A stretch of DNA of 64,000 nucleotides, taken from assembly GCF_001591045.1 (NCBI RefSeq), contig NZ_BCUA01000008.1:1-64000 (forward strand), read 5' to 3'. How positions within the stretch are numbered: position 1 is the stretch's first letter; each line of letters opens with the position of its first letter. The notes beneath the pieces were generated by a model. It ran no database searches and had not been told where the DNA came from. It saw nothing but the letters and a program-made list of their open reading frames with translations. Made by a program: the position numbers and the translations under genes. This DNA is from Sphingopyxis granuli NBRC 100800 (GTDB taxonomy: Bacteria > Pseudomonadota > Alphaproteobacteria > Sphingomonadales > Sphingomonadaceae). This document shows positions 1-64,000 of this stretch, piece by piece.

Positions 1-188
1 GGGGTCCAGATGGCACAGCGCTGCCCCGTGTGGCCCCCGGCTTTCGCCGGGGCACAGGCCCTTACTTGCCTGAAGGCTATGTACGCCGACCCGATCCGGG
101 GGAAGCGATCTAGGGCGGTTCGCGCAAGCTCTGGATTGCCGCGTCGCCTTCGGCTCCTCGCAATGACGCATTCCGTCTATCCGTCGCC
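1..188. repeat. Dispersed intergenic repeat region (left edge cut)
   Basis: Non-coding. Around 35-55 there is a palindrome of the type CCCCGGC-TTTC-GCCGGGG, and at about 129-170 a stretch containing CTCTGGATTGCCGCG followed by a run ending CTCGCAATGACG. The same 15-mer occurs in reverse orientation at 14566-14580. Such short hairpin repeats are common between genes in sphingomonads. Nothing here looks like a gene. Confidence 0.55.
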
Positions 189-1352
189 GTGACGCTCCGC
201 ATCCTCTCGATCGCCACGCTGTTTCCCGACGCGGCGCGGCCGAACTTCGGGCTGTTCGTCGAAAGGAGCCTGCGCGCGCTGGCGCAGCAGCCGGGCATCG
301 CCCTGACCGTCGTCGCGCCGGTCGGCCTGCCGCCCTTCCCGCTGTCGCTCCACCCGCGCTATCGCGCGCTGCGCAGCCTGCCGCGAACCGAGACGTGGAA
401 CGGTCTTGCCGTGCATCGTCCGCGCTTCCCGCTGATCCCGCGCCATGGCGCGCGCTTCAACCCCGCGCTGGTCGCGCGCGCGGTGCTGTCGGCGGTGCGC
501 GGCGCGGCGTTCGACGTCGTCGACGCACAATTCTTCTATCCCGACGGCCCCGCCGCGATGCGGGTCGCGGCGGCGCTCGACCTGCCCTTCTCGGTCAAGG
601 CGCGCGGCGCCGACATCAGCCATTTCGGCCATGCCGCGGCGACGAAGGCCCAGTTGCTCGCCGCCGCCGACGGGGCCGCCGGGCTGCTCGCCGTCTCCGA
701 ATCGATGCGCCGCGACATGGCGGCGATCGGGATCGATCCCGGCAAGGTCGCGATCCATTACACCGGCATCGACGGCGAGCGCTTCCGCCCCGGCGACCGC
801 GCCGCCGCGCGCGCGGCGCTCGGCATCGGGACCGATCCCGTCATCGCCACCGTCGGCGCGCTGATCCCACGCAAGGGCCAGGCACTGGTGATCGAGGCGC
901 TGCCCATGCTGCCCGGCGTGCACTATTGGCTTGCCGGCGCGGGGGAAGAGGAAGGCCGCTATCGCGCGCTCGCCGAGCGGCTCGGCGTCGCCGGGCGGGT
1001 CCACATGATGGGTCCGGTCGCCAACGCCGACCTGCCGACGCTCTACCGCGCCGCCGATACGGTGGTGATGCCGTCGGTCAGCGAAGGGCTGGCCAATGCC
1101 TGGGTCGAGGCGCTCGCCTGCGGCACGCCGATCGTGATCAGCGACGCGGGCGGCGCGGCCGAGCTCGTCACCTCACCGATGGCCGGGCGCATCGTGGAGC
1201 GCACGCCCGACGCCATCGCCGCGGCGGTGCGCGCGATCCTCGCGGCGCCGCCCGGGAAAGCGGAAGTCGCGGCCAGCCTAGCCGGCCGCTTCGACTGGGA
1301 CCGCAACGGCCGCGAACTCGCCGACCATCTGCGCCGCTGCGCGGGGCGATAG
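189..1352 (+). CDS. Glycosyltransferase family 4 protein
   Basis: A 387-residue GT-B fold glycosyltransferase of the GT4/RfaB type. It begins with a GTG at 189 and has no clear signal peptide. The N-terminal half carries the acceptor-side Rossmann domain. The C-terminal half has the nucleotide-sugar domain, seen as VIATVGALIPRKGQALVIEAL followed by the GT4 EX7E motif in SEGLANAWVEALACGTPIV. These enzymes transfer a sugar from a nucleotide donor at the cytoplasmic face of the membrane, usually for polysaccharide or lipid-linked glycan assembly. The substrate cannot be read from the sequence. It ends 14 bp from the convergent secF. Confidence 0.85.
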   Translation: MTLRILSIATLFPDAARPNFGLFVERSLRALAQQPGIALTVVAPVGLPPFPLSLHPRYRALRSLPRTETWNGLAVHRPRFPLIPRHGARFNPALVARAVLSAVRGAAFDVVDAQFFYPDGPAAMRVAAALDLPFSVKARGADISHFGHAAATKAQLLAAADGAAGLLAVSESMRRDMAAIGIDPGKVAIHYTGIDGERFRPGDRAAARAALGIGTDPVIATVGALIPRKGQALVIEALPMLPGVHYWLAGAGEEEGRYRALAERLGVAGRVHMMGPVANADLPTLYRAADTVVMPSVSEGLANAWVEALACGTPIVISDAGGAAELVTSPMAGRIVERTPDAIAAAVRAILAAPPGKAEVAASLAGRFDWDRNGRELADHLRRCAGR

Positions 1353-1366
1353 GCCCCGCCGGGGCG

Positions 1367-2347
1367 TCAGACCACCGCGCCGTCGTCCGAGCGCGCGACA
1401 CGCTCGGCGCCGCTGGTCGCGGCCGAGGTGCGCGGCACGAAGCTGTGCGGGCCGACCTTCAGCCAGACCAGCACCGGCGTCGACATCAGCACCGACGAAT
1501 AGGTGCCGACGAACACGCCGAGCAGCATCGCGGCGGTGAAGCCGAAGATCACGTCCGGCCCGAAGATAAGCAGCACGCCCAGCGCCAGGAACATCGCGAC
1601 GCTGGTCATCACCGTGCGCGACAAGGTCTCGTTGATGCTGAGGTTGAGCAGCGGAATGATCTCCATCTTGCGGTATTTCTTCAGATTCTCGCGAATCCGG
1701 TCATAGACGACGATCGTGTCGTTGAGCGAATAGCCGACGATCGTCAGCAGCGCCGCGACGCTGTTGAGATCGAACTGCAACTGCGTCACCGCAAAGAAGC
1801 CGAATGTCAGCGACACCTCGTGGAACAGGCGGCCGAGCGCCCCGACGCCGAACTGCCATTCGAAGCGGATCCAGATGTAGATGGAGATGCCCAGCACCGC
1901 GAGCGCGAGACTGATCGCGCCGGTTCGCAGCAATTCGTCCGATACCTTGCCCGAAACGGTTTCGACCGCGCCCGTTTTCGCGTTGGGGAAAGCCTTGTGA
2001 ATCCCGGCGACCAATTGCTCGCCGGCACGATCGGCGCTTTCCTTGTCGCCTTCGGGCAATCCCGTGCGGATCGACACCGCGCTGTCCGAACCGAACTGCT
2101 GGATCGTCGGTTCGCCGAGTCCGATCTTGTCCACCTCGCTCCGGATCTCCTCGATCGGCGGCATCGTGCCCACGAAATCGACGCGGACCGACTGCCCGCC
2201 GACGAAATCGACGCCCAGGTTCAACCCGCGCACCGCGACGAGCGCGATCGAGAGGACGACGAGCAGGAAGCTCATGGTCGAGGCGACCTTCCGCCAGCGC
2301 AGAAAGTCGATGTTCGTATCGTCGGGGACGAGTTTCAGCAGGCGCAT
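1367..2347 (-). CDS. secF: Protein translocase subunit SecF
   Basis: A 326-residue inner-membrane subunit of the SecDF-YajC accessory complex, which uses the proton motive force to complete export of proteins through SecYEG. The N-terminal membrane segment is followed by LNLGVDFVGGQSVRVDF, the SecF form of the conserved D1 motif. A periplasmic loop and five further membrane segments follow, including the region around SLNDTIVVYDRIREN. It lies 12 bp after secD in the order yajC-secD-secF on the minus strand. Length and order are normal for alphaproteobacteria. Confidence 0.97.
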   Translation of the reverse strand: MRLLKLVPDDTNIDFLRWRKVASTMSFLLVVLSIALVAVRGLNLGVDFVGGQSVRVDFVGTMPPIEEIRSEVDKIGLGEPTIQQFGSDSAVSIRTGLPEGDKESADRAGEQLVAGIHKAFPNAKTGAVETVSGKVSDELLRTGAISLALAVLGISIYIWIRFEWQFGVGALGRLFHEVSLTFGFFAVTQLQFDLNSVAALLTIVGYSLNDTIVVYDRIRENLKKYRKMEIIPLLNLSINETLSRTVMTSVAMFLALGVLLIFGPDVIFGFTAAMLLGVFVGTYSSVLMSTPVLVWLKVGPHSFVPRTSAATSGAERVARSDDGAVV

Positions 2348-2359
2348 CGTTCAGCTCCC

Positions 2360-3973
2360 TCAGATATGGATCGCCGTCGGGCGCTTGGCGCGAAGCCAGT
2401 GCGCGACGAACATGCGCGTGACGGTGACGGCGGTGAAGACGCTGGTCACGATACCGATGGTCAGCACCACCGCGAACCCCTTGATCGGGCCCGACCCGAA
2501 CCAGAACATCAGCGCCGCCGCGATGACGTTGGTGACGTTGGCGTCGAAGATCGCGCGGCTCGCCTCGGTATAGCCCAGCTCCACCGCCTGGAACGGCCGG
2601 CGTCCGCGTTTCAGCTCCTCGCGAAGCCGCTCGTTGATCAGCACGTTCGCATCGACCGCGGCACCGATGGTCAGCACGAAGCCCGCGATGCCTGGCAGGG
2701 TCAGCGTCGCGTTGAACGCCGCCATGGTCGCGATAATCAGGAAGACGTTGAAGATCAGCGCGATGTTCGCATAGACGCCGAAGCGGCCATAGACGACGAG
2801 CATCAGCACCAGCACCGCGACGGTCGCGATGATCCCGGCGATCACGCCCTTCTCGATCGAATCGGCGCCGAGTTCGGGGGTCACCGTCCGTTCCTCGACC
2901 ACCGTCATCTTCACCGGCAGCGCGCCCGAGCGCAGCGAGATGGCGAGCGCGTTGGCGCTGGCGACCGAGAAGCTGCCCGAAATCTGTGCGCTGCCGCCCA
3001 GGATCGGTTCGTTGATCGACGGCGCTGATAGCACCTGGCCGTCGAGCACCATCGCGAAGCGCTTGCCGACATTCTGCGCGGTGACGCGCGCGAAAGTGCT
3101 CGAGCCCGCGGCGTCGAACCGGATCGTCACCACCGGCTGGTTCGACTGCGGATCATAGCTTTGCCGCGCGTCGATGAGCTGCTCGCCGCTGATCATCACC
3201 TGCCGGCTCAGCACCTCGAACGGCGCCCCGCCGCCTTCGCCCTTGGCATAGGGCACGATCTCGCTGCCGACCGGCACGCGGCCCTGCATCGCCTCGTTCG
3301 GGTCGGCGTTGGCGTCGACCATGCGGAATTCGAGCCGCGCGGTCTTGCCGATCAGGTCCTTCAGCGCCTTCGGGTCCTGAAGCCCCGGCACCTGGACGAC
3401 GATCCGGTCGCTGCCCTGGCGGATGATCGTCGGTTCGCGCGTGCCGAGCGCGTTGACGCGGCGGTCGATGATGTCGCGCGCGGTATCCATCGCACGGCTG
3501 ACCGCCTGCGCCTGCCCGGCGCGGGTCGGGGTCAGCACGATGCGCGTCGTGTCGACGACGTCGATGTTCCAGTCGCGCTGGCCGGTCAGCCCGGCGCCCT
3601 GCGTCTCGGCAAACAGCCGCTCGCGCGCGGCATCGAGCTTCGTCTGGTCGCGGACGAGGAAACTGATCTTGCCGCCCGCATTCGACAGTTCGCCGATCGC
3701 GATGTCGTCGTCGGCCCCGCGTTCGCCGCGCATCGCGGTACGCACCGTCTTTTCCATGTTGGCCAGCTGCGTCTTCTGCAGGTCGGCAACGTCGGCCTCG
3801 AGCAGAAGGTGGCTGCCGCCCGCAAGGTCGAGGCCCAGGTTGACCTTGATCTGGGCAAAGCCGGGAAGGCTTTCGAACGCCTTCGTCGGCAGGAAGCTGG
3901 GAATGGAAAAGAGGATGCCGGCCAGCAGGATGAGGCTGATGCCGAGGGTCTTCCAGCGCGGGAAATCGAGCAT
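2360..3973 (-). CDS. secD: Protein translocase subunit SecD
   Basis: A 537-residue inner-membrane protein, partner of SecF. The first membrane segment (about residues 8-28) is followed by KVNLGLDLAGGSHLLLEAD, the SecD D1 motif, and by a large periplasmic P1 domain. Six membrane segments in the C-terminal third include GAAVDANVLINERLREELKR. The complex assists late steps of Sec export. It is the middle gene of the yajC-secD-secF operon, about 50 bp after yajC. Nothing unusual is seen. Confidence 0.97.
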   Translation of the reverse strand: MLDFPRWKTLGISLILLAGILFSIPSFLPTKAFESLPGFAQIKVNLGLDLAGGSHLLLEADVADLQKTQLANMEKTVRTAMRGERGADDDIAIGELSNAGGKISFLVRDQTKLDAARERLFAETQGAGLTGQRDWNIDVVDTTRIVLTPTRAGQAQAVSRAMDTARDIIDRRVNALGTREPTIIRQGSDRIVVQVPGLQDPKALKDLIGKTARLEFRMVDANADPNEAMQGRVPVGSEIVPYAKGEGGGAPFEVLSRQVMISGEQLIDARQSYDPQSNQPVVTIRFDAAGSSTFARVTAQNVGKRFAMVLDGQVLSAPSINEPILGGSAQISGSFSVASANALAISLRSGALPVKMTVVEERTVTPELGADSIEKGVIAGIIATVAVLVLMLVVYGRFGVYANIALIFNVFLIIATMAAFNATLTLPGIAGFVLTIGAAVDANVLINERLREELKRGRRPFQAVELGYTEASRAIFDANVTNVIAAALMFWFGSGPIKGFAVVLTIGIVTSVFTAVTVTRMFVAHWLRAKRPTAIHI

Positions 3974-4022
3974 GACTGGGATTCCGTTGGTCTGGGCGGA
4001 AGCGGCGGTCGCCGCCGCCGCA

Positions 4023-4352
4023 TCAGTCGTTGGCGGGCTTGCCGCCGGGCTGGAGAACGTCCGACAGGGTCGATTTGACGACCTTGATCTTCACGCCCTG
4101 CGCGATTTCGACATCGGCGAAATCATCGTCGACGCGCGTCACCTTGCCGACGATGCCGCCGCCGGTAACGACCTGGTCGCGCGGCTTCACCGCCGCGATC
4201 TTGGCGCGATGTTCCTTCATCCGCACCTGCTGCGGGCGGATCAGGAAGAACCAGAACACAACGAAGATCAGGACATAGGGCGCCAGCATCAGCAGGCTGG
4301 CGGCCCCGCCCCCCGATCCGGCCGCCTGGGTCAGAAGCAATGTCGTCGACAT
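4023..4352 (-). CDS. yajC: Preprotein translocase subunit YajC
   Basis: A 109-residue small membrane protein that copurifies with SecDF. The start at 4352 (MSTTLLLTQAAG) is preferred because it places the single membrane segment (APYVLIFVVFWFFLIRPQQ) near the N-terminus, as in the family. A longer reading from 4406 adds 18 residues with no family support. The cytoplasmic part follows with the conserved GDxVvTxGGIvGkV-type stretch (RDQVVTGGGIVGKVTRV). First gene of the sec operon. Confidence 0.95.
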   Translation of the reverse strand: MSTTLLLTQAAGSGGGAASLLMLAPYVLIFVVFWFFLIRPQQVRMKEHRAKIAAVKPRDQVVTGGGIVGKVTRVDDDFADVEIAQGVKIKVVKSTLSDVLQPGGKPAND

Positions 4353-4618
4353 GGATGAAAACTTTCCGTTCGAAAGCGCCGCCGCCCGCAGGAAGGGCCG
4401 GCGCATAGAAATATGGCGCGGCGCCTATCACGCAGGGGCGGCGCGCGCAACCGGCGGCTTGAGCCCTCCCCGCGACAGGCCGCGGCAAGATGGGGACCGG
4501 ACAGCGCCGATCAAGAGCCGCTATCCGTCCGTCGCATATCGCCTCCGGCTCTCCTCAGGAGAGCCTTGCATCGCCGGCCAAGCCGCGCTAGGGGCCTCGC
4601 CTGCCCAATCGGGCCGGT

Positions 4619-4695
4619 CGGGACGTAGCGCAGCCTGGTAGCGCATCACACTGGGGGTGTGGGGGTCGGAGGTTCGAATCCTCTCGTCCCGACCA
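4619..4695 (+). tRNA. tRNA-Pro (anticodon GGG)
   Basis: A 77-nt cloverleaf can be folded by eye. The acceptor stem CGGGACG/CGTCCCG is followed by discriminator A and an encoded CCA. The D-arm is GCGC...GCGC. The anticodon stem TCACA/TGTGG carries the loop CTGGGGG with anticodon GGG, which reads CCC (proline). The T-arm is GGAGG-TTCGAAT-CCTCT. It sits between the sec operon and the catabolic block. No duplicate of its 3' end and no integrase gene was seen, so there is no evidence that it served as an integration site. Confidence 0.96.
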
Positions 4696-4903
4696 ATTTT
4701 CCTCGATTATATTCAATCGCCTATGGAGGCGCTCTTGGCGGCAGAACTTCGATTCGCGCCTGTTTGCCGCCCTCCGGCGGTGCGCTGGCGGCGCCGTCGA
4801 TCGGAACCTTCGGAGAATATGAGCGGCGATATTTCGCGATAAGGCGGATGATTCCAAGGGCGCGAGCGGGAGAAGCGGCGGAGCGCTCCTCCCCGCACCG
4901 CGG

Positions 4904-6106
4904 TCAGAAAATCTCGAACAGGCCGGCGCCGCCCATGCCGCCGCCCATGCACATGGTGACGACACCATATTTGATGCCGCGCCGCTTGCCTTCGTGCATC
5001 ACATGCCCCGTCATCCGCGCGCCCGACATGCCATAGGGATGGCCGATCGAGATCGCACCGCCCGACACATTGAGCCTGTCGTTCGGAATTCCGAGATGAT
5101 CGCGGCAATAGAGCACCTGGCTCGCAAAGGCTTCGTTCAGTTCCCACATGCCGATGTCGTCGATCGACAGGCCGTGCTTTTCCAGCAGTTTCGGAATCGC
5201 GAAGACGGGGCCGATGCCCATCTCCTCCGGCCCGCAGCCGGCGACCGCCAGCCCGCGATAGGCGCCCAGCTGCGTCAGTCCGCGCCGCTGCGCCTCTCCC
5301 GCTTCCATCACCACCACGGCGGCGGCGCCGTCGGAAAGCTGCGAGGCGTTGCCCGCGGTGATGAAACGGCCTTCCTCGATCCGCTGACCATTCTTGTGAA
5401 CGGGTTGCAGCCGCGCCAGATCCTCGATCCGCGTCTCCGGCCGGTTGCCTTCATCACGATGCAGCGTCACCTCTTTGCGCGAGGTTTCGCCGGTCGCCTT
5501 GTCGGTGACCGTCATGGTCGTGGCGACCGGTATGATCTCCGCATCGAAACGGCCGGCACGCTGTGCCTCCGCGGTTCGCTGCTGCGATTGAAGCGCATAT
5601 TCGTCTTGCGCCTCGCGGCTGATGTTATAGCGATCGGCGACGATCTCCGCCGTTTCGAGCATCGCCATATAGAGTTGCGGCACCTCGGCAATCAGCTTGG
5701 GGTCGCCGGCACGATAACCGTTCATGTGGCTGGTCTGGACGAGACTGATCGATTCGACGCCGCCGGCGACGGCGATCGCCTGCTCGCCGGTCTGGATGCG
5801 ATTAGCCGCGGCGGCGATCGCCATCAGGCCCGAGCCGCATTGCCGATCCAGGGTCGTGCCCGGCACCGACTGCGGCAACCCCGCCCAGAGCGCGCCCTGC
5901 CGCGCCACGTTGAAACCGGTGGACCCTTGCTGAAGCGCGCAGCCCATCACGACATCCTCGACCTCGCCCGGATCGATCCCCGCGCGCGCGACCGCTGCGC
6001 CGATCGCGTGGCCGGCCAGCGCCTGGCCCTGGGTGTCGTTGAACGATCCACGATAGGCCCTGCCGATCGGGGTGCGCGCGGTTGCGACGATGACAGCTTC
6101 CCTCAT
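4904..6106 (-). CDS. Acetyl-CoA C-acyltransferase (thiolase)
   Basis: A 400-residue thiolase of the degradative FadA/acetyl-CoA acetyltransferase type, which cleaves 3-ketoacyl-CoA with CoA to release acetyl-CoA. The nucleophile is Cys90 in [10 protein letters not shown]. The His of [14 protein letters not shown] and the second Cys in [10 protein letters not shown] complete the active site. The start at 6106 ([20 protein letters not shown]) is chosen because an AGGAG lies just upstream and the family begins this way; a 26-residue upstream extension is AT-rich and unlikely to be coding. It is divergent from a hydrolase and a hydroxyacyl-CoA dehydrogenase, so it probably supplies the last step of a beta-oxidation-like route. 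Confidence 0.92.
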
Positions 6107-6131
6107 GAAAACTCCTGCGAATGGTAAATTA

Positions 6132-6145
6132 AGAATATAAGTATG
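6132..6145 (+). promoter_or_regulatory. Shared motif site 1 (AGAA-N7-ATG)
   Basis: AGAA-TATAAGT-ATG preceded by ATTA, in the divergent region between the thiolase and the hydrolase. It points towards the hydrolase, about 100 bp from its start, and is 26 bp from the thiolase start. It is one of eight matches listed in this table. Confidence 0.5.
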
Positions 6146-6247
6146 GTTGCAATGCACGACACATAATGTCAATAGCACCGACATTGAGAGTTATAGAAGG
6201 CTTTGGCGCCCGCGCGCGACACATGCCGGAAACGAGGGGGAGGCAAG

Positions 6248-7111
6248 ATGGTGGCTTGCACGCGAAGGCCGGTCGAACTGTTCAGCGAGGGCACTCGCCT
6301 CGCCGCCGAAATCTTCATGCCCGAACGACCGTCTCCGAATGACTTCCCGGCCATTCTCCTCTGCCACGGATGGGGCGGGCTGAAGGATCATCTCGCGCGC
6401 TACGCCGGGAAATTCGCCGAGGCCGGCTATGCCGCCATGACCTTCGATTACCGCGGCTGGGGCGAATCCGACGGCCGGGTGATCGCGGCCCGCGATGTGC
6501 CGCCGCTGCACGAGGCGGGCGAGCGCATGCTGAACGTGCGCGTGTTGCGCGAAATCGTCGACCCCGTCGACCAGACGACCGATATTCGCAACTGCCTTGC
6601 CTATCTGGCGAGCGAACCGGGCGTCGATGCGGGCCGGATCGGTATCTGGGGCACCAGCTATGGTGGCGGCCATGCGGTCTTCACCGCGGGCCACGATGAT
6701 CGCATCAAGGTCGCGGTGGCCCAGATCGGCGGTTTCGGCTTTCCGCCCGAGCATCGCGAATGGGCGCGCGGCCGCGCCGCCGACAAGGCGCGCGGGCTGA
6801 TCGACACGATTGTTCCGCAGAACGGGGTCGATGGCGTCGAGGGCCTGAAGGGCACGCCCGACGTCGCTCGCATGGCCGAGCATTCACAGTTGCAGGCCGC
6901 GGCGAGAGTGAGCGTCCCGACGCTGATCATCGACGCCGAATATGAGGAACTCAACAACCGGCTCGAGCACGGCTTCGCCGCCTATATGATGATCCGGCAG
7001 AATGCGCCGGCCGAATATCACACCTACCCGTGCAAACATTATGACGTTTACGACCAATATTTCGACCCATCGACCGATCTGGCCCTGGGCTGGTTCGACA
7101 AATATCTTTGA
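6248..7111 (+). CDS. Alpha/beta hydrolase (dienelactone hydrolase/S15-like)
   Basis: A 287-residue cytoplasmic hydrolase. The start at 6248 follows a purine-rich GAGGGGGAGG; an upstream in-frame start at 6203 lacks family support. The oxyanion region is LCHGWGG (residues 38-44). The nucleophile Ser137 is in GTSYGG, and the likely catalytic His is in CKHYDVY near the C-terminus. The fold resembles the X-Pro dipeptidyl peptidase/dienelactone hydrolase group, which cleaves esters, lactones or C-C bonds. It is 17 bp from the downstream 3-hydroxyacyl-CoA dehydrogenase, so they probably form an operon. The substrate is unknown. Confidence 0.8.
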   Translation: MVACTRRPVELFSEGTRLAAEIFMPERPSPNDFPAILLCHGWGGLKDHLARYAGKFAEAGYAAMTFDYRGWGESDGRVIAARDVPPLHEAGERMLNVRVLREIVDPVDQTTDIRNCLAYLASEPGVDAGRIGIWGTSYGGGHAVFTAGHDDRIKVAVAQIGGFGFPPEHREWARGRAADKARGLIDTIVPQNGVDGVEGLKGTPDVARMAEHSQLQAAARVSVPTLIIDAEYEELNNRLEHGFAAYMMIRQNAPAEYHTYPCKHYDVYDQYFDPSTDLALGWFDKYL

Positions 7112-7128
7112 TTCCCGAGGATGATATC

Positions 7129-8394
<1,266 letters not shown>

Positions 8395-8400
<6 letters not shown>

Positions 8401-9663
8401 GCGGTCGGCCTCTTCACCGGCTGAACTCCGGAAACCGTAGAGAAGCGGTCGGACGAACAGGTCGGCCGCATTCTCGCGCGTGGCCGCCGGCACCCAGCGT
8501 TGCAGTTCCTGGGCCGAGTTGATCGTCGCCGTCACCATTTCCGCCGCGATGCGCATGTCGCAGACGCGGACCGAGCGGTCGATCAGCCCGTCGTTGAGCA
8601 TGTCGGCAAAGCGCAGCGTCGACAACGACAGGCGACGCGCCATCTCCTCGCGAAGGTCGAGACCGACCGCGGTCAGGGCCGATGTGCGCAACAGGATGCC
8701 GCTCGGGTCCATCTGCCGCGACACCAGCGAGACCGTAGCGGCCGCGACATGCGACAGCCCGTCCATTTCCCCGGCCATGGCGATGTCCTGCGCTTGGCGG
8801 ATGATATCGAAGGTGCGTTCGAAACAGGCGACGACCAAACCGTCGCGCGTGTCGTTATAGTGGTAGAACGCCCCCTTGGTAACGTGCAGGCTTTCCGAAA
8901 TGCGATCGACCGCCGCCCCTCGATACCCGATGTCGTTGATGAGTTCGGTCGCGGCGCGCAGGAAGGATTCCTGGGTCAGCCGTTCGGAATCCTCGAAAGG
9001 CGTGGGCATGTCGCGATGGCTCGCCAGCAGGTCGGCGGGTTTCTCGGCGATCCCGTTGAGCAGGATATTGCCGAGATGCCCCGCGACGCGCGAGAAGTCG
9101 GAGGGCATGTAGCCGCCGATCCAGACTACCGACCACAGCAGTTGCGAGATCAGGAAATGCGCATTGGCGGCCCGCTGGTCCGCGGTCCAGGGCGCGTCGC
9201 CGGGCCGGAACAGCCGGCAGGTCGTCCGAAAGAATTCGACATAGGCCTTGCCCACCGCCTGCCGCTGCGGGTCGGCGAGCGCGCGCAGGTCGCCGAAATG
9301 GACGGTCTCCGGCCGCCGGCCGCTGCGAATCTCGGCCTGGAGGCTGAAATAGCCTTCGACGAAGGCCGCAATGCGCTCCTCGAAGGAGTCGATAGGCAGG
9401 ACATCTTCGACCAGTTGCTGGTGGACCGCGATCGAATGGAGGAACGCCGCGCCCGCCAGATCGTCCTTGCGCTTGAAATAATAGCGCAGGCTCTTGAGGT
9501 TCAGCCCGATCTCCGCCGCGACGACGGCCAGCGTGGCATCCTTCAGCCCCAGCCGGTTGATGACGGCCGCCGCGGCATTCAATATCTCCGCCTTGCGCCG
9601 GTCGAACTTCGAAAGCGTCCGCTCCCTGGGGGGCTCGAGATGCAAGATGCCGTGGTCGCTCAA
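8395..9663 (-). CDS. Tandem TetR-family transcriptional regulator
   Basis: About 422 residues with two complete TetR helix-turn-helix domains. One spans roughly residues 24-69 (ending SLRYYFKRKDDL) and the other roughly 230-277 (ending KGAFYHYNDTRDGL), each followed by a ligand-domain-like helical stretch. Ordinary TetR repressors have one such unit in about 200 residues. The TTG start at 9663 has GAAGG eight bases upstream. A longer reading begins inside the terminator hairpin at 9747-9775 and is rejected. The stop overlaps the end of the convergent dehydrogenase. It is the only regulator in the 4.9-27 kb block and the best local candidate to control it. Confidence 0.82.
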
Positions 9664-9746
9664 TCTGGTGCCTTCGATGAATTGCGGTGGCGGCCGCCCT
9701 CCGGGCTGCGCCGGTCGCACACTAGCCGCCGATCCGCAAACGACAA

Positions 9747-9775
9747 GACCCCGCAAGCAACGCGCTTGCGGGGTC
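9747..9775 (-). terminator. Terminator after TonB receptor pseudogene
   Basis: A perfect 12-bp stem (GACCCCGCAAGC with GCTTGCGGGGTC) and 5-nt loop, followed on the minus strand by a weak T-rich stretch. It lies 28 bp after the receptor's stop. Confidence 0.65.
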
Positions 9776-9802
9776 GGATGTCCTCGCCTCGATCCCCGGC
9801 GG

Positions 9803-12277
9803 TCAGAAGCGATAGCGGCCCGTGACGGTCCAATAACGGTCGGGACCGTAATAGCCGCTGAGGCGCTGGACCGTGCCGCCGACGTTCTGAATGATCGAAT
9901 TGTCCGAATAGATCTTGCGGAACAGGTTGCTGACCGTGCCCGTGATATCGAGACGCTCGTCCCTGGTACGATAGGTCAGCGTCAGCCCGACGACGGTGCG
10001 GCCGCCGACGCGGTTGCGGTTGAAGGCGTCGGTATAATAGCCGCTCTGATACGTGACCGAACCGCCCGGATAGAGATAGCCGGACGAACCGAGGTCGAAG
10101 CCATAATAGCCATAGAGCGACGCCTTGTTGCGCGGCGTGCGCGGCACTTCGTTGCCCGACAGGTCGCGGAAATAGAGCGGGTTGATCGTCTGGTTGTCCG
10201 GGTCGTCGCCCACCGTAGGCGGCTGCGTGATGTCGATGACGCCACAGCTGGTCGAACCGACGACGGGAGGACAGAAGCTCTTAAAGGTCGGATGAAGATA
10301 GGTATAGGTCGCGACGATGTTGGAATGGACGTTCGGCCGCCACGTCACCTGCATTTCGGCGCCGTAGATTTCCGCGAGCCTGGCGTTGGTGAAGGTGGAG
10401 AATACTGGCCCCAACGATGGCTCCGTGCGCGGCGGGACGGGCGGCAGGATGTTGGCCGAACTGATCGGAATCTGCATGTCGTGGAACTTCTGATAGAAGA
10501 TCGACCCATCGAACCGCAGCCCGCCCGCCGTATAGTTTCCGCCGATTTCATAGACGTCGAGATGCTGGGAATCGGAGATGTTATAGGGCGGAAGCCCCTG
10601 CCCCAGCGTGAAGGCGGACGACTGATAGCCGCGCGAATAGCTGAGATAGAGCTGGTCGCCCGACGACGGCCGCCACGCCAGCGCCGCCCGGCCCGACAGG
10701 CCGCGATCGCGCCGGAACGGGTTCGCCGAATGCACGGCGGGGCTGACGTCGCTCGCATAGAAAGGCGGGTAGTAATAAATATAGCGGAAGTCGGTCAGCG
10801 CTTCCTTTTCGTCCCACGTATGCCGCAGGCCGCCGTCGAAGCGGATCGTGTCGGTGATGTCGTAGGTGACGTTGCCGAACAGGGCGGTCGAACGGATGTC
10901 GTATATGTTGCGCTGCTCGAATTCGGCCTTGAGCGGGTTGCCGCCGGGGATGATTCCGCCGCCGCCGCCCTCGACCAGCACGTCGTCGGCGCCGGGAATC
11001 GCTTCCCAATAATGCTCGTTGAAATGCTGGTTGAAATAATAGGCGCCGAGAATTCAGCTCAGCCGCGATCCCGGCTTGCTTTCCAGCCGCGCTTCCTGCG
11101 ACCAGAAGTGGTTATCATTCTCGTAATTGCTCGTATATTGGGTCGGCACGATCGTGCCGGGGGCAAAGGGGTCGGTCGGCGCCGCCGCGTAGCTGGAGCG
11201 CGAGGTCAGGTCGCGATCCGCCGTTCCGGTCGAGACATAGGTCTGGTAGCCGCCGACATAATAGAGCGTCGCGAAGCCGAGATCGAGGTCGGCGTTGGTG
11301 ATCGTCTGGAAATTGTCCCGCAACCGGTCATAGCCGACGGTATCGACGTTGATCTGATAGGGCTCGGTCGCCGTCGGACCCGTATATCCATATTGCGGAT
11401 TGGGCGACAGGCCGCCGAACACGGGACCCGCGCTGTTATAGCTCGTCATCGTCGGATAACCCGGCTGATTGCTATAGCGGAAGGTCGTCGACCGGTTGCG
11501 GATATGAAACCCGCCGATCCGCCACTCGAGTTGCAGTTCGACATAGAGATTCTTGACCGCGAAGCCCGCGTCCTGCAGGCCCAGCGAACCCGGCGCCAGA
11601 TTCTTCATGATGCTTGGCGTGATGTAGCGCTGCGCCCCCAGACGGAAACCGAGGTTGTCGGTGATCGGCCCCGAAATGTTCATGCCGTAATTATAGGCGC
11701 CTTCGCGACCGATGCCGACCTGCGCCTGACCGACGAATTCAGGCGTCGGCGCGCGCGACTGGACGTTGATCGCCCCGGCGAGCGCGTTGCGCCCATAGGT
11801 GGTTCCGGCCGGACCGCGCGTGAACTGGACATTGCCGCCGAACAGCGTGCTTTCCGCGATATTCGAAGGCACCAGGTTGATGAAGCCGTCGACATATTGG
11901 ATGACGGTATTCTCTTGGCCGAGCAGAGTCTGCGCGGTCTGGCGGCCGACACCGCGCACGTTGATGCCGAAATCCTCGGTGAAATTGAATCCGGGCTGGA
12001 TGTCCAGCAACTGGCGGGCGGTCCCGACACCGGCGAGGTTGCGCTGTTCGGCGGTGATGACCGCCTTCGACTGCGACGATTCGAGAAGTTTCTGGAAGCG
12101 GCTGCCCGACACGACGATCGCGCGTTCCTCGACCACATCCTTCCTCTGCGCGGTCTCGGCATCCTCCGCCCGATCGCCCGCCTCCGGCGCCTCCTGCGCC
12201 ATTCCGGCGAGCGGCGACGCCGCCAGCATCATGGCAAAATATGCACCGCCTGCGCGCAAAAATCCTTTCGACCGCAT
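9803..12277 (-). pseudogene. TonB-dependent receptor, interrupted by in-frame TGA
   Basis: An outer-membrane TonB-dependent receptor of 824 codons. The start at 12277 follows GGGGAGGA. A signal peptide ending near GMAQEAPEAG, a plug domain (VVSGSRFQKLLESS...TARQLLDIQPGFNF) and a beta-barrel to the usual final YRF are all in one frame. Codon 408 (11054-11056) is TGA in the context GSRLS-stop-ILGAYYF, where the family normally has Trp (TGG). One base change therefore explains the break, and the rest is intact. It would yield a truncated, non-functional barrel unless the stop is read through or is a sequencing error. It is divergent from the SDR gene and carries a copy of the shared upstream motif. 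Confidence 0.85.
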
Positions 12278-12318
12278 AAATCCTCCCCTGTTGCCCATTC
12301 ATCGGGTGCCGATGATGA

Positions 12319-12332
12319 CACACCATATTTCT
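12319..12332 (-). promoter_or_regulatory. Shared motif site 2 (AGAA-N7-GTG variant)
   Basis: On the minus strand AGAA-ATATGGT-GTG preceded by TTTTTG, 41 bp upstream of the TonB receptor start. Confidence 0.4.
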
Positions 12333-12628
12333 CAAAAATACTCTGAACCGATTCGATCTCTCCGTCAATATCTGGATTTTAGGGCGGAATAGAGGCAGAC
12401 AATCTCCCGATTATGCCTTCGCCACAAGCACATACCTTTATTCTTATCCGGCGTTATGCCAGCCCCGCCGACTGTGGGCCGCCCATCAGGCCGACACCAA
12501 CCCGGTGATTGTCCCGACCCAAGCCGGCCCGCCTCGCCCGCCGTCGCGGGAAAAACGCCGATAGAGATTTTAGGAATGCAATATATGCGGATATTATCTG
12601 CAATTAGTAACGGTATCGAATCATATTG

Positions 12629-12642
12629 AGAAAATAGGTTTG
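12629..12642 (+). promoter_or_regulatory. Shared motif site 3 (AGAA-N7-TTG variant)
   Basis: AGAA-AATAGGT-TTG preceded by ATATTG, 55 bp upstream of the SDR start at 12698 and pointing to it. Confidence 0.45.
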
Positions 12643-12697
12643 CAATATCCGGCATCGGGGATAGAGCATTGGCGTCGAGTTGCCGGGGAGAGGTCGA

Positions 12698-13603
12698 ATG
12701 CGCGAATTTGAAGGCAGAACCGCCGTGATCACCGGCGGGGCCAGCGGGATCGGTCTCGCCTTCGCTCACCTGTTCGGCCGGAACGGCTGCCGGATCATGC
12801 TCGCCGACATAGAATCGACCGCGCTCGACAGCGCGGTCGAGGGTCTGCGCAAGGCCGGCATCGCCGCTTTCGGCGAGATCGCCGACGTCGCCGACCCCGC
12901 GTCGGTCGAACGGCTCGCCGCGCGCACCTTCGACCGGTTCGGCAAGGTGCATCTGCTCTTCAACAACGCCGGCGTTTCGATTACAGGCCCGACCTGGCGG
13001 ATGAGTCCCGACGACTGGCGCTGGGTGTGGGACGTCAACGTCTGGGGCGTCGTCAATGGCATCCGGGCCTTCCTGCCCGCCATGATGGCCCATGGCGAGG
13101 AGGCGCATGTCATCAACACCGGCTCGCTCGCTTCCTTTTTCGGCAATGGCGATCATGCGCCCTATTGCTCGTCGAAGGCCGCGGTGCTCGGGATAAGCCA
13201 GTCGCTCTACAGCGAAATGAGGGCAATGAAGACGCGGGTCGGCGTCACGATCGTCTGTCCGGGCATGGTGGCGACGCGGATTCACCAGAGCTGGCGCAAC
13301 CGCCCCGACGCGGATCGGCCCTGGAGCGATCGCGAATATGCCGACCTCGCGTTCCGGGAAGGCAGCGAGGCCTTCCAGGGCGCCGGCCTCTCGCCCGACG
13401 TGATCGCCGAGGCGACACTGGACGCGGTTCGCAACGATCGCTTCTATTCCTTCTCTGGCGACCGCTGGCCTTTCTTCATACGCGGCGCGCTGGAGCCGAC
13501 GCTGCGCGGCGACAATCCCCCGGTCGCGACCTGGGGAGAAGACCGGCGGAGCGAGGAGGAGCGCGCGCCCGCCCCATGGGCGGCCGCGGCAAGCGGGGCA
13601 TAG
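12698..13603 (+). CDS. Short-chain dehydrogenase/reductase
   Basis: A 301-residue classical SDR with NAD(P) motif TGGASGIG at residues 13-20, NNAG, the catalytic Ser region NTGSLASFFG and the YxxxK pair in PYCSSKAA. The start at 12698 follows GGGGAGAGG. A C-terminal extension beyond the usual 250 residues ends in an Ala-rich tail. SDRs of this type interconvert secondary alcohols and ketones. The next gene, a PhyH dioxygenase, starts 4 bp after its stop, so the two are very likely cotranscribed. The substrate is unknown; a secondary alcohol from polymer or lipid breakdown would fit the context. Confidence 0.87.
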   Translation: MREFEGRTAVITGGASGIGLAFAHLFGRNGCRIMLADIESTALDSAVEGLRKAGIAAFGEIADVADPASVERLAARTFDRFGKVHLLFNNAGVSITGPTWRMSPDDWRWVWDVNVWGVVNGIRAFLPAMMAHGEEAHVINTGSLASFFGNGDHAPYCSSKAAVLGISQSLYSEMRAMKTRVGVTIVCPGMVATRIHQSWRNRPDADRPWSDREYADLAFREGSEAFQGAGLSPDVIAEATLDAVRNDRFYSFSGDRWPFFIRGALEPTLRGDNPPVATWGEDRRSEEERAPAPWAAAASGA

Positions 13604-13607
13604 GGCG

Positions 13608-14426
13608 ATGTTCCGCACCCCCGACGCGGCCGAGCTGGCCTGTCATGAGGAGCATCTCGCACGCGAAGGCTATGTCATCGTTCCCGAGCTTCTCGACGCC
13701 GCGGGATGCGGGACGGTGCTGGCGGCGATGCAGGCCCTCCACGCACCGGAGGCTTTTGGCGACAACGACTTCACGGGCTTTCGCACGAAGCGGGTGTTCA
13801 ATCTGTTCGCCCGGACGCGCGCGCTCGATCCGCTGCTCCTTAACCCCGCCCTGCTCCGTCTCGTCCGCGCGATACTGGGGCCCGAAGCCCAGCTTTCGAT
13901 CGCTTCGACGATGGAAATCCATCCCGACGAGACACCGCAGGCGCTGCACCGCGACGATGCCTATTTCCCCGTCAATCCGCATCCGCCGCTGGTCGTCAAT
14001 ACGATGTGGGCGCTCTCCGACTTCACCGAGGCGAACGGCGGAACGCGGATCGTCCCCGGATCGCACCGCAAGCCCGGCCCGGTCGACCCGGCCGCCGCGT
14101 CGATCGCGGTAGAGATGCCACGCGGATCGGTACTGCTGTGGGATGGCCAGCTGTGGCACGGCGGCGGCGCGAACCGCACAGGCGAACCGCGTTTCGGCGT
14201 CTCGCTGAATTTCTGCCGCGGCTGGATCCGGCAGCAGGAAAACCAGTATCTCAGCCTCGATCCGGCGCTCGTTCGCATGCTGCCCGACGAGGTGCAGAAA
14301 CTGCTCGGCTACGACATATGCCAGTTCGTCGGCTGGGTGGACGGCCGCCATCCAATGCGCGCCATCGTTCCCGAGGTCCGTGCGCGCATCCACGCCGGCC
14401 TCCATCGCGAGACGTCGGCGCGCTAA
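13608..14426 (+). CDS. Phytanoyl-CoA dioxygenase (PhyH) family protein
   Basis: A 272-residue Fe(II)/2-oxoglutarate oxygenase. The iron ligands His114 and Asp116 (LHRDDAYF) and His184 (LWHGGGANRTG) are present, and Arg195 (GEPRFGVSL) is the likely 2-oxoglutarate contact. PhyH proteins hydroxylate acyl-CoAs or small molecules next to a carbonyl, which lets branched chains be degraded. It is cotranscribed with the preceding SDR. The precise substrate cannot be inferred. Confidence 0.85.
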   Translation: MFRTPDAAELACHEEHLAREGYVIVPELLDAAGCGTVLAAMQALHAPEAFGDNDFTGFRTKRVFNLFARTRALDPLLLNPALLRLVRAILGPEAQLSIASTMEIHPDETPQALHRDDAYFPVNPHPPLVVNTMWALSDFTEANGGTRIVPGSHRKPGPVDPAAASIAVEMPRGSVLLWDGQLWHGGGANRTGEPRFGVSLNFCRGWIRQQENQYLSLDPALVRMLPDEVQKLLGYDICQFVGWVDGRHPMRAIVPEVRARIHAGLHRETSAR

Positions 14427-14439
14427 TATGGTGGAATCA

Positions 14440-14660
14440 AAGTTCTTGTCATCATTGTCACCCCGGGCTTGACCCGGGATGACGGAATCGATGTGGCGAA
14501 CTTCAGTTCCAGGTGACTATACCCCAATGACATCAGACGGACTCGTACCCGCAAGCGGCGAAGCCGCGCGGCAATCCAGAGTAGGCTTAAAACGCCCTGG
14601 ATTACTTCGCCGCCCCCAATGGCGATGCCATTCCGTCGCCACGGTCCGGGCGCCGCCGGC
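14440..14660. repeat. Dispersed hairpin repeats between convergent genes
   Basis: Contains the palindrome TCACCCCGGGCTTGACCCGGG near 14458-14480. At 14552-14603 it contains the inverted form of the left-edge repeat (CGCGGCAATCCAGAG) paired with CTGGATT. Such elements recur between genes in sphingomonads and may act as transcript ends. No gene is seen. Confidence 0.5.
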
Positions 14661-14667
14661 GCTTCCC

Positions 14668-15474
14668 TCACCCGCCGAATTGCGTCTTTCCGGCGGCTGT
14701 CATCCCGGCGTCGATCACCAGATCGTGGCAGTTGACGAAAGCCCCCTCGTCGCTGGCGAGATAGAGCGCGCCATAGGCGATGTCGCGCGGCAGGCCCGCG
14801 CGGCGCAGCGGCGTCGCATTCGCCAGGTTGCGCTGAAGCTTGGCCATCGTCGCCTCGACCCGCTCGCCCTCCATTCCCGCCGCCCTTTCCGATCCGCCGA
14901 AGAAGATCGGCGTCGCGATGCCGCCGGGCGCGATGCTGTTGACCCGCACGCCGAAGGGCGCCAGCTCGATGCCCGCGACCTTCGTCAGGTGCCGGACGGC
15001 CGCCTTCGCGGGGCCATAGAGATATTCGCCGTAATCGGTTCGGAGCGCCGCGACGCTGGCATTGTTGATGATCGCGCCCGATTTCTGCGCCTTCATCACC
15101 GGCGCGGCATGTTTGATGCCGAACAGGACGCTGCCCAGCAGCAGGTTCATCGCATGATGGAATTCGTCGCCCGTTACCGTTTCCATCGCGCCGGGGGTGG
15201 GACCGCCGGCATTGTTGAACAGGCAATCGAGGCGACCGTGGGCGGAAAGCGCGGAATCGATCGCCGCCTTGATGTCGGCCTCCCTGGTGACGTCGCCCTG
15301 GACGAAGCGGGCTGAGGGCCCGACCCGCGCCGCGATCTCCTGTCCCTTGTCGGCATTGCGGCCCGTGAATACGACCCTCGCGCCCTCCTGGACGAACAAT
15401 TCGACCGTCGCCTCGCCGATCCCGCTGGTGCCGCCGGTGATCACCGCCACCTTGCCTTCAAGGCGCTGCCCCAT
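14668..15474 (-). CDS. Short-chain dehydrogenase/reductase, last gene of pva-like operon
   Basis: A 268-residue classical SDR with TGGTSGIG at residues 14-21, NNAGG, a Ser in INNASVAAL and YxxxK in YLYGPAKAAV. It starts 12 bp after the acyl-CoA ligase stop on the same strand, so it is the distal gene of the operon that begins with the oph-like hydrolase. It may oxidise or reduce hydroxy/keto groups on activated fragments. The three-gene pva operon described in Sphingopyxis sp. 113P3 does not include this gene as I recall it. Confidence 0.86.
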   Translation of the reverse strand: MGQRLEGKVAVITGGTSGIGEATVELFVQEGARVVFTGRNADKGQEIAARVGPSARFVQGDVTREADIKAAIDSALSAHGRLDCLFNNAGGPTPGAMETVTGDEFHHAMNLLLGSVLFGIKHAAPVMKAQKSGAIINNASVAALRTDYGEYLYGPAKAAVRHLTKVAGIELAPFGVRVNSIAPGGIATPIFFGGSERAAGMEGERVEATMAKLQRNLANATPLRRAGLPRDIAYGALYLASDEGAFVNCHDLVIDAGMTAAGKTQFGG

Positions 15475-15486
15475 GATTCGTCTCCC

Positions 15487-17061
15487 TCAATAAGTCGCGG
15501 ATTCGTCCGCCAGGCGGTCCTGAAGCTCGCGCTTCAATATCTTGCCGATCGCGCTGCGCGGCAGTTCGTCGACGATGCGCACATCGGCCAGCCGCTGCAT
15601 CTTGCCCAGCCGCGCATTGGCGAAATCGCGCAATTCGCCGCCGCCGACCGTCGCGCCCGCGGCCAGCGTGACGAAGCCGACGGGCGTCTCGCCCCACTGG
15701 CGCGATGCGGCGCCGATCACGGCCGCTTCGTCCACGGCGGGATGCTCGCGCAATATCTCTTCGAGATCGACCGGATAAATGTTGAACCCGCCCGACACGA
15801 TCATGTCCTTCCGGCGCCCGATCAGCGTGAAGAAGCCTTCCGCGTCGACCATCGCCAGGTCGCCGGTGCGGATGAAGCGCTCGCCCTCGGGGCTGATCCA
15901 TTCGGCCTCGGCGGTCTTCGCGGGTTGATTGTAATAGCCGGTCATCATCGCGCCCGATCGGCCCACGACCTCGCCGACCTCGCCTGCGCCGAGGAGCCGG
16001 CCCTGCCCGTCGATCAGGCGGATGTCGTGTCCGGGCATCGGCTGGCCGACGGTGGCCAGCTTGTCGGGATGCTCGTGCGCTACGAGCATGCAGGACCCGC
16101 CGCCCTCGGTCATGCCATAATATTCGATCAGCCCTCCCGGCCAGCGCTTCAGCACCTCGGCCTTCAATTCGGCGGAGAAAGGTGCCGATGTCGCGAATTT
16201 GAGCTGGAAGCTCGACAGGTCGAACTTGTCGAAATCGGGAACGTCGAGGATGCGGCGATATTGGACGGGGACGAGCATCGTATGGGTGACGCGATGGCGC
16301 TCGGCCAGTTCCAGATAGCGCCTGGCGTCGAATTTGGGCATCAGCACGACCGTGCCGCCGCCCGCCAGCGCCGGAATGAAATGGACGAGGGTCGTGTTCG
16401 AATAGAGCGGGGTCGAGACGAGCGCCACCGCGTCCGGCCCGAATCCCGGCGGGTCGGCCGGATTGTTGTGAGGCCAGCGCATGCGGTGCGACTGCACGAT
16501 CCCCTTCGGCGTGCCCGTCGTCCCGGAGGAATAGATGATGTTGAAGGGCAGGTCGGGATCGATCTCGACCGATTGCAACGCCGATGCGTCTTCGGGTAGC
16601 CAGGCCGCGATCGCCTCGCCCTTCGCCCCCTCCTCCAAAGCGATGCGCCGGGCTCGCAGGCCGGGCTCCACGGGCGCCAGCGTCGCCGACACGGCGGCAT
16701 CGGCGAACAGGTGGCTCGCGCCGCAATCGTCGAGCATCGCCGCAAGCTGGGCCGGCGTCGCCGAGGGGGCGAGCGGCGAAATCGCCGCGCCGGCGCGCAG
16801 GGTTCCGATGAACACCGCGGCATAATCGATGCTGCTGCTCGCGCAGATCGCCACCACCCCGCCGCGGCGCACGCCGTCGCGTTGCAGGCCGGCCGCCACG
16901 CAATCGGCAAGCCCGTCGAGTTCGGCATAGGTCGCCCGCGCATCGTCACAGACGATCGCGACATGCTCCGGGCGCTCCGCCGCCTGCAACGCCACGAAGT
17001 CCGCAAAAGTCCCGAAATCCCGCCCAATATATTCCGCCATCGCGGCGCTAGCCCCGCTCAT
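15487..17061 (-). CDS. AMP-forming acyl-CoA synthetase (class I ligase)
   Basis: A 524-residue ANL-superfamily ligase that adenylates a carboxylate and transfers it to CoA. The P-loop is IIYSSGTTGTPKGIV, the A5 region is EYYGMTEGGG, and the hinge and catalytic Lys are in the final motif RSAIGKILKREL. The start at 17061 (MSGASAAMAEYIG) overlaps the cytochrome c stop as ATGA, which implies translational coupling. Reading further upstream runs through the cytochrome c gene in another frame. In this operon it could activate carboxylates released by the upstream hydrolase. Confidence 0.9.
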   Translation of the reverse strand: MSGASAAMAEYIGRDFGTFADFVALQAAERPEHVAIVCDDARATYAELDGLADCVAAGLQRDGVRRGGVVAICASSSIDYAAVFIGTLRAGAAISPLAPSATPAQLAAMLDDCGASHLFADAAVSATLAPVEPGLRARRIALEEGAKGEAIAAWLPEDASALQSVEIDPDLPFNIIYSSGTTGTPKGIVQSHRMRWPHNNPADPPGFGPDAVALVSTPLYSNTTLVHFIPALAGGGTVVLMPKFDARRYLELAERHRVTHTMLVPVQYRRILDVPDFDKFDLSSFQLKFATSAPFSAELKAEVLKRWPGGLIEYYGMTEGGGSCMLVAHEHPDKLATVGQPMPGHDIRLIDGQGRLLGAGEVGEVVGRSGAMMTGYYNQPAKTAEAEWISPEGERFIRTGDLAMVDAEGFFTLIGRRKDMIVSGGFNIYPVDLEEILREHPAVDEAAVIGAASRQWGETPVGFVTLAAGATVGGGELRDFANARLGKMQRLADVRIVDELPRSAIGKILKRELQDRLADESATY

Positions 17062-17468
17062 TTGAGCTTTTCCAGATATTGGGCGATCGCCATGCGATCG
17101 GCGGCGGAGGCGACGGATGGATTGATCATCTTCGTCCCCGGCACCGTTTTCGCCGGATCGGCGATGTAGGCAATCATCTCTGCACGGGTCCAGACGCGGC
17201 CACTCTTCTGGAGCGCCGGCGAATAGGCATAGCCCGGACGCGTGCCCGCCTTCTTGCCCGCGACGCCGAACAGATTGGGCCCGACGCCGTGCGCCGCACC
17301 CGACGTCGTGGCATGGCATGCCACGCAACGGGCAAAGGCGGGCGGCGCGGCGGGCTTCGCCTTGGGTGCCGCCTGTCCCGGCACCGAAGCGATCCACAGC
17401 ATGGCAGCGCCCCCTGCTGCCAACGAAAGCGTGCGGATAAGGAAAGTCGCCATCATATATCGTTCCAT
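17058..17468 (-). CDS. Periplasmic cytochrome c (cytC-like)
   Basis: A 136-residue class I cytochrome c with an N-terminal signal segment (LSLAAGGAAMLWIASVPGQA), one heme site CVACH at residues 48-52 and a distal Met in PGTKMINPS. In the described pva operon a small cytochrome c accepts electrons from PVA dehydrogenase, and here the gene lies 70 bp after the dehydrogenase. A later in-frame ATG (17456 or 17453) has a better-placed GGAA and may be the true start. Its stop overlaps the ligase start. Confidence 0.9.
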   Translation of the reverse strand: MERYMMATFLIRTLSLAAGGAAMLWIASVPGQAAPKAKPAAPPAFARCVACHATTSGAAHGVGPNLFGVAGKKAGTRPGYAYSPALQKSGRVWTRAEMIAYIADPAKTVPGTKMINPSVASAADRMAIAQYLEKLK

Positions 17469-17538
17469 TATTCAGAAATGCAGCATGTCAAAGCTGGCAT
17501 CGGTCGGATGAACCGCGCCGAAACCGCTCGCCGTCCCG

Positions 17539-19524
17539 TCATTTGCCGTCTACGGAAAAGGCCATCAGGACATTGCCATCGGCGTTGCGCATGCTGGCAC
17601 CGCCGGTTGCCCCCGAACGACCCGCATAGCCGGAATGGACATAAACCATTCCGCCCGCGACCGTCGGCCCCCCGCCGTCCATGACGCCGCCATAGGCGGT
17701 TCGCCCGCTCAGCGTCATGATCGGTTCGCTGCCGGTGTCGACGTCCCAGACGATCTTGCCCGTTCCCGCGTCATAAGCGCGGAAATGACCGTCATAGGCG
17801 CCCGCGAAGACGATGCCGGGGATGACCGTGATCGCCTGCGACATCGCGCCGTGGCACCAGAAGCTGGTCCAGCGGCATTTCGGCGTCGGCGAATTGGGGC
17901 TGTTCCAGATGACCGCGCCGGTCGCGGGGTCGAGCGCCCACAGCCCGGGCTTGCCCTTCGGTCCGAGAACGATGTCGGAAATCGCAGCATAGACGCGCTC
18001 CTTGTCGGCGGCGAGACCGAATTCGACACCGCCAAGCGCGCTGCCCTCGCTCAACTGCCGTTCCCAGACGATACGACCGTCGAGCGGGCTGATGCCGAAG
18101 ACCTTGCCCGATTTCTGACCGACAAGCAGGATGTCGGTCCCGTCCGGCAGCGCATGCAGGATCACCGCGGCGCCGATCGAGAAGTCGGGTCCCAGCGGAT
18201 CGGGGCAATTCGCCGGCCGGTCCGGTCCGGTCCGCCAGCAGCCGTCGATATAATTGTCGTTGGGCGTAAGCTGGCGCGCCCAGCGGATCTCGCCGCTGTC
18301 CACGTCGATGGCCAACACCGAATCCGCATTGTCATAGGGCATGTCGGTATAGCTGTTCGACGTGCCGACATAGACGGCGCGGCGCTCGGGATCGATCGTC
18401 GGCGCGACCCAGATGGCGCCGCCCGACGGCCCCCACATTTCTTTGCCCGCGCTGTTGATCTTGAACGGCCGGGGTTCGGCCTCGGTGGTATAGCGTTTCC
18501 ACAGGATACGGCCCGTCACTGCATCGAGCGCGACGAGGGCGCCGCGGAACTTGCAGCAGACCCAGTCGGGCGATTGCGCGAACGCTTCGTTGCCCGACGA
18601 TATAGGCACGAAGATCTTGCCCTCCCAATAGACGAGCGAACCCGTCATCTGCAGGCCGGGCTGGTCGTCGATGACGGTTTTCCAGAGCTGCTTGCCGGTG
18701 TCGGCATCGATCGCGACCGCGCTCTTGGTCCAATCCGAATAGAAGAGCGCCGTGCGCGCCTGCGACCCTATCGGCATTTCTGCGGCGACGACGCTGGTTC
18801 GGGTCGCCGCTCCGGCGGCGTGGCGCCAATACACGCAGCCCGTCTTGGCATCGAGCGCATAGACGGCGCCCGACATGCTGGTGGTGAACAGCCTGTCGCC
18901 GATCACCGTCGCCTGTCCGTTCTTCGCGCCCGGATATTGGAACGCCCATTTCAGCTTCAGCTTCGGAACATCGGCTGCCGCGAGCCCCGGCTTCGGCTGA
19001 TAGTGCGCATTGTCGAGCGTGACGCTCCAGCCGTTCCACTGATGCTCGGCCGCCAGGTCAAGGGGGCGCGGCGGCGTGGCGCATTGCGGCGCGTCGAGCG
19101 GTGTTCCCTCGACGCCGTCGCCCCAGATCGCCTTGGGATCGACATCGGCCAAGGGGCCTGTGTCGACCTCGCTGACATGCCGCGCGATCGCGATCATCTC
19201 AGCGTCGGAAAGTCCCGCCGCCATCGGTACCATTGCGCCCGACTTCATCGAAGCCAGGATGAAGCTCGGCGGGTTCTTCGACAGCACTTCGCGCGTCGGC
19301 GTGCGATCGGTGGCATTGTCGTGGCAACTCGCGCAGCGGCTCTGATAAAGGGCGGCGCCGTCGGGCGTCGTCGCATGCGCGGGTGGCGGGCCGGCCTCTT
19401 CGGAGGGCGTCGCCGCGGCGTGAGCACAGGCGGCCGCCAGCAACGTGGCGGCAGCCCCAAGCAGCCATTTGTATTCGCGACGCGTTTCGCCGCGAGCGGC
19501 ATCGTTCGCAACCCGATACGCCAT
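17539..19524 (-). CDS. PQQ-dependent polyvinyl-alcohol-dehydrogenase-like quinohemoprotein
   Basis: A 661-residue exported enzyme. After a signal sequence with a lipobox-like Cys33, a cytochrome c domain holds CASCH at residues 64-68. From about residue 130 an eight-bladed quinoprotein propeller follows, with repeats such as GAVYALDAKTGCVYW. A vicinal Cys323-Cys324 pair (DWVCCKFRG) is typical of PQQ dehydrogenases. The architecture (N-terminal heme c plus PQQ propeller) matches PVA dehydrogenase, which oxidises secondary alcohols of PVA to beta-diketone and beta-hydroxyketone units. Its ATG overlaps the hydrolase stop as TGATG. Another secondary alcohol substrate remains possible. Confidence 0.85.
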   Translation of the reverse strand: MAYRVANDAARGETRREYKWLLGAAATLLAAACAHAAATPSEEAGPPPAHATTPDGAALYQSRCASCHDNATDRTPTREVLSKNPPSFILASMKSGAMVPMAAGLSDAEMIAIARHVSEVDTGPLADVDPKAIWGDGVEGTPLDAPQCATPPRPLDLAAEHQWNGWSVTLDNAHYQPKPGLAAADVPKLKLKWAFQYPGAKNGQATVIGDRLFTTSMSGAVYALDAKTGCVYWRHAAGAATRTSVVAAEMPIGSQARTALFYSDWTKSAVAIDADTGKQLWKTVIDDQPGLQMTGSLVYWEGKIFVPISSGNEAFAQSPDWVCCKFRGALVALDAVTGRILWKRYTTEAEPRPFKINSAGKEMWGPSGGAIWVAPTIDPERRAVYVGTSNSYTDMPYDNADSVLAIDVDSGEIRWARQLTPNDNYIDGCWRTGPDRPANCPDPLGPDFSIGAAVILHALPDGTDILLVGQKSGKVFGISPLDGRIVWERQLSEGSALGGVEFGLAADKERVYAAISDIVLGPKGKPGLWALDPATGAVIWNSPNSPTPKCRWTSFWCHGAMSQAITVIPGIVFAGAYDGHFRAYDAGTGKIVWDVDTGSEPIMTLSGRTAYGGVMDGGGPTVAGGMVYVHSGYAGRSGATGGASMRNADGNVLMAFSVDGK

Positions 19525-20618
19525 CAATAATGATCCTCGAAACGGCCGATTTTGCAGGCATAGCCGTCCGGCGGCGGGGTCAGCCTGAAGCTCTCGGGAC
19601 TGCTGCCCTTCGGGTGTGAAGCGAGCGTCCGCAACGCCCACAGGTTGAACGCATCGGTGCCGATCTGCGGCCACATATGGCCGTGCGTCGAACTGCACGC
19701 GACATGCACCACGTTCGGCTGGCTGCTGAAATAGTTCGAGGCGGCCTGCGTGCTGGGACGGTAATCTGCGCAAAGGCCGATCGCTCCCCCGCAATCCCAG
19801 AGATCCTTCTCACCACCCCAGACGGTAATGACGATTTCCGGCCCCAGTCTCGCAGGCAGCGGATGCGGACCGACCCGGCCCTGAAAGACCTTTTTCGGAT
19901 CGGCCGCAACCGCTGCGCGGGCGTCGTTGAACGACAGGGAAGAGCCGTCGTCGTTCCCGACATACCATTCGCCCGAAATCGGCATCCCGCCCGCCCAGAA
20001 GTGCGAATCGAACAGCAGCGCGCGATTGGTCATCGTGCCGCCGGCCGAAATGCCGCCGATGTAATAGCGCTTTCGGTCCAGTTTCCATCGGGTCGCGACG
20101 CAGCCGACCATCGCCTTGAAGAAGCGGGCGTCGGGTCCGGCGTCCTGCCGCCATTTGTCGCCTTCCGGACCCGCGGCCCGTCCGTCGTTCCAGGGATTCC
20201 AGTTCCAGCCGTTGCTGCCCGGACCGTTGCAGGCCCCCGCTGCCAGGTCGGGGTCCTGTTCGGCGCATTGACGGACCGGCGCAATGACCATGAAACCCGC
20301 CTCGGCCAGCTTCGCGTTGTTGCCGCTCCGCAGGACATGGAGGTTCCAGTTGGCCGATTCCACCGTGCCCGACATCGGCACCCACACCGGCGCCGGCCTG
20401 TCCGTGTCGCCGACCGGCGGCACGACAATGAAGGCCCGCTTCTGGCCCTCGAACTCGAAATCCTTGTTCAGCCCCGCTTGCGGTTCGAATCCTTCGGGGC
20501 ACGCCGGCCGGTCATGCGCGGCCGCGGAGACCGGAGCGATCAGAAGGGTCAGGGCCAGCGCGGCGCCCGAACCGGATCGGCGCATCGCGCGACTCGCAGG
20601 AATCAAGACATTTCCCAT
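19524..20618 (-). CDS. Oxidized-PVA-hydrolase-like serine hydrolase
   Basis: A 364-residue secreted alpha/beta hydrolase. The start at 20618 has GGGAGTGG upstream, and a signal peptide ends near VSAAA-H. The nucleophile is Ser191 in GGISAGG. Asp272 in WGGEKDLWDCGG and His312 or His314 in STHGHMWP are the likely remaining triad members, with Trp274 two residues after the Asp. PHB-depolymerase/LpqC-like esterases share the fold, but the gene order hydrolase-PVADH-cytochrome c is that of the pva operon, where OPH cleaves the C-C bond of beta-diketones in oxidised PVA. First gene of a five-gene operon; a motif copy lies 28 bp upstream. Confidence 0.78.
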   Translation of the reverse strand: MGNVLIPASRAMRRSGSGAALALTLLIAPVSAAAHDRPACPEGFEPQAGLNKDFEFEGQKRAFIVVPPVGDTDRPAPVWVPMSGTVESANWNLHVLRSGNNAKLAEAGFMVIAPVRQCAEQDPDLAAGACNGPGSNGWNWNPWNDGRAAGPEGDKWRQDAGPDARFFKAMVGCVATRWKLDRKRYYIGGISAGGTMTNRALLFDSHFWAGGMPISGEWYVGNDDGSSLSFNDARAAVAADPKKVFQGRVGPHPLPARLGPEIVITVWGGEKDLWDCGGAIGLCADYRPSTQAASNYFSSQPNVVHVACSSTHGHMWPQIGTDAFNLWALRTLASHPKGSSPESFRLTPPPDGYACKIGRFEDHY

Positions 20619-20646
20619 GATCCACTCCCATATAGCCTCCCCCTTG

Positions 20647-20660
20647 CATACTGCGTTTCT
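20647..20660 (-). promoter_or_regulatory. Shared motif site 4 (AGAA-N7-ATG)
   Basis: On the minus strand AGAA-ACGCAGT-ATG preceded by ATATTG, 28 bp upstream of the oph-like start and pointing to it. Confidence 0.5.
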
Positions 20661-20727
20661 CAATATTGTCCAGCGCCGCGTTTAACGCTCTTATTTTTAC
20701 GTATCGCTGTCCGCATAATGAAATATA

Positions 20728-20741
20728 AGAAACTAAGGATG
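20728..20741 (+). promoter_or_regulatory. Shared motif site 5 (AGAA-N7-ATG)
   Basis: AGAA-ACTAAGG-ATG preceded by ATATA, about 95 bp upstream of the MFS start at 20836. Confidence 0.45.
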
Positions 20742-20792
20742 CAAAATCCTCCATAAAATTTTGATAATTCTCGGTTGGGTTATCATTTTTTG

Positions 20793-20806
20793 AGAATTTA
20801 TCCATG
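20793..20806 (+). promoter_or_regulatory. Shared motif site 6 (AGAA-N7-ATG)
   Basis: AGAA-TTTATCC-ATG preceded by TTTTTTG, 29 bp upstream of the MFS start and pointing to it. Confidence 0.45.
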
Positions 20807-20835
20807 TTCCCCTTGCATGCAGCGGTGAAGGCAAT

Positions 20836-22332
20836 ATGAACGGCGGGAAAGGAGGCGCCGACCTCCGCAGCGGGAGCGCACGCGCGATGACTTCAGCCAC
20901 AATGCATTCGCCCGCGGACTCGCAACGGCGGCTCGTGCTCTGGCTCCTCGTTGCCGCCTATACGCTCAATTTCGTCGATCGCACGATCGTCGCGGCCATC
21001 GGCCAGGCGATCAAGGACGACCTCAAGATCACCGATACCCAGCTCGGGCTTCTCGGCGGGCTCTATTTCGCGCTCCTCTATACGATCTTGGGGATTCCGC
21101 TGGCCCGGCTGGCCGAGCGCGCGTCGCGGGTCAAGATCATCTCGGCGGCGATCTTCATCTGGTCGGGCTTCACGGCGCTTTGCGGCATGGCCTCCAGCTA
21201 TGCCATGCTCGCGGCCTGCCGCTTCGGCGTCGGCGTCGGGGAGGCGGGGCTTTCGCCGCCCGCGCATTCGCTGATCAGCGATTATTATGAGCCCGAGAAG
21301 CGCGCGTCGGCCTTGTCCATCTATTCGCTGGGCGTTCCGATCGGCGTGATGATCGGCGCCGTCGGCGGCGGATGGCTGGCGCAGAATTATTCGTGGCGGG
21401 TGGCCTTCATCGTGCTCGGGCTGCCCGGCGTGCTGCTGGCCCTCGTCATCAAGTTCCTCGTGCGCGAACCCGTGCGCGGGGCAATGGAAGCCGAACCGTC
21501 CGGCCCGCTCAAGCCCTATGTGCTGCGCGAGGATGTTCTCGAAACGGGTCGCGTGGCCCGCGCGATGTTCAGAAACTGGACACTCTTCAACATGATGATG
21601 GGGATCACGCTGATCAGCTTCGCCGGCTATGGCGGCGGCGCCTTCGTGCAGCCCTATTGGAGCCGGACGTTCGGGCTCGACTATGCGCAGGTCGGATTGA
21701 TCACCGGCCTGATCGGCGGAGCCAGCCAGGGCGCGGGGGTCCTGCTGGGCGGGCTCGTCAGTGACCGGCTCGCGCGGCGCGGCGCGACCATATGGTATGG
21801 GTTGGTGCCCGCAATCGGCATCGCGCTGTCCTATCCGCTGATCGTGGCGATCTACACCGCCGACAGTTGGCAGGCGGCGGCGGCGTGGATGCTGTTCCCC
21901 GGCGCCCTATCCTATACCTATATGGGTCCGACCTACGGCGTGGTGCAGAACGCCTTTCCGCCGGAACGGCGCGCGACCGCGACGGCAGTGCTCTTCTTCG
22001 TGCTCAACCTGATCGCGCTCGGCTTCGGCCCCCCGCTGACCGGGTGGCTCATCGACCATCTGGGCGCCTTCCATCACGCCTATCCCGCAGTCGAGGGCAT
22101 CGTGCCGGCGCTCGTTCATCTATTCTCGATCGATGCGGGGGCGTTCCAGGCGGCATGTCCAGGCGGCGCTGGGCCGATAGCGGGAAGCGCCGCCGACCGT
22201 GCCTGCCGGGCTGCGGTCGAACTGGCCACCCGTCAGGGGGTGCTGATCGCTTATGCAGTCGGCCTGTGGGCGGCATTGCATTATCTGCTTGCCGCCCTCG
22301 GCCTCCGCCGCGGGATGCCACGCACAGATTGA
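20836..22332 (+). CDS. MFS transporter (spinster-like)
   Basis: A 498-residue major facilitator with about 12 membrane segments. The first begins LVLWLLVAAYTLNFVDRTIV, a pattern common to MFS carriers near aromatic and fatty acid catabolic genes. The loop 2-3 region (ARLAERASRVKI) and an extended C-terminal loop with several Cys residues are visible. A second in-frame ATG at 20887 could be the start. It is divergent from the oph-like operon and shares its motif-bearing upstream region, so uptake of a breakdown product is a reasonable guess. Substrate and direction are not known. Confidence 0.85.
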   Translation: MNGGKGGADLRSGSARAMTSATMHSPADSQRRLVLWLLVAAYTLNFVDRTIVAAIGQAIKDDLKITDTQLGLLGGLYFALLYTILGIPLARLAERASRVKIISAAIFIWSGFTALCGMASSYAMLAACRFGVGVGEAGLSPPAHSLISDYYEPEKRASALSIYSLGVPIGVMIGAVGGGWLAQNYSWRVAFIVLGLPGVLLALVIKFLVREPVRGAMEAEPSGPLKPYVLREDVLETGRVARAMFRNWTLFNMMMGITLISFAGYGGGAFVQPYWSRTFGLDYAQVGLITGLIGGASQGAGVLLGGLVSDRLARRGATIWYGLVPAIGIALSYPLIVAIYTADSWQAAAAWMLFPGALSYTYMGPTYGVVQNAFPPERRATATAVLFFVLNLIALGFGPPLTGWLIDHLGAFHHAYPAVEGIVPALVHLFSIDAGAFQAACPGGAGPIAGSAADRACRAAVELATRQGVLIAYAVGLWAALHYLLAALGLRRGMPRTD

Positions 22333-22556
22333 ACGCCATCCGCCACGACGTCGCACAGGACGCCCATGCAATCCGGCGGCGCGGCCTTTTCGGGCAGAAT
22401 CGCCGTATGGCCCCGCATCGCCAGCCAGGCTATGCGCCGCTCGCTCCCATAGCCCGCAGTCCATGAAGAGCAGCGAGGTCCGCGGGCGCCTGCCGAGAAA
22501 AGGCGCCGACCGCTGCTAGTTTCTCCCGATTGGCTCAGGACGCTGCCAGCGTCACA

Positions 22557-24065
22557 TCATGGGTCGCTGGCGATTTCAGACTCATCGGCCTGCTGCATTG
22601 CGATCTTGCGGAGATTTGCCTCATGGACCTCGCGATTGATGGGAAAGGCGATGATGGCGAGCAAGCCGCATATCTGCAGCGCCATGATCACCGCCGGCTC
22701 GGTCAGCGCCAGCATGGTCAGGACGTCGGCCGGCACCTCGCCTTGCTTCGCGCTTTCGGGAAAAGCGACGAAGGAGAGGATCAGCCCGGCGCCGAACACG
22801 CCGACCCCCGACATCGCCTTCAGGAGAAACGCGTTGGCCGAAAAGATCAGCCCGGCGGAATCGCGGCCCGTGCGCACTGCGGCATATTCGACCACGTCGG
22901 CGAACATCGACGAGCCCATCGTGCCCGCGCTGACCGCGATCGTCGTATTGATGAAACCCATCACGAACAGCGCGACATAGAGCATCTGGGTGCCGTTCTC
23001 CGGCGCGATGCCGAGCAGGCGGCTGAAATACATGATCGGGCTGCAGATGATCGCGGCGATCGACAGCATGATCGCCGCGCGCTTCTTGCCGAGCTTCGCC
23101 CCCAGCCACGGCGCGAAGAAGAGCGCCGTGACCAGCGCCGCGAAATAGCCTATCATCAGGCCTGAAATCTGGTCGCCGGTCAGTTCCCAGAAATAGATGC
23201 GGAAATAGGTCAGCGTCGCGGCAACGACACCCGCCGACGCCGAGGCGAAGAAGGTCCCCACCGCCAGCAGCAGGAACGGCTTGTTGACCAGCGTATCCCA
23301 TACTTCGCGCGCGCTCTGCGCCAGCACGAACGGACGCCGCGGCGGCGGCGGCGCGAAGCTCGGGATGTGCCGCGCGGTGCCGAGCGAGGAGATGACGATC
23401 GCGGCGAGCATGATGAGCGAGGCGACGAGACCGTAATCGGCATAGCCCTGCACGTTCAGCTGGCCGCCGGGATCGTCCGGGCCGGGGCGCAGGAAATAGC
23501 TGAAGGCGAGGATGTTGCTCCCCAGCCCGCCGACATAGCCGAAGAACCATCGCCAACTCATGAAGGCGGTGCGCTTGTCATAGTCGCGGACCAGATCGAC
23601 GACGAGCGCGCTCGACGGGATTTCGTAGACCGAAATGAAGACGCGGATCAGGATCGCGAGCCATGTCAGATACCAGAACAGGCCATCGGGCCCGAGTCCC
23701 TCCGGCGGGTTCCACAGAAAATAATAGCTGATCGCGATCGGCAGGGCCGCGCCCAGCATGAAGGGGTGCCGCCGCCCCCAGCGCGAGCGGACGCCGTCGC
23801 TCATCCGCCCGATGAACGGATCGGCCACCGCATCGACAACCAATGCAATCATGATCGCGAACCCGACGGTCGCGGCCGGCAGGCCGAGCGCCTGATTGTA
23901 GAAGATCATCAGCAATACGGTGAAGCCGGTGTCCTTGACCCCGAACGCAATCGATCCGATCCCATAGAAGATGCGGTCGACGACCGTCTTCTCCTTCGGT
24001 GCGGCGGGCATCGGTCCGGTGCCCTCCAAAGGCGCGGTTTCGCTCTCCATAGAGACGGTCGCCAT
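22557..24065 (-). CDS. MFS transporter of the GPH/MelB (MFS_2) type
   Basis: A 502-residue carrier resembling glycoside-pentoside-hexuronide:cation symporters. The first segment region is FYGIGSIAFGVKDTGFTVLL. The conserved loop ADPFIGRMSDGVRSRWGRRHPF identifies the family. The start at 24065 (MATVSMESE) follows AGGAGG at six bases; two earlier in-frame ATGs lie on or before that site. It probably imports a solute with a cation. A motif copy lies 36 bp upstream, linking it to the same putative regulon. Confidence 0.86.
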   Translation of the reverse strand: MATVSMESETAPLEGTGPMPAAPKEKTVVDRIFYGIGSIAFGVKDTGFTVLLMIFYNQALGLPAATVGFAIMIALVVDAVADPFIGRMSDGVRSRWGRRHPFMLGAALPIAISYYFLWNPPEGLGPDGLFWYLTWLAILIRVFISVYEIPSSALVVDLVRDYDKRTAFMSWRWFFGYVGGLGSNILAFSYFLRPGPDDPGGQLNVQGYADYGLVASLIMLAAIVISSLGTARHIPSFAPPPPRRPFVLAQSAREVWDTLVNKPFLLLAVGTFFASASAGVVAATLTYFRIYFWELTGDQISGLMIGYFAALVTALFFAPWLGAKLGKKRAAIMLSIAAIICSPIMYFSRLLGIAPENGTQMLYVALFVMGFINTTIAVSAGTMGSSMFADVVEYAAVRTGRDSAGLIFSANAFLLKAMSGVGVFGAGLILSFVAFPESAKQGEVPADVLTMLALTEPAVIMALQICGLLAIIAFPINREVHEANLRKIAMQQADESEIASDP

Positions 24066-24101
24066 ATGCATCCTCCTGCGGCGCCTCTCGTGAAGCGCTC
24101 C

Positions 24102-24115
24102 CATACTTATTTTCT
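24102..24115 (-). promoter_or_regulatory. Shared motif site 7 (AGAA-N7-ATG)
   Basis: On the minus strand AGAA-AATAAGT-ATG preceded by ATTTA, 36 bp upstream of the GPH-type transporter and pointing to it. It differs from site 1 at very few positions. Confidence 0.5.
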
Positions 24116-24157
24116 TAAATTGAAGCTACAGGAGCTTGCCGCCCACGTCAAACCGCT

Positions 24158-27100
24158 TTACCAGCTATCGATCCAGCGCAATCGCTTGCCGCTCTCCGGC
24201 ACGGTTGCGGCCGGCGCCGTCCTCAGCGCGGCCGCGATCCATTGCCTTGTGTCCGCCGGGTCGATCACATCGTCGATGCCATAATAGCCCGCCGTCGTGA
24301 GCGCCTTGCCGTGCTGATAGAGCTGCGCGACCATTTCCTCGAATTTCGCTTGGCGTGTCACAGGGTCCGCGATCGCATCCAGTTCCTTGCGATACCCCAG
24401 TCGCACCGCTCCCTCGAGGCCCATGCCGCCGAATTCGCCCGTCGGCCACGACACCGCGAACATCGACGCCTGATAACTGCCACCAGTCATCGCGATCGCC
24501 CCCAATCCATAGCTTTTGCGGAGCACGACCGACAGCAGGGGCACCGTCAGATTGGCGCCGATCAGGAACATCCGCGCCGCGTGCCGGACCAAACCCGTCT
24601 TCTCAACCTCTGGACCGACCATGATGCCGGGCGTGTCGCTCAGCGATACCACCGGCAGGCCGTGCGCCTCGCAAAGCTGAAGAAAGCGGGCGGCTTTGTC
24701 GGCGGCGTCGCTGTCGATCGCGCCCCCCAGGTGAGCGGGGTCGTTCGCGACGATGCCCACGGGCCTTCCTTCGATCCGCGCCAGTCCGACGATCATGGAA
24801 AGCCCGAAGCCGCGGCGCAATTCCATCCAGCTTTCCCGGTCGACGAGCGTCTCGATCAGAGCACGGATGTCATAGACGCGCAGCCGGTTCTCGGGAATCG
24901 CATGTCGCAGCGCGCGCTGATCTGCGCACGTCCAATCCGCCAGCCTCCCTTGAAAATAGCCAAGATAGCGCTTGGCGGCCGCGACCGCGGCCACCTCGTC
25001 GTCGACCAGGAGATCGACGACGCCGTTCGCGACATGGACCGCGACCGGCCCGACCTCTTCCGGCCGGAACACGCCGAGACCGCCGCCTTCGATCATCGCC
25101 GGACCGCCCATGCCGATCGTGGCATCGCGGGTGGCGATGACGACGTCGCTGCAGCCGAGGAAGGAGGCGTTGCCGGCAAAGCAGCGCCCCGCCGCCATGC
25201 CGACGATCGGCACCCGCCCGCTGAGCTTGGGCAGCCATTCGAAAGCGCGGATGAAGCCGCCGCCATCGGTATCGCCTGGCCGGCCGCCCCCACCCTCCGC
25301 GAACTGAACGAAGGGGATGCGCCAGCGGTCCGCGAGTTCGACCAGCCGGTCGGTCTTGATATGATTGCGCGCGCCCTGCGTGCCGGCGAAGACGGTATAG
25401 TCATAGGCCATCGTCGCGACCCGCGCATGCTCCTCGCCGAACAGGCCCGCGTTGACGGTGCCGATCCCCATCACCAACCCGTCCGCAGGGCTCTGTGCGA
25501 TCAGTTCCTCGGTGGTCGCGCGACGGCTCCGTCCGGCGATGGCGAGACCGCCATACTCGATGAAACTGTCGTCATCGAGCAGGGCGTCGATATTCTCGCG
25601 CGCCGTTCGGTGCCCCGTCTTGCGGCGCTTGGCCACCGCATCGGGGCGCGCGATGTCGAGCGTGCCGCGGCGCCGCGCCAACACCTCCGCCAGATCGGCC
25701 CGGATATGATCGGGATCGACGGCCGCCGCCTTGGCCGGGACAGCCTCGGCCGCATCCCCGGCTTCGGGTTCGATGAACAGGATCGGCTGTCCTTCGGCGA
25801 GCGTGTCGCCGACCGCCGCGACGAAAGAGACCACGATGCCGGCCGCTGGCGCGGCGACGCCGTGCTGCATTTTCATCGCCTCAACCACCGCGATTTCCTG
25901 GCCGGGGACGACGCTGTCGCCCGGCTTCACGGTGACGGCGACCAGCGCGCCGAGCATCGGCGCCGCTATCGCCACCATGCCTTCGGGTATTTCGGCGAGT
26001 GCGGTTACGGCGGGAATAGCTTCGCGGCCTTCTTCTCCGTCCGAAACCGGCAACGCGGCCTCGGCGGCGAGCAGCGCCGTCAGCCGCTCGTCGACGAGCT
26101 GCACATGGGCGCGTCCCGCCAGCACCTCGGGATCGGCGAGCAATGCTCGCAGGAACCCGATATTCGTCGGCACGCCGACAATCCCGAAGCGATCGAGGGC
26201 GCGGCGCGCCTTGGCCGCCGCAGCCGGAAAGCCGCCGTAGGGAACACTGACGATCAGTTTGGCGAGCAGGGAATCATAGCGCAGGCTGGTGCGATATCCC
26301 TCGCGTCCGAACGTATCGACGCGAACGCCACGCCCCCCCGGCTGCGCGAAGCGCACGATCGTTCCCGCGGCCGGACGCGCCCCATCGGCCGTCATCGTCT
26401 CCATGTTCACCCGCACCTGGAGCGCGCATCCGCGCGGCGCCGGCACGCTTGCCTGTTCGAGACCGAGGTCCGCGAGCGTCGCGCCATCGGAAATCGCGAG
26501 TTGCAGCCGGACGAGATCGAGGCCCGTAACCTCTTCGGTCACCGTATGCTCGACCTGAAGGCGGGGATTGACCTCGATGAACGCCCAGTCGTCGCCATCG
26601 GACGCAACGAGGAACTCGACGGTGGCGAGGCTGCGCAAGCGCGCTTCCGACGCCATGCGCACCGCCGCGTCGAGCAGCGCCGAACGCGTCGCGGGTGGCA
26701 GGGCGTCGGCGGGCGCCCATTCGACGATCTTCTGCCGCGCGCGCTGGAGCGAGCATTCGCGGTCCCACAAGTGAGCGACCGCACCGCTCCCGTCGCCCAC
26801 CACCTGCACTTCGATATGGCGCGCATGCGGAAGCAGCCGCTCGATATAAAGCGCGCCGCTGCCGAAACTGCTCTCGGCCTCGGCCGCGCAGCGTGCGAAG
26901 GCGGCGTCGAGGTCCTCCCGCCGTTCGACCGGCCGCATGCCCCGGCCGCCACCGCCTGCGATCGCCTTCAACATCACCGCCGCGCCGTTGCCGAGCCGGT
27001 CGAAGAAGGCTCGCGCTTCCTCGATCGTCACCGGTTCATCGGTCCCTTCGGGCAGCGCGGCGCCGCACAGGCGGGCATAGGCCCGCGAGCGCGCCTTGTC

Positions 27101-27436
27101 GCCAAACAGGTCCAGCGTTTCCGGTTCCGGTCCGACAAAGACGATGCCGGTCGCGGCGCACGCACGCGCGAAGCGTGCATTTTCAGACAGAAAGCCATAG
27201 CCGGGATGGATGGCGTCGGCGCCCGCTCGCTGTGCGGCCGCGATCAGTTCCTCGATCGACAGATAGGCCGCGGTTCCCGCACCGGCCAGCGGGATCGCTT
27301 CGTCAGCCTCACGGACGTGGAGCGAACCCGCATCGTCTTCCGCATGAACCGCTACCGTCGCGATCCCGGCTTCGGTCGCGGAGCGCATGATACGGACGGC
27401 AATCTCGCCGCGGTTGGCAACCAGCAGTTTCTTCAT
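24158..27436 (-). CDS. Single-chain biotin-dependent acyl-CoA carboxylase
   Basis: A 1092-residue multidomain enzyme. The N-terminal biotin carboxylase (residues 1 to about 445) begins KKLLVANRGEIAVRIMR and has the ATP-grasp KAIAGGGGRGM. A biotin carrier domain follows, with biotinyl Lys522 in VVEAMKMQHGV. The rest is a carboxyltransferase pair with RENIDALLDDDSFIEYGGLA at its start. Domain order BC-BCCP-CT in one chain matches the long-chain acyl-CoA carboxylase (LCC) type rather than the usual separate alpha and beta subunits. It would add CO2 to the alpha carbon of an acyl-CoA. It is the last gene of the catabolic block; the acyl substrate is unknown. Confidence 0.88.
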   Translation of the reverse strand: MKKLLVANRGEIAVRIMRSATEAGIATVAVHAEDDAGSLHVREADEAIPLAGAGTAAYLSIEELIAAAQRAGADAIHPGYGFLSENARFARACAATGIVFVGPEPETLDLFGDKARSRAYARLCGAALPEGTDEPVTIEEARAFFDRLGNGAAVMLKAIAGGGGRGMRPVERREDLDAAFARCAAEAESSFGSGALYIERLLPHARHIEVQVVGDGSGAVAHLWDRECSLQRARQKIVEWAPADALPPATRSALLDAAVRMASEARLRSLATVEFLVASDGDDWAFIEVNPRLQVEHTVTEEVTGLDLVRLQLAISDGATLADLGLEQASVPAPRGCALQVRVNMETMTADGARPAAGTIVRFAQPGGRGVRVDTFGREGYRTSLRYDSLLAKLIVSVPYGGFPAAAAKARRALDRFGIVGVPTNIGFLRALLADPEVLAGRAHVQLVDERLTALLAAEAALPVSDGEEGREAIPAVTALAEIPEGMVAIAAPMLGALVAVTVKPGDSVVPGQEIAVVEAMKMQHGVAAPAAGIVVSFVAAVGDTLAEGQPILFIEPEAGDAAEAVPAKAAAVDPDHIRADLAEVLARRRGTLDIARPDAVAKRRKTGHRTARENIDALLDDDSFIEYGGLAIAGRSRRATTEELIAQSPADGLVMGIGTVNAGLFGEEHARVATMAYDYTVFAGTQGARNHIKTDRLVELADRWRIPFVQFAEGGGGRPGDTDGGGFIRAFEWLPKLSGRVPIVGMAAGRCFAGNASFLGCSDVVIATRDATIGMGGPAMIEGGGLGVFRPEEVGPVAVHVANGVVDLLVDDEVAAVAAAKRYLGYFQGRLADWTCADQRALRHAIPENRLRVYDIRALIETLVDRESWMELRRGFGLSMIVGLARIEGRPVGIVANDPAHLGGAIDSDAADKAARFLQLCEAHGLPVVSLSDTPGIMVGPEVEKTGLVRHAARMFLIGANLTVPLLSVVLRKSYGLGAIAMTGGSYQASMFAVSWPTGEFGGMGLEGAVRLGYRKELDAIADPVTRQAKFEEMVAQLYQHGKALTTAGYYGIDDVIDPADTRQWIAAALRTAPAATVPESGKRLRWIDSW

Positions 27437-28226
27437 CGCGTTTCCGCCCCTCCCGGCAGCATCTCCATCCCTCTTCTCATACAGGTGCGGCCGTTCATCC
27501 TGTCGCCGGGGCTACGAAATCGCTGGAAACGGTCATATCCTTTGCGACCGGAAACTCGGCCGGACAGGCATCGATCGATTTCTCCGCCGGGCCGCACCGC
27601 GGCGGCTTCCCGCGGGGCGCGGCATTGTGCGGGTCCCGTTGATCCTCGCGTATTTCAGAATCGGGAGACACAGGCATGGACCCTCCCAATTTATGAGAAT
27701 TATAGTATGCCTGCGATAATACCGGAATCATGTCAATAGGTTGACGTTCGATCGGCGCCTGCGGCCTGGTTAAGCGCGGAATCCCGATGATCGACGCGGA
27801 AGCGCGACTGCGCGACCCGATCGCCGTCGGTCTCTGCGGTACTCGGCCCGCATCCTGCTGGTCGGTTTGCCATGACTGCTGCGAACCGCGATAGCAAGTT
27901 CGGGACATGTCATCGCCGGACGCCGTGTCAGCATGATCCATTCGCCGCCATGCGAGCCTGAATGAGCCGCAACGAGCCCGCGCCGATGCCGTCCCATATG
28001 ACGGCATCTCCCGGTTGCGATCCACACTAGCAACCGGGGAGCGCGGCTTGCGTTGGATGGTCATGCAGACCGATATTTCGCGAACATGACGCCGCGCTGG
28101 TCCTCGACACCGTGGGGTGTTCGCCGCGGTCAGAGCGCGGGCAATGACGCACGCGATGCCGCGGACGCCGCAGGGGCGGCGCGCATCCCCCTCATCCCCG
28201 GACTCATGCGGGGGGTCGGTTAGGCC
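27437..28226. other. Gene-poor region, 790 bp
   Basis: No reading frame here looks coding by composition or similarity. It contains one shared-motif copy at 27696-27709. The segment 27900-28220 is GC-rich and may be decayed coding DNA next to the mgtC remnant, but I recognise nothing in it. Confidence 0.5.
27696..27709 (+). promoter_or_regulatory. Shared motif site 8 (AGAA-N7-ATG)
   Basis: AGAA-TTATAGT-ATG preceded by TTATG, about 260 bp upstream of the carboxylase but pointing away from it. This is the only copy without a gene in front of it. Confidence 0.4.
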
Positions 28227-28455
28227 ATGGACATGCTCAGCCCCGATCTCCTCTGACCGATCGCCGGTGCCGTCGTCGCCGGTGCGGTGATCGGGGGCGA
28301 GCGCGAATATCGCGCGAGCCCGGCCGGACTGCGCACGCATATCCCCGTCGCGCTGTCGTGACGGCTTCGAGGAAGAGAAAGCCGAAGCCCTCGTCGCCGC
28401 GATCCGCGGGGACGCGGGCATCACCGGTTTCGACATCCACCCCCAGCAAGCTTGA
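28227..28455 (+). pseudogene. MgtC/SapB family remnant
   Basis: Reading from ATG 28227 gives MDMLSPDLL-stop, then PIAGAVVAGAVIGGEREY and RASPAGLRTHIPVALS-stop. The block GEREYRASPAGLRTHI is the signature of MgtC-family inner-membrane proteins. One base later the frame shifts and the next 31 codons (DGFEEEKAEALVAAIRG...) look like the C-terminal end of the same family. A full MgtC has about 220 residues, so the middle, over 100 codons, is deleted and two stops disrupt the rest. It sits at the edge of the catabolic block. Confidence 0.7.
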
Positions 28456-28481
28456 CGCACGACGGCGACGCCACACGCTCG

Positions 28482-29621
28482 TTAGACGGCCCCGACCCCG
28501 AGCCGTTCGGGCGCAAGATGGGCGGGTGCGATGCCCCAGTCGGTCAGACCCGCGGGCCATGCGCCGCCGGTGATGAGCACCTCGGCAATCGCGCTCATCG
28601 CCGGGGCGGTCTGAAGGCCATATCCGCCCTGACCCGCAAGCCAGAAGAAGCCGTCGGCGTCGGGGGCGAAGCCCGCGACCGGAACGCGGTCGTGCGTGAA
28701 GGTGCGCAGCCCCGCCCAGCTATGGCCGATCCGCCGGACGGCAAGCGACGTATAATGTTCGACCTTCGCCGCCGCGAGCGCGATGTCATATTCCTCCGGC
28801 TGGGCGTCGGTCGGCTCGCTCGGCACTTCGTCGACGGGGCACGCCAGCAGGCGCCCCGATTCGGGCAGCATGTAGAAATCGTCGACCGCGGTCTTGGTGA
28901 ACGGCCAGTCGCGAACCTCCTGACCGGGCGGCGCGTCGAAGGCGATGATCGTGCGGCGCAGCGACCGCAGGCCGAGCGGCACAACGCCCGCCAAACGCGC
29001 GATCCCGTCGCACCAGGCGCCCGCCGCGTTGACGAGGACGGGGGCGGCGAACCGATCGCCGGCCGCGGTGGTCGCGACCCAGGCCGCCCCGTCGCGGGCG
29101 ATCGCGACGACGCGGGCGCCCGCGATCGACCGGCCGCCTTCGCGCTTGATCGCGGCGCGGTAATCCTGCTGCAGCGCCTCGCTGTCGAGGCGGCGCGCGG
29201 TCCGGTCGAGCACCGCGGCGACGATCCCGTCGCCGCCGCAGCGCAGCACCGGCACGACGGCGCGCACGGCATCGGCGTCGAGGCGTTCGAGCCCGTCGCT
29301 ATAGGGCCGCATCTCCGCCTCCAGCGCGTCGAGCCCCGCGAGCATCTCCGGCGGCGCGATGAACAGCGCGGAGGACGGGCGCGACAGCGCGGTGCCGTTG
29401 GCGCCCACGGTTTCGAAATGGGCGCGGCTGAACGCCGTCATGCCGCGCACCACCGACTTGCCGATGCCGAAATGATAATAGGTCGCGCTGCGGCCGCTCG
29501 AATGATAGCCGAAACCGTCCTCGGCCTCGAGCAGGATGGTCCGGCCATGCGGGGCGAGGCGCGCCGCCGCCGACACGCCGGCGATGCCGCCGCCCACGAT
29601 CAGGAAATCGGCGGTCTGCAA
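28482..29621 (-). CDS. FAD-dependent oxidoreductase (DAO family)
   Basis: A 379-residue flavoprotein of the DadA/glycine oxidase group. The FAD motif is FLIVGGGIAGVSAAARL at the N-terminus, and GYHSSGRSATYY resembles D-arginine dehydrogenase-like members. The C-terminal motif FFWLAGQGGYGLQTAPAMS closes the FAD site. Such enzymes oxidise amino acids or amines to imines, usually passing electrons to the respiratory chain. It is followed on the same strand direction by nothing obvious and sits downstream of a CapA-like gene. The substrate is not determined. Confidence 0.83.
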   Translation of the reverse strand: MQTADFLIVGGGIAGVSAAARLAPHGRTILLEAEDGFGYHSSGRSATYYHFGIGKSVVRGMTAFSRAHFETVGANGTALSRPSSALFIAPPEMLAGLDALEAEMRPYSDGLERLDADAVRAVVPVLRCGGDGIVAAVLDRTARRLDSEALQQDYRAAIKREGGRSIAGARVVAIARDGAAWVATTAAGDRFAAPVLVNAAGAWCDGIARLAGVVPLGLRSLRRTIIAFDAPPGQEVRDWPFTKTAVDDFYMLPESGRLLACPVDEVPSEPTDAQPEEYDIALAAAKVEHYTSLAVRRIGHSWAGLRTFTHDRVPVAGFAPDADGFFWLAGQGGYGLQTAPAMSAIAEVLITGGAWPAGLTDWGIAPAHLAPERLGVGAV

Positions 29622-29670
29622 GTCTCACTCCTATGAAACGGCGGCAGGCGCGGCGCGGGCCTCGCCCGGC

Positions 29671-31095
29671 CTAGTTCGCGACGCGGATGATGCCGACGCC
29701 CTTCACGATGTCGATCCGCGTGCCGAAAGGCGCCGACAGCCGCTGGAGCCGTTCGAGGATGCGGGCGCCGGTCGCCGCGTCGGCCATGTTCGGCACCCCG
29801 CGCGCCGCGCCCGTCGCGGTGACGCCGAGGTCGATCGGATACAGACGCACCTCGGTCAGCCGTCCGTCGCGAAAATGCGTGGTCGCGATCACCGATTCAT
29901 AGAGGTTGGGATCGGAAAAGCTCTTCGCGTTGCGCGCCTGGAGCAGTTCGGGGGTCGTCACGCTGCCCGGCGTGACGCCGAACTGGTCGAACATGTCGGC
30001 GGGCACATCGTCGAGCGAATTGTTCATCATCGCGAAGTTGCCGAGCGAATAGAAGATCGGCTTGCCCTTATAGATCTCGATGCCGCGAAGCTGGTGCGGC
30101 CCGTGTCCCATATAGACGTCGGCGCCCGCATCGATGATCTGGCGGGCAAGACCGGGCGCAAAATCGGCGGGGGTCTGGCTGGCGTTGCCAGGTTCGTGAT
30201 TGTGCAGCGAAAAGACGACGAAATTGCCGTTCTGCTTCGCCTGCCGCACCGCGAGCAGATTGGCGTCCAGATCCTTCCGGTTGAGATCGTAGCCGATCGT
30301 CATCGGGGTCGTCGGAGCATCGACCGCGCGAAAGTCGCGGCCCTTGATCCGCACCGTCGCGCCCGGCTTCGTTCCGGTGATGCGCGCCAGCACCGCAAGG
30401 TCGGCTTCGGACACCTGTCCGATCTCGGTGCTGCGGATCGTGTTGGCGCCGGGACGGCCCGGCACACGGCCCAGCGGGTCGGCCGCGGGGGTCATGGGGG
30501 TGAAGGTCGTCGTCGCCGAAACGAGCGCGACGCGCCCCTGCGGTCCGTCATAATAGGCGGGCGCGCGCGCCTCCGCCATCGTCCGCCCGGTTCCTGCGCG
30601 CACCAGCTTCGCGGCGTCGAGCAGCTTCAGCGTCTCGATCATCCCCTCGACGCCCCAGTCGGTCGCATGGTTGTTGGCATGGCCGACGATATCGATGCCC
30701 ATGGCGGCGACATCCTTGGGCACCCCCGGGTCGGCGAGCATCCAAGTTCCGCCCGATTCGGCCTGCGGCGATCCCTTGAAGGTCGCGAGGTCGAGCGCGG
30801 TGGTCTCGAAATTGCCGAAGGTCACGTCGGCACCGCGCAGGATGCGCAGCATTTCGGGCGCCTGCTTCTCCAGCGTCGCCAGCATCGGGCGCAGATAGAT
30901 GAGGTCGCCGACGGCGGCGAGGCTGAAATCGCCCGCGATCGGCGTGCTGGGGACCGGCACGGTTTCGAGCGTCTGGCCGCCGCGCTGCTGGGCATGGACC
31001 GAAAGCCCGGTCAGCGCCGCCGCGGCCGATCCGGCCAGCAACAGGATGCGCAGGACCTTGGGGCAGGCAGAGGGACGGGCGAAATTGGTCGACAT
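29671..31095 (-). CDS. CapA-family (poly-gamma-glutamate synthesis type) metallophosphatase-fold protein
   Basis: A 474-residue exported protein. The start at 31095 follows GGGGAG, and a signal peptide ends near LSVHAQ. The CapA/PGA_cap pattern is visible: FSLAAVGDLIYLRPM, then NFETTALD, NNHATDWGVEGM and SLHNHEPGN with YMGHGPHQLRGIEIYKGKP. These resemble calcineurin-like metal-binding blocks. Some relatives take part in poly-gamma-glutamate production, but most members are uncharacterised. No other capsule genes are nearby. A longer reading overlapping the histidine kinase is rejected. Confidence 0.82.
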   Translation of the reverse strand: MSTNFARPSACPKVLRILLLAGSAAAALTGLSVHAQQRGGQTLETVPVPSTPIAGDFSLAAVGDLIYLRPMLATLEKQAPEMLRILRGADVTFGNFETTALDLATFKGSPQAESGGTWMLADPGVPKDVAAMGIDIVGHANNHATDWGVEGMIETLKLLDAAKLVRAGTGRTMAEARAPAYYDGPQGRVALVSATTTFTPMTPAADPLGRVPGRPGANTIRSTEIGQVSEADLAVLARITGTKPGATVRIKGRDFRAVDAPTTPMTIGYDLNRKDLDANLLAVRQAKQNGNFVVFSLHNHEPGNASQTPADFAPGLARQIIDAGADVYMGHGPHQLRGIEIYKGKPIFYSLGNFAMMNNSLDDVPADMFDQFGVTPGSVTTPELLQARNAKSFSDPNLYESVIATTHFRDGRLTEVRLYPIDLGVTATGAARGVPNMADAATGARILERLQRLSAPFGTRIDIVKGVGIIRVAN

Positions 31096-31160
31096 GCGGA
31101 TGCTCCCCTGATGTGAAGCATAGCGAATAGCCGGCGGCGCTGACACCAACCTGTCATCGG

Positions 31161-32654
31161 TCAATCGGCGCGCAGAAAACGCACCGTCACGCACAATCCC
31201 CGGCCGCTCCGGCCGTCCGCCAGTTCGATCTGCGCGCCCATGCGCTGCGCCAGCGCGCGCGCGATCGGCAGACCCAGACCCGTCCCCGTCGGCTGCCCGC
31301 GCCCCTGGATGCGGTAGAAGCGATCCCAAACCTTCTCGCGCTCCGCCTCGGGAATGCCGGGGCCGTCGTCGTCGATCTCGACCAGCGGCCCGCGCGCGTC
31401 GTTCGTCAGGCAGACCGAGACCATCCCCCCGGGGCGGCTGTAGCGTATCGCATTGTCGAGCAGATTGCCGATCAACTCGGCGGCAAGCGTGGGCTGGCCC
31501 ATTGCCATCACCGGACCCTCGCCCTCCTTTTCATAGCTGATGAGCCGGTCGGCCGAGGCCTGCGCGGCGCGCTCGCCCGTCACGCCGGCGGCGATGTCGG
31601 CGAGGTCGAACGGCTGCACCGATATCATCCCCTGATCCTCGCTCCGCGCGAGCGCGATCAACTGGCGCAGCAATTGTTCGAGCGTGTCGATGGCGTGCGG
31701 AATGTCGGTCAGCGCCGCCTGCCCCTGCCGCGATTGCGGGCCATAGCGTTCGAGCACGTCGAGCTGCACGCGCACGACCGCCAGCGGCGTGCGCATCTGG
31801 TGCGAGGCGTTCGAGGTGAACTGGCGCAGCGATTCGCTCGCGCGTTCCAACCGCGCCATCAGTCCGTTGAACGCGGCGACGAAGGGACGAATTTCGGTCG
31901 GGGTCGCCTCGTCCGCATCGAGCCGGACCGAGGGAGAGGCGGCGCGCCGTGCCGCCTCGACCTGTTCGGTCAGCGTGCCGAGCGGGCGCAGGCCCCAGCG
32001 GATCGCCAGCCAGAACAGCAGGCCGGTCACGAACAGCGCCGTCAATCCGATCATCAGGACCTGCCGCAGGAAGGCGCGCTCGTGCGCCAGGCGGTCGTCG
32101 ACATAATCGGCGATCTGGATCGCGATCAGTCGGTCGTCGCCGTGCGCGCGGCGAATTTCCATCGCGATCCGCGCGGGCTTTCCGTGCAATGTGCCATCAC
32201 GCAGATAGGCGGCCTGCGTCACCGCGCGCGCGTCGGCGGGGTCGAGATAGCCGCGCACCAGCCGGGTCTGGCGATAGGCGTTGGTGAAGACCGTCGGGGG
32301 ATGGCGGTCGATCGTGCCGTCGTCGGTCGGACTATAGTCGACGGGCGGGCGCAGCGCCGCGTCGCCGGCGATCAGCCGGTCGCCGCGCCAGACGCTGTAA
32401 TGCACGACCGGACGCGCGCGTCGCTTGAGCAGGTGAACCGCGAGGGGGATGAGCCGTTCGCGGTCGGCCGCCGGGCTGTTGTACGCGAGACTCAAGGTGC
32501 GCACCGACCCGATCAACACCCGGTCGACGGTATCGGCCTCGTTATTGCGCGCGACCAGCGTCGTGATGATGCCGAAGAACAGCACGAGCCCCGTGAGCGG
32601 CAGGAGAACGGCAGCGGTCAGGCGAAAGCGCAGCGAGGGGGGAAGACGGCGCAT
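31161..32654 (-). CDS. Sensor histidine kinase (TctE-like)
   Basis: A 497-residue membrane kinase. It has membrane segments at about 12-34 and 198-219 with a periplasmic sensor between them, a HAMP-like linker, phospho-accepting His285 in FTSNASHQMRTPL, an N-box GNLLDNAIRYS and G-boxes EIDDDGPGIPEAE and GTGLGLPIARAL. The H-box and the double membrane layout match the TctE/QseC group. It lies 3 bp after the response regulator in the same operon, so the two form a pair. The signal is unknown. Confidence 0.93.
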   Translation of the reverse strand: MRRLPPSLRFRLTAAVLLPLTGLVLFFGIITTLVARNNEADTVDRVLIGSVRTLSLAYNSPAADRERLIPLAVHLLKRRARPVVHYSVWRGDRLIAGDAALRPPVDYSPTDDGTIDRHPPTVFTNAYRQTRLVRGYLDPADARAVTQAAYLRDGTLHGKPARIAMEIRRAHGDDRLIAIQIADYVDDRLAHERAFLRQVLMIGLTALFVTGLLFWLAIRWGLRPLGTLTEQVEAARRAASPSVRLDADEATPTEIRPFVAAFNGLMARLERASESLRQFTSNASHQMRTPLAVVRVQLDVLERYGPQSRQGQAALTDIPHAIDTLEQLLRQLIALARSEDQGMISVQPFDLADIAAGVTGERAAQASADRLISYEKEGEGPVMAMGQPTLAAELIGNLLDNAIRYSRPGGMVSVCLTNDARGPLVEIDDDGPGIPEAEREKVWDRFYRIQGRGQPTGTGLGLPIARALAQRMGAQIELADGRSGRGLCVTVRFLRAD

Positions 32655-32657
32655 CGG

Positions 32658-33323
32658 TCAATCGGTCTCGATCATATATCCGAGGCCGCGCACGGTGCGG
32701 ATCGCGGGGCCCGACGGTTGCAGCTTGCGGCGCAGGCGCCCGACATAGACTTCGAGCGCGTTGGGCGTCACGGCATCGTCGAAATTGAAGACTTCCGCCG
32801 CCAGCCTTTCCTTCGGGATCACCTTGCCCGGCCGCCCCATCAGCGTTTCGAGCACCGCGAGTTCGCGGCGGCGCAGATTGATCGCCCGGCCGTCGAGCGT
32901 CACCGTCCGGCTCGAACGGTCGAACGACAGCGCGCCGATCCGCAGCACCGGGTCGGCGGTGCCCTGGCTGCGGCGGACGAGCGCGCGCAGGCGCGATTCG
33001 AGTTCGCGCGGACTGAACGGCTTGGCCATATAATCGTCGGCGCCGCGATCGAGGCCGGTGACGCGGTCGTCGATCATGTCGCGCGCTGTCAGGATCAGGA
33101 TCGGGGTCGTCACCCCGCGTGTGCGCAGCGCCCCCAGCACGTCGAGCCCGTCCATGTCGGGAAGTCCCAGATCGAGGATGATCGCGCTGTAGGGCTCGCT
33201 TTCGGCGAGATGCAGCGCGTCTTCGCCATTGGCCAGGCAATCGACCGCGAAGCCGGCCGCCTCCAACGAGGCGGCCATGCCGCGCGACAGGCGCTCGTCG
33301 TCCTCCACCAACAGCACGCGCAT
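32658..33323 (-). CDS. OmpR-family response regulator
   Basis: A 221-residue regulator. The receiver domain has the acidic pair EDDE (residues 7-10), phospho-acceptor Asp51 in AIILDLGLPDMDG and the conserved Lys in DDYMAKPFSPREL. The C-terminal winged helix ends with RTVRGLGYMIETD. It is cotranscribed with the following kinase and divergent from a serine hydrolase and TonB receptor, which are plausible targets. Confidence 0.95.
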   Translation of the reverse strand: MRVLLVEDDERLSRGMAASLEAAGFAVDCLANGEDALHLAESEPYSAIILDLGLPDMDGLDVLGALRTRGVTTPILILTARDMIDDRVTGLDRGADDYMAKPFSPRELESRLRALVRRSQGTADPVLRIGALSFDRSSRTVTLDGRAINLRRRELAVLETLMGRPGKVIPKERLAAEVFNFDDAVTPNALEVYVGRLRRKLQPSGPAIRTVRGLGYMIETD

Positions 33324-33533
33324 GATCCGATTCCGCTTCGCTCCCTGCCCTGTTTCGATGGAAATTACGGCCGGCCTCTATCTCCGCATACGGAAATGTC
33401 ACGCCCGGCACCGATAATTTTCCGTTCATTACCCGAAAGCCGGGCCGCCGTCGTTGGTGTCAGCTTCGTGACAGCGACCTCGATTAGGGAGGCGCGCTCG
33501 AACCTTGTCCGCAGCGCCATGGGAGAATCGGAT

Positions 33534-35156
33534 ATGAAGACCAGCCTGCCCCTGCTTGCGGGGGCGACCTTGGCCTTGTGCGGCGCGACGCCGGCCGTGG
33601 CTCAGGCGCCCGCGCCCGGCGACGCCGCTACCATTGCGCAGCTCGATGGGCTGTTCGCACGCTGGGCGCGCGACGACACGCCGGGCTGCGCGATCGCCAT
33701 CTCGCGGGGCGGACAGCCGATCGCGATGCGAAGCTATGGCATGGCCAGCCTCGAACTCGGGGTGCCTGCCACCGTCGACAGCATCTACGAAGCCGGTTCG
33801 GATTCGAAGCAATTCACCTCCGCCGCGATCCTGATGCTGGCGCGCGAGGGCAAATTGTCGCTCGACGACGATATCCGCAAATATCTTCCCGAAATGCCAG
33901 CCTATGCCGCACCGGTCACGATCGCGCACATGCTGCATCACACCAGCGGCCTGCGCGACTGGGGATCGGTTTCGGCGATCGAGGGCTGGCCGCGCAATTC
34001 GCGCACCGCGAACAACGACGACGTGCTGCGGATCGCCGCGCGTCAGGCCGAGCTGAATTTCGCGCCGGGCAGCCACTATCTTTACAGCAACAGCAACTAC
34101 AACCTGCTGGCGATCATCGTCGACCGGGTCAGCGGGCAGTCGCTCGCCGATTTCACCCGCGACCGCATCTTCGTCCCGCTGGGCATGACCAGCACGCGCT
34201 GGCGCGACGACCATGGCGACATCGTGCCCGGCCGCACCGGCGCCTATGAGTTCGAAGACGGCGTCTGGCGCAACGAACAGGTGATCGAGGACGCCTATGG
34301 CAATGGCGGCCTGCTCACCACCGTCGGCGACCTCGTCAAATGGCAGGCGGCGCTCGACAGCGATTTCTTCGGGCCGGGTTTCACCGCCCAGATTCAGCAG
34401 ACGACGAAGCTCAACGACGGAACGCCGATCGCCTATGCGCTCGCGCTGGTGAATCTCGACCATCGCGGGCAGCAGGAAGTCGGTCATTCGGGGTCGACCG
34501 GAGGCTATCGGGCCTGGATGGCGCGCTATCCGGCGCAGCGGCTCGCCGTATCGCTGCTCTGCAACGCGGGCGATGCCGATGCGCCGGCGCTGGGACGCGC
34601 GGCCGCCGATATCTTCCTGCCGCCCGACAACGCCAAGGCCTATGTGCCGCGCGGCGCCGCTCCGACCGGTCTCTATGCCGACAGCGTGAGCGGCGCGCCG
34701 CTGCGTTTCGAGGTCGACGACAAGGGCGGCCTGCGCGCCGACGGCCGCGCGCTCGTTCCGGTCGGGCCGGGGCGCTGGATGTTGCGCGAGGATATCTTCG
34801 CCTTCGGCGCGAAGGGCAGCCTGGTCCGCGAGACGCGCGAGGGGGAAAAGATTGCCTATCGCAAGGTCGACGCCGTGACCGCGCTCGATCCCGCGCCTTA
34901 TGCGGGACGCTTCTGCTCGGCCGAAACCGGAACCTGCCTCAGCTTCCAGGCCAGCGGCGGCCAGCTTGTCTACAGCGGTCCGCGCTGGACCGGCCAGCCG
35001 CTCGCACCGGCCTATCGCGACGTGTTCACCGGCGCCGCCGCGCCGCGCGCCTCGCGCATCATCGTCAAGTTCCAGCGCGATGCCGCGGGCGCCGTCACCG
35101 CGCTCCGCTTCGGCGAGAACCGCGCCTTCGACCTGCTTTTCACGCGCGCGGACTGA
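33534..35156 (+). CDS. Serine hydrolase, beta-lactamase/class C fold
   Basis: A 540-residue exported enzyme with a signal peptide ending near PAVAQA. The active-site tetrad Ser89-x-x-Lys92 (AGSDSKQF), the Tyr184-Ser-Asn motif (YLYSNSNYN) and HSGSTGG place it in the beta-lactamase-related serine hydrolases (esterases, D-aminopeptidases, PBP4*-like). The start at 33534 follows GGGAGA. The C-terminal 150 residues form an extra domain with a Cys pair. It is followed 42 bp later by a TonB receptor and divergent from the two-component pair. Confidence 0.87.
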   Translation: MKTSLPLLAGATLALCGATPAVAQAPAPGDAATIAQLDGLFARWARDDTPGCAIAISRGGQPIAMRSYGMASLELGVPATVDSIYEAGSDSKQFTSAAILMLAREGKLSLDDDIRKYLPEMPAYAAPVTIAHMLHHTSGLRDWGSVSAIEGWPRNSRTANNDDVLRIAARQAELNFAPGSHYLYSNSNYNLLAIIVDRVSGQSLADFTRDRIFVPLGMTSTRWRDDHGDIVPGRTGAYEFEDGVWRNEQVIEDAYGNGGLLTTVGDLVKWQAALDSDFFGPGFTAQIQQTTKLNDGTPIAYALALVNLDHRGQQEVGHSGSTGGYRAWMARYPAQRLAVSLLCNAGDADAPALGRAAADIFLPPDNAKAYVPRGAAPTGLYADSVSGAPLRFEVDDKGGLRADGRALVPVGPGRWMLREDIFAFGAKGSLVRETREGEKIAYRKVDAVTALDPAPYAGRFCSAETGTCLSFQASGGQLVYSGPRWTGQPLAPAYRDVFTGAAAPRASRIIVKFQRDAAGAVTALRFGENRAFDLLFTRAD

Positions 35157-35198
35157 CCGCCGCTTTCATTCAGCGACATTCAAAAAAGGGGAATATCT

Positions 35199-37868
35199 AT
35201 GCGTAACGATCGGACCGGGTTGAAAACCCTGTTGATGGGCGGCAGCGCCGCGGCGGGGCTGATGCTCGCGCTGGCCTGCGGCGGCACGGCCGCGGCGCAG
35301 GAAGCCGGCGACGAGGGCACCGCCGCCGATTCGGCGATCGTCGTCACCGGCTCGCGTATCGACCGCAAGGGCTTCGACGCACCGACCCCGACGACCGTCG
35401 TCGGCGAATCCGAACTGGCGCAGGGCGCGCGGCCCAGCATCGCGCAGGTGCTGAACGACCTGCCGCAGTTCCGCGCCACCGTGTCGCCGAACAGCACCAA
35501 CGCCAATACCAATTCCAGCACTTCAGCGATGGACCTTCGCGGCCTGGGCGCCACGCGCACGCTGACCCTGCTCAACAACCGCCGCTTCAACGGCGCGTCG
35601 GACCTCAACAGCATTCCGCAGGACATGGTCAAGCGCGTCGAGATCGTCACCGGCGGCGCAAGCGCGGCCTGGGGTTCGGGCGCGATCGGCGGGGTCGTCA
35701 ACATCATCCTCGACGACAATCTGTCGGGCCTGAAGCTGGGCGTCCAGAACGGCCTGTCGACGCGCGGCGACGGCTATCGCTACAGCATCAACGGCAGCTT
35801 CGGCACCGAGTTCGCGGGCGGCAGCGGCCATTTCATGATCGGCGGCGAATATCAGAACGACGAGGGCATCCTCAGCCGCAACGCGCGCAAGAATGTCGGC
35901 AGCGCCGACCTGTTCACGCCCGCCGGCAGCACCGAACAGATATTGATCCGCGACGTCAATCCGGCCAACACCGGCCTCGACGGCCTGATCACCACCGGCG
36001 CGCTCAAGGGCATGACCTTCGCGGCCGACGGCTCGCTGCGCCCCTATCAGTACGGCAGCATGATCAATGGCGACGGCACGCTGATGGTCGGCGGCGAAGG
36101 GCGCGGGATCGGCGACCAGAAGTCGCTCGCCAACCCCTATCAGCGCGTCAACGGCTATGCCCGCGCCAGCTTCGAGGTCGGCGACGCGACCTTCTGGATC
36201 GACGGGCTCTACAGCCGCATCTGGGCCAAATATCCCTTCTATGCCGAATATGGCAATTACACGCTGAAAGCCTCGAATCCCTATCTCGACGGCATCCGCA
36301 GCCAGCTCGGCGCGGGCGAGACGACGGTCCGGATCGGCCGCGTGTTCGAAGATTACGGCATGCGCACCTTCGATTACTACCGCCAGAACGTCGAGGGCGG
36401 CATCGGCGTCGACGGCAGCTTCGCCGACGGCGCGTGGCGCTATTCCGCCTATTACAACCATGGCGAACTGCGCAACATGCAGAGCTATCACAACCAGATC
36501 GTCGGCGCGAAGATGACGGAAGCGCTCGATGCGGTCCGCGTCGGCAGCGACATCGTCTGCGCGGTCGCGCTGACCGACCCGAACACCGCGTGCCGCCCGC
36601 TCAACATCCTGGGTGCCGGTCGCGCCGATCCGGCCGCGATCGACTATGTGTTCGGCGACCTTGCCAAGGTCGTCTACACGACCAAGCTCGACAGCATGGG
36701 CGCCAGCCTGCGCGGCGACCCCTTCTCGACCTGGGCCGGCCCGGTCTCGATCGCGTTCGGCGGCGAGGCGCGCTGGGAAAAGCAGGTGACGAACAGCATC
36801 GATCCCATCTCGACGGCGCGCGGGTTCAGCCGCTTCAACTTCTCGCCGCTCGACGGCGGGTTCAACGTGCAGGAAGGGTTCGGCGAAGTCGCGATACCGC
36901 TGCTCGACCAGCCGTTCAGCAAGCTCGATTTCAGCGCCGCCGCGCGCTACAGCCACTATAGCACCAGCGGCGGCATCTGGTCGTGGAAGATCGGCGCCAC
37001 CGATCGCATCCTTGACAATCTGCTGCTGCGCGTCTCGCGCTCGCGCGACATCCGCTCGGGCAGCCTTGCCGAACTGTTCACGACGCGCACGACCACCTTC
37101 TCGACGGTGTCCGAGAACGGCCAGTCGTACAGCGTCACGCGCTACGGCGGCGGCAACCCGAACCTGAAGCCCGAGATCGGCAGCACGCTGACGCTCGGCG
37201 CGGTCTTTACCCCGACCTTCCTGCCGGGCTTCAACCTCGCGGTCGATTATTTCGACATCAAGCTGCGCGATGCGATCACCTCGCCGAACGCCCAGGACGT
37301 CATCACCGCCTGCGGCAACGGCAACCAGAACGCCTGCTCGCAGATCACGCGCGACGGCCAGGGCCGCCCGACCGAGATCAACTCGACCTATCTGAACCTT
37401 GCCCAATACAAGACCAGCGGCGTCGATATCGAGGCGAGCTATCAGCAGCCGGTCGGCGGCGGGACGCTTCGCCTGCGGGCGCTGGCGACCTATGTGTCGA
37501 AGGTCGTGATCGACGACGGCATCTCGGTCATCGACCGCGCCGGCGACGTCGGCGACGTCACCTTCGGCACGCCGCACTGGCGCGGAACCGGCAGCGTCAC
37601 CTACGGCGACGATCATGCGACCTTTACCGCACGCGTCCGCTACGTCGGCGGCGGGCAGTACAACCATCTGCTGAACATCTCGAACAACGACACCTCCGCC
37701 CGGGTCTATGTCGACCTCAATGCGCAGGCGAATATCGACGAGCGGTTCACGCTCTTCGCCAACGTCAACAACCTGTTCGATCGCGATCCGCCGCTGAGCC
37801 CCGCCGGATCGGTCCACTACGACTCGATCGGCACCTATGTGACGGTCGGCGCCAAGCTTCGCCTCTGA
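35199..37868 (+). CDS. TonB-dependent receptor
   Basis: An 889-residue outer-membrane receptor, complete. The signal peptide ends near GTAAAQE. The plug begins DSAIVVTGSRIDRKGF and includes MDLRGLGATRTLTLLNNRR with VEIVTGGASAAWGSGAIGG. The barrel ends in VTVGAKLRL with a terminal hydrophobic residue. It is of the sphingomonad type often used for large organic substrates. It is probably cotranscribed with the preceding serine hydrolase, which may act on the same compound. A strong terminator follows. Confidence 0.94.
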   Translation: MRNDRTGLKTLLMGGSAAAGLMLALACGGTAAAQEAGDEGTAADSAIVVTGSRIDRKGFDAPTPTTVVGESELAQGARPSIAQVLNDLPQFRATVSPNSTNANTNSSTSAMDLRGLGATRTLTLLNNRRFNGASDLNSIPQDMVKRVEIVTGGASAAWGSGAIGGVVNIILDDNLSGLKLGVQNGLSTRGDGYRYSINGSFGTEFAGGSGHFMIGGEYQNDEGILSRNARKNVGSADLFTPAGSTEQILIRDVNPANTGLDGLITTGALKGMTFAADGSLRPYQYGSMINGDGTLMVGGEGRGIGDQKSLANPYQRVNGYARASFEVGDATFWIDGLYSRIWAKYPFYAEYGNYTLKASNPYLDGIRSQLGAGETTVRIGRVFEDYGMRTFDYYRQNVEGGIGVDGSFADGAWRYSAYYNHGELRNMQSYHNQIVGAKMTEALDAVRVGSDIVCAVALTDPNTACRPLNILGAGRADPAAIDYVFGDLAKVVYTTKLDSMGASLRGDPFSTWAGPVSIAFGGEARWEKQVTNSIDPISTARGFSRFNFSPLDGGFNVQEGFGEVAIPLLDQPFSKLDFSAAARYSHYSTSGGIWSWKIGATDRILDNLLLRVSRSRDIRSGSLAELFTTRTTTFSTVSENGQSYSVTRYGGGNPNLKPEIGSTLTLGAVFTPTFLPGFNLAVDYFDIKLRDAITSPNAQDVITACGNGNQNACSQITRDGQGRPTEINSTYLNLAQYKTSGVDIEASYQQPVGGGTLRLRALATYVSKVVIDDGISVIDRAGDVGDVTFGTPHWRGTGSVTYGDDHATFTARVRYVGGGQYNHLLNISNNDTSARVYVDLNAQANIDERFTLFANVNNLFDRDPPLSPAGSVHYDSIGTYVTVGAKLRL

Positions 37869-37895
37869 CCCCCGATAGCATCGAGGCGAAGGGAA

Positions 37896-37928
37896 AGGTG
37901 GGCATCCCATGGGGTGCCCACCTTTTTG
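37896..37928 (+). terminator. Rho-independent terminator after TonB receptor
   Basis: Stem AAAGGTGGGCA...TGCCCACCTTT with a short loop CCCATGGGG and a run of five T. It starts 27 bp after the receptor stop. Confidence 0.8.
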
Positions 37929-38028
37929 CCGTTCCGGCGCCGGGGCGAACGGGGGGCGGAGGTCTCGTCCCGCCACTCTGCCGCTTGGCTGCGCTAAGAC
38001 CGCAACCACAAGCCCACGCGATGCCGCG

Positions 38029-38289
38029 TCATTCGTCCTGTGCGCGGTCGATCATGTCCATGAAATCGCGTGCCGAATCGCGGTCGGCCGTGTCGGGAAA
38101 GGCGACTTCCAGATCGGGAGCTGCGCCCAGCATATAGAGCAGCGCCCACAGCGCGAAGCGGCGGCCCGCATGCGTCTCCAGCGCCAGATCAACGCGCATC
38201 CGCTCAGTCCCCGCCGCCAGCGCCGCGGGCGGAATCGCGCCCATGTCGCGGGTGCCGAAATAGCGAAAGAGCTGGTCGTCGAAATCCAT
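38029..38289 (-). CDS. Small conserved protein of unknown function
   Basis: An 86-residue soluble acidic protein (MDFDDQLFRYFGT...RDFMDMIDRAQDE). It has no signal peptide or membrane segment and no recognised domain. The codon pattern is convincingly coding, and I recall similar short proteins in sphingomonad genomes. It is divergent from the HerA-like ATPase, 93 bp away. A much longer frame continuing upstream is antisense to that ATPase and is rejected. Function unknown. Confidence 0.6.
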   Translation of the reverse strand: MDFDDQLFRYFGTRDMGAIPPAALAAGTERMRVDLALETHAGRRFALWALLYMLGAAPDLEVAFPDTADRDSARDFMDMIDRAQDE

Positions 38290-38382
38290 GGCCGCGCCCT
38301 TGTGGCAGAGCGCGCGCGATATTCCAACGCCGCGGCCGCCGCTCGGTTGTCTTCGGGCGGGGCGCGGATTAGGGGCAGCGGG

Positions 38383-39840
38383 GTGAACAACAGCATCGAA
38401 ATCGGAATCGACGAGCGTGGTCAGGGTGTGCGCATCGAGGTGCAGGAACTGCTCGCCACGCGTCTGCTCGTCCAGGGCAATTCGGGATCGGGCAAGTCGC
38501 ACCTGCTGCGCCGCCTGCTCGAACAGAGCGCGGGCCTCGTCCAGCAGGTGGTGATCGATCCGGAGGGCGATTTCGTCACCCTCGCCGACGCATACAGCCA
38601 TGTCGCGATCGACGCCGGCGACTATAACGAGCGCGAGATCGCGACGATGGGCGCGCGCATCCGCGAGCATCGCGCCTCGGTCGTCCTCAACCTCGAGGCG
38701 CTCGATATCGAGGCGCAGATGGGCTGCGCCGCCGCCTTTCTGAACGCGCTGTTCGACGCGCCGCGCGAACATTGGTTTCCCGCGCTCGTCGTCGTCGACG
38801 AGGCGCAGATGTTCGCGCCGAGCGCGTCGGGCGACGTGTCCGACGCGGTGCGCCGCGCCAGCCTGTCGGCGATGACCAACCTGATGTGCCGCGGCCGCAA
38901 GCGCGGCCTGGCCGGCGCCATCGCGACCCAGCGCCTCGCCAAGCTCGCCAAGAATGTCGCGGCGGAGGCGAGCAACTTCCTGATGGGGCGCACATTCCTC
39001 GACATCGACATGGCGCGCGCCGCCGACCTGCTCGGCATGGAGCGGCGGCAGGCGGAGGCGATCCGCGACCTCGAACGCGGGCATTTCCTGGGCCTCGGTC
39101 CCGCGATCGCGCGGCGCCCGGTCGCGATCCGCATCGGCGCGACCGAGACGCGCAGCCGCGCCGGAACGCACAGCCTGCTGCCGCTGCCCGACGCCGAGCC
39201 GCAGGACATGCGCACGATGCTGTTCGCCGAGATGGAGAGCGCGGCGCCTCCACCGGTGCCCCCGCGTCCCGTCCCTGTCGCCGCGGCCGAGGTGATCGAG
39301 CGCATCGCCCATCACGAAGCCGACGCATCCGCCGCGGACGACGTATCGGCGCCCGCGGCCGCCGACAGCATCGATGCCGGCGCGGTGGTCGAGGCGGTAC
39401 TGCGCGACATGCTCGGCGATGCCGAAAGCGCCTATCAGCCCGAGACGATCCTCTATCAGGATTTCTCGGTGCGTTGCCGGATGCAGCGCCTGCGCGCCGC
39501 GCCGTTCGACCTTGCCGAGTTCCGCCGTCGCTTCGCGCTGGCGAAGGGCGGCATCCTCGACCCGGCCGATCCGCACTGGCGCGACCTGCTCGGCGCGGCG
39601 GCGCGGCTGCCCGACGACATGCTCGCGCCCTTCCTGCTGATCGCCCGTGCGGCGATGGACGGGGCGCCCTGCCCTGACGAGGAAGCGCTCGGGCGCGCTT
39701 ACGGCACGCGGTCGCCGGGGCGCGTGCGGCGGCTGCTCGACTATATGGAGAAACAGGGCGTCATCGTGGTGAGGTCGAGCTTCGGCGGCCAGCGCTCGAT
39801 CCACATCCCCGAACTCGGGCTGGCGACCCAAGCGGCCTGA
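38383..39840 (+). CDS. HerA-like ATPase (DUF87/DUF853-type)
   Basis: A 485-residue P-loop ATPase starting at GTG 38383, preceded by AGGGGC. Walker A is QGNSGSGKSHLLRRL, Walker B is ALVVVDEAQMFAPS, and a conserved arginine-rich stretch MCRGRKRGLAGAIATQR follows, as in HerA/FtsK-like helicases. The C-terminal 150 residues contain a winged-helix-like region near LLDYMEKQGVIVV. HerA ATPases translocate DNA with the nuclease NurA, but no nurA-like gene is adjacent. A longer upstream reading is rejected. Confidence 0.85.
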   Translation: MNNSIEIGIDERGQGVRIEVQELLATRLLVQGNSGSGKSHLLRRLLEQSAGLVQQVVIDPEGDFVTLADAYSHVAIDAGDYNEREIATMGARIREHRASVVLNLEALDIEAQMGCAAAFLNALFDAPREHWFPALVVVDEAQMFAPSASGDVSDAVRRASLSAMTNLMCRGRKRGLAGAIATQRLAKLAKNVAAEASNFLMGRTFLDIDMARAADLLGMERRQAEAIRDLERGHFLGLGPAIARRPVAIRIGATETRSRAGTHSLLPLPDAEPQDMRTMLFAEMESAAPPPVPPRPVPVAAAEVIERIAHHEADASAADDVSAPAAADSIDAGAVVEAVLRDMLGDAESAYQPETILYQDFSVRCRMQRLRAAPFDLAEFRRRFALAKGGILDPADPHWRDLLGAAARLPDDMLAPFLLIARAAMDGAPCPDEEALGRAYGTRSPGRVRRLLDYMEKQGVIVVRSSFGGQRSIHIPELGLATQAA

Positions 39841-39873
39841 GGATGGCTTTCGGGCGCGATCGCCCTTGAATGA

Positions 39874-39975
39874 ATGGCCGTGTGCTCCCGCGCAGGCGGG
39901 AGCCCAGAGCGTCAAAAAGCCTGCGCCGGCGCCAACACGCTCCGGGTCCCCGCCTTCGCGGGGACACAATGATGT
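39874..39975. repeat. Intergenic double hairpin repeat
   Basis: Two GC-rich hairpins, CTCCCGCGCAGGCGGGAG and GTCCCCGCCTTCGCGGGGAC, separated by about 50 bp. They lie between the HerA-like gene and the convergent oxidoreductase. The form matches the small dispersed repeats common in sphingomonads and may also end transcripts. Confidence 0.55.
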
Positions 39976-40057
39976 TTCACCCGGAGGTGCGCGCTCTCGT
40001 CGATGGCTGGACATGATTCCATCGCCACGCTCCTCGCCATGACGTGACGCCGTCCCT

Positions 40058-41038
40058 TCACGGCCGCAGCACGACCTTTCCGATCACCTCGCGCCGTTCG
40101 AGCATCGCGAAAGCCTCACGCCAGTCGGCAAGGTCGAGCGCGGCGTGGACGTGCGGGCTGATCGTTCCCTCGGCCGCCAGCCGGTCGACCGCGGCGATAT
40201 TCTCGACCCCCCGCGCGGGAAAGCGGCGGCCATATTCGCCGGCGCGCACGCCGACGACCGAAAACCCCTTGATCAGGGGGATGTTCGCCGAAACCGCGGG
40301 AATGCGGCCCGACGCGAAACCGACCACCAGCAGGCGTCCGCCAAAGGCGATGCAGCGCGTCGATTCGTCGAACACGTCGCCGCCCACCGGGTCGAAGATC
40401 ACGTCGGCGCCGACCCCGCCGGTCAGCGCCTTCACCGTGTCGCGGAACCCCGGCTCGGCGGCGATCAGCGCATCGGGGGCATAGAGGCGCGCGATTGCCG
40501 CGCGCTTGGCTTCGCTGCTCGCCGCCGCGATCACGCGCGCGCCGAGCGCCTTCGCAAGGTCGACCGTCGCCAGCCCGACACCGCCCGCCGCACCGTGCAC
40601 CAGCACCCAGTCGCCGGGCTCGACGCGCGCGCAGCGCACGAGCGCGACATAGGCGGTCAGATAGGCGACCGGACAGGCGGCGGCGGCCTCCCATCCCAGC
40701 CGGTCGGGCTTCGGCCGCAGCGCGGCGGCCGGGGCGACGATATGTTCGGCCATCGCGCCAAAGCGGTTGCCGCCGACCACCGCGTCGCCCGCGCGCCAGG
40801 CCGTCACCCCCTCGCCGACGGCATCGACCTCGCCCGCGAATTCGAGCCCCGGAACGAAGGGCAGGTCGGGTTTGAGCTGATAGGCGCCGCGCGTCATCAG
40901 CAGGTCGGGGAAGTTGACCGCCGCCGCGCGCACCCGCACCCGCACCTCGCCCGGACCCGGCTGCGGCACCGGCAGGTCGGCAAGCGCGACGCCGGCATGA
41001 TCGGGCAGCAGTTCGCGAACCTGCAACGCACGCATCAA
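40058..41038 (-). CDS. NADPH:quinone oxidoreductase family (MDR) protein
   Basis: A 326-residue medium-chain dehydrogenase/reductase without the structural zinc Cys cluster, as in quinone oxidoreductases. It has an N-terminal GroES-like domain, then the nucleotide fold VLVHGAAGGVGLATVDLAKALGA and GADVIFDPVGGDVFDES. It would reduce quinones or enones using NADPH. It is divergent from the GH108 gene with a 67-bp gap. The substrate is unknown. Confidence 0.9.
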   Translation of the reverse strand: MMRALQVRELLPDHAGVALADLPVPQPGPGEVRVRVRAAAVNFPDLLMTRGAYQLKPDLPFVPGLEFAGEVDAVGEGVTAWRAGDAVVGGNRFGAMAEHIVAPAAALRPKPDRLGWEAAAACPVAYLTAYVALVRCARVEPGDWVLVHGAAGGVGLATVDLAKALGARVIAAASSEAKRAAIARLYAPDALIAAEPGFRDTVKALTGGVGADVIFDPVGGDVFDESTRCIAFGGRLLVVGFASGRIPAVSANIPLIKGFSVVGVRAGEYGRRFPARGVENIAAVDRLAAEGTISPHVHAALDLADWREAFAMLERREVIGKVVLRP

Positions 41039-41105
41039 AAAAGCCTTTCCTACATTATTCCTATATGGTTCGTTTTATGACTTCTACAAACCACAGGAGT
41101 TAAAC

Positions 41106-41675
41106 ATGCCGAATGCCGATCCATCGACCTGCGATGCCGACGCCCTGATCGATGCCGTCATCGACCGCGAAGGCCGATATGTAAACCACCCGGCCGACCG
41201 CGGCGGCCCGACCTGCTGGGGAATCTCCGAAGCGGTCGCGCGCGCCGAGGGCTATGCCGGGGACATGCGCGCGCTGCCGCGCACGGTAGCCGCCGCCATC
41301 TATCGCCGCCGCTATTGGCTGCAACCGCGTTTCGACCGGGTCGCGCTGCGTGCACCGCGGATCGCGGCCGAACTGTTCGACACCGGCGTCAACATGGGCA
41401 CCGCGACCGCGACGGGCTTTCTCCAGCGCGCGCTCAACGCGCTCAACCGCGGCGCGCGCGACTATCCCGATATCGCGGTCGACCGGCTGATCGGCCCGCG
41501 CACCCTGTCGGCGCTCGACGGCTTTCTCGCCGCGCGCGGCAAGGGCGGCGAGACCATCCTGCTCCGCGCGATGGAGGCGCTGCAGGGCGAACGCTACATC
41601 ACGCTCGCCGAACGCCGCCCGAGCCAGGAAGCCTTTCTCTACGGCTGGCTCGCCAACCGCATCGGGCAGAACTGA
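41106..41675 (+). CDS. GH108-type peptidoglycan hydrolase (endolysin-like)
   Basis: A 189-residue muramidase of the GH108/secretion-activator type. The catalytic Glu is in VIDREGRYVNHPADRGGPT, followed by CWGISEAVARAEGY and a C-terminal peptidoglycan-binding-3-like region (VDRLIGPRTLSALDGF). ATG follows CAGGAGTT. It has no signal peptide, which fits release through a holin. The next gene, 57 bp on, is a gene-transfer-agent-type holin, so the pair resembles a GTA or prophage lysis cassette without other phage genes nearby. Confidence 0.9.
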   Translation: MPNADPSTCDADALIDAVIDREGRYVNHPADRGGPTCWGISEAVARAEGYAGDMRALPRTVAAAIYRRRYWLQPRFDRVALRAPRIAAELFDTGVNMGTATATGFLQRALNALNRGARDYPDIAVDRLIGPRTLSALDGFLAARGKGGETILLRAMEALQGERYITLAERRPSQEAFLYGWLANRIGQN

Positions 41676-41732
41676 CCCGATGCGATTCATAGTGAAGTTG
41701 CACGGATTCTCTTACGGAAAGGAACAATCGAC

Positions 41733-42146
41733 ATGAGCATTTTCGAAGGGCTGATCGGTCCCGTCGCGGGCCTGATCGACAAGATCATCCCCGATCCGGA
41801 GGCGCGCGACCGCGCCAAGCTCGAACTGCTGAAACTCGAAGGCAGCCAGGAACTGGAAACGATCCGCACCCGGATGAGCGCAATCATCGCCGAGGCGAAC
41901 AGCGCCGACCCGTGGACCAGCCGCGCGCGGCCCAGCTTCCTCTACGTCATGTATGCGCTGCTGCTGTGGGCGATCCCGATGGGGCTGATCGCCGCAGCAC
42001 GGCCGGAGATGGCCCAAGGCATCGCCGACGGCATGAACGCCTATCTCGCCGGCATCCCCGAATCGCTCTACGCGCTCTTCGGCACGGGCTACCTCGGCTA
42101 CACCGCCGCAAGGGCATGGGGCAAAGCCAAGGGGATCGAAGGCTGA
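41733..42146 (+). CDS. Holin family protein (GTA holin, 3TM type)
   Basis: A 137-residue membrane protein. The amphipathic N-terminus (MSIFEGLIGPVAGLIDKIIPDP) is followed by a charged helix and then RPSFLYVMYALLLWAIPMGL, the pattern of the three-helix holins annotated for gene-transfer-agent release. Holins permeabilise the inner membrane so the lysin can reach the wall. AAGGAAC precedes the ATG. It is the partner of the GH108 gene. Confidence 0.88.
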   Translation: MSIFEGLIGPVAGLIDKIIPDPEARDRAKLELLKLEGSQELETIRTRMSAIIAEANSADPWTSRARPSFLYVMYALLLWAIPMGLIAAARPEMAQGIADGMNAYLAGIPESLYALFGTGYLGYTAARAWGKAKGIEG

Positions 42147-42164
42147 TCGCTTGGGGTAGGCTGC

Positions 42165-42190
42165 CTCCCCTCCCGCCTGCGGGAGGGGAG
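42165..42190. terminator. Hairpin between convergent holin and alaS
   Basis: A 12-bp perfect stem CTCCCCTCCCGC/GCGGGAGGGGAG with a minimal loop. It has no T-run, so it may be a dispersed repeat that also limits readthrough in both directions. Confidence 0.5.
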
Positions 42191-42203
42191 ATCAGGCGCA
42201 TGA

Positions 42204-44861
42204 CTACCCCGCCAGCGCCGCCTTGACCGCCGCGACCGCGGCTTCGGCCGCGGCGCCGTCGGGGCCGCCGCCCTGCGCCATGTCGGGACGGCCGCCGCCG
42301 CCCTGCCCGCCGAGCGCCGCCACCGCCGCCTTGACGAGATCGACCGCGCTGCGGCTGCCCGCCTGATCGTCGGTCACGCCGACCGCGACCGAGGCGCGTC
42401 CGTCGTTGACCGCGACGAGCATCGCGACGCCGCTGCCGACCTGCTTCTTCATGTCGTCGACCGCGCCACGCAGCCCCTTGGGGTCGAGCCCGTCGACGAC
42501 CTGCGCCAGGAACTTCGTGCCGCCGACCTCTTCGATCGCCGGGCCGCCGCTGGCCGCGCCGCCGCCCCCGCTACCGCCGAGCGCGAGCGCCTTCTTCGCC
42601 TCGGCCAGTTCGCGCTCCGCCTTCCGGAGCGCCTCGACCATCGCCGCGGCGCGCACGGGCACTTCGTCGGGCGCGGTCTTGAGCGCCGCCGCCGCCGCCT
42701 TCAGCGCCTCGTCGCGCCCGATCAGCCACTGGCGCGCCGCTTCGCCGGTCAGCGCCTCGATACGCCGCACGCCGGAGGATACCGCGCTTTCGCTGACGAT
42801 CTTGAACAGGGCGATGTCGCCGAGCGCACGCACGTGGGTGCCGCCGCACAGTTCGACCGAATAGCTGCGGTCGTCGGCCTTGCCCATGCTGAGCACGCGC
42901 ACCTCGTCGCCATATTTTTCGCCGAACAGCGCCATCGCGCCCGCCGCGATCGCATCGTCGGGGGTCATCAGGCGCGTCGACACCGGCTCGTTGGCGCGGA
43001 TATGCGCATTCACCTGCGCCTCGACGTCGGCGATCTCCTCGGCGGTCAGCGCCTTGGGGTGCGAGAAGTCGAAGCGGAAGCGGTCCTCGGCGACGAGGCT
43101 GCCCTTCTGCGTGACGTGCGCGCCCAGCCGGTTGCGGAGCGCCGCGTGCAGCAGGTGCGTCGCGCTGTGATTGGCGCGGATGCGGTCGCGGCGCGCGGCA
43201 TCGACGCTCAGCCGCACCGTGTCGCCGACCTTGAGGCTGCCCGCCTCGAGCGTCGCCTGATGCGCGTGCAGCCGGCCGAGCGGCTTGCTCGTGTCGCGCA
43301 CCGTCGCCTTCGCGCCGCCCAGCGTGTCGATCGTTCCGGCGTCGCCCATCTGGCCGCCGCTTTCGCCATAGAAGGGAGTCTGGTTGGTGAGCACGACGAC
43401 GGTGTCGCCGGCCTTCGCCTCTTCGACCGGAACGCCGTCGCGAACGAGCGCGATCACCTCGCCCTCGCCCTCGGTCGAGGTGTAGCCGGTGAATTCGGTG
43501 CCGCCGTTCGCTTCGGCGAGGTCGAACCAGATCTCGTCCGACGCCTTTTCGCCGCTGCCCTTCCACGCCGCGCGCGCCGCCGCCTTCTGCTGCGCCATCG
43601 CGGCGTCGAAACCCGCGCGGTCGACCGCGATGCCCTCTGCACGCAGCGCGTCCTCGGTCAGGTCGTAGGGAAAGCCGTAGGTGTCATAGAGCTTGAAGGC
43701 GACGTCGCCGGGCAGCGTCGCGCCCTTGGCCATTCCCACCGTCGCCTCGTCAAGCAGCCGCAGCCCCTTGTCGAGCGTCTGGCGGAACTTGATCTCCTCG
43801 CGCTCGAGCGTTTCGGAGATCAGCGCCTGCGCACGGATCAGTTCGGGATAGGCGGCGCCCATCTCGGTGGTCAGCGCCGGCAGCAGCCGGTGCATCAGCG
43901 GGTCCCGCGCGCCGAGCAGGTGCGCGTGACGCATCGCGCGGCGCATGATCCGCCGCAGCACATAGCCGCGCCCTTCGTTCGACGGCAGCACGCCGTCGGC
44001 GATCAGGAAGCTCGACGCGCGCAGGTGATCGGCGATCACGCGGTGGCTGGCCTGCGTCGCGCCCTCGGCAGGAACGCCGGTCAGGTCGACCGACGCGGCG
44101 ATCAGCGCCCGGAAAGTGTCGATGTCGTAATTGTCGTGGACGCCCTGCAGCACCGCCGCAAGACGTTCCAGTCCCATGCCGGTGTCGATGCTGGGCCGCG
44201 GCAGGTCGACGCGCTCGCCGCCCGGCAGCTGTTCATATTGCATGAACACCAGGTTCCAGATTTCGATGAAACGGTCGCCGTCCTCTTCGGCCGATCCCGG
44301 CGGGCCGCCCCAGATATGGTCGCCATGATCATAGAAGATTTCGCTGCACGGCCCGCACGGACCGGTGTCGCCCATCGACCAGAAATTGTCGCTGGTCGGG
44401 ATGCGGATGATCCGTTCCTCGGGCAGCCCCGAAATCTTGCGCCACAGGTCGAACGCCTCGTCGTCGGTGTGGTAGACGGTGGCGGTCAGCTTGTCGGCGG
44501 GCAGGCCCCACGTCTTGTGGACAAGCGTCCAGGCATGGTGGATCGCCTGTTCCTTGAAATAGTCGCCGAACGAGAAATTCCCCAGCATCTCGAAGAAAGT
44601 GTGATGGCGCGCGGTGTAGCCGACATTGTCGAGGTCGTTGTGCTTGCCGCCCGCGCGGACGCACTTCTGCGACGAAGCCGCGGTGCTGTAGGGCTTCTTC
44701 TCCAGCCCCGTGAAGACATTCTTGAACGGCACCATCCCCGCGTTGACGAACATCAGCGTCGGGTCGTTGAACGGCACCAGCGGCGCCGACGGTTCGATAT
44801 GGTGCCCTTCGCCCGCGAAATAGTCGAGGAATGAGCGGCGGATGTCGTTGGTCGATGTCAT
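42204..44861 (-). CDS. alaS: Alanyl-tRNA synthetase
   Basis: An 885-residue class II synthetase charging tRNA-Ala. The N-terminal catalytic part begins [20 protein letters not shown] with [13 protein letters not shown]. The editing domain has [11 protein letters not shown] and the C-rich [15 protein letters not shown]. The C-terminal C-Ala/DHHA1 domain ends the protein, including a glycine-rich stretch at about residues 759-772. The length is normal. It is a core gene with no abnormal features. Confidence 0.98.
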
Positions 44862-44957
44862 GCGCGCGAATTAGGGATTTTGGCGCGGTGCGACAAGGTG
44901 ATTAGTGGTCCGCACGATTATCGCCCTTCCATCCGTTCGGCGGCAGGCGCCTCCGCA

Positions 44958-45557
44958 TCAGAAAGCCGTCGCGATCCCCTTGCCCAGATAGCAGGGAAGC
45001 TGGTGCAGCACGTCGGCCTTGGGCACGCCCTCCTCGATCAGTTCGGGCGGCACTTCCGAGGTATCGGTGCGCACGATGGCGAAGCCGGCGCCCGGCGCGG
45101 CGCGATGGACGACGACATAGCCGCAATCCATCGTTCCATCCGCCCGGTCGCCCCGGAAATCGAACGCGGCATAGACGCCGGGCGGCTGACCCGCGGGGTC
45201 GAGATACCAGCTCAGCCGCAGGATACGCAGCCTCCCGTCGGCCCACAATGTGCCGCGCTTGCGCAGGTTCATCTCCCATTCGAGCCGCGGGCTCGACGCC
45301 TGCAGCGACAGGCGCAGCATCGCATAGGCGGCATCGTAATCGCGCTTCGCCAGCGCCGCGACATAGGCGGCGAAGCGGTCGATCGCCCCTTCCTCGTCGG
45401 CCGCGGCGGGCGCGAAGGCGACGCCTTCGGGCGCGACGACATCGCGCTCTACCTCCGGGCCGAGCTGCGGCGGCGCCGCCATCGCGGGGCCGGCCGCGAA
45501 CAGCGCCGCGCCGATCGCCAATGCGATGCGCCGGACGGGAGATGTATCAATAGCCAT
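44958..45557 (-). CDS. Secreted protein of unknown function, DUF4019-like
   Basis: A 199-residue protein with a signal peptide (about residues 9-28, ending PAMAA). The middle region ...RDYDAAYAMLRLSLQASSPRLEWE and RKRGTLWADGRLRIL resembles DUF4019 proteins, though this is judged by eye. Cys residues at CGYVVVH and LPCYLG could form a disulfide. Its start overlaps the GST stop by 11 bp on the same strand, so the two are cotranscribed. Function unknown. Confidence 0.7.
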   Translation of the reverse strand: MAIDTSPVRRIALAIGAALFAAGPAMAAPPQLGPEVERDVVAPEGVAFAPAAADEEGAIDRFAAYVAALAKRDYDAAYAMLRLSLQASSPRLEWEMNLRKRGTLWADGRLRILRLSWYLDPAGQPPGVYAAFDFRGDRADGTMDCGYVVVHRAAPGAGFAIVRTDTSEVPPELIEEGVPKADVLHQLPCYLGKGIATAF

Positions 45558-46173
45558 AATAGGCGCCGCCCTTGTCGCGCGCGCGGCGCCACGCCGGACG
45601 GTCGTGACAGGCGTTCACGAACGCGGCCAGCTTCGGATAGCGCGGCGCCATGCCCTGCATGATCGCGATCTCGGCGGGAAAGCTCAGCATGATATCGGCC
45701 GCCGACAGGCTGTCGCCGATGAAATGGCCGTTCGTGCCGAGACGGCTTTCCATATAGGCGAAATGCGCATCGAGCTGCTGCACGATCCGCGGTTCGAGGA
45801 CCGCCGCCGCCTCGCCGAGCCGCGCGGTGTAGATGCGCAGCAGGATCGGCGTCATCGCCGATCCCTCGGCGAAATGCAGCCATTCGAGATGGCTGACATG
45901 ATCGTCGGTGCCGTGCGCGGGAACCAGATGCCCGCCGCCGTGCCGCTCGCACAGATATTCGACGATCGCCCCCGACTCGGTGATCACGCGGCCGTCGTCC
46001 TCGATCACCGGCGACTTGCCGAGCGGATGGACCGCCAGCAGTTCGGGCGGCGCGAGGTTGGTCGCCGGGTCGCGGTCATAGAAGCGGATGTCATATGGCG
46101 CGCCGATTTCCTCGAGCAGCCAGAGGATACGCTGCGAACGGCTGTTGTTGAGATGGTGGACGATCAGGCTCAT
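45547..46173 (-). CDS. Glutathione S-transferase family protein
   Basis: A 208-residue GST. The N-terminal thioredoxin-like domain has NNSRSQRILWLLEEIG as the active-site region and HPLGKSPVIEDDGRVITESGAI as the glutathione-binding region with cis-Pro and ESG. The C-terminal all-helical domain contains FIGDSLSAADIMLSFPAE. It would conjugate glutathione to electrophiles or act as a peroxidase. It is upstream of the DUF4019-like gene in the same transcript. Confidence 0.92.
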   Translation of the reverse strand: MSLIVHHLNNSRSQRILWLLEEIGAPYDIRFYDRDPATNLAPPELLAVHPLGKSPVIEDDGRVITESGAIVEYLCERHGGGHLVPAHGTDDHVSHLEWLHFAEGSAMTPILLRIYTARLGEAAAVLEPRIVQQLDAHFAYMESRLGTNGHFIGDSLSAADIMLSFPAEIAIMQGMAPRYPKLAAFVNACHDRPAWRRARDKGGAYYGY

Positions 46174-46559
46174 CGATTCTCCTTTCGCGGCACGGTGCGC
46201 GCGGCATCGCCGGGGCTTGGCGGCGGCCCACTACCTCAACGCCTTGCGGCAAGCGCGCAAGGCTTTGAGCCTATTAGAACGCAATCGGGCTCGGATGGAA
46301 GCAATGTCGGTGCGATGGGAAAACTTGCGCGGGATAGAGATCGGCAAAGTGGCGAGAGATCGAAGGTTACGTTCATCGGTTTCGAAGCCGGGCACGCACG
46401 AACGAACCTTTCGGCCGCTCGCGGCCCGTTTTTGCCCCCCAGCCCGCAAGTGGCACGCTCATCCGTCATGATTTGACACAAAGGGGTGTTGCTAATGCGA
46501 CTAATTCCTATTAGCGGACAGTAAGCCGCCGATGGGAGCGGCATTCACAGGAGCCCATT
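46174..46559. other. Divergent intergenic region, 386 bp, with Fur-box candidate
   Basis: No gene is seen. The right part contains a 25-bp inverted repeat listed separately. I looked for a cobalamin riboswitch B12 box and did not find one. Confidence 0.5.
46491..46515. promoter_or_regulatory. Fur-box candidate
   Basis: GCTAAT...ATTAGC with 13 bases between the arms, AT-rich for this genome. It lies 44 bp upstream of the siderophore receptor start. The arrangement resembles iron-regulated operators in front of receptors, but it matches the Fur consensus only loosely. Confidence 0.5.
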
Positions 46560-48764
46560 ATGCGTGCCCGCCTTACCGGCCTGACCATTGCCGCGCTCGT
46601 CCCCTCTGCGCTCGCCGCCCAGACGAATGCCGGCGACGCCAGCGACGCCATGTCGAACGAGATCGTCGTGATCGCCACCGGCCAGAGCACCGCGTCGGCC
46701 AGCACCAAGACCGACACGCCGCTGATCGAAAATCCGCAGACGATCACCGTCGTCAACCGCGCCGAGATGGATATTCGCGCGGTCGATACGGTGTCCGACG
46801 CGCTTTCCTATGTCGCGGGGGTGCAGGCGCAGCCGCAGGGCAACGACAACCGGGTCGACGAGATCACGGTCCGCGGTTTCGGCGCCGGCGGCTTCGGCAG
46901 CAACAACAATTTCGTCGACGGCCTGCGCCTTCCCGCAGGGGGACAATGGACACGCCCCGCCTTCGACCCGTTCGGGTTGCAACAGGTCGATGTGCTGAAG
47001 GGTCCGTCGAGCGTCCTGTACGGCCAGACCGCGCCCGGCGGGATCGTCAACCTCGTCACCAAGAAGCCGACGTTCCGCGCGCATGGCGAGGTGCTGTTCC
47101 AGGGTCAGGCCTTCGGAGACCTCGACCGTGCGCGCCTGCTGGCGGGCGCCGATGTCGGCGCGCCGTTGTCGGACAATGTCGCGGTGCGGTTCGTCGGTCT
47201 CGCCTCGCATGGCGAAACGCGCGCGAAGGACATGCCGAACTCGCGCTATTACATCGCGCCGAGCGTGACCTTCCGCCTCGGCGCCGACACGACATGGACG
47301 CTGCTCGGCCAGTATCAGCGCGACGAGGGCGCTTCGACCTTCCAGTTCCTGCCGATGCGCGGCACGCTCAACGCGTCGAACGGCAAGTATATCCCGCTCG
47401 ACGCCAATCTCGGCGAGCCCGGCTGGAACGATTTCGACCGCGACCAGTATCTGGTCGCCTCCTTCTTCGAGCATCGCTTCGGCGACGGCTTCGCGATCCG
47501 CAACAACACGCGCTATACGAAGATCGACAGCTTCTATCGCGCGGTGGTGATGGGCGGCGACACGCTGACCGCCTGTCCCGCCAACATTCCCGGCTGCATT
47601 CCCGGCCAGACGATTCAGCGGCGCGCGGTGCAAGGGCGCGGCGAGTCCGAAGGCTGGGCGACCGACACGCAGATCGAGGCGCGCTTCGCGACCGGCGCGA
47701 TCGAGCATGTCGTGCTGGGCGGCGTCGATTATTTCCACACCGACTGGTCGCACGATCGCGATGGCGTCGCGCCGGCGCTGGTGCTGCCGCTCCTCGACAT
47801 TTTCGATCCCGTTCCGCGCGGTTCCTCGGGCTATGCCGCCGCGCTGAGCCCGCAGATTTATGGCGGCGCCGTGTCGAAACAGACCGGCCTCTATCTGCAG
47901 GACCAGCTTTCGGTCGGCAATCTGCGCCTATCGATCGGCGCACGCAACGACTGGGCGACCGACAATCTGTCGAACAGCCTGAACAACACGGGTTTTCGCC
48001 TGAAGGCGGAGGCCTTCACCTGGAATATCGGCGGCGTCTACCTCTTCGATTTCGGTCTCGCCCCCTACGCCAGCTATTCGGAATCCTTCCTGCCGCTGCA
48101 GAACGATCCGGTGACAAATGCCACCGGCCGCCCCTTCGTGCCGACGACCGGTCAGCAATATGAGTTCGGCCTGCGCTATCAGCCGCCAGGGCAGAACATC
48201 TATCTGACGCTTTCGGCTTTCCAGATCACGCAGCAGAACCTGCTGACGGCCGATCCGGCGGGCACCCGCTGCGGCCCGACCCTGACGCCCTGTCAGGTCC
48301 AGCTCGGCGAAGGGCGCTATCGCGGGCTCGAATTCGAAGGCCGCGCGACGCCGACCGACGCGCTCACGCTGATCGCCACGGCGACGCGGATCAAGGCGAA
48401 GGTGACCGAAGGCGCGGCGGCGCAGATCGGCAATGCGCTGCCGCAAATTCCCGACTGGCAGGCATCGCTCTTCGCGGATTATCGGATCAAGGCGGGACCG
48501 CTCGACGGCTTCGGTTTCGGCGGCGGCGTGCGCTACACCGGGGACAGCTGGGGGCTCGTCAGCAACGACCCGCTCTTCGCGATCCCTTCCTACACGCTCT
48601 TCGACGCGTTCCTCCGCTACGACGTACCCGATTCGGGCCTGTCGCTCGCGGTCAACGTCCGCAACCTCGCCGACAAGCGCTATGTCGCGACCTGCACCGC
48701 GACGCAGGCCTGCTATTACGGCCAAGGCCGCACCGCGACCGCGCGCCTGCAATATCGCTGGTGA
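46560..48764 (+). CDS. TonB-dependent siderophore receptor
   Basis: A 734-residue outer-membrane receptor, complete. The signal peptide ends near SALAAQ. The TonB-dependent siderophore plug has IENPQTITVVNRAEMD and GGFGSNNNFVDGLRLPAGG with VLKGPSSVLYGQTAPGGIVN, the FhuA/FpvA-type signature. The barrel ends GRTATARLQYRW with the usual terminal aromatic. It starts a siderophore uptake operon followed by a binding protein, a YncE-like protein and, convergent, ABC transport genes. Confidence 0.93.
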   Translation: MRARLTGLTIAALVPSALAAQTNAGDASDAMSNEIVVIATGQSTASASTKTDTPLIENPQTITVVNRAEMDIRAVDTVSDALSYVAGVQAQPQGNDNRVDEITVRGFGAGGFGSNNNFVDGLRLPAGGQWTRPAFDPFGLQQVDVLKGPSSVLYGQTAPGGIVNLVTKKPTFRAHGEVLFQGQAFGDLDRARLLAGADVGAPLSDNVAVRFVGLASHGETRAKDMPNSRYYIAPSVTFRLGADTTWTLLGQYQRDEGASTFQFLPMRGTLNASNGKYIPLDANLGEPGWNDFDRDQYLVASFFEHRFGDGFAIRNNTRYTKIDSFYRAVVMGGDTLTACPANIPGCIPGQTIQRRAVQGRGESEGWATDTQIEARFATGAIEHVVLGGVDYFHTDWSHDRDGVAPALVLPLLDIFDPVPRGSSGYAAALSPQIYGGAVSKQTGLYLQDQLSVGNLRLSIGARNDWATDNLSNSLNNTGFRLKAEAFTWNIGGVYLFDFGLAPYASYSESFLPLQNDPVTNATGRPFVPTTGQQYEFGLRYQPPGQNIYLTLSAFQITQQNLLTADPAGTRCGPTLTPCQVQLGEGRYRGLEFEGRATPTDALTLIATATRIKAKVTEGAAAQIGNALPQIPDWQASLFADYRIKAGPLDGFGFGGGVRYTGDSWGLVSNDPLFAIPSYTLFDAFLRYDVPDSGLSLAVNVRNLADKRYVATCTATQACYYGQGRTATARLQYRW

Positions 48765-48781
48765 CGATGGAGATTCATCGG

Positions 48782-49948
48782 ATGCAAATCGAACGATCGA
48801 TCCCGTCGCGACGCGCGGCGCTGACGCTGCTCGGCGCCCTGCCGCTGGTGCTTGCCGGCTGCGGCAAGGCCGACGACAAGCGCAAGGCGGGTGCGGATGC
48901 CCCGCTCACCGACCTGCGCGACCGCCCGCTCGACCTGACGCTGCCCGCGACGCCGCTGACGATCGACGACGGCCGCTACCTGATCGCGCTGTCGCTGATC
49001 CATCCCGATCCGGTCAGCCTGCTGTCGGGGTGGTCGGGCGACGTCAATCGGATCAGCCCCGAACAATATAAGGCCTATGTCGCGCGCTTTCCGAAGCTCG
49101 CCACGCTGCCCAGGACGCCCAACTCGTCCGACGAGTTCAGCGTCGAGGCGGTGCTCGCCGCGGCGCCGAAAGCGGCGGTCGTCTCGCTGGGTTCCGGCCC
49201 GACCGACGCGCAGGTCGCGCAACTGACCGGCGCCGGCGTCGATGTCGTCTTCATCGACTTCTTCTCGCACCCCTTCGAAAACCAGGCGCGCAGCCTGACC
49301 CTGCTCGGGCGCCTGATCGGTCGCGAGGATCAGGCGGCGGCCTACAACAAATTCCGTCAGGACAAGCTCGACGTCATCAGCAAGCGCGTCGCCGCCATCC
49401 CCGCCGACAAGCGCCCGACGGTGTTTCTGGAGGCGCATGCGGGCAACGGCCCCGATTGCTGCAATTCGCCCGGCAAGGGCAACGTCGGCGACTATATCAG
49501 CTTCGTCGGCGGCAGGAATATCGGCGAGGATGTGATCAAGGCGCCGTTCGGCAAGCTCAACCTCGAATATGTCATCGACCGCAATCCGGACGTCTACATC
49601 GCCACCGGCGGCCCGCATCTCGAAAAGGCCGGCGGCTTCGTCGTCGGCCCGCAATATGACGAAGCGCGGTCGCGCGCGTCGCTGCGGAAAGTGACCGAAC
49701 GCCGCGGGATCGCCAGCCTGTCGGCGGTGCGCGTCGGACGCGTCCACGGCCTGTCGCACCAGATGATCAATTCGCCCATCGACATCGTCGCGACCGAGGC
49801 GCTTGCCAAGTGGATCCATCCCGACCTGTTCGGCGATCTCGATCCGCAGGCGACGCTCGATGCGATCAATCGGCGGTTTCTCGCGGTCCCCTACACCGGA
49901 AGCTACTGGACCGATCTCCAGCCCTCCCCCGCTTCAACAGGAGAATGA
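48782..49948 (+). CDS. Iron-siderophore ABC transporter substrate-binding lipoprotein
   Basis: A 388-residue class III periplasmic binding protein. A twin-Arg-containing signal (PSRRAALTLLGALPLVLAGC) has a lipobox LAGC. The TroA/FepB-like fold shows as VEAVLAAAPKAAVVSLG and VDVVFIDFFSHPFEN. The start at 48782 follows GGAG at nine bases; GTG 48761 overlapping the receptor stop is an alternative. It would deliver ferric siderophore to the FecCD/FecE pair encoded convergently. Confidence 0.85.
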   Translation: MQIERSIPSRRAALTLLGALPLVLAGCGKADDKRKAGADAPLTDLRDRPLDLTLPATPLTIDDGRYLIALSLIHPDPVSLLSGWSGDVNRISPEQYKAYVARFPKLATLPRTPNSSDEFSVEAVLAAAPKAAVVSLGSGPTDAQVAQLTGAGVDVVFIDFFSHPFENQARSLTLLGRLIGREDQAAAYNKFRQDKLDVISKRVAAIPADKRPTVFLEAHAGNGPDCCNSPGKGNVGDYISFVGGRNIGEDVIKAPFGKLNLEYVIDRNPDVYIATGGPHLEKAGGFVVGPQYDEARSRASLRKVTERRGIASLSAVRVGRVHGLSHQMINSPIDIVATEALAKWIHPDLFGDLDPQATLDAINRRFLAVPYTGSYWTDLQPSPASTGE

Positions 49949-49949
49949 C

Positions 49950-51011
49950 ATGGTTATGCGCAATGCCTTCAAATTGTCGGTGGCTCTCGTCACACTGGCC
50001 GGTGCAACGGCCGCATGGGCGAAGCCGGCGGTAGACCGCTCGGTCAAGGTCGCTCCGGGCGGGCTGTACGAGATTGTGCAGAACGGTGCCGACAACGACA
50101 TCTATATCGCAGCGGTCGGCCCGCGCGGCGAAGACAAGGGCGCGATCGTCCGCCTCGACGGCAAGACGCTGCAGCCGAAGGGGTCGATCGACGTCTCGAC
50201 CAGCCCGCTCTACGGCCTCGCGATCAACCAGACCACGCAGACCCTTTACGGCACCGATACGCGCAACGGATCGGTATCGGCAGTCGACCTTGCAACGGGC
50301 AAGGTCGTCGGGACGGTCAAGGTCGGCGAAAAGGCCCACGTTCGTCAGGTCGCCGTCGATGAGGGGGCGAACAAGGTCTATGTCACCGTCGTCGGCGCGA
50401 TGCGCGGCAGCGACACGCCCAGCGCCATCTGGGTGATCGACGGCAATAGCAACACGCTCGACCGCGTCATCGCGGTGCCGGGCATTTCGCTGACCGGACT
50501 GGCGCTCGATCCGGCGAACAAGCGGATCTTCTCGACCGGCATGAGCAGCAACGACGTGATCGTCCTCGACAGCGACAGCGGCGCGGTGAAGGCCCGCTGG
50601 CCGAGCGGCGGCGAGAATGCCATCAACGTCGCCTATGACGGCACGGCACAGCGCCTGTTCGTCGCCAACCAGGGCAACGGCGTGCTCGGCGTGATCAACG
50701 CAAGGGACGGCTCGCTGATCAAGGCGGTCCCGACCGGGGAAGGCGCGCTCAGCGTCGCCTACAACGGCGCCGTGGACCAGATCTATGTCGCGAACCGCCG
50801 CGCCGGAACGGTCAGCGTCGTCGATGCGAAAACCTATGAGAAGCTCGCCGATCTGGAAACGGGTACCTTCCCGCAGACGATCGCGATCAATCGCGCCGAC
50901 AACAGCGTCTATGTGACGAACAAGGCGCGCGGCCTGCCGCGCGACGCCGCACCGGGGACGCCGCCGGTCGACGATCCGAAGGGCGACACGGTCACGCTGA
51001 TCCGCCCCTGA
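49950..51011 (+). CDS. YncE-like periplasmic beta-propeller protein
   Basis: A 353-residue exported seven-bladed propeller. The signal peptide ends near ATAAWA-K. Repeated blades such as IYIAAVGPRGEDKGAIVRLD, NKVYVTVVG and QIYVANRRAGTVSVVDAKT are of the YVTN/YncE type. The start at 49950 follows AGGAGA, one base after the binding protein stop. YncE in Escherichia coli is iron-regulated, which agrees with this siderophore context, but its exact role is unclear. Confidence 0.85.
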   Translation: MVMRNAFKLSVALVTLAGATAAWAKPAVDRSVKVAPGGLYEIVQNGADNDIYIAAVGPRGEDKGAIVRLDGKTLQPKGSIDVSTSPLYGLAINQTTQTLYGTDTRNGSVSAVDLATGKVVGTVKVGEKAHVRQVAVDEGANKVYVTVVGAMRGSDTPSAIWVIDGNSNTLDRVIAVPGISLTGLALDPANKRIFSTGMSSNDVIVLDSDSGAVKARWPSGGENAINVAYDGTAQRLFVANQGNGVLGVINARDGSLIKAVPTGEGALSVAYNGAVDQIYVANRRAGTVSVVDAKTYEKLADLETGTFPQTIAINRADNSVYVTNKARGLPRDAAPGTPPVDDPKGDTVTLIRP

Positions 51012-51031
51012 CCGGCCGCGGAAAGAATCGA

Positions 51032-51064
51032 AAGCCGCCCGATCCCAAGCGGAACGGGCGGCTT
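51032..51064. terminator. Bidirectional terminator-like hairpin
   Basis: Stem AAGCCGCCCG/CGGGCGGCTT with a 13-nt loop, between the convergent YncE-like gene and the ABC ATPase gene. Confidence 0.65.
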
Positions 51065-51066
51065 CC

Positions 51067-51846
51067 TTACAATATATCGTCGATCACCATGCGCAGCGAC
51101 CCGCGCTCGCAATGATCGATGCGCGCCCGCACTCGCCAGACGTCGGCCAGCACCGCGGGCGTGATCGCTTCTTCGGGCGGCCCCGCGGCGGCCACCTGCC
51201 CTTCGGACAACACCACGACGCGGTCGGCGATCCGCGCCGCCGCCTGCAGGTCGTGAAGCACGAGCACGGCGATCATGTCCTGCTCGCGCGCCAGCGAACG
51301 CACCAGATCGAGCACGCGCACCTGGTGATTGAGGTCGAGCGCACTCGTCGGTTCATCGAGCAGCAGCAGGCGCGGTGCGCGCACGAGCGCCTGCGCGAGC
51401 GCCGCGAGCTGCCGCTGCCCGCCCGACAGCTGATCGATTCCGCGCATCGCCAGCGCTTCGATCCCGACCCGCCCGAGCACGGCCATCGCGCGCTCCGCCG
51501 CATCGCCACCATGGCCCTGCCCGGTGGGCGACGCTTCGAGCGCGCCGATCACCGTTTCGAGCACGGTGAGCGCGATTCCCTGCGGCAGCGTCTGCGGCAT
51601 GTAGGTCACCGCTTTCGCACGGTCGGCGAGCGGCAGGCCGTTGAGTTCGTCCCCGTCGAGCCGGATCGAGCCGCGCGCGGGCGTCAGGCCGGCGAGCGCA
51701 CGAAGCAGCGTGCTCTTCCCCGCCGCATTGGGGCCCAGCAGCGCGACCGTTTCGCCGCGCGCGATCGGCGGCAGCGACAGATGCTCGATCACCGCGCGGT
51801 CGCGATATCCCGCCGACAGGTCGGTGACCTGGAGGCCGGCGCTCAT
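51067..51846 (-). CDS. ABC transporter ATP-binding protein, siderophore type
   Basis: A 259-residue FecE/FepC-like ATPase. Walker A is LLGPNAAGKSTLLRA, the signature is QLSGGQRQLAAL, Walker B is LLLLDEPTSALD and the H-loop is VLHDLQAAARIAD. It powers the FecCD permease whose stop overlaps its start by 4 bp. Confidence 0.95.
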   Translation of the reverse strand: MSAGLQVTDLSAGYRDRAVIEHLSLPPIARGETVALLGPNAAGKSTLLRALAGLTPARGSIRLDGDELNGLPLADRAKAVTYMPQTLPQGIALTVLETVIGALEASPTGQGHGGDAAERAMAVLGRVGIEALAMRGIDQLSGGQRQLAALAQALVRAPRLLLLDEPTSALDLNHQVRVLDLVRSLAREQDMIAVLVLHDLQAAARIADRVVVLSEGQVAAAGPPEEAITPAVLADVWRVRARIDHCERGSLRMVIDDIL

Positions 51847-52922
51847 GCCCCCTGCCTTCCGCTGCGAAAGATCAGGAACAGGAAGATCGGGACGCCGATC
51901 ATCGCGGTCACGATGCCGACCGGCATCAGCACCCCCGGCACCAGCAGCTTCGACAGCGCCGACGCGACCGACATGATCGCGGCACCGGTGAACAGGCTGG
52001 CCGGCAGCAGATAGCGATGATCCTCACCCAGCAGCATGCGCGCGATATGCGGGCCGACGAGACCGATGAACCCGATCGCGCCGACGAAGGCCACTGCGGT
52101 CGCGGCCAGCAGGCTGATGCGAAAGAGCGACAGGAAACGCAGCCGCCCGACGTCGACCCCGAAACTCTGCGCCCGGTCCTCGCCGAGCCGGAGCGCGGTG
52201 AGCGCCCTGGCCGATGCCAGCGAAAAGGGCGCGACGGCAAGCAGGACGAGCGCGAGCACGCTGACATTGCTCCACGTCGCGCGCGACAGCGACCCCATCG
52301 TCCAGAAGACGAGCTGCTGCAACGCCTCCTGCGACGAGAGGAACTGCACCAGCGAGGTCAGCGCGTTGAAGGCGAAGACGAGCGCAATGCCGAGCAGGAC
52401 GAGCGTCTGTGCGCCCGCCGCGCGCTGCCGCGCAACCGCCTGAAGCAGCAGCATCGCGAGGAAAGCGAAGAGAAAGGCGTTGAGCGACACCATCCAGTCG
52501 GCCGCCCAGCTCCCCGCGAACGACAGGCCGATCCCCAGCACGATCGCCAGCGACGCACCGAAGGAAGCGGCCGACGACACGCCGAGCGTGAAGGGGCTCG
52601 CCATCGGATTATCGAGGATCGTCTGCATTTCGGCGCCCGCGAGCGACAGCGATGCGCCGACCATCACCGCCATCATCGCATAAGGCAATCGCACGTCCCA
52701 GATGATCGCGCGCTGTCCCGGCGTGATCCGGTCGGGATAGGCGATGCCGTACAGCACGTCGCGCGCGCCCATCCCCGATGGACCGGTCACCAGATCGGCG
52801 ACGAAGGCCGCCACCGCGATCGCCGCGATCAGCGCGATGACCATCACGCGCCGCCGCACCGTGCGCCGATAATCGACCAGCATGGCTTTCATCGTCGGAG
52901 AGGGTCCGGCCGACCGGATCAT
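51843..52922 (-). CDS. FecCD-family iron-siderophore ABC permease
   Basis: A 359-residue inner-membrane permease with about 9-10 segments. IWDVRLPYAMMAVMVGASLSLAGAEMQ and GFIGLVGPHIARMLLGEDHRYLLPAS are the family signatures; the last is the EAA-like coupling region. The start at 52922 is preferred over a reading to 53060 that adds a non-family tail; the start remains uncertain. It forms the transporter with the downstream ATPase (ATGA overlap) and the binding lipoprotein. Confidence 0.9.
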   Translation of the reverse strand: MIRSAGPSPTMKAMLVDYRRTVRRRVMVIALIAAIAVAAFVADLVTGPSGMGARDVLYGIAYPDRITPGQRAIIWDVRLPYAMMAVMVGASLSLAGAEMQTILDNPMASPFTLGVSSAASFGASLAIVLGIGLSFAGSWAADWMVSLNAFLFAFLAMLLLQAVARQRAAGAQTLVLLGIALVFAFNALTSLVQFLSSQEALQQLVFWTMGSLSRATWSNVSVLALVLLAVAPFSLASARALTALRLGEDRAQSFGVDVGRLRFLSLFRISLLAATAVAFVGAIGFIGLVGPHIARMLLGEDHRYLLPASLFTGAAIMSVASALSKLLVPGVLMPVGIVTAMIGVPIFLFLIFRSGRQGA

Positions 52923-53022
52923 GACATTTTGTTTCCCTTGGATTGGCATGGGTTGATCGAACGGCGCATCGATGCCATCCGCCTTATTGAAAACCGCTCG
53001 CAATTCCAGCCCTAATCGGACC

Positions 53023-53829
53023 ATGACCGCTTCCGCCACCCCCGCCACCGATCCACGCATCGCCGAATGCCTGTCGCTGAGCCTGCCACACGGGGATGCG
53101 GCCTATCGCGTCGACCTCCACGTCCCGGCGGGCGAAGCACCCGTCGGGGGCTGGCCCGCGATGCTGATGCTCGACGGCGAAGGCTGCTTCGCGACCGCGG
53201 TGGAGGCGTTGCGGCGGATGAGTCGCCGTCCCGACGCAACGGGAACCGGACCGATGATCCTGATCGGCCTGTCGTCGCCCGACCGCGACCCGCAGGACCG
53301 CCATCGCGAACGCGATTTCGGCGCGCGCGGCGCGGCATCGGATTTCGCGCGTTTCGTCGAGGCCGATGTGATCGCCGCCGTCGCGGCGCACGCGCGGCTC
53401 GATCCGCGACGCCTGACCCTCTTCGGCCATTCGCTCGGCGGCTATCATGCGCTGTGGATGCTGGCGCATCGCCCGCATCTGTTCGCCGCGATCGCCGCGA
53501 TCAGCCCGTCGATCTGGTGGGACCCCGAAGGCCTGCGCGACGCCTTGCGGCAGGCGTCGCTCGGCGATCATCGCATCCTGCTCTGCGTCGGCGAGTGGGA
53601 GGAGGAACTGCCGCCCTGGCAGGCCGCGCGGCAGGACAGCGATGCGGTCCGCAGCCGGCGGGCCGAGCGGCAGATGGTGGCGCGCGCCCGCGACATGGCG
53701 ACGCTGCTCGCGGACCGTCTCGCCCCCGCGAACGTCCAGTACCGGATGCTTGCCGAAGAAGATCATGCGTCGATCATATCCGCCGCCATCCCGCGCGCAC
53801 TGCGGCTTGCGTCGGCGGCCGGGCGCTAG
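53023..53829 (+). CDS. Alpha/beta hydrolase, siderophore-esterase (IroE/Fes-like)
   Basis: A 268-residue hydrolase of the esterase-D/IroE group. It has an N-terminal MLMLDGEGCF oxyanion-like region, Ser137 in TLFGHSLGGYHALW, the typical AAISPSIWWDPEGL, an acidic CVGEWEEE and a His in EEDHASI. IroE and Fes release iron by cutting siderophore ester bonds, which fits the neighbours. No signal peptide is clear, so a cytoplasmic role is likely. Its stop codon TAG is formed by the TA target plus the first base of the MITE that follows. Confidence 0.85.
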   Translation: MTASATPATDPRIAECLSLSLPHGDAAYRVDLHVPAGEAPVGGWPAMLMLDGEGCFATAVEALRRMSRRPDATGTGPMILIGLSSPDRDPQDRHRERDFGARGAASDFARFVEADVIAAVAAHARLDPRRLTLFGHSLGGYHALWMLAHRPHLFAAIAAISPSIWWDPEGLRDALRQASLGDHRILLCVGEWEEELPPWQAARQDSDAVRSRRAERQMVARARDMATLLADRLAPANVQYRMLAEEDHASIISAAIPRALRLASAAGR

Positions 53830-54092
53830 GGTCAGGACCCATTAATTTGCGGTTCGAGGTTTGAAGCGATTTCGTTCAGGGCGAGGAGGCAAGGCGTAGG
53901 AATATGTCGATATTTCAAGACTTGCCGACGAAGCCATGGACGAAATCGGTCAAATCCCGCAGGGACGCCGAAATGGCTTCGATCTCAGGCCCGCGCGGCC
54001 TTGCGGGTAGCGATGCTACCCGCTGCATCCGCCCGAACCCGATATCTTCGCCATTTCGACGCCTCGAACCGCAAATTAATGGGTCCTGACCC
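53829..54092. mobile_element. MITE, 264 bp, TA-flanked (IS630/mariner-like ends)
   Basis: The ends are a perfect 31-bp inverted repeat, 53829-53859 and 54062-54092, beginning GGGTCAGGACCCATTAAT. TA flanks both sides (53827-53828 and 54093-54094), as expected for IS630/Tc1-mariner-type insertion. The interior has no transposase and shows a further imperfect palindrome (CGAAGCCAT...ATGGCTTCG). It must be moved in trans. A short internal frame is not a gene. Confidence 0.85.
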
Positions 54093-54111
54093 TAAGGAAC
54101 GGAGAACCGAC

Positions 54112-54690
54112 ATGCTGCTGCGCGACACGCCCAACCATTATGGATCGGTGACACGGCTGCTGCATTGGACGATGGCGCTGCTGCTGTTCTGGCAGCTCGG
54201 CGGCATGATCATGAAGAGCGTGCTCGGCCGCGTCCCGCTGATGAAATTCTGGGTCGGCACGCACGCATCGATCGGCGCCCTCATCCTCGCGCTCGTCGTC
54301 GTCCGCGCGCTTTGGGCGCTTCGCAACCGGCGGCGGCGCCCCACCTATTCATCGAATGCGATCGGCCAGGTCGCGCGCATCGGCCACATCCTCCTCTATC
54401 TGCTGATGATCGTCGTGCCCGCGCTCGCGCTGTTCCGCATGGCGGGAAGCGGCAAGGGGGTGACGCTGTTCGGCCTCGAGTTCGCAGCACCGACGGGGCA
54501 GGAGATCGCGTGGATGACCGCCCCGGCCAATGCGGTGCACGGCTTGCTGGCCTGGACGCTGCTTGCGCTGATCGCAGGGCACGTCGCGATGGTTCTGGTG
54601 CATCGCTTCGGGTGGCGGGACGACACGCTCTCCCGCATGATCGGCCGCCGCGTGGACGCCGCAGCGCCGCTGCAATCGAGTACGGACTAG
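54112..54690 (+). CDS. Cytochrome b561
   Basis: A 192-residue di-heme membrane protein. Four segments include RLLHWTMALLLFWQLGGMIM, VGTHASIGALILALVVVRAL, ARIGHILLYLLMIVVPALAL and AVHGLLAWTLLALIAGHVAM. His ligands are seen in LLHW, GTHASIG, GHILLY, VHGL and GHVAM. It transfers electrons from quinol across the inner membrane and could reduce iron or superoxide. GGAG precedes ATG 54112. Removing the MITE would put this gene 16 nt after the esterase stop, so it is probably an original member of that operon. Confidence 0.9.
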   Translation: MLLRDTPNHYGSVTRLLHWTMALLLFWQLGGMIMKSVLGRVPLMKFWVGTHASIGALILALVVVRALWALRNRRRRPTYSSNAIGQVARIGHILLYLLMIVVPALALFRMAGSGKGVTLFGLEFAAPTGQEIAWMTAPANAVHGLLAWTLLALIAGHVAMVLVHRFGWRDDTLSRMIGRRVDAAAPLQSSTD

Positions 54691-55025
54691 CTCGCGGGGT
54701 CGTACATGAATTCGCGAAGCTCCTGCGCGCATCGACAGGCCGCCGCGATCTTCCTCGCCCACTCGACCGCATCCTCGCGGGACGGCAGTTCCAGCACCGT
54801 GAAGCCGCCCGTGAGCCCGCTGCCGGGATAGATTTCGGCCGACACCGATCCGTCGGCGGAGACCAGTACGGGCGCAACCTGCTCCGCTATCCCTCCGCCG
54901 AACACATAGACGCCGGCGGCCCTGGCTTCCTCGATCACCGCGTGCGCGTCGGCGGACACGATCGGGAACTCCGCGTCGGTGAGGACCAGGGCGTCGCTCG
55001 GAAAGGAGATGAGATATTTGGTCAT
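54687..55025 (-). CDS. YCII-related domain protein
   Basis: A 112-residue small protein beginning MTKYLISFPSDALVLTDAEF. Its DGPF/YCII-like fold ends with TGGFTVLELPSREDAVEWAR, the family's typical strand-helix. These ferredoxin-like-fold proteins often accompany ECF sigma factors, but none is present here. A longer start at 55127 (MMKKSGG, with a good GGGAGACAGG) would add 34 residues and is possible. Its stop overlaps the cytochrome b561 stop. Confidence 0.75.
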   Translation of the reverse strand: MTKYLISFPSDALVLTDAEFPIVSADAHAVIEEARAAGVYVFGGGIAEQVAPVLVSADGSVSAEIYPGSGLTGGFTVLELPSREDAVEWARKIAAACRCAQELREFMYDPAS

Positions 55026-55227
55026 CGCTTGAAGATGCATCGTGGGGGCCGCGACGACAAGGGGCCCGGGGAGCGCGCGGACGGGAAACGAATGATCGGT
55101 GTAGACGCCGCCGCTTTTTTTCATCATCCTGTCTCCCGTCGCAACCTTTCGCCACGCGCCGACGAAGAGGAGAGCGGAAGAGAGTCCGGACGAGGCGCGC
55201 GCCCACCGTTCGAGTTGGAGAAGCCAG

Positions 55228-55788
55228 ATGAAAATCCGGAACAAGATCGCGACGTCGTTCGGCCTCGGCCTGTTGCTGGCCGTCCTCCCCGTACAGGGCA
55301 TCGCGGCCCTCCAGCAGGGCGCGAAGGCGCCCGACTTCACGCTGAACGCCGCGCAGGGCGGCAAATCCTTCAGCCTGACGCTGAAACAGACGCTGCGGAA
55401 CGGGCCGGTCGTGCTCTATTTCTTCCCCGCCGCCTTCACCCCCGGCTGCACGATGGAGGCCCATCTGTTCGCGGAGGCAAACAGCCAGTTCAACCAGCTG
55501 GGCGCCCGCGTCATCGGCGTGACCGCAGGCAACATCGACCGCGTGGCGGAATTCTCCAAGTCGGAATGCCGCGACAAGTTCGCCGTCGCGGCCGATCCGG
55601 GCGCCAAGGTCGCGGTCAAATACGACACCGCCATGCCGGGCCCCAACCAGACGCTCATCTCCAACCGGACGTCGTTCGTCATCGCACCCGACGGAACCAT
55701 CCTGCTGAGCTACACCGACCGCAACCCGCAGGCGCATATCGAGAAGACGCTGGCTGCGGTCCGCGCATGGAACGCCAAGCGCGGCTGA
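55228..55788 (+). CDS. Exported peroxiredoxin
   Basis: A 186-residue AhpC/TSA-fold enzyme. A signal peptide (about residues 8-27) marks it as periplasmic, unlike most peroxiredoxins. The peroxidatic Cys74 is in FFPAAFTPGCTMEAHLF and the resolving Cys114 in SKSECRDKF, five turns on, as in BCP-type members. It would reduce peroxides outside the cytoplasm and so needs an exported electron donor. It stands alone between the YCII gene and the MmgE gene. Confidence 0.9.
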   Translation: MKIRNKIATSFGLGLLLAVLPVQGIAALQQGAKAPDFTLNAAQGGKSFSLTLKQTLRNGPVVLYFFPAAFTPGCTMEAHLFAEANSQFNQLGARVIGVTAGNIDRVAEFSKSECRDKFAVAADPGAKVAVKYDTAMPGPNQTLISNRTSFVIAPDGTILLSYTDRNPQAHIEKTLAAVRAWNAKRG

Positions 55789-55821
55789 CCGCCGAACTTA
55801 AGCCGTGAGAACCGCGGTTTC

Positions 55822-57171
55822 TCAGGCGATATGGAGGGAGGCCGACAGCTTCGCCAGGTCGATGTTGCGAATGTCGTATGAAAGATCGAGGACCTCGCGA
55901 ACGCGTGCTGCGCCGATCAAGGGTGTCGCCAATACGGAAAATTTCCGGTCCAGCCTGTCGTCGAGATCATTCGGTCCGATATCCGCTTCGGACACGTCCC
56001 AAACCGCCTCGAGCATCGTATCATCGCCGAGCCTGATGGTCGTCCTCGCGCCGAATATGCTGTCGAGATCGCCCACCACGCCGATTTTGCCGCGCAGGCG
56101 TCCGAGCGCCTCGTCGCCGGCGAGCATGTCGTTGAAAACGCCGATATCCGCCGTGTCATAACCGCCGAGCGTCAACGCAACGACCTGCCGCAGGCTGAAT
56201 TTGGATTCGAGGCCGGTCGCCGGATTTTCGATATTGCAGACCTTGAGATGGCCGGCCGGAACCCGAAGTACGACGCTCTCCAAAGCGTCCGGGACCAGCC
56301 CCCGTTCGGTCACCAACTGCCGGACCGCCTCGATGCTCGAATGCGTCAGGTAGCAGGAGGCGTGATATTTGAAGAGCAGGTGGTCGAGGCTCTCCCCGAA
56401 TCGCGGCGCCCGCCAGTCGGCCGGAACCGGCTGGTGCGCCTGAGTGGCGAGAAAGCCCTGATCGGTTTCCAGACTTTCGCGATTTGCGGTCATTCCGCGC
56501 GCGGCAAGCCGGGCGGCAATGACGCCGGCCGACGCCGCACGACCCGCGTGAAAGGGCTTGGCCATGGTCCCGAACATCGATTTCAGCCCCGCCGCCTGCG
56601 TCGCCGCCAGCCCGATCGCGTTTTCGGTTTCTTCCGGCGCGAGGCCCATCAGCACGGCGGATGCCGCCATCGCCCCGAACGCGCCGATCGTCGCCGTCGA
56701 ATGGAAGCCATGGTCGTAATGGCCCGGCATGGCGAGCGTCCCGACGAAACGCGCGGCGTCATAACCGGCGATGATCGCGCGGGCGAGTTCCTCGCCCCGC
56801 GCGTCCACCGTCTCCGCCACCGCCAGCGCGGCCGGAACCACGACTGTCGCCGGATGCCCGATGAACTGCTGAACATCGTCATAATCGAGAGCATGGCCGG
56901 TGGTGCCGTTGACCAGCGCCGCATCGGCGGCTGCCGCCCGGCCGCCGCCCAGCACCGACGCCGCGCCTTCGGCGGATGCAAACTCGGCGCGGAGGATTTT
57001 CGCGACCGGCTCGGTCGTTCCCGCCAGCGCGACGCCCAGCCAATCGATCAGGATGCGGCGGACGGCGGCATATTGCTCGCCCGTCGGACGCGCGTTCCCC
57101 GACCCCGCGATCGACCGCGCGAGTAAGCCAGTGAACGGCTGCGCGCCTGCCATCCGGCTTTCCGCGCTCAT
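55822..57171 (-). CDS. MmgE/PrpD family protein
   Basis: A 449-residue protein of the 2-methylcitrate dehydratase/cis-aconitate decarboxylase superfamily. The helical N-domain carries NGTTGHALDYDDVQQFIGHP, the conserved active-site region, and STATIGAFGAMAAS. The start at 57171 overlaps the aldehyde dehydrogenase stop as ATGA, indicating coupling; an earlier ATG (57189) lies inside that gene. Members act on tricarboxylates and related acids. The substrate is unknown. Confidence 0.88.
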   Translation of the reverse strand: MSAESRMAGAQPFTGLLARSIAGSGNARPTGEQYAAVRRILIDWLGVALAGTTEPVAKILRAEFASAEGAASVLGGGRAAAADAALVNGTTGHALDYDDVQQFIGHPATVVVPAALAVAETVDARGEELARAIIAGYDAARFVGTLAMPGHYDHGFHSTATIGAFGAMAASAVLMGLAPEETENAIGLAATQAAGLKSMFGTMAKPFHAGRAASAGVIAARLAARGMTANRESLETDQGFLATQAHQPVPADWRAPRFGESLDHLLFKYHASCYLTHSSIEAVRQLVTERGLVPDALESVVLRVPAGHLKVCNIENPATGLESKFSLRQVVALTLGGYDTADIGVFNDMLAGDEALGRLRGKIGVVGDLDSIFGARTTIRLGDDTMLEAVWDVSEADIGPNDLDDRLDRKFSVLATPLIGAARVREVLDLSYDIRNIDLAKLSASLHIA

Positions 57172-58592
57172 ATGCGGATCGTCACGCATTTGAGCTGGGT
57201 ATAATGGGTCAGCGCCTCGATCCCCTTCTCTCGCCCATAGCCGCTGTTCTTGTATCCGCCGAAGGGCGTCTCGATCCCACCAGCCATATATTCGTTGACG
57301 AAGACCTGGCCCGCCTCCAGCGCCGCGGCCATGCGGAGCGCGCGGCCGATGTCGCGGGTCCAGACGCCCGCGCCGAGCCCGAAATCGCTGTCGTTGGCGA
57401 TCGCGACCGCCTGATCCTCGTCCTCGAACGTCAGCACGGTCAGGATGGGGGCGAATGCCTCCTCGCGCGCGATCCGCATATCAGGCGTCACGCCCGCATA
57501 GACCGCCGGTGCCGGGAAGAGCCCCTTGCCCACCCCCGGTTCCGGTGGCTCGCGCGTCAGCCGCACCGCGCCCTCGGCCTTCGCCAGATCGTGGAACCGG
57601 CGCACGCGCTCGAACTGCGCGGCCGTGGTCGTCGCGCCGAAGACCGCGCCGTCCTGATCGCCATATCTGAGCGCATCGACCGCGGGGACGAGCCGGTCGA
57701 GAAAGGCATCATATATCGACGACTGGAGCAGCAGCCGCGTTCCCGCGACGCAGACCTGTCCCGCATTCATCGTGAAGGCGCGCACCGCGCCCGCCACCGC
57801 CGCGTCGAGGTCGGCGTCCGCGAAGACGATGTTCGGCGACTTGCCGCCCAGTTCCAGCGTCAGCGGGATGATCCGTTCCGCGGCGACGCGGCCGATCTCG
57901 CGCCCGGCCCGCACGCTGCCCGTGAACATGACCTTGCGAATGCGCTCGTGCGCGACCAGCGGTTCGCCCACCTCGCGCCCCGTGCCCAGCACGACGTTGA
58001 CGACGCCGGGCGGCAGGCCGCATTCCTCGACCGCGAGGCGCGCGACCTCGACCAGCGTCGACGGCGTTTCCTCCGACGGCTTGGCCACCACCGTATTGCC
58101 GACCGCCAGCGCCGGCGCGATCGCGCGCGCCGCCTGATTCAGCGGCGCGTTCCACGGCAGGATCGTCGCGACGACGCCAAAGGGCTCGCGGCGCGTGTAG
58201 CTGTGATAGGGCGCACCAATATTGATGACCTCGCCGTAGAAGATGTTCGCGAGGCCGCCGTAATATTCGAAATACTGGGCCGACATCTCGATCTCGCCGG
58301 CCGCCTGCGCCATGATCTTGCCGGTTTCGCGCGCCTCCATCTCCGCCAGTCGCGCGGCATGGGCGCGGATCGCGCGGCCGATGTCGACGAGGATACGGCC
58401 GCGCTCCATCGGCCGCATGTCGCGCCACGCCGGAAAGGCGGCGCGCGCCGACTGGACCGCCCGGTCGACGATCTCCGCGCCGCCGAGCGCGACACGCCCG
58501 ATCACTTCGCCCGTCGCCGGCGCCAGATTGTCGAGATAGCGCGCGCCCGGTTCGACGACCTCGCGGCCGTCAATGAAATGGTGGCAATCCAT
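57168..58592 (-). CDS. Aldehyde dehydrogenase
   Basis: A 474-residue NAD(P)-dependent dehydrogenase. It has PWNAPLNQAARAIAPALAVGN, KPSEETPSTL, the nucleotide loop VMFTGSVRAGREIG, catalytic Glu in LTLELGGKSPN and Cys in NAGQVCVAGTRL. It oxidises aldehydes to acids. Coupled to the MmgE gene by a 4-bp overlap, it opens an operon divergent from the MBL hydrolase. Confidence 0.95.
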   Translation of the reverse strand: MDCHHFIDGREVVEPGARYLDNLAPATGEVIGRVALGGAEIVDRAVQSARAAFPAWRDMRPMERGRILVDIGRAIRAHAARLAEMEARETGKIMAQAAGEIEMSAQYFEYYGGLANIFYGEVINIGAPYHSYTRREPFGVVATILPWNAPLNQAARAIAPALAVGNTVVAKPSEETPSTLVEVARLAVEECGLPPGVVNVVLGTGREVGEPLVAHERIRKVMFTGSVRAGREIGRVAAERIIPLTLELGGKSPNIVFADADLDAAVAGAVRAFTMNAGQVCVAGTRLLLQSSIYDAFLDRLVPAVDALRYGDQDGAVFGATTTAAQFERVRRFHDLAKAEGAVRLTREPPEPGVGKGLFPAPAVYAGVTPDMRIAREEAFAPILTVLTFEDEDQAVAIANDSDFGLGAGVWTRDIGRALRMAAALEAGQVFVNEYMAGGIETPFGGYKNSGYGREKGIEALTHYTQLKCVTIRI

Positions 58593-58770
58593 CGTGCGAT
58601 CCTTTCCCTTCGCATGACCCTATCGCTTTCGGCGGCGGCGCAAAACGGCCCGCGCGCTTCATCGCATATGCAATGGATCGTCCGGACGCATTCGGGCACG
58701 GACCTTTCTCCGCTATCCTCGCGCGACCGGGTCCGGACGGGCCCTATTCGATCGGGTGAGGGATGAACCA

Positions 58771-59670
58771 ATGCAAAGCTGGACAATCGGCAAGGTCAGG
58801 ATCAGTCAGGTCATCGAACAGATCGTACCCGAAGGCATACCGGGCCTGATGCCCGATGCGACGCCGGAGGCGCTGCTGGCGATCCCATGGCTCTACCCCG
58901 AATTCATCACCGAAAAGGGCGAGCCGAGCCTCAGCCTGCACGCCTTCATCCTCGACACACCCACGAAGCGGATCATGGTCGACACCTGCATCGGCAACGG
59001 CAAGGACCTGAAGATCGCGCCGATCTGGGATCAGATGCAGACCGATTTCCTGGAAAAGATGAAGGCCGCGGGGTTCCCGCCGGAATCGATCGACATCGTC
59101 GTCTGCACCCACCTGCACCTCGACCATGTCGGCTGGAACACGATCCGGGTCGACGGGCGCTGGGTGCCGACTTTCCCCAACGCGCGCTATCTGTTCGGGC
59201 GGGTCGAATATGATTTCATGCAGGCGACCCACCACAGTCCCGACGTCGACGAAGCCTGGCGCGAATGCAACGCCTCGGTCGAGCGGGAGTCGGTCCAGCC
59301 GGTTATCGACGCCGGTCTCGTCGATCTGGTCGAGGTCGATCACCGGATCACCGACGAAGTGTTTCTGACGCCGACCATCGGCCATACGCCGGGCCACGTC
59401 TCGATCGTCGTCCGCTCCGAAGACGAAAGCGCGATCATCACCGGCGACTGCGTTCATCATCCCTGCCAACTCGCGCATCCCGACTGGGGCACCAACGTCG
59501 ATGCCGACCCCGAAATGAGCAAAAGAACGCGCTGGAAGCTGTTCACCGACGCGACCGAGGATGGCTGCCTCGTCCTCGGCACGCATTGGACGGGCGCGGG
59601 CGGCGGCACGGTCGTGCGCGACGGAGGTGCGTTCCGGCTGGAGTTCGAGCCGACCGTCCGGCTGCCCTGA
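58771..59670 (+). CDS. MBL-fold metallohydrolase
   Basis: A 299-residue metallo-beta-lactamase-fold hydrolase. The zinc motif is H114-x-H116-x-D118-H119 in VCTHLHLDHVGW, with GHTPGHVSIVV, the aspartate of IITGDCVHHP and a final His in LGTHWTG. The start at 58771 follows GAGGGAT; a GTG at 58756 is less likely. It resembles lactonase/AttM-like members. Divergent from the aldehyde dehydrogenase, it may open a lactone in the same route. Confidence 0.88.
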   Translation: MQSWTIGKVRISQVIEQIVPEGIPGLMPDATPEALLAIPWLYPEFITEKGEPSLSLHAFILDTPTKRIMVDTCIGNGKDLKIAPIWDQMQTDFLEKMKAAGFPPESIDIVVCTHLHLDHVGWNTIRVDGRWVPTFPNARYLFGRVEYDFMQATHHSPDVDEAWRECNASVERESVQPVIDAGLVDLVEVDHRITDEVFLTPTIGHTPGHVSIVVRSEDESAIITGDCVHHPCQLAHPDWGTNVDADPEMSKRTRWKLFTDATEDGCLVLGTHWTGAGGGTVVRDGGAFRLEFEPTVRLP

Positions 59671-59696
59671 CGCCCTATCGCTTCGGCGCCCCGCGC

Positions 59697-59736
59697 GGCC
59701 GTCGCCTTCGGTTCCACCGATGGCGACGGCCTTTTT
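59697..59736 (+). terminator. Rho-independent terminator after MBL gene
   Basis: Stem GGCCGTCGCC/GGCGACGGCC followed by five T on the plus strand. Confidence 0.85.
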
Positions 59737-59751
59737 CTTGACCCCCGGATG

Positions 59752-59788
59752 AAAAAAACGGGCGCAGCCACGCATGCGGCTGCGCCCG
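59752..59788 (-). terminator. Rho-independent terminator after TonB receptor
   Basis: Stem CGGGCGCAGCC/GGCTGCGCCCG followed on the minus strand by a run of seven T. It lies 27 bp after the receptor stop and is back to back with the MBL terminator. Confidence 0.9.
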
Positions 59789-59814
59789 ATCAGGCTGAGA
59801 GAAGGCGATAGGCG

Positions 59815-62106
59815 TCAGAAGTTGAAGCGCACCATCGCCCCCCAGGTGCGCGGATCGGCAGGCGCGAAGAAATCGAGCCCGAAGAAGGTCCTGAGGTCGA
59901 GACCGTAGAGATAATAATGCTTCTGGAACAGGTTCTTGACATAGAGACCGGCGGTGATCCGGTCGTTGCTCCACAGCAGTTGGGCATCGACCTTCGCATA
60001 GCCGTCCTGGTGCAGACGCTCGTTGCCGATCGGGTCGCCAGGGAAGGATTCGCGGTCGTTGAACGGCGAGTACCACTGATGTCCGGTATAGGAGACACGC
60101 GGCAGGAATTTGAGGTCGCCGTCGCCGATCCGCGCCATCGTCCAGTCGATGCCGGCCTGGGCGGTCACGTGCGGCGCGAACGGCAGCTCATTACCCGCCA
60201 GATCGACGCCGACCGTCCCGCTCGCGACATCGCGGCCGAGCACGAGCTGATCGTATTTGCTGTGCAGTAATCCCAGCGACGCGTTGAACGACAGCGCGGG
60301 CGACACGCGGCCGTTGAGCTCCAGTTCCCCGCCATAGACGGTCGCCGAACCGGCATTGCGGAGGAAGCCCGTGAAGTTGATGACCTCGTTGGTCTGCTGG
60401 TTCTTGTAATCATAATAGAAAGCCGCGAGCGAATAGCTGATCGCGCCGTCGAACAGCCGTCCCTTGCTGCCCACTTCATAGGCGTTGACCGTCTCCGGCT
60501 TGATATAGTCGAGCTGTGCGACGCTGGCGTAGGCGCCGCCGTTGAACGTCCCTCCGCGATAGCCGCGATTGTAGCTGGCATAGAGGATCGCCCCGCTGTC
60601 GAACTCGTAATTGAGCGCGAGGCGGCCGGTCAGCGCGCCGTCCTTGCCATATTGGGTCGGCACCGGCTGACCGTAATTTGCCGGGTCGGTGACGGTATAG
60701 ACGATCGGCTCATAGTCATAGTCGCCGAAATAGGAGAGCGCATTGCGCAGCTTCGACTTGTCCCATGTATAGCGCAGCCCCGCCGTCAGCGTGAGCTGGT
60801 CGGTCAGCTTGTAGTCGGCCTGCGCGAAGATCGCAGTCGAACGGCGATCCTGGGTATAGCGCTGGTTGATCGAGAAGCCGCCCGTCGCACCCGTCACATC
60901 GGGCGGCGCACCGAGGTCGCGCAGGAAGAAATAGAGGCCGAGATTGTTGTTGGTCCGCGTCGTATCGGTCCCGTAATAGGCACCAAGCACCAGATCGAGG
61001 CGATCCGTCGACAGGTTCGCCCGCAATTCCTGATTGAACTGGTGGGTCTTCGACGACGGCGTATAATCGAGCAGGCTGAGCGGCTGCGCGTCGGCATCAT
61101 TGTCGACGAGGAAATAGCCGCCATCGTAGCTGGTCAGCGAGTGAAGCGTGAGACTGTCGCTCGCCTCGTAGGAAATCTTGCCGAGGAAGCCATAGCTGTT
61201 GGTCCGGCGCTTGCCGGCATAGCCATATTCGACCTCGTAGAAACCCAGCCCGTCGCGCGTATAGCCGGTGATCGGATTGGCTCCCGACGGCGTCGCGCCG
61301 ACCGAATGGAGCGCGCCCTGGGTCAGCTTGTCCTTTGATCCATAGGCCTTCAGCAACACGTCGAGTTCGGGCACCGGCTTCCAGCGGAGCTGGACGCGGC
61401 CCGAATAGCTCGTTCCGCCGTTCGGACTGGGTTTGCCGGGAATCAGATTCCTGAATGTCGGGTCGTTGCGATCGTAGTTGGCGGCGATGCGGATGCCGAG
61501 CTGGTCTTCGACCAGCGTCGTTTCCAGCGCGGCCTGTCCATGGAGGGTGTCATAATTGCCATAGCTCGCCTCGACATAGCCGCTGCTGCCCGACAGGTCC
61601 GGCTTGCGCGTGATCATGTTGATCGCGCCGCCCGTGGTGTTGCGGCCGAACAGCGTCCCCTGGGGACCGCGAAGCACCTCGATGCGTTCGAGATCGTAGA
61701 GCTGGGCGCCCTGGCTGGTACGTGACGCGATATAGGCATCGTCGATATAGACGCCGATCGGCGATGCCTGATTGGCGGAATATTCGTTGCCGACGCCGAT
61801 ACCGCGCAGCGAGAAATTGGGCTGCGTCTTGCCGTAGGCGCTGTTGATCTGGAGGTTCGGAACGACCGTCGCAAGCTGGCTGCTGTCGCTGACCCCCGCG
61901 TTGGCGAGCGCGGCGCCCGTTACCGCGGTAATCGCGATCGGGACCGAGAGCATCGATTGCTCGCGGCGCTGCGCGGTGACGACGATGTCGTCACTCGAGG
62001 TCGCACGAGCGACTTCGCTCTCGTCCGAAGACGTCTGGGCATGGGCAGGTGCCGCCATGATGAGCCCCAGTGCGGCCGATTGAAGCATTATGCTTTTGGT
62101 AAGCAT
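59815..62106 (-). CDS. TonB-dependent receptor
   Basis: A 763-residue complete outer-membrane receptor. The start at 62106 follows GGGAGG, and the signal peptide ends near APAHAQ. The plug has DDIVVTAQRREQSMLSVPIAI and GIGVGNEYSANQASPIG with IEVLRGPQGTLFGRNTTGG, the typical sphingomonad substrate-receptor signature. The barrel ends TWGAMVRFNF. It lies next to CitE-like and GMC genes on the same strand and probably serves their substrate. Confidence 0.94.
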   Translation of the reverse strand: MLTKSIMLQSAALGLIMAAPAHAQTSSDESEVARATSSDDIVVTAQRREQSMLSVPIAITAVTGAALANAGVSDSSQLATVVPNLQINSAYGKTQPNFSLRGIGVGNEYSANQASPIGVYIDDAYIASRTSQGAQLYDLERIEVLRGPQGTLFGRNTTGGAINMITRKPDLSGSSGYVEASYGNYDTLHGQAALETTLVEDQLGIRIAANYDRNDPTFRNLIPGKPSPNGGTSYSGRVQLRWKPVPELDVLLKAYGSKDKLTQGALHSVGATPSGANPITGYTRDGLGFYEVEYGYAGKRRTNSYGFLGKISYEASDSLTLHSLTSYDGGYFLVDNDADAQPLSLLDYTPSSKTHQFNQELRANLSTDRLDLVLGAYYGTDTTRTNNNLGLYFFLRDLGAPPDVTGATGGFSINQRYTQDRRSTAIFAQADYKLTDQLTLTAGLRYTWDKSKLRNALSYFGDYDYEPIVYTVTDPANYGQPVPTQYGKDGALTGRLALNYEFDSGAILYASYNRGYRGGTFNGGAYASVAQLDYIKPETVNAYEVGSKGRLFDGAISYSLAAFYYDYKNQQTNEVINFTGFLRNAGSATVYGGELELNGRVSPALSFNASLGLLHSKYDQLVLGRDVASGTVGVDLAGNELPFAPHVTAQAGIDWTMARIGDGDLKFLPRVSYTGHQWYSPFNDRESFPGDPIGNERLHQDGYAKVDAQLLWSNDRITAGLYVKNLFQKHYYLYGLDLRTFFGLDFFAPADPRTWGAMVRFNF

Positions 62107-62388
62107 CGCAAAACTCCCTCCCAAATCTCATGCTTCGCGCATGGAATATCTTGTGAATGATGGAACTTCATTTTCAGAAATTCAGAGAAACGGAGCCTGA
62201 AAAGGCGAAACAACTCCTCCTCCCGCAGCGCAGGATTATTTGGAAAACAGGATGAAGAGGTTGAAAATCAGTAGGAGTCGGCAGCCCTTTTCCAACCTTC
62301 TCCACTACGAAAGCACAATCGCCTCCGATGTGCGAGTATTCGGTGCCATCCGACGCGAACTCATCACAGACGTGATGAGATGGCGCTC

Positions 62389-63276
62389 TCAATCGACCGA
62401 TTCATCGCGTCGGCGTGCTATCGCGGCCGCTGTAGCCTGCACACGTCGCGCATCGTCGAGGTGAAGCCGTTCGACCATCTGCCCGTCGATCTGCACCACC
62501 CCCTTCCCCGCATGGTCGGGCGCATCGAAAGCGGTGATGATGCGCTCCGCCCATCGCACCTCGTCGGGGGTCGGCGAATAGACGGCATTGCACGGATCGA
62601 CCTGTCGCGGATGGATGATGGTCTTGCCGTCGAAGCCCAATACCAGACCCTGCCGACACTCCGCCTCGAAGCGGTCGATATCCTGAAAATCGTTGCAGAC
62701 TCCGTCGAGTACGATCAGCCCATGCGCGCGCGCCGCGATGACGGCGGAGGTCAGGATCGGCAGGAAAGCGAGCCGGTCAGGCGTGAGCGCCGCGCGCATT
62801 TCCTTCGCAAGATCGTTGGTGCCCAGAACCATTGCCGCAAGGCGCGAGCCCTCCGCGGCGGCCGCGATGGCAGGCAATGCAACAACGGCCGCGCAAGTCT
62901 CGATCATCGCCCACAGCGACAGTCCCGCCGGCGCATCGCGGAGCAGTTCCCCACAGCGCGCGATGTCGGCGGCGCTGCCAACCTTGGACACCAACACGCC
63001 GTCCGCGCCCGAGCGCGCAGCCGCGACCAGATCGTCGCGCCACCAGGGCGTGTCGAGTCCGTTGGCGCGGATGATCAGCTCGCGGTCCCCGAAACCGCCC
63101 TCCTGCGCCGCCGCCACGGCGGCGTTACGCGCTTCTTCCTTTCGCTCCGGCGCGACCGCGTCTTCCAGATCGAGGATGACGATATCGACCGGCAGTGTCC
63201 GCGCCTTGGCAACGGCCCTGGCATTGATCGCGGGCAGGTAGAGCGCGGTGCGGCGCGGCTTGAAAGGCAATCGCAT
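62389..63276 (-). CDS. CitE/HpcH-type CoA ester lyase
   Basis: A 295-residue TIM-barrel enzyme of the HpcH/HpaI-CitE family. VDIVILDLEDAVAPERKEEAR holds the Mg-binding acidic pair, LIIRANGLDTPWWRDDL the phosphate/CoA region, LWAMIETCAAV the catalytic Glu, and GFDGKTIIHPRQVDPCN the conserved end. Members cleave malyl-, citramalyl- or citryl-CoA. It lies 21 bp after the GMC gene on the same strand. Confidence 0.9.
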   Translation of the reverse strand: MRLPFKPRRTALYLPAINARAVAKARTLPVDIVILDLEDAVAPERKEEARNAAVAAAQEGGFGDRELIIRANGLDTPWWRDDLVAAARSGADGVLVSKVGSAADIARCGELLRDAPAGLSLWAMIETCAAVVALPAIAAAAEGSRLAAMVLGTNDLAKEMRAALTPDRLAFLPILTSAVIAARAHGLIVLDGVCNDFQDIDRFEAECRQGLVLGFDGKTIIHPRQVDPCNAVYSPTPDEVRWAERIITAFDAPDHAGKGVVQIDGQMVERLHLDDARRVQATAAAIARRRDESVD

Positions 63277-63297
63277 GAAAGCGTCTCCGAACGGAAG

Positions 63298-64000
63298 TCA
63301 GCCGGCGTCGGCCAGAATCAGGTCAGCGGCGCGTTCGGCGATCATGATCGTCGGGGCGTTGGTGTTGCCGCTGACGACATAGGGCATGATCGACGCATCG
63401 ATGACGCGCACGCCCGGTATGCCATGGACGCGAAGCCGGGGATCGACGACCGCGTCGGGGCCGGTCCCCATCTTGCAGGTACCGACAGGATGCATCACGC
63501 TTTGCGCATATTCGCGGACGTAGGACAGGATTTCGTCGTCGCTCTGGAGCTGTTCGCCCGGCCCGCATTCGCGCACGACCGCATCGCCGAACGCGCCGGT
63601 AGAGGCGATGCGGCGCATCCATCGGATGCCCCGCAGCAGGGTGGCGCGATCATATTCCTCGGTCAGATAGTTGAAGCGCAGCACCGGCGCCTGCCGCGGA
63701 TCCTGCGGATTGAGAGTCAGCGTTCCGCGCGATTCGGGACGAAGCAGGATCGCCACCGCCTGTACCCCCGGATAGCTGTGCATCTTGAGTTGGCCTCTCG
63801 CGTTGAAATCGAAGCTCCAGGCGCGGAAGCTGATCTGGATGTCGGGCGCCGCCGCTTCGGGATCGGTGCGGATGAATGCCGCCGCCTGCGACGTTCCGAG
63901 CGACAGCGGTCCCGACCTCGTCAGCAGGTAGCGCACGCCGTTGAGATATTTGCGCACCCCCGACAGGGTCTTGTTGAGCGACATGCCCTCGCGCGTCTCG
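63298..64000 (-). CDS. GMC-family flavin oxidoreductase (partial, C-terminal part)
   Basis: The reading frame runs to the right edge, so only about 234 C-terminal residues are seen. The substrate-domain region (GPLSLGTSQAAAFIR) is followed by the GMC_oxred_C signature SVMHPVGTCKMGTGPDAVVD, the active-site His-Asn region and ASIMPYVVSGNTNAPTIMIAE. GMC enzymes include choline and polyethylene-glycol dehydrogenases. The substrate cannot be told from this part. It is operonic with the CitE-like gene; the internal ATG at 63984 is not the start. Confidence 0.92.
   Translation of the reverse strand, partial: ETREGMSLNKTLSGVRKYLNGVRYLLTRSGPLSLGTSQAAAFIRTDPEAAAPDIQISFRAWSFDFNARGQLKMHSYPGVQAVAILLRPESRGTLTLNPQDPRQAPVLRFNYLTEEYDRATLLRGIRWMRRIASTGAFGDAVVRECGPGEQLQSDDEILSYVREYAQSVMHPVGTCKMGTGPDAVVDPRLRVHGIPGVRVIDASIMPYVVSGNTNAPTIMIAERAADLILADAG

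What the first reader, a model, noticed from the sequence alone, without database searches (positions are those of the whole stretch)
14668..20618. Five-gene extended pva-like operon: hydrolase, quinohemoprotein dehydrogenase, cytochrome c, acyl-CoA ligase, SDR
The order hydrolase-PVADH-cytochrome c on one strand matches the oph-pvaA-cytC operon known for PVA breakdown in Sphingopyxis sp. 113P3. Here the genes are tightly linked (TGATG overlap, 70 bp gap, ATGA overlap, 12 bp gap), and two further genes, an acyl-CoA ligase and an SDR, are coupled on. That links extracellular polymer cleavage directly to CoA activation, which I do not recall as part of the described operon. The polymer or substrate may differ from PVA.
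Basis: partly seen in the sequence, partly recalled or inferred. Interest (0 to 1): 0.85.

Follow-up and report, generated by a model that had tools for sequence, protein, structure and literature searches.

The report
Second PVA-degradation gene cluster, with CoA steps
This Sphingopyxis-type bacterium carries a second, old and divergent copy of the gene cluster for eating the water-soluble plastic polyvinyl alcohol, and the cluster (like the one in the best-studied degrader) continues past the three published genes into enzymes that could turn the cut pieces into acetyl-CoA, a part of the route I did not find described.

Summary
In detail: five same-strand genes at 14668-20618, with exactly the stated spacings. 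The hydrolase is by sequence an OPH and the dehydrogenase a PVADH. One correction: this is no extension peculiar to the window. The chromosomal locus of Sphingopyxis sp. 113P3, whose OPH is the crystallised one (3wla), also continues into the acyl-CoA ligase and SDR, as does its plasmid copy; the genome announcement lists three genes. The window's genome holds a near-identical copy of that locus (contig C21) besides the window copy, which is 67-74% identical for OPH, PVADH, ligase and SDR. In both, the operon lies in a larger island with a thiolase and a 3-hydroxyacyl-CoA dehydrogenase resembling FadB without its hydratase half. In Povalibacter and a Steroidobacter MAG, OPH-PVADH loci instead carry acetoacetate-CoA ligase, a 3-hydroxyacyl-CoA dehydrogenase and a related SDR. 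I propose: PVADH and OPH cut the polyol in the periplasm; the ligase activates the acid ends; SDR/HAD and thiolase release acetyl-CoA. The chemistry fits a 1,3-polyol. Substrate and all CoA-step activities are inferred; the divergence of the two copies implies a natural substrate before synthetic PVA.

The parts
19524..20618 (-). OPH, predicted periplasmic beta-diketone hydrolase; GISAGG (Ser191), GGEKD (Asp272), GHMWPQ (His314)
17539..19524 (-). PVADH: PQQ beta-propeller dehydrogenase with N-terminal haem c site CASCH and a vicinal Cys pair
17058..17468 (-). c-type cytochrome, presumed electron acceptor of PVADH
15487..17061 (-). AMP-forming acyl-CoA ligase, pva-associated clade, no signal-peptide-like start
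14668..15474 (-). SDR dehydrogenase (TGGTSGIG, Ser-Tyr-Lys), proposed 3-hydroxyacyl-CoA or hydroxy-acid dehydrogenase
7129..8400 (+). 3-hydroxyacyl-CoA dehydrogenase resembling the C-terminal part of FadB; no hydratase half (open frame from 7108)
6248..7111 (+). alpha/beta hydrolase (open frame from 6203)
4904..6106 (-). acetyl-CoA C-acyltransferase (thiolase); open frame to 6184
8395..9756 (-). TetR-type regulator reading frame with two TetR-like regions; homologue beside the C21 copy
9803..12298 (-). TonB-dependent receptor, interrupted by one in-frame stop; uninterrupted in C21 and 113P3
12680..13603 (+). second SDR (SDR2)
13608..14426 (+). PhyH-family (phytanoyl-CoA dioxygenase) protein, role unknown
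20836..22332 (+). MFS transporter, divergent from the operon
22557..24104 (-). GPH/MFS_2 family symporter
24158..27436 (-). fused biotin-dependent acyl-CoA carboxylase; 78% identical on C21

Best explanation
The five genes are the core of a second, paralogous pva catabolic island. Receptor and transporters bring in a 1,3-polyol polymer. In the periplasm PVADH oxidises neighbouring secondary alcohols (electrons to cytochrome c), and OPH hydrolyses the resulting beta-diketone into an acid end and a methyl-ketone end. In the cytosol the ligase makes the acid a CoA thioester. Because every second carbon of the chain bears OH, this is already a 3-hydroxyacyl-CoA, so no acyl-CoA dehydrogenase or hydratase is needed: SDR and/or HAD give the 3-ketoacyl-CoA and thiolase releases acetyl-CoA plus a new 3-hydroxyacyl-CoA. 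HOOC-(CH2-CHOH)n-CH2-CO-CH3 would yield n+2 acetyl-CoA. Shown by sequence: gene families, linkage, conservation, missing hydratase half. Inferred: substrate, compartments, each activity of ligase, SDR, HAD and thiolase, and a division of labour between SDR and HAD for the two hydroxyl configurations.
For: OPH to 3wla E 8.5e-173; PVADH 75% to the 113P3 plasmid copy, 68% to the C21 copy. Ligase and SDR follow OPH-PVADH in 6 of 6 Sphingomonadales loci with enough sequence (window, L003, L006, L030, L011, L013); two further PVADH loci, L007 and L008, end too soon to tell. cytC lies between PVADH and ligase in 4 of those 6. 7 pva-associated ligases (6 beside OPH-PVADH, 1 about 60 kb away on the 113P3 plasmid) form one clade, 100/99, apart from the genus paralogues given to the tree. 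In Povalibacter and a Steroidobacter MAG the OPH-PVADH loci carry acetoacetate-CoA ligase above the curated cut-off (790.8 and 785.9 against 520.9 bits), a 3-hydroxyacyl-CoA dehydrogenase match and a 55-57% SDR. HAD aligns to the best FadB model only at 313-714 of 717; residues 290-706 of the own core FadB match it, and the hydratase half finds nothing better than E 5 in the window. The 15 island genes of the window gave no acyl-CoA dehydrogenase or crotonase family match. Purifying selection. The C21 island moved as a block of at least 34 kb. [quoted passage not shown]
Against: No activity is shown. The C21 and 113P3 chromosomal islands do hold a separate enoyl-CoA hydratase (L006 18360-19181), so hydratase-free is borne out for the window only. 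No HAD or thiolase match in the held flanks of L011 and L013, no thiolase match in those of L018 and L019, and no HAD on the 113P3 plasmid in the genus scan. 11 of 21 OPH loci have no adjoining PVADH at 48% identity or more. PhyH, SDR2, alpha/beta hydrolase and carboxylase have no place in the scheme. The window's TonB receptor is interrupted, so this copy may not work alone. PQQ synthesis could not be judged.
Confidence: 0.68

Rival explanations
1. The island serves a natural 1,3-polyol or poly-beta-hydroxy/keto compound, and PVA is at most a side substrate. The same enzymology applies to a natural chain.
For: The two copies in one genome differ at synonymous sites by dS about 0.9-1.6, far too much for the roughly one century since PVA was first made (date recalled). 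OPH relatives occur in lichen, lake and glacier-strain records, to judge by record names. A related ligase-SDR pair sits beside a full-length PQQ alcohol dehydrogenase, without OPH, in genome G045. An acyl-CoA carboxylase, which PVA would not need, lies near OPH on both own islands and in L013, L014 and L015.
Against: The substrates that I know for this OPH/PVADH group are PVA-related (recalled), and the near-identical C21 island is that of a PVA isolate.
Confidence: 0.4
2. Ligase and SDR do not act on polymer fragments but on a co-occurring small acid or alcohol, or on lipid turnover; linkage reflects joint regulation or transfer only.
For: Ligase homologues at E <= 1e-60 exist in 80 of 80 genus genomes and SDR homologues at E <= 1e-45 in 74 of 80, so the families as such are not polymer-specific.
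Against: The pva-associated ligases form their own clade and keep the position in three lineages; a non-orthologous ligase occupies the same niche in Povalibacter and the Steroidobacter MAG.
Confidence: 0.18
3. The window copy is decaying or silent, the C21 copy being the working one.
For: The receptor gene has an in-frame stop and the operon is inverted relative to its flanks.
Against: The other 14 listed frames are open, dN/dS is low in the eight genes measured (0.12-0.33) and the motifs checked in seven genes are intact. One stop could be a sequencing error.
Confidence: 0.15

Closest known systems
pva operon of Sphingopyxis sp. 113P3 (OPH, PVADH, cytochrome c; PMC4611681)
   Same: Same gene order and families. 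C21 of this genome matches the 113P3 chromosomal island at 99-100% in nearly all 500-base steps over about 34.5 kb.
   Different: Window copy is 67-74% identical for OPH, PVADH, ligase and SDR, with cytochrome c near 48%, and is inverted relative to its flanks. The announcement has three genes; the sequence shows that ligase and SDR follow in 113P3 too.
113P3 plasmid NZ_CP009453.1 pva-like locus
   Same: OPH-PVADH-cytC-ligase-SDR and PhyH at 69-75% (cytC 56%) by tblastn.
   Different: An extra MFS gene splits PVADH from cytC; thiolase, alpha/beta hydrolase, TetR, SDR2 and another ligase lie about 60 kb away.
pvaA-pvaB operon of Pseudomonas sp. VM15C
   Same: PVADH and OPH genes form an operon, by the title of a reference seen; its OPH structures (3wl6 and others) are the next best PDB matches (strain name recalled).
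   Different: Surroundings of that operon not seen here.
peg genes of sphingomonads (pegE acyl-CoA ligase for PEG-carboxylate; PMC3066834 passage)
   Same: A polymer-degradation gene set that includes a CoA ligase for the polymer acid: the precedent for the concept.
   Different: Different dehydrogenase type (FAD, same passage) and no OPH (recalled); PegE was not compared by sequence here.
FadB / fatty-acid beta-oxidation complex
   Same: The island HAD resembles the FadB dehydrogenase part, 53% to the own core FadB, and sits near a thiolase.
   Different: Hydratase half missing in the three pva-linked copies; the other listed matches in 80 genus genomes lie in frames of 609 aa or more, but for one 304-aa contig-end fragment.

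Membership tests
OPH (oxidized PVA hydrolase) | sequence homology to a characterised OPH over the whole mature chain | tested here: met
   residues 37-364 to 3wla, E 8.5e-173
OPH (oxidized PVA hydrolase) | Ser-Asp-His active site (assignment recalled) | tested here: met
   GISAGG, GGEKD, GHMWPQ conserved at S191, D272, H314
OPH (oxidized PVA hydrolase) | hydrolysis of oxidized PVA or beta-diketones | not testable with these tools
   needs an assay
PVADH | PQQ beta-propeller with haem c domain, close to 113P3 PVADH | tested here: met
   68-75% identity to 113P3-type copies, CASCH near the N-terminus. By identity; no PVADH tree built
PVADH | oxidation of PVA with cytochrome c as acceptor | not testable with these tools
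   needs an assay
pva operon | oph-pvaA-cytC order on one strand | tested here: met
pva operon | co-transcription and expression with PVA | not testable with these tools
   no transcript data
FadB multifunctional enzyme | fused enoyl-CoA hydratase and 3-hydroxyacyl-CoA dehydrogenase | tested here: not met
   only the dehydrogenase part is present
peg operon acyl-CoA ligase PegE | homology to PegE | not tested
   no PegE sequence was in hand

The most novel reading that the evidence does not exclude
The island encodes a dedicated beta-oxidation for 1,3-polyols without the desaturation and hydration steps: a pva-specific CoA ligase, a FadB-like dehydrogenase stripped of its hydratase, an SDR for the other hydroxyl configuration, and thiolase, all acting on a chain that already has oxygen on every second carbon. 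It is much older than synthetic PVA and evolved on a natural polyol; Gammaproteobacterial degraders reached the same end with acetoacetate-CoA ligase.
Probability: 0.35. Interest if true: 0.8.

Novelty: new variant of a known kind. Interest (0 to 1): 0.6.

Why it matters
The pathway in the texts I could read stops at OPH products (vinyl alcohol oligomers, then a secondary alcohol dehydrogenase; PMC9602593 passage). If the ligase-SDR-HAD-thiolase set is the next stage, the whole route from a carbon-backbone plastic to acetyl-CoA becomes testable with a handful of named genes, which also matters for upcycling PVA. The depth of divergence poses a clear question: what did these enzymes eat before PVA existed? 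The novelty grade rests on the undescribed CoA part; as an OPH-PVADH-cytC locus the window copy alone would be a new member of a known kind.

Tried and rejected
Rejected: (a) that ligase and SDR are new to this window, since both 113P3 loci have them. (b) Two minus-strand frames at 6191-6883 and 7048-8250 that I first took as genes; the plus-strand frames are real (alpha/beta hydrolase and HAD). (c) Insertion at the neighbouring tRNA-Pro 4619-4695: no repeat of its end longer than 14-19 bases on the contig. (d) A strict claim that no hydratase exists in pva islands: C21 and 113P3 have one. (e) My early note that OPH loci without PVADH have no CoA genes: L012, L014 and L015 do have ligase matches.

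Led nowhere: PQQ synthesis gene pqqC, 0 of 2 genomes, but the control was silent too, so no conclusion; promoter and terminator scan no better than shuffles; OPH in a class sample 1 of 385 and a phylum sample 1 of 398, the own genome only. No structure prediction was run, because sequence relations were already clear.
Full report
OBSERVATION. In the window, OPH, PVADH and cytochrome c begin with hydrophobic, signal-like stretches (highest 15-residue mean 2.1, 1.9, 1.6); ligase and SDR do not (0.7, 0.9). The measure is crude: the HAD, expected in the cytosol, scores 1.5. I infer that the operon spans periplasm and cytosol.

IDENTITY. At E <= 0.001 the hydrolase matches four distinct PDB sequences, all named oxidized polyvinyl alcohol hydrolase. 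The PVADH is 75% identical to the copy on the 113P3 plasmid and 68% to a second copy in the window's own genome. The motifs that I looked for were present in the five genes and in HAD and thiolase; what they mean is recalled. A simple pattern for PhyH metal ligands did not match, and I draw nothing from it.

SECOND COPY AND 113P3. The own genome has OPH twice, on C8 (window) and C21. Its chromosomal OPH is identical to 3wla from residue 35 to 364 on the printed alignment, in line with the announcement that the pva operon lies on the chromosome in the finished genome (whole text). That locus reads thiolase, alpha/beta hydrolase, HAD, TonB, SDR2, PhyH, OPH, PVADH, cytC, ligase, SDR. C21 aligns to it over 41,480 bases at 98.6%, with 99-100% in nearly all 500-base steps from the contig start to about 34.5 kb (lowest there 96-98%) and 90-99% beyond. 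Two core genes differ more: FadB 88.8% and the ligase paralogue 83.9% at DNA level. I infer a recent exchange of the whole island; only two core genes were compared.

THE WINDOW COPY is older: dS 0.9-1.6 against C21 for the eight genes measured, dN/dS 0.12-0.25 for OPH, PVADH, ligase, SDR, HAD, thiolase and PhyH, 0.33 for cytC (simple Nei-Gojobori counts, near saturation). Its five-gene block is inverted relative to flanks that run the same way on C21: the block behaves as a unit.

NEIGHBOURHOODS. I looked at 21 OPH loci: 17 from the genome collection plus window, L003, L006 and L030. They are not 21 genomes: L018/L021 and L019/L022 are pairs from one contig each, and window/L006 and L030/L003 are pairs from one genome each; L034 repeats L013 and was not counted. 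10 have an adjoining PVADH at 48% identity or more and 11 do not (two of the 11, L021 and L022, have a 24% PQQ-propeller match instead). Of the 10, two end right after PVADH (L007, L008). Of the other 8, 6 (all Sphingomonadales) have ligase and SDR downstream; cytC is between in 4 of 6. The remaining 2 (Povalibacter L019, Steroidobacter MAG L018) lack this ligase but have acetoacetate-CoA ligase, a 3-hydroxyacyl-CoA dehydrogenase match (Pfam-confirmed in L019, the only one scanned) and an SDR 55-57% identical to the window's, all within about 8 kb. Thiolase and HAD of the island type lie beside the operon in window, L006 and L030 only. Among the loci without PVADH, L012 has two ligase matches at 26% and 31% on either side of OPH, one of them above the cut-off of a general acyl-CoA synthetase model (771 against 701 bits), and L014 and L015 have ligase and SDR matches of 30-32% about 8 kb away.

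OPH is rare, the own genome being counted each time: strong hits in 2 of 80 genus genomes (own and 113P3, two copies each; three others only weak), 2 of 396 in an order sample, 1 of 385 in a class sample, 1 of 398 in a phylum sample. PVADH at 68% or more: 2 of 80, with two more at 40-41% at E <= 1e-60.

HOW SPECIFIC ARE THE CoA GENES. Identity to the window protein, among listed matches in 80 genus genomes (some lists were cut): ligase, other pva-associated copies 69%, the rest 56% or less apart from a 59% contig-end fragment; SDR 74% against 56% or less; thiolase 77-84% against 68% or less; HAD 76% against 57% or less. In the ligase tree the clade of 7 has 100/99, its inner order is partly unresolved, and some outgroup branches are long. 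The three pva-linked HADs sit in open frames of 451-508 aa; the other listed matches lie in frames of 609 aa or more, as for full FadB, apart from one 304-aa contig-end fragment. Four FadB frames that I fetched, from four genomes with own and 113P3 among them, are 676-727 aa.

MECHANISM. [quoted passage not shown] An acid with OH at carbon 3 is one ligation away from a 3-hydroxyacyl-CoA, and each thiolysis returns another one. This explains why ligase, dehydrogenases and thiolase suffice and why the dehydrogenase could do without a hydratase half. FadB-type dehydrogenases use the S isomer (recalled); an atactic chain would need a second dehydrogenase, for which the SDR is the candidate. This stereochemical part is inference. 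Against a strict reading, the C21 and 113P3 islands carry a free enoyl-CoA hydratase, which the window lacks; it could serve as epimerase or act on other fragments. Acetoacetate, the smallest fragment (n=0), would make the acetoacetate-CoA ligase in Povalibacter intelligible. That Povalibacter is a PVA degrader is recalled, not from a call.

LITERATURE. Searches listed titles and abstract starts of at most 40 papers each; among these I saw none that links OPH/PVADH to a CoA ligase or hydroxyacyl-CoA dehydrogenase. Most subscription papers are not in the library. Whole texts: PMC4611681, PMC12243470. Passages: PMC7250832 (TFA has pva-like genes in conserved organisation, no growth on PVA, no PQQ genes), PMC9602593, PMC4675939, PMC3066834 (pegE), PMC9169050 (an actinobacterium; Fenton-type attack on PVA, lipid-metabolism genes up on PVA, no pva operon in the passages), PMC3184429. 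The supplementary pathway figure of PMC7250832 was not available, so a proposed downstream route may exist there. PMC5734030 (Stenotrophomonas PVA enzymes) is not held. The 2008 operon paper and the 2009 review were seen only as references.

VERDICT. A real, functional-looking second pva island. The operon as announced is too short; the CoA module is well supported by linkage but untested.

Noticed in passing
L022 8018-10993; also L018 2781-5624: In Povalibacter and a Steroidobacter MAG, single uninterrupted frames (991 and 947 aa) hold, in frame, a PQQ-propeller region (24% to PVADH) and an OPH region (56% and 43%); the Povalibacter one also has CBM96. They look like natural dehydrogenase-hydrolase fusions.
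   Followed up: partly
window 24158-27436; L031 4798-8070; L013 1-2596; L014, L015: A fused biotin-dependent acyl-CoA carboxylase is 78% identical on both own islands, 54% (partial) some 7 kb from OPH in Polymorphobacter L013, and lies directly beside OPH (52-53%) in two Alphaproteobacterial loci without PVADH. Role unknown.
   Followed up: partly
L051 (genome G045): A ligase (50%) and SDR (56%) related to the pva pair sit with a full-length PQQ alcohol dehydrogenase, a GPH transporter and TonB receptor, without OPH.
   Followed up: partly
window 9803-12298: TonB-dependent receptor gene interrupted by one in-frame stop codon; the relatives on C21 and in 113P3 are uninterrupted.
   Followed up: partly
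own C21 27-34500 and G024:C1 from 176656: At least 34 kb nearly identical between two species whose two sampled core genes differ by 11-16%: recent exchange of the pva island.
   Followed up: yes
L035 (113P3 plasmid 74000-93900): A satellite set on the same plasmid with thiolase, alpha/beta hydrolase, TetR, SDR2, GPH and a further pva-clade ligase.
   Followed up: partly
L009, L010, L012, L014-L017, L020, L023: OPH homologues at 63-70% identity with no PVADH match in the held flanks, in other Alphaproteobacteria. Scanned neighbours: in L016 M28 peptidase and DUF2252; in L015 acyl-CoA carboxylase, esterase and peptide-type ABC transporter; L012, L014, L015 also have ligase matches. Their substrate is an open question.
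   Followed up: partly
L006 18360-19184 (C21) and 113P3 chromosome: A free enoyl-CoA hydratase gene between MFS and GPH on the C21 and 113P3 islands, absent from the window.
   Followed up: partly
window 8395-9756: One frame with two TetR-like regions; in 113P3 the homologue is split over two frames.
   Followed up: no
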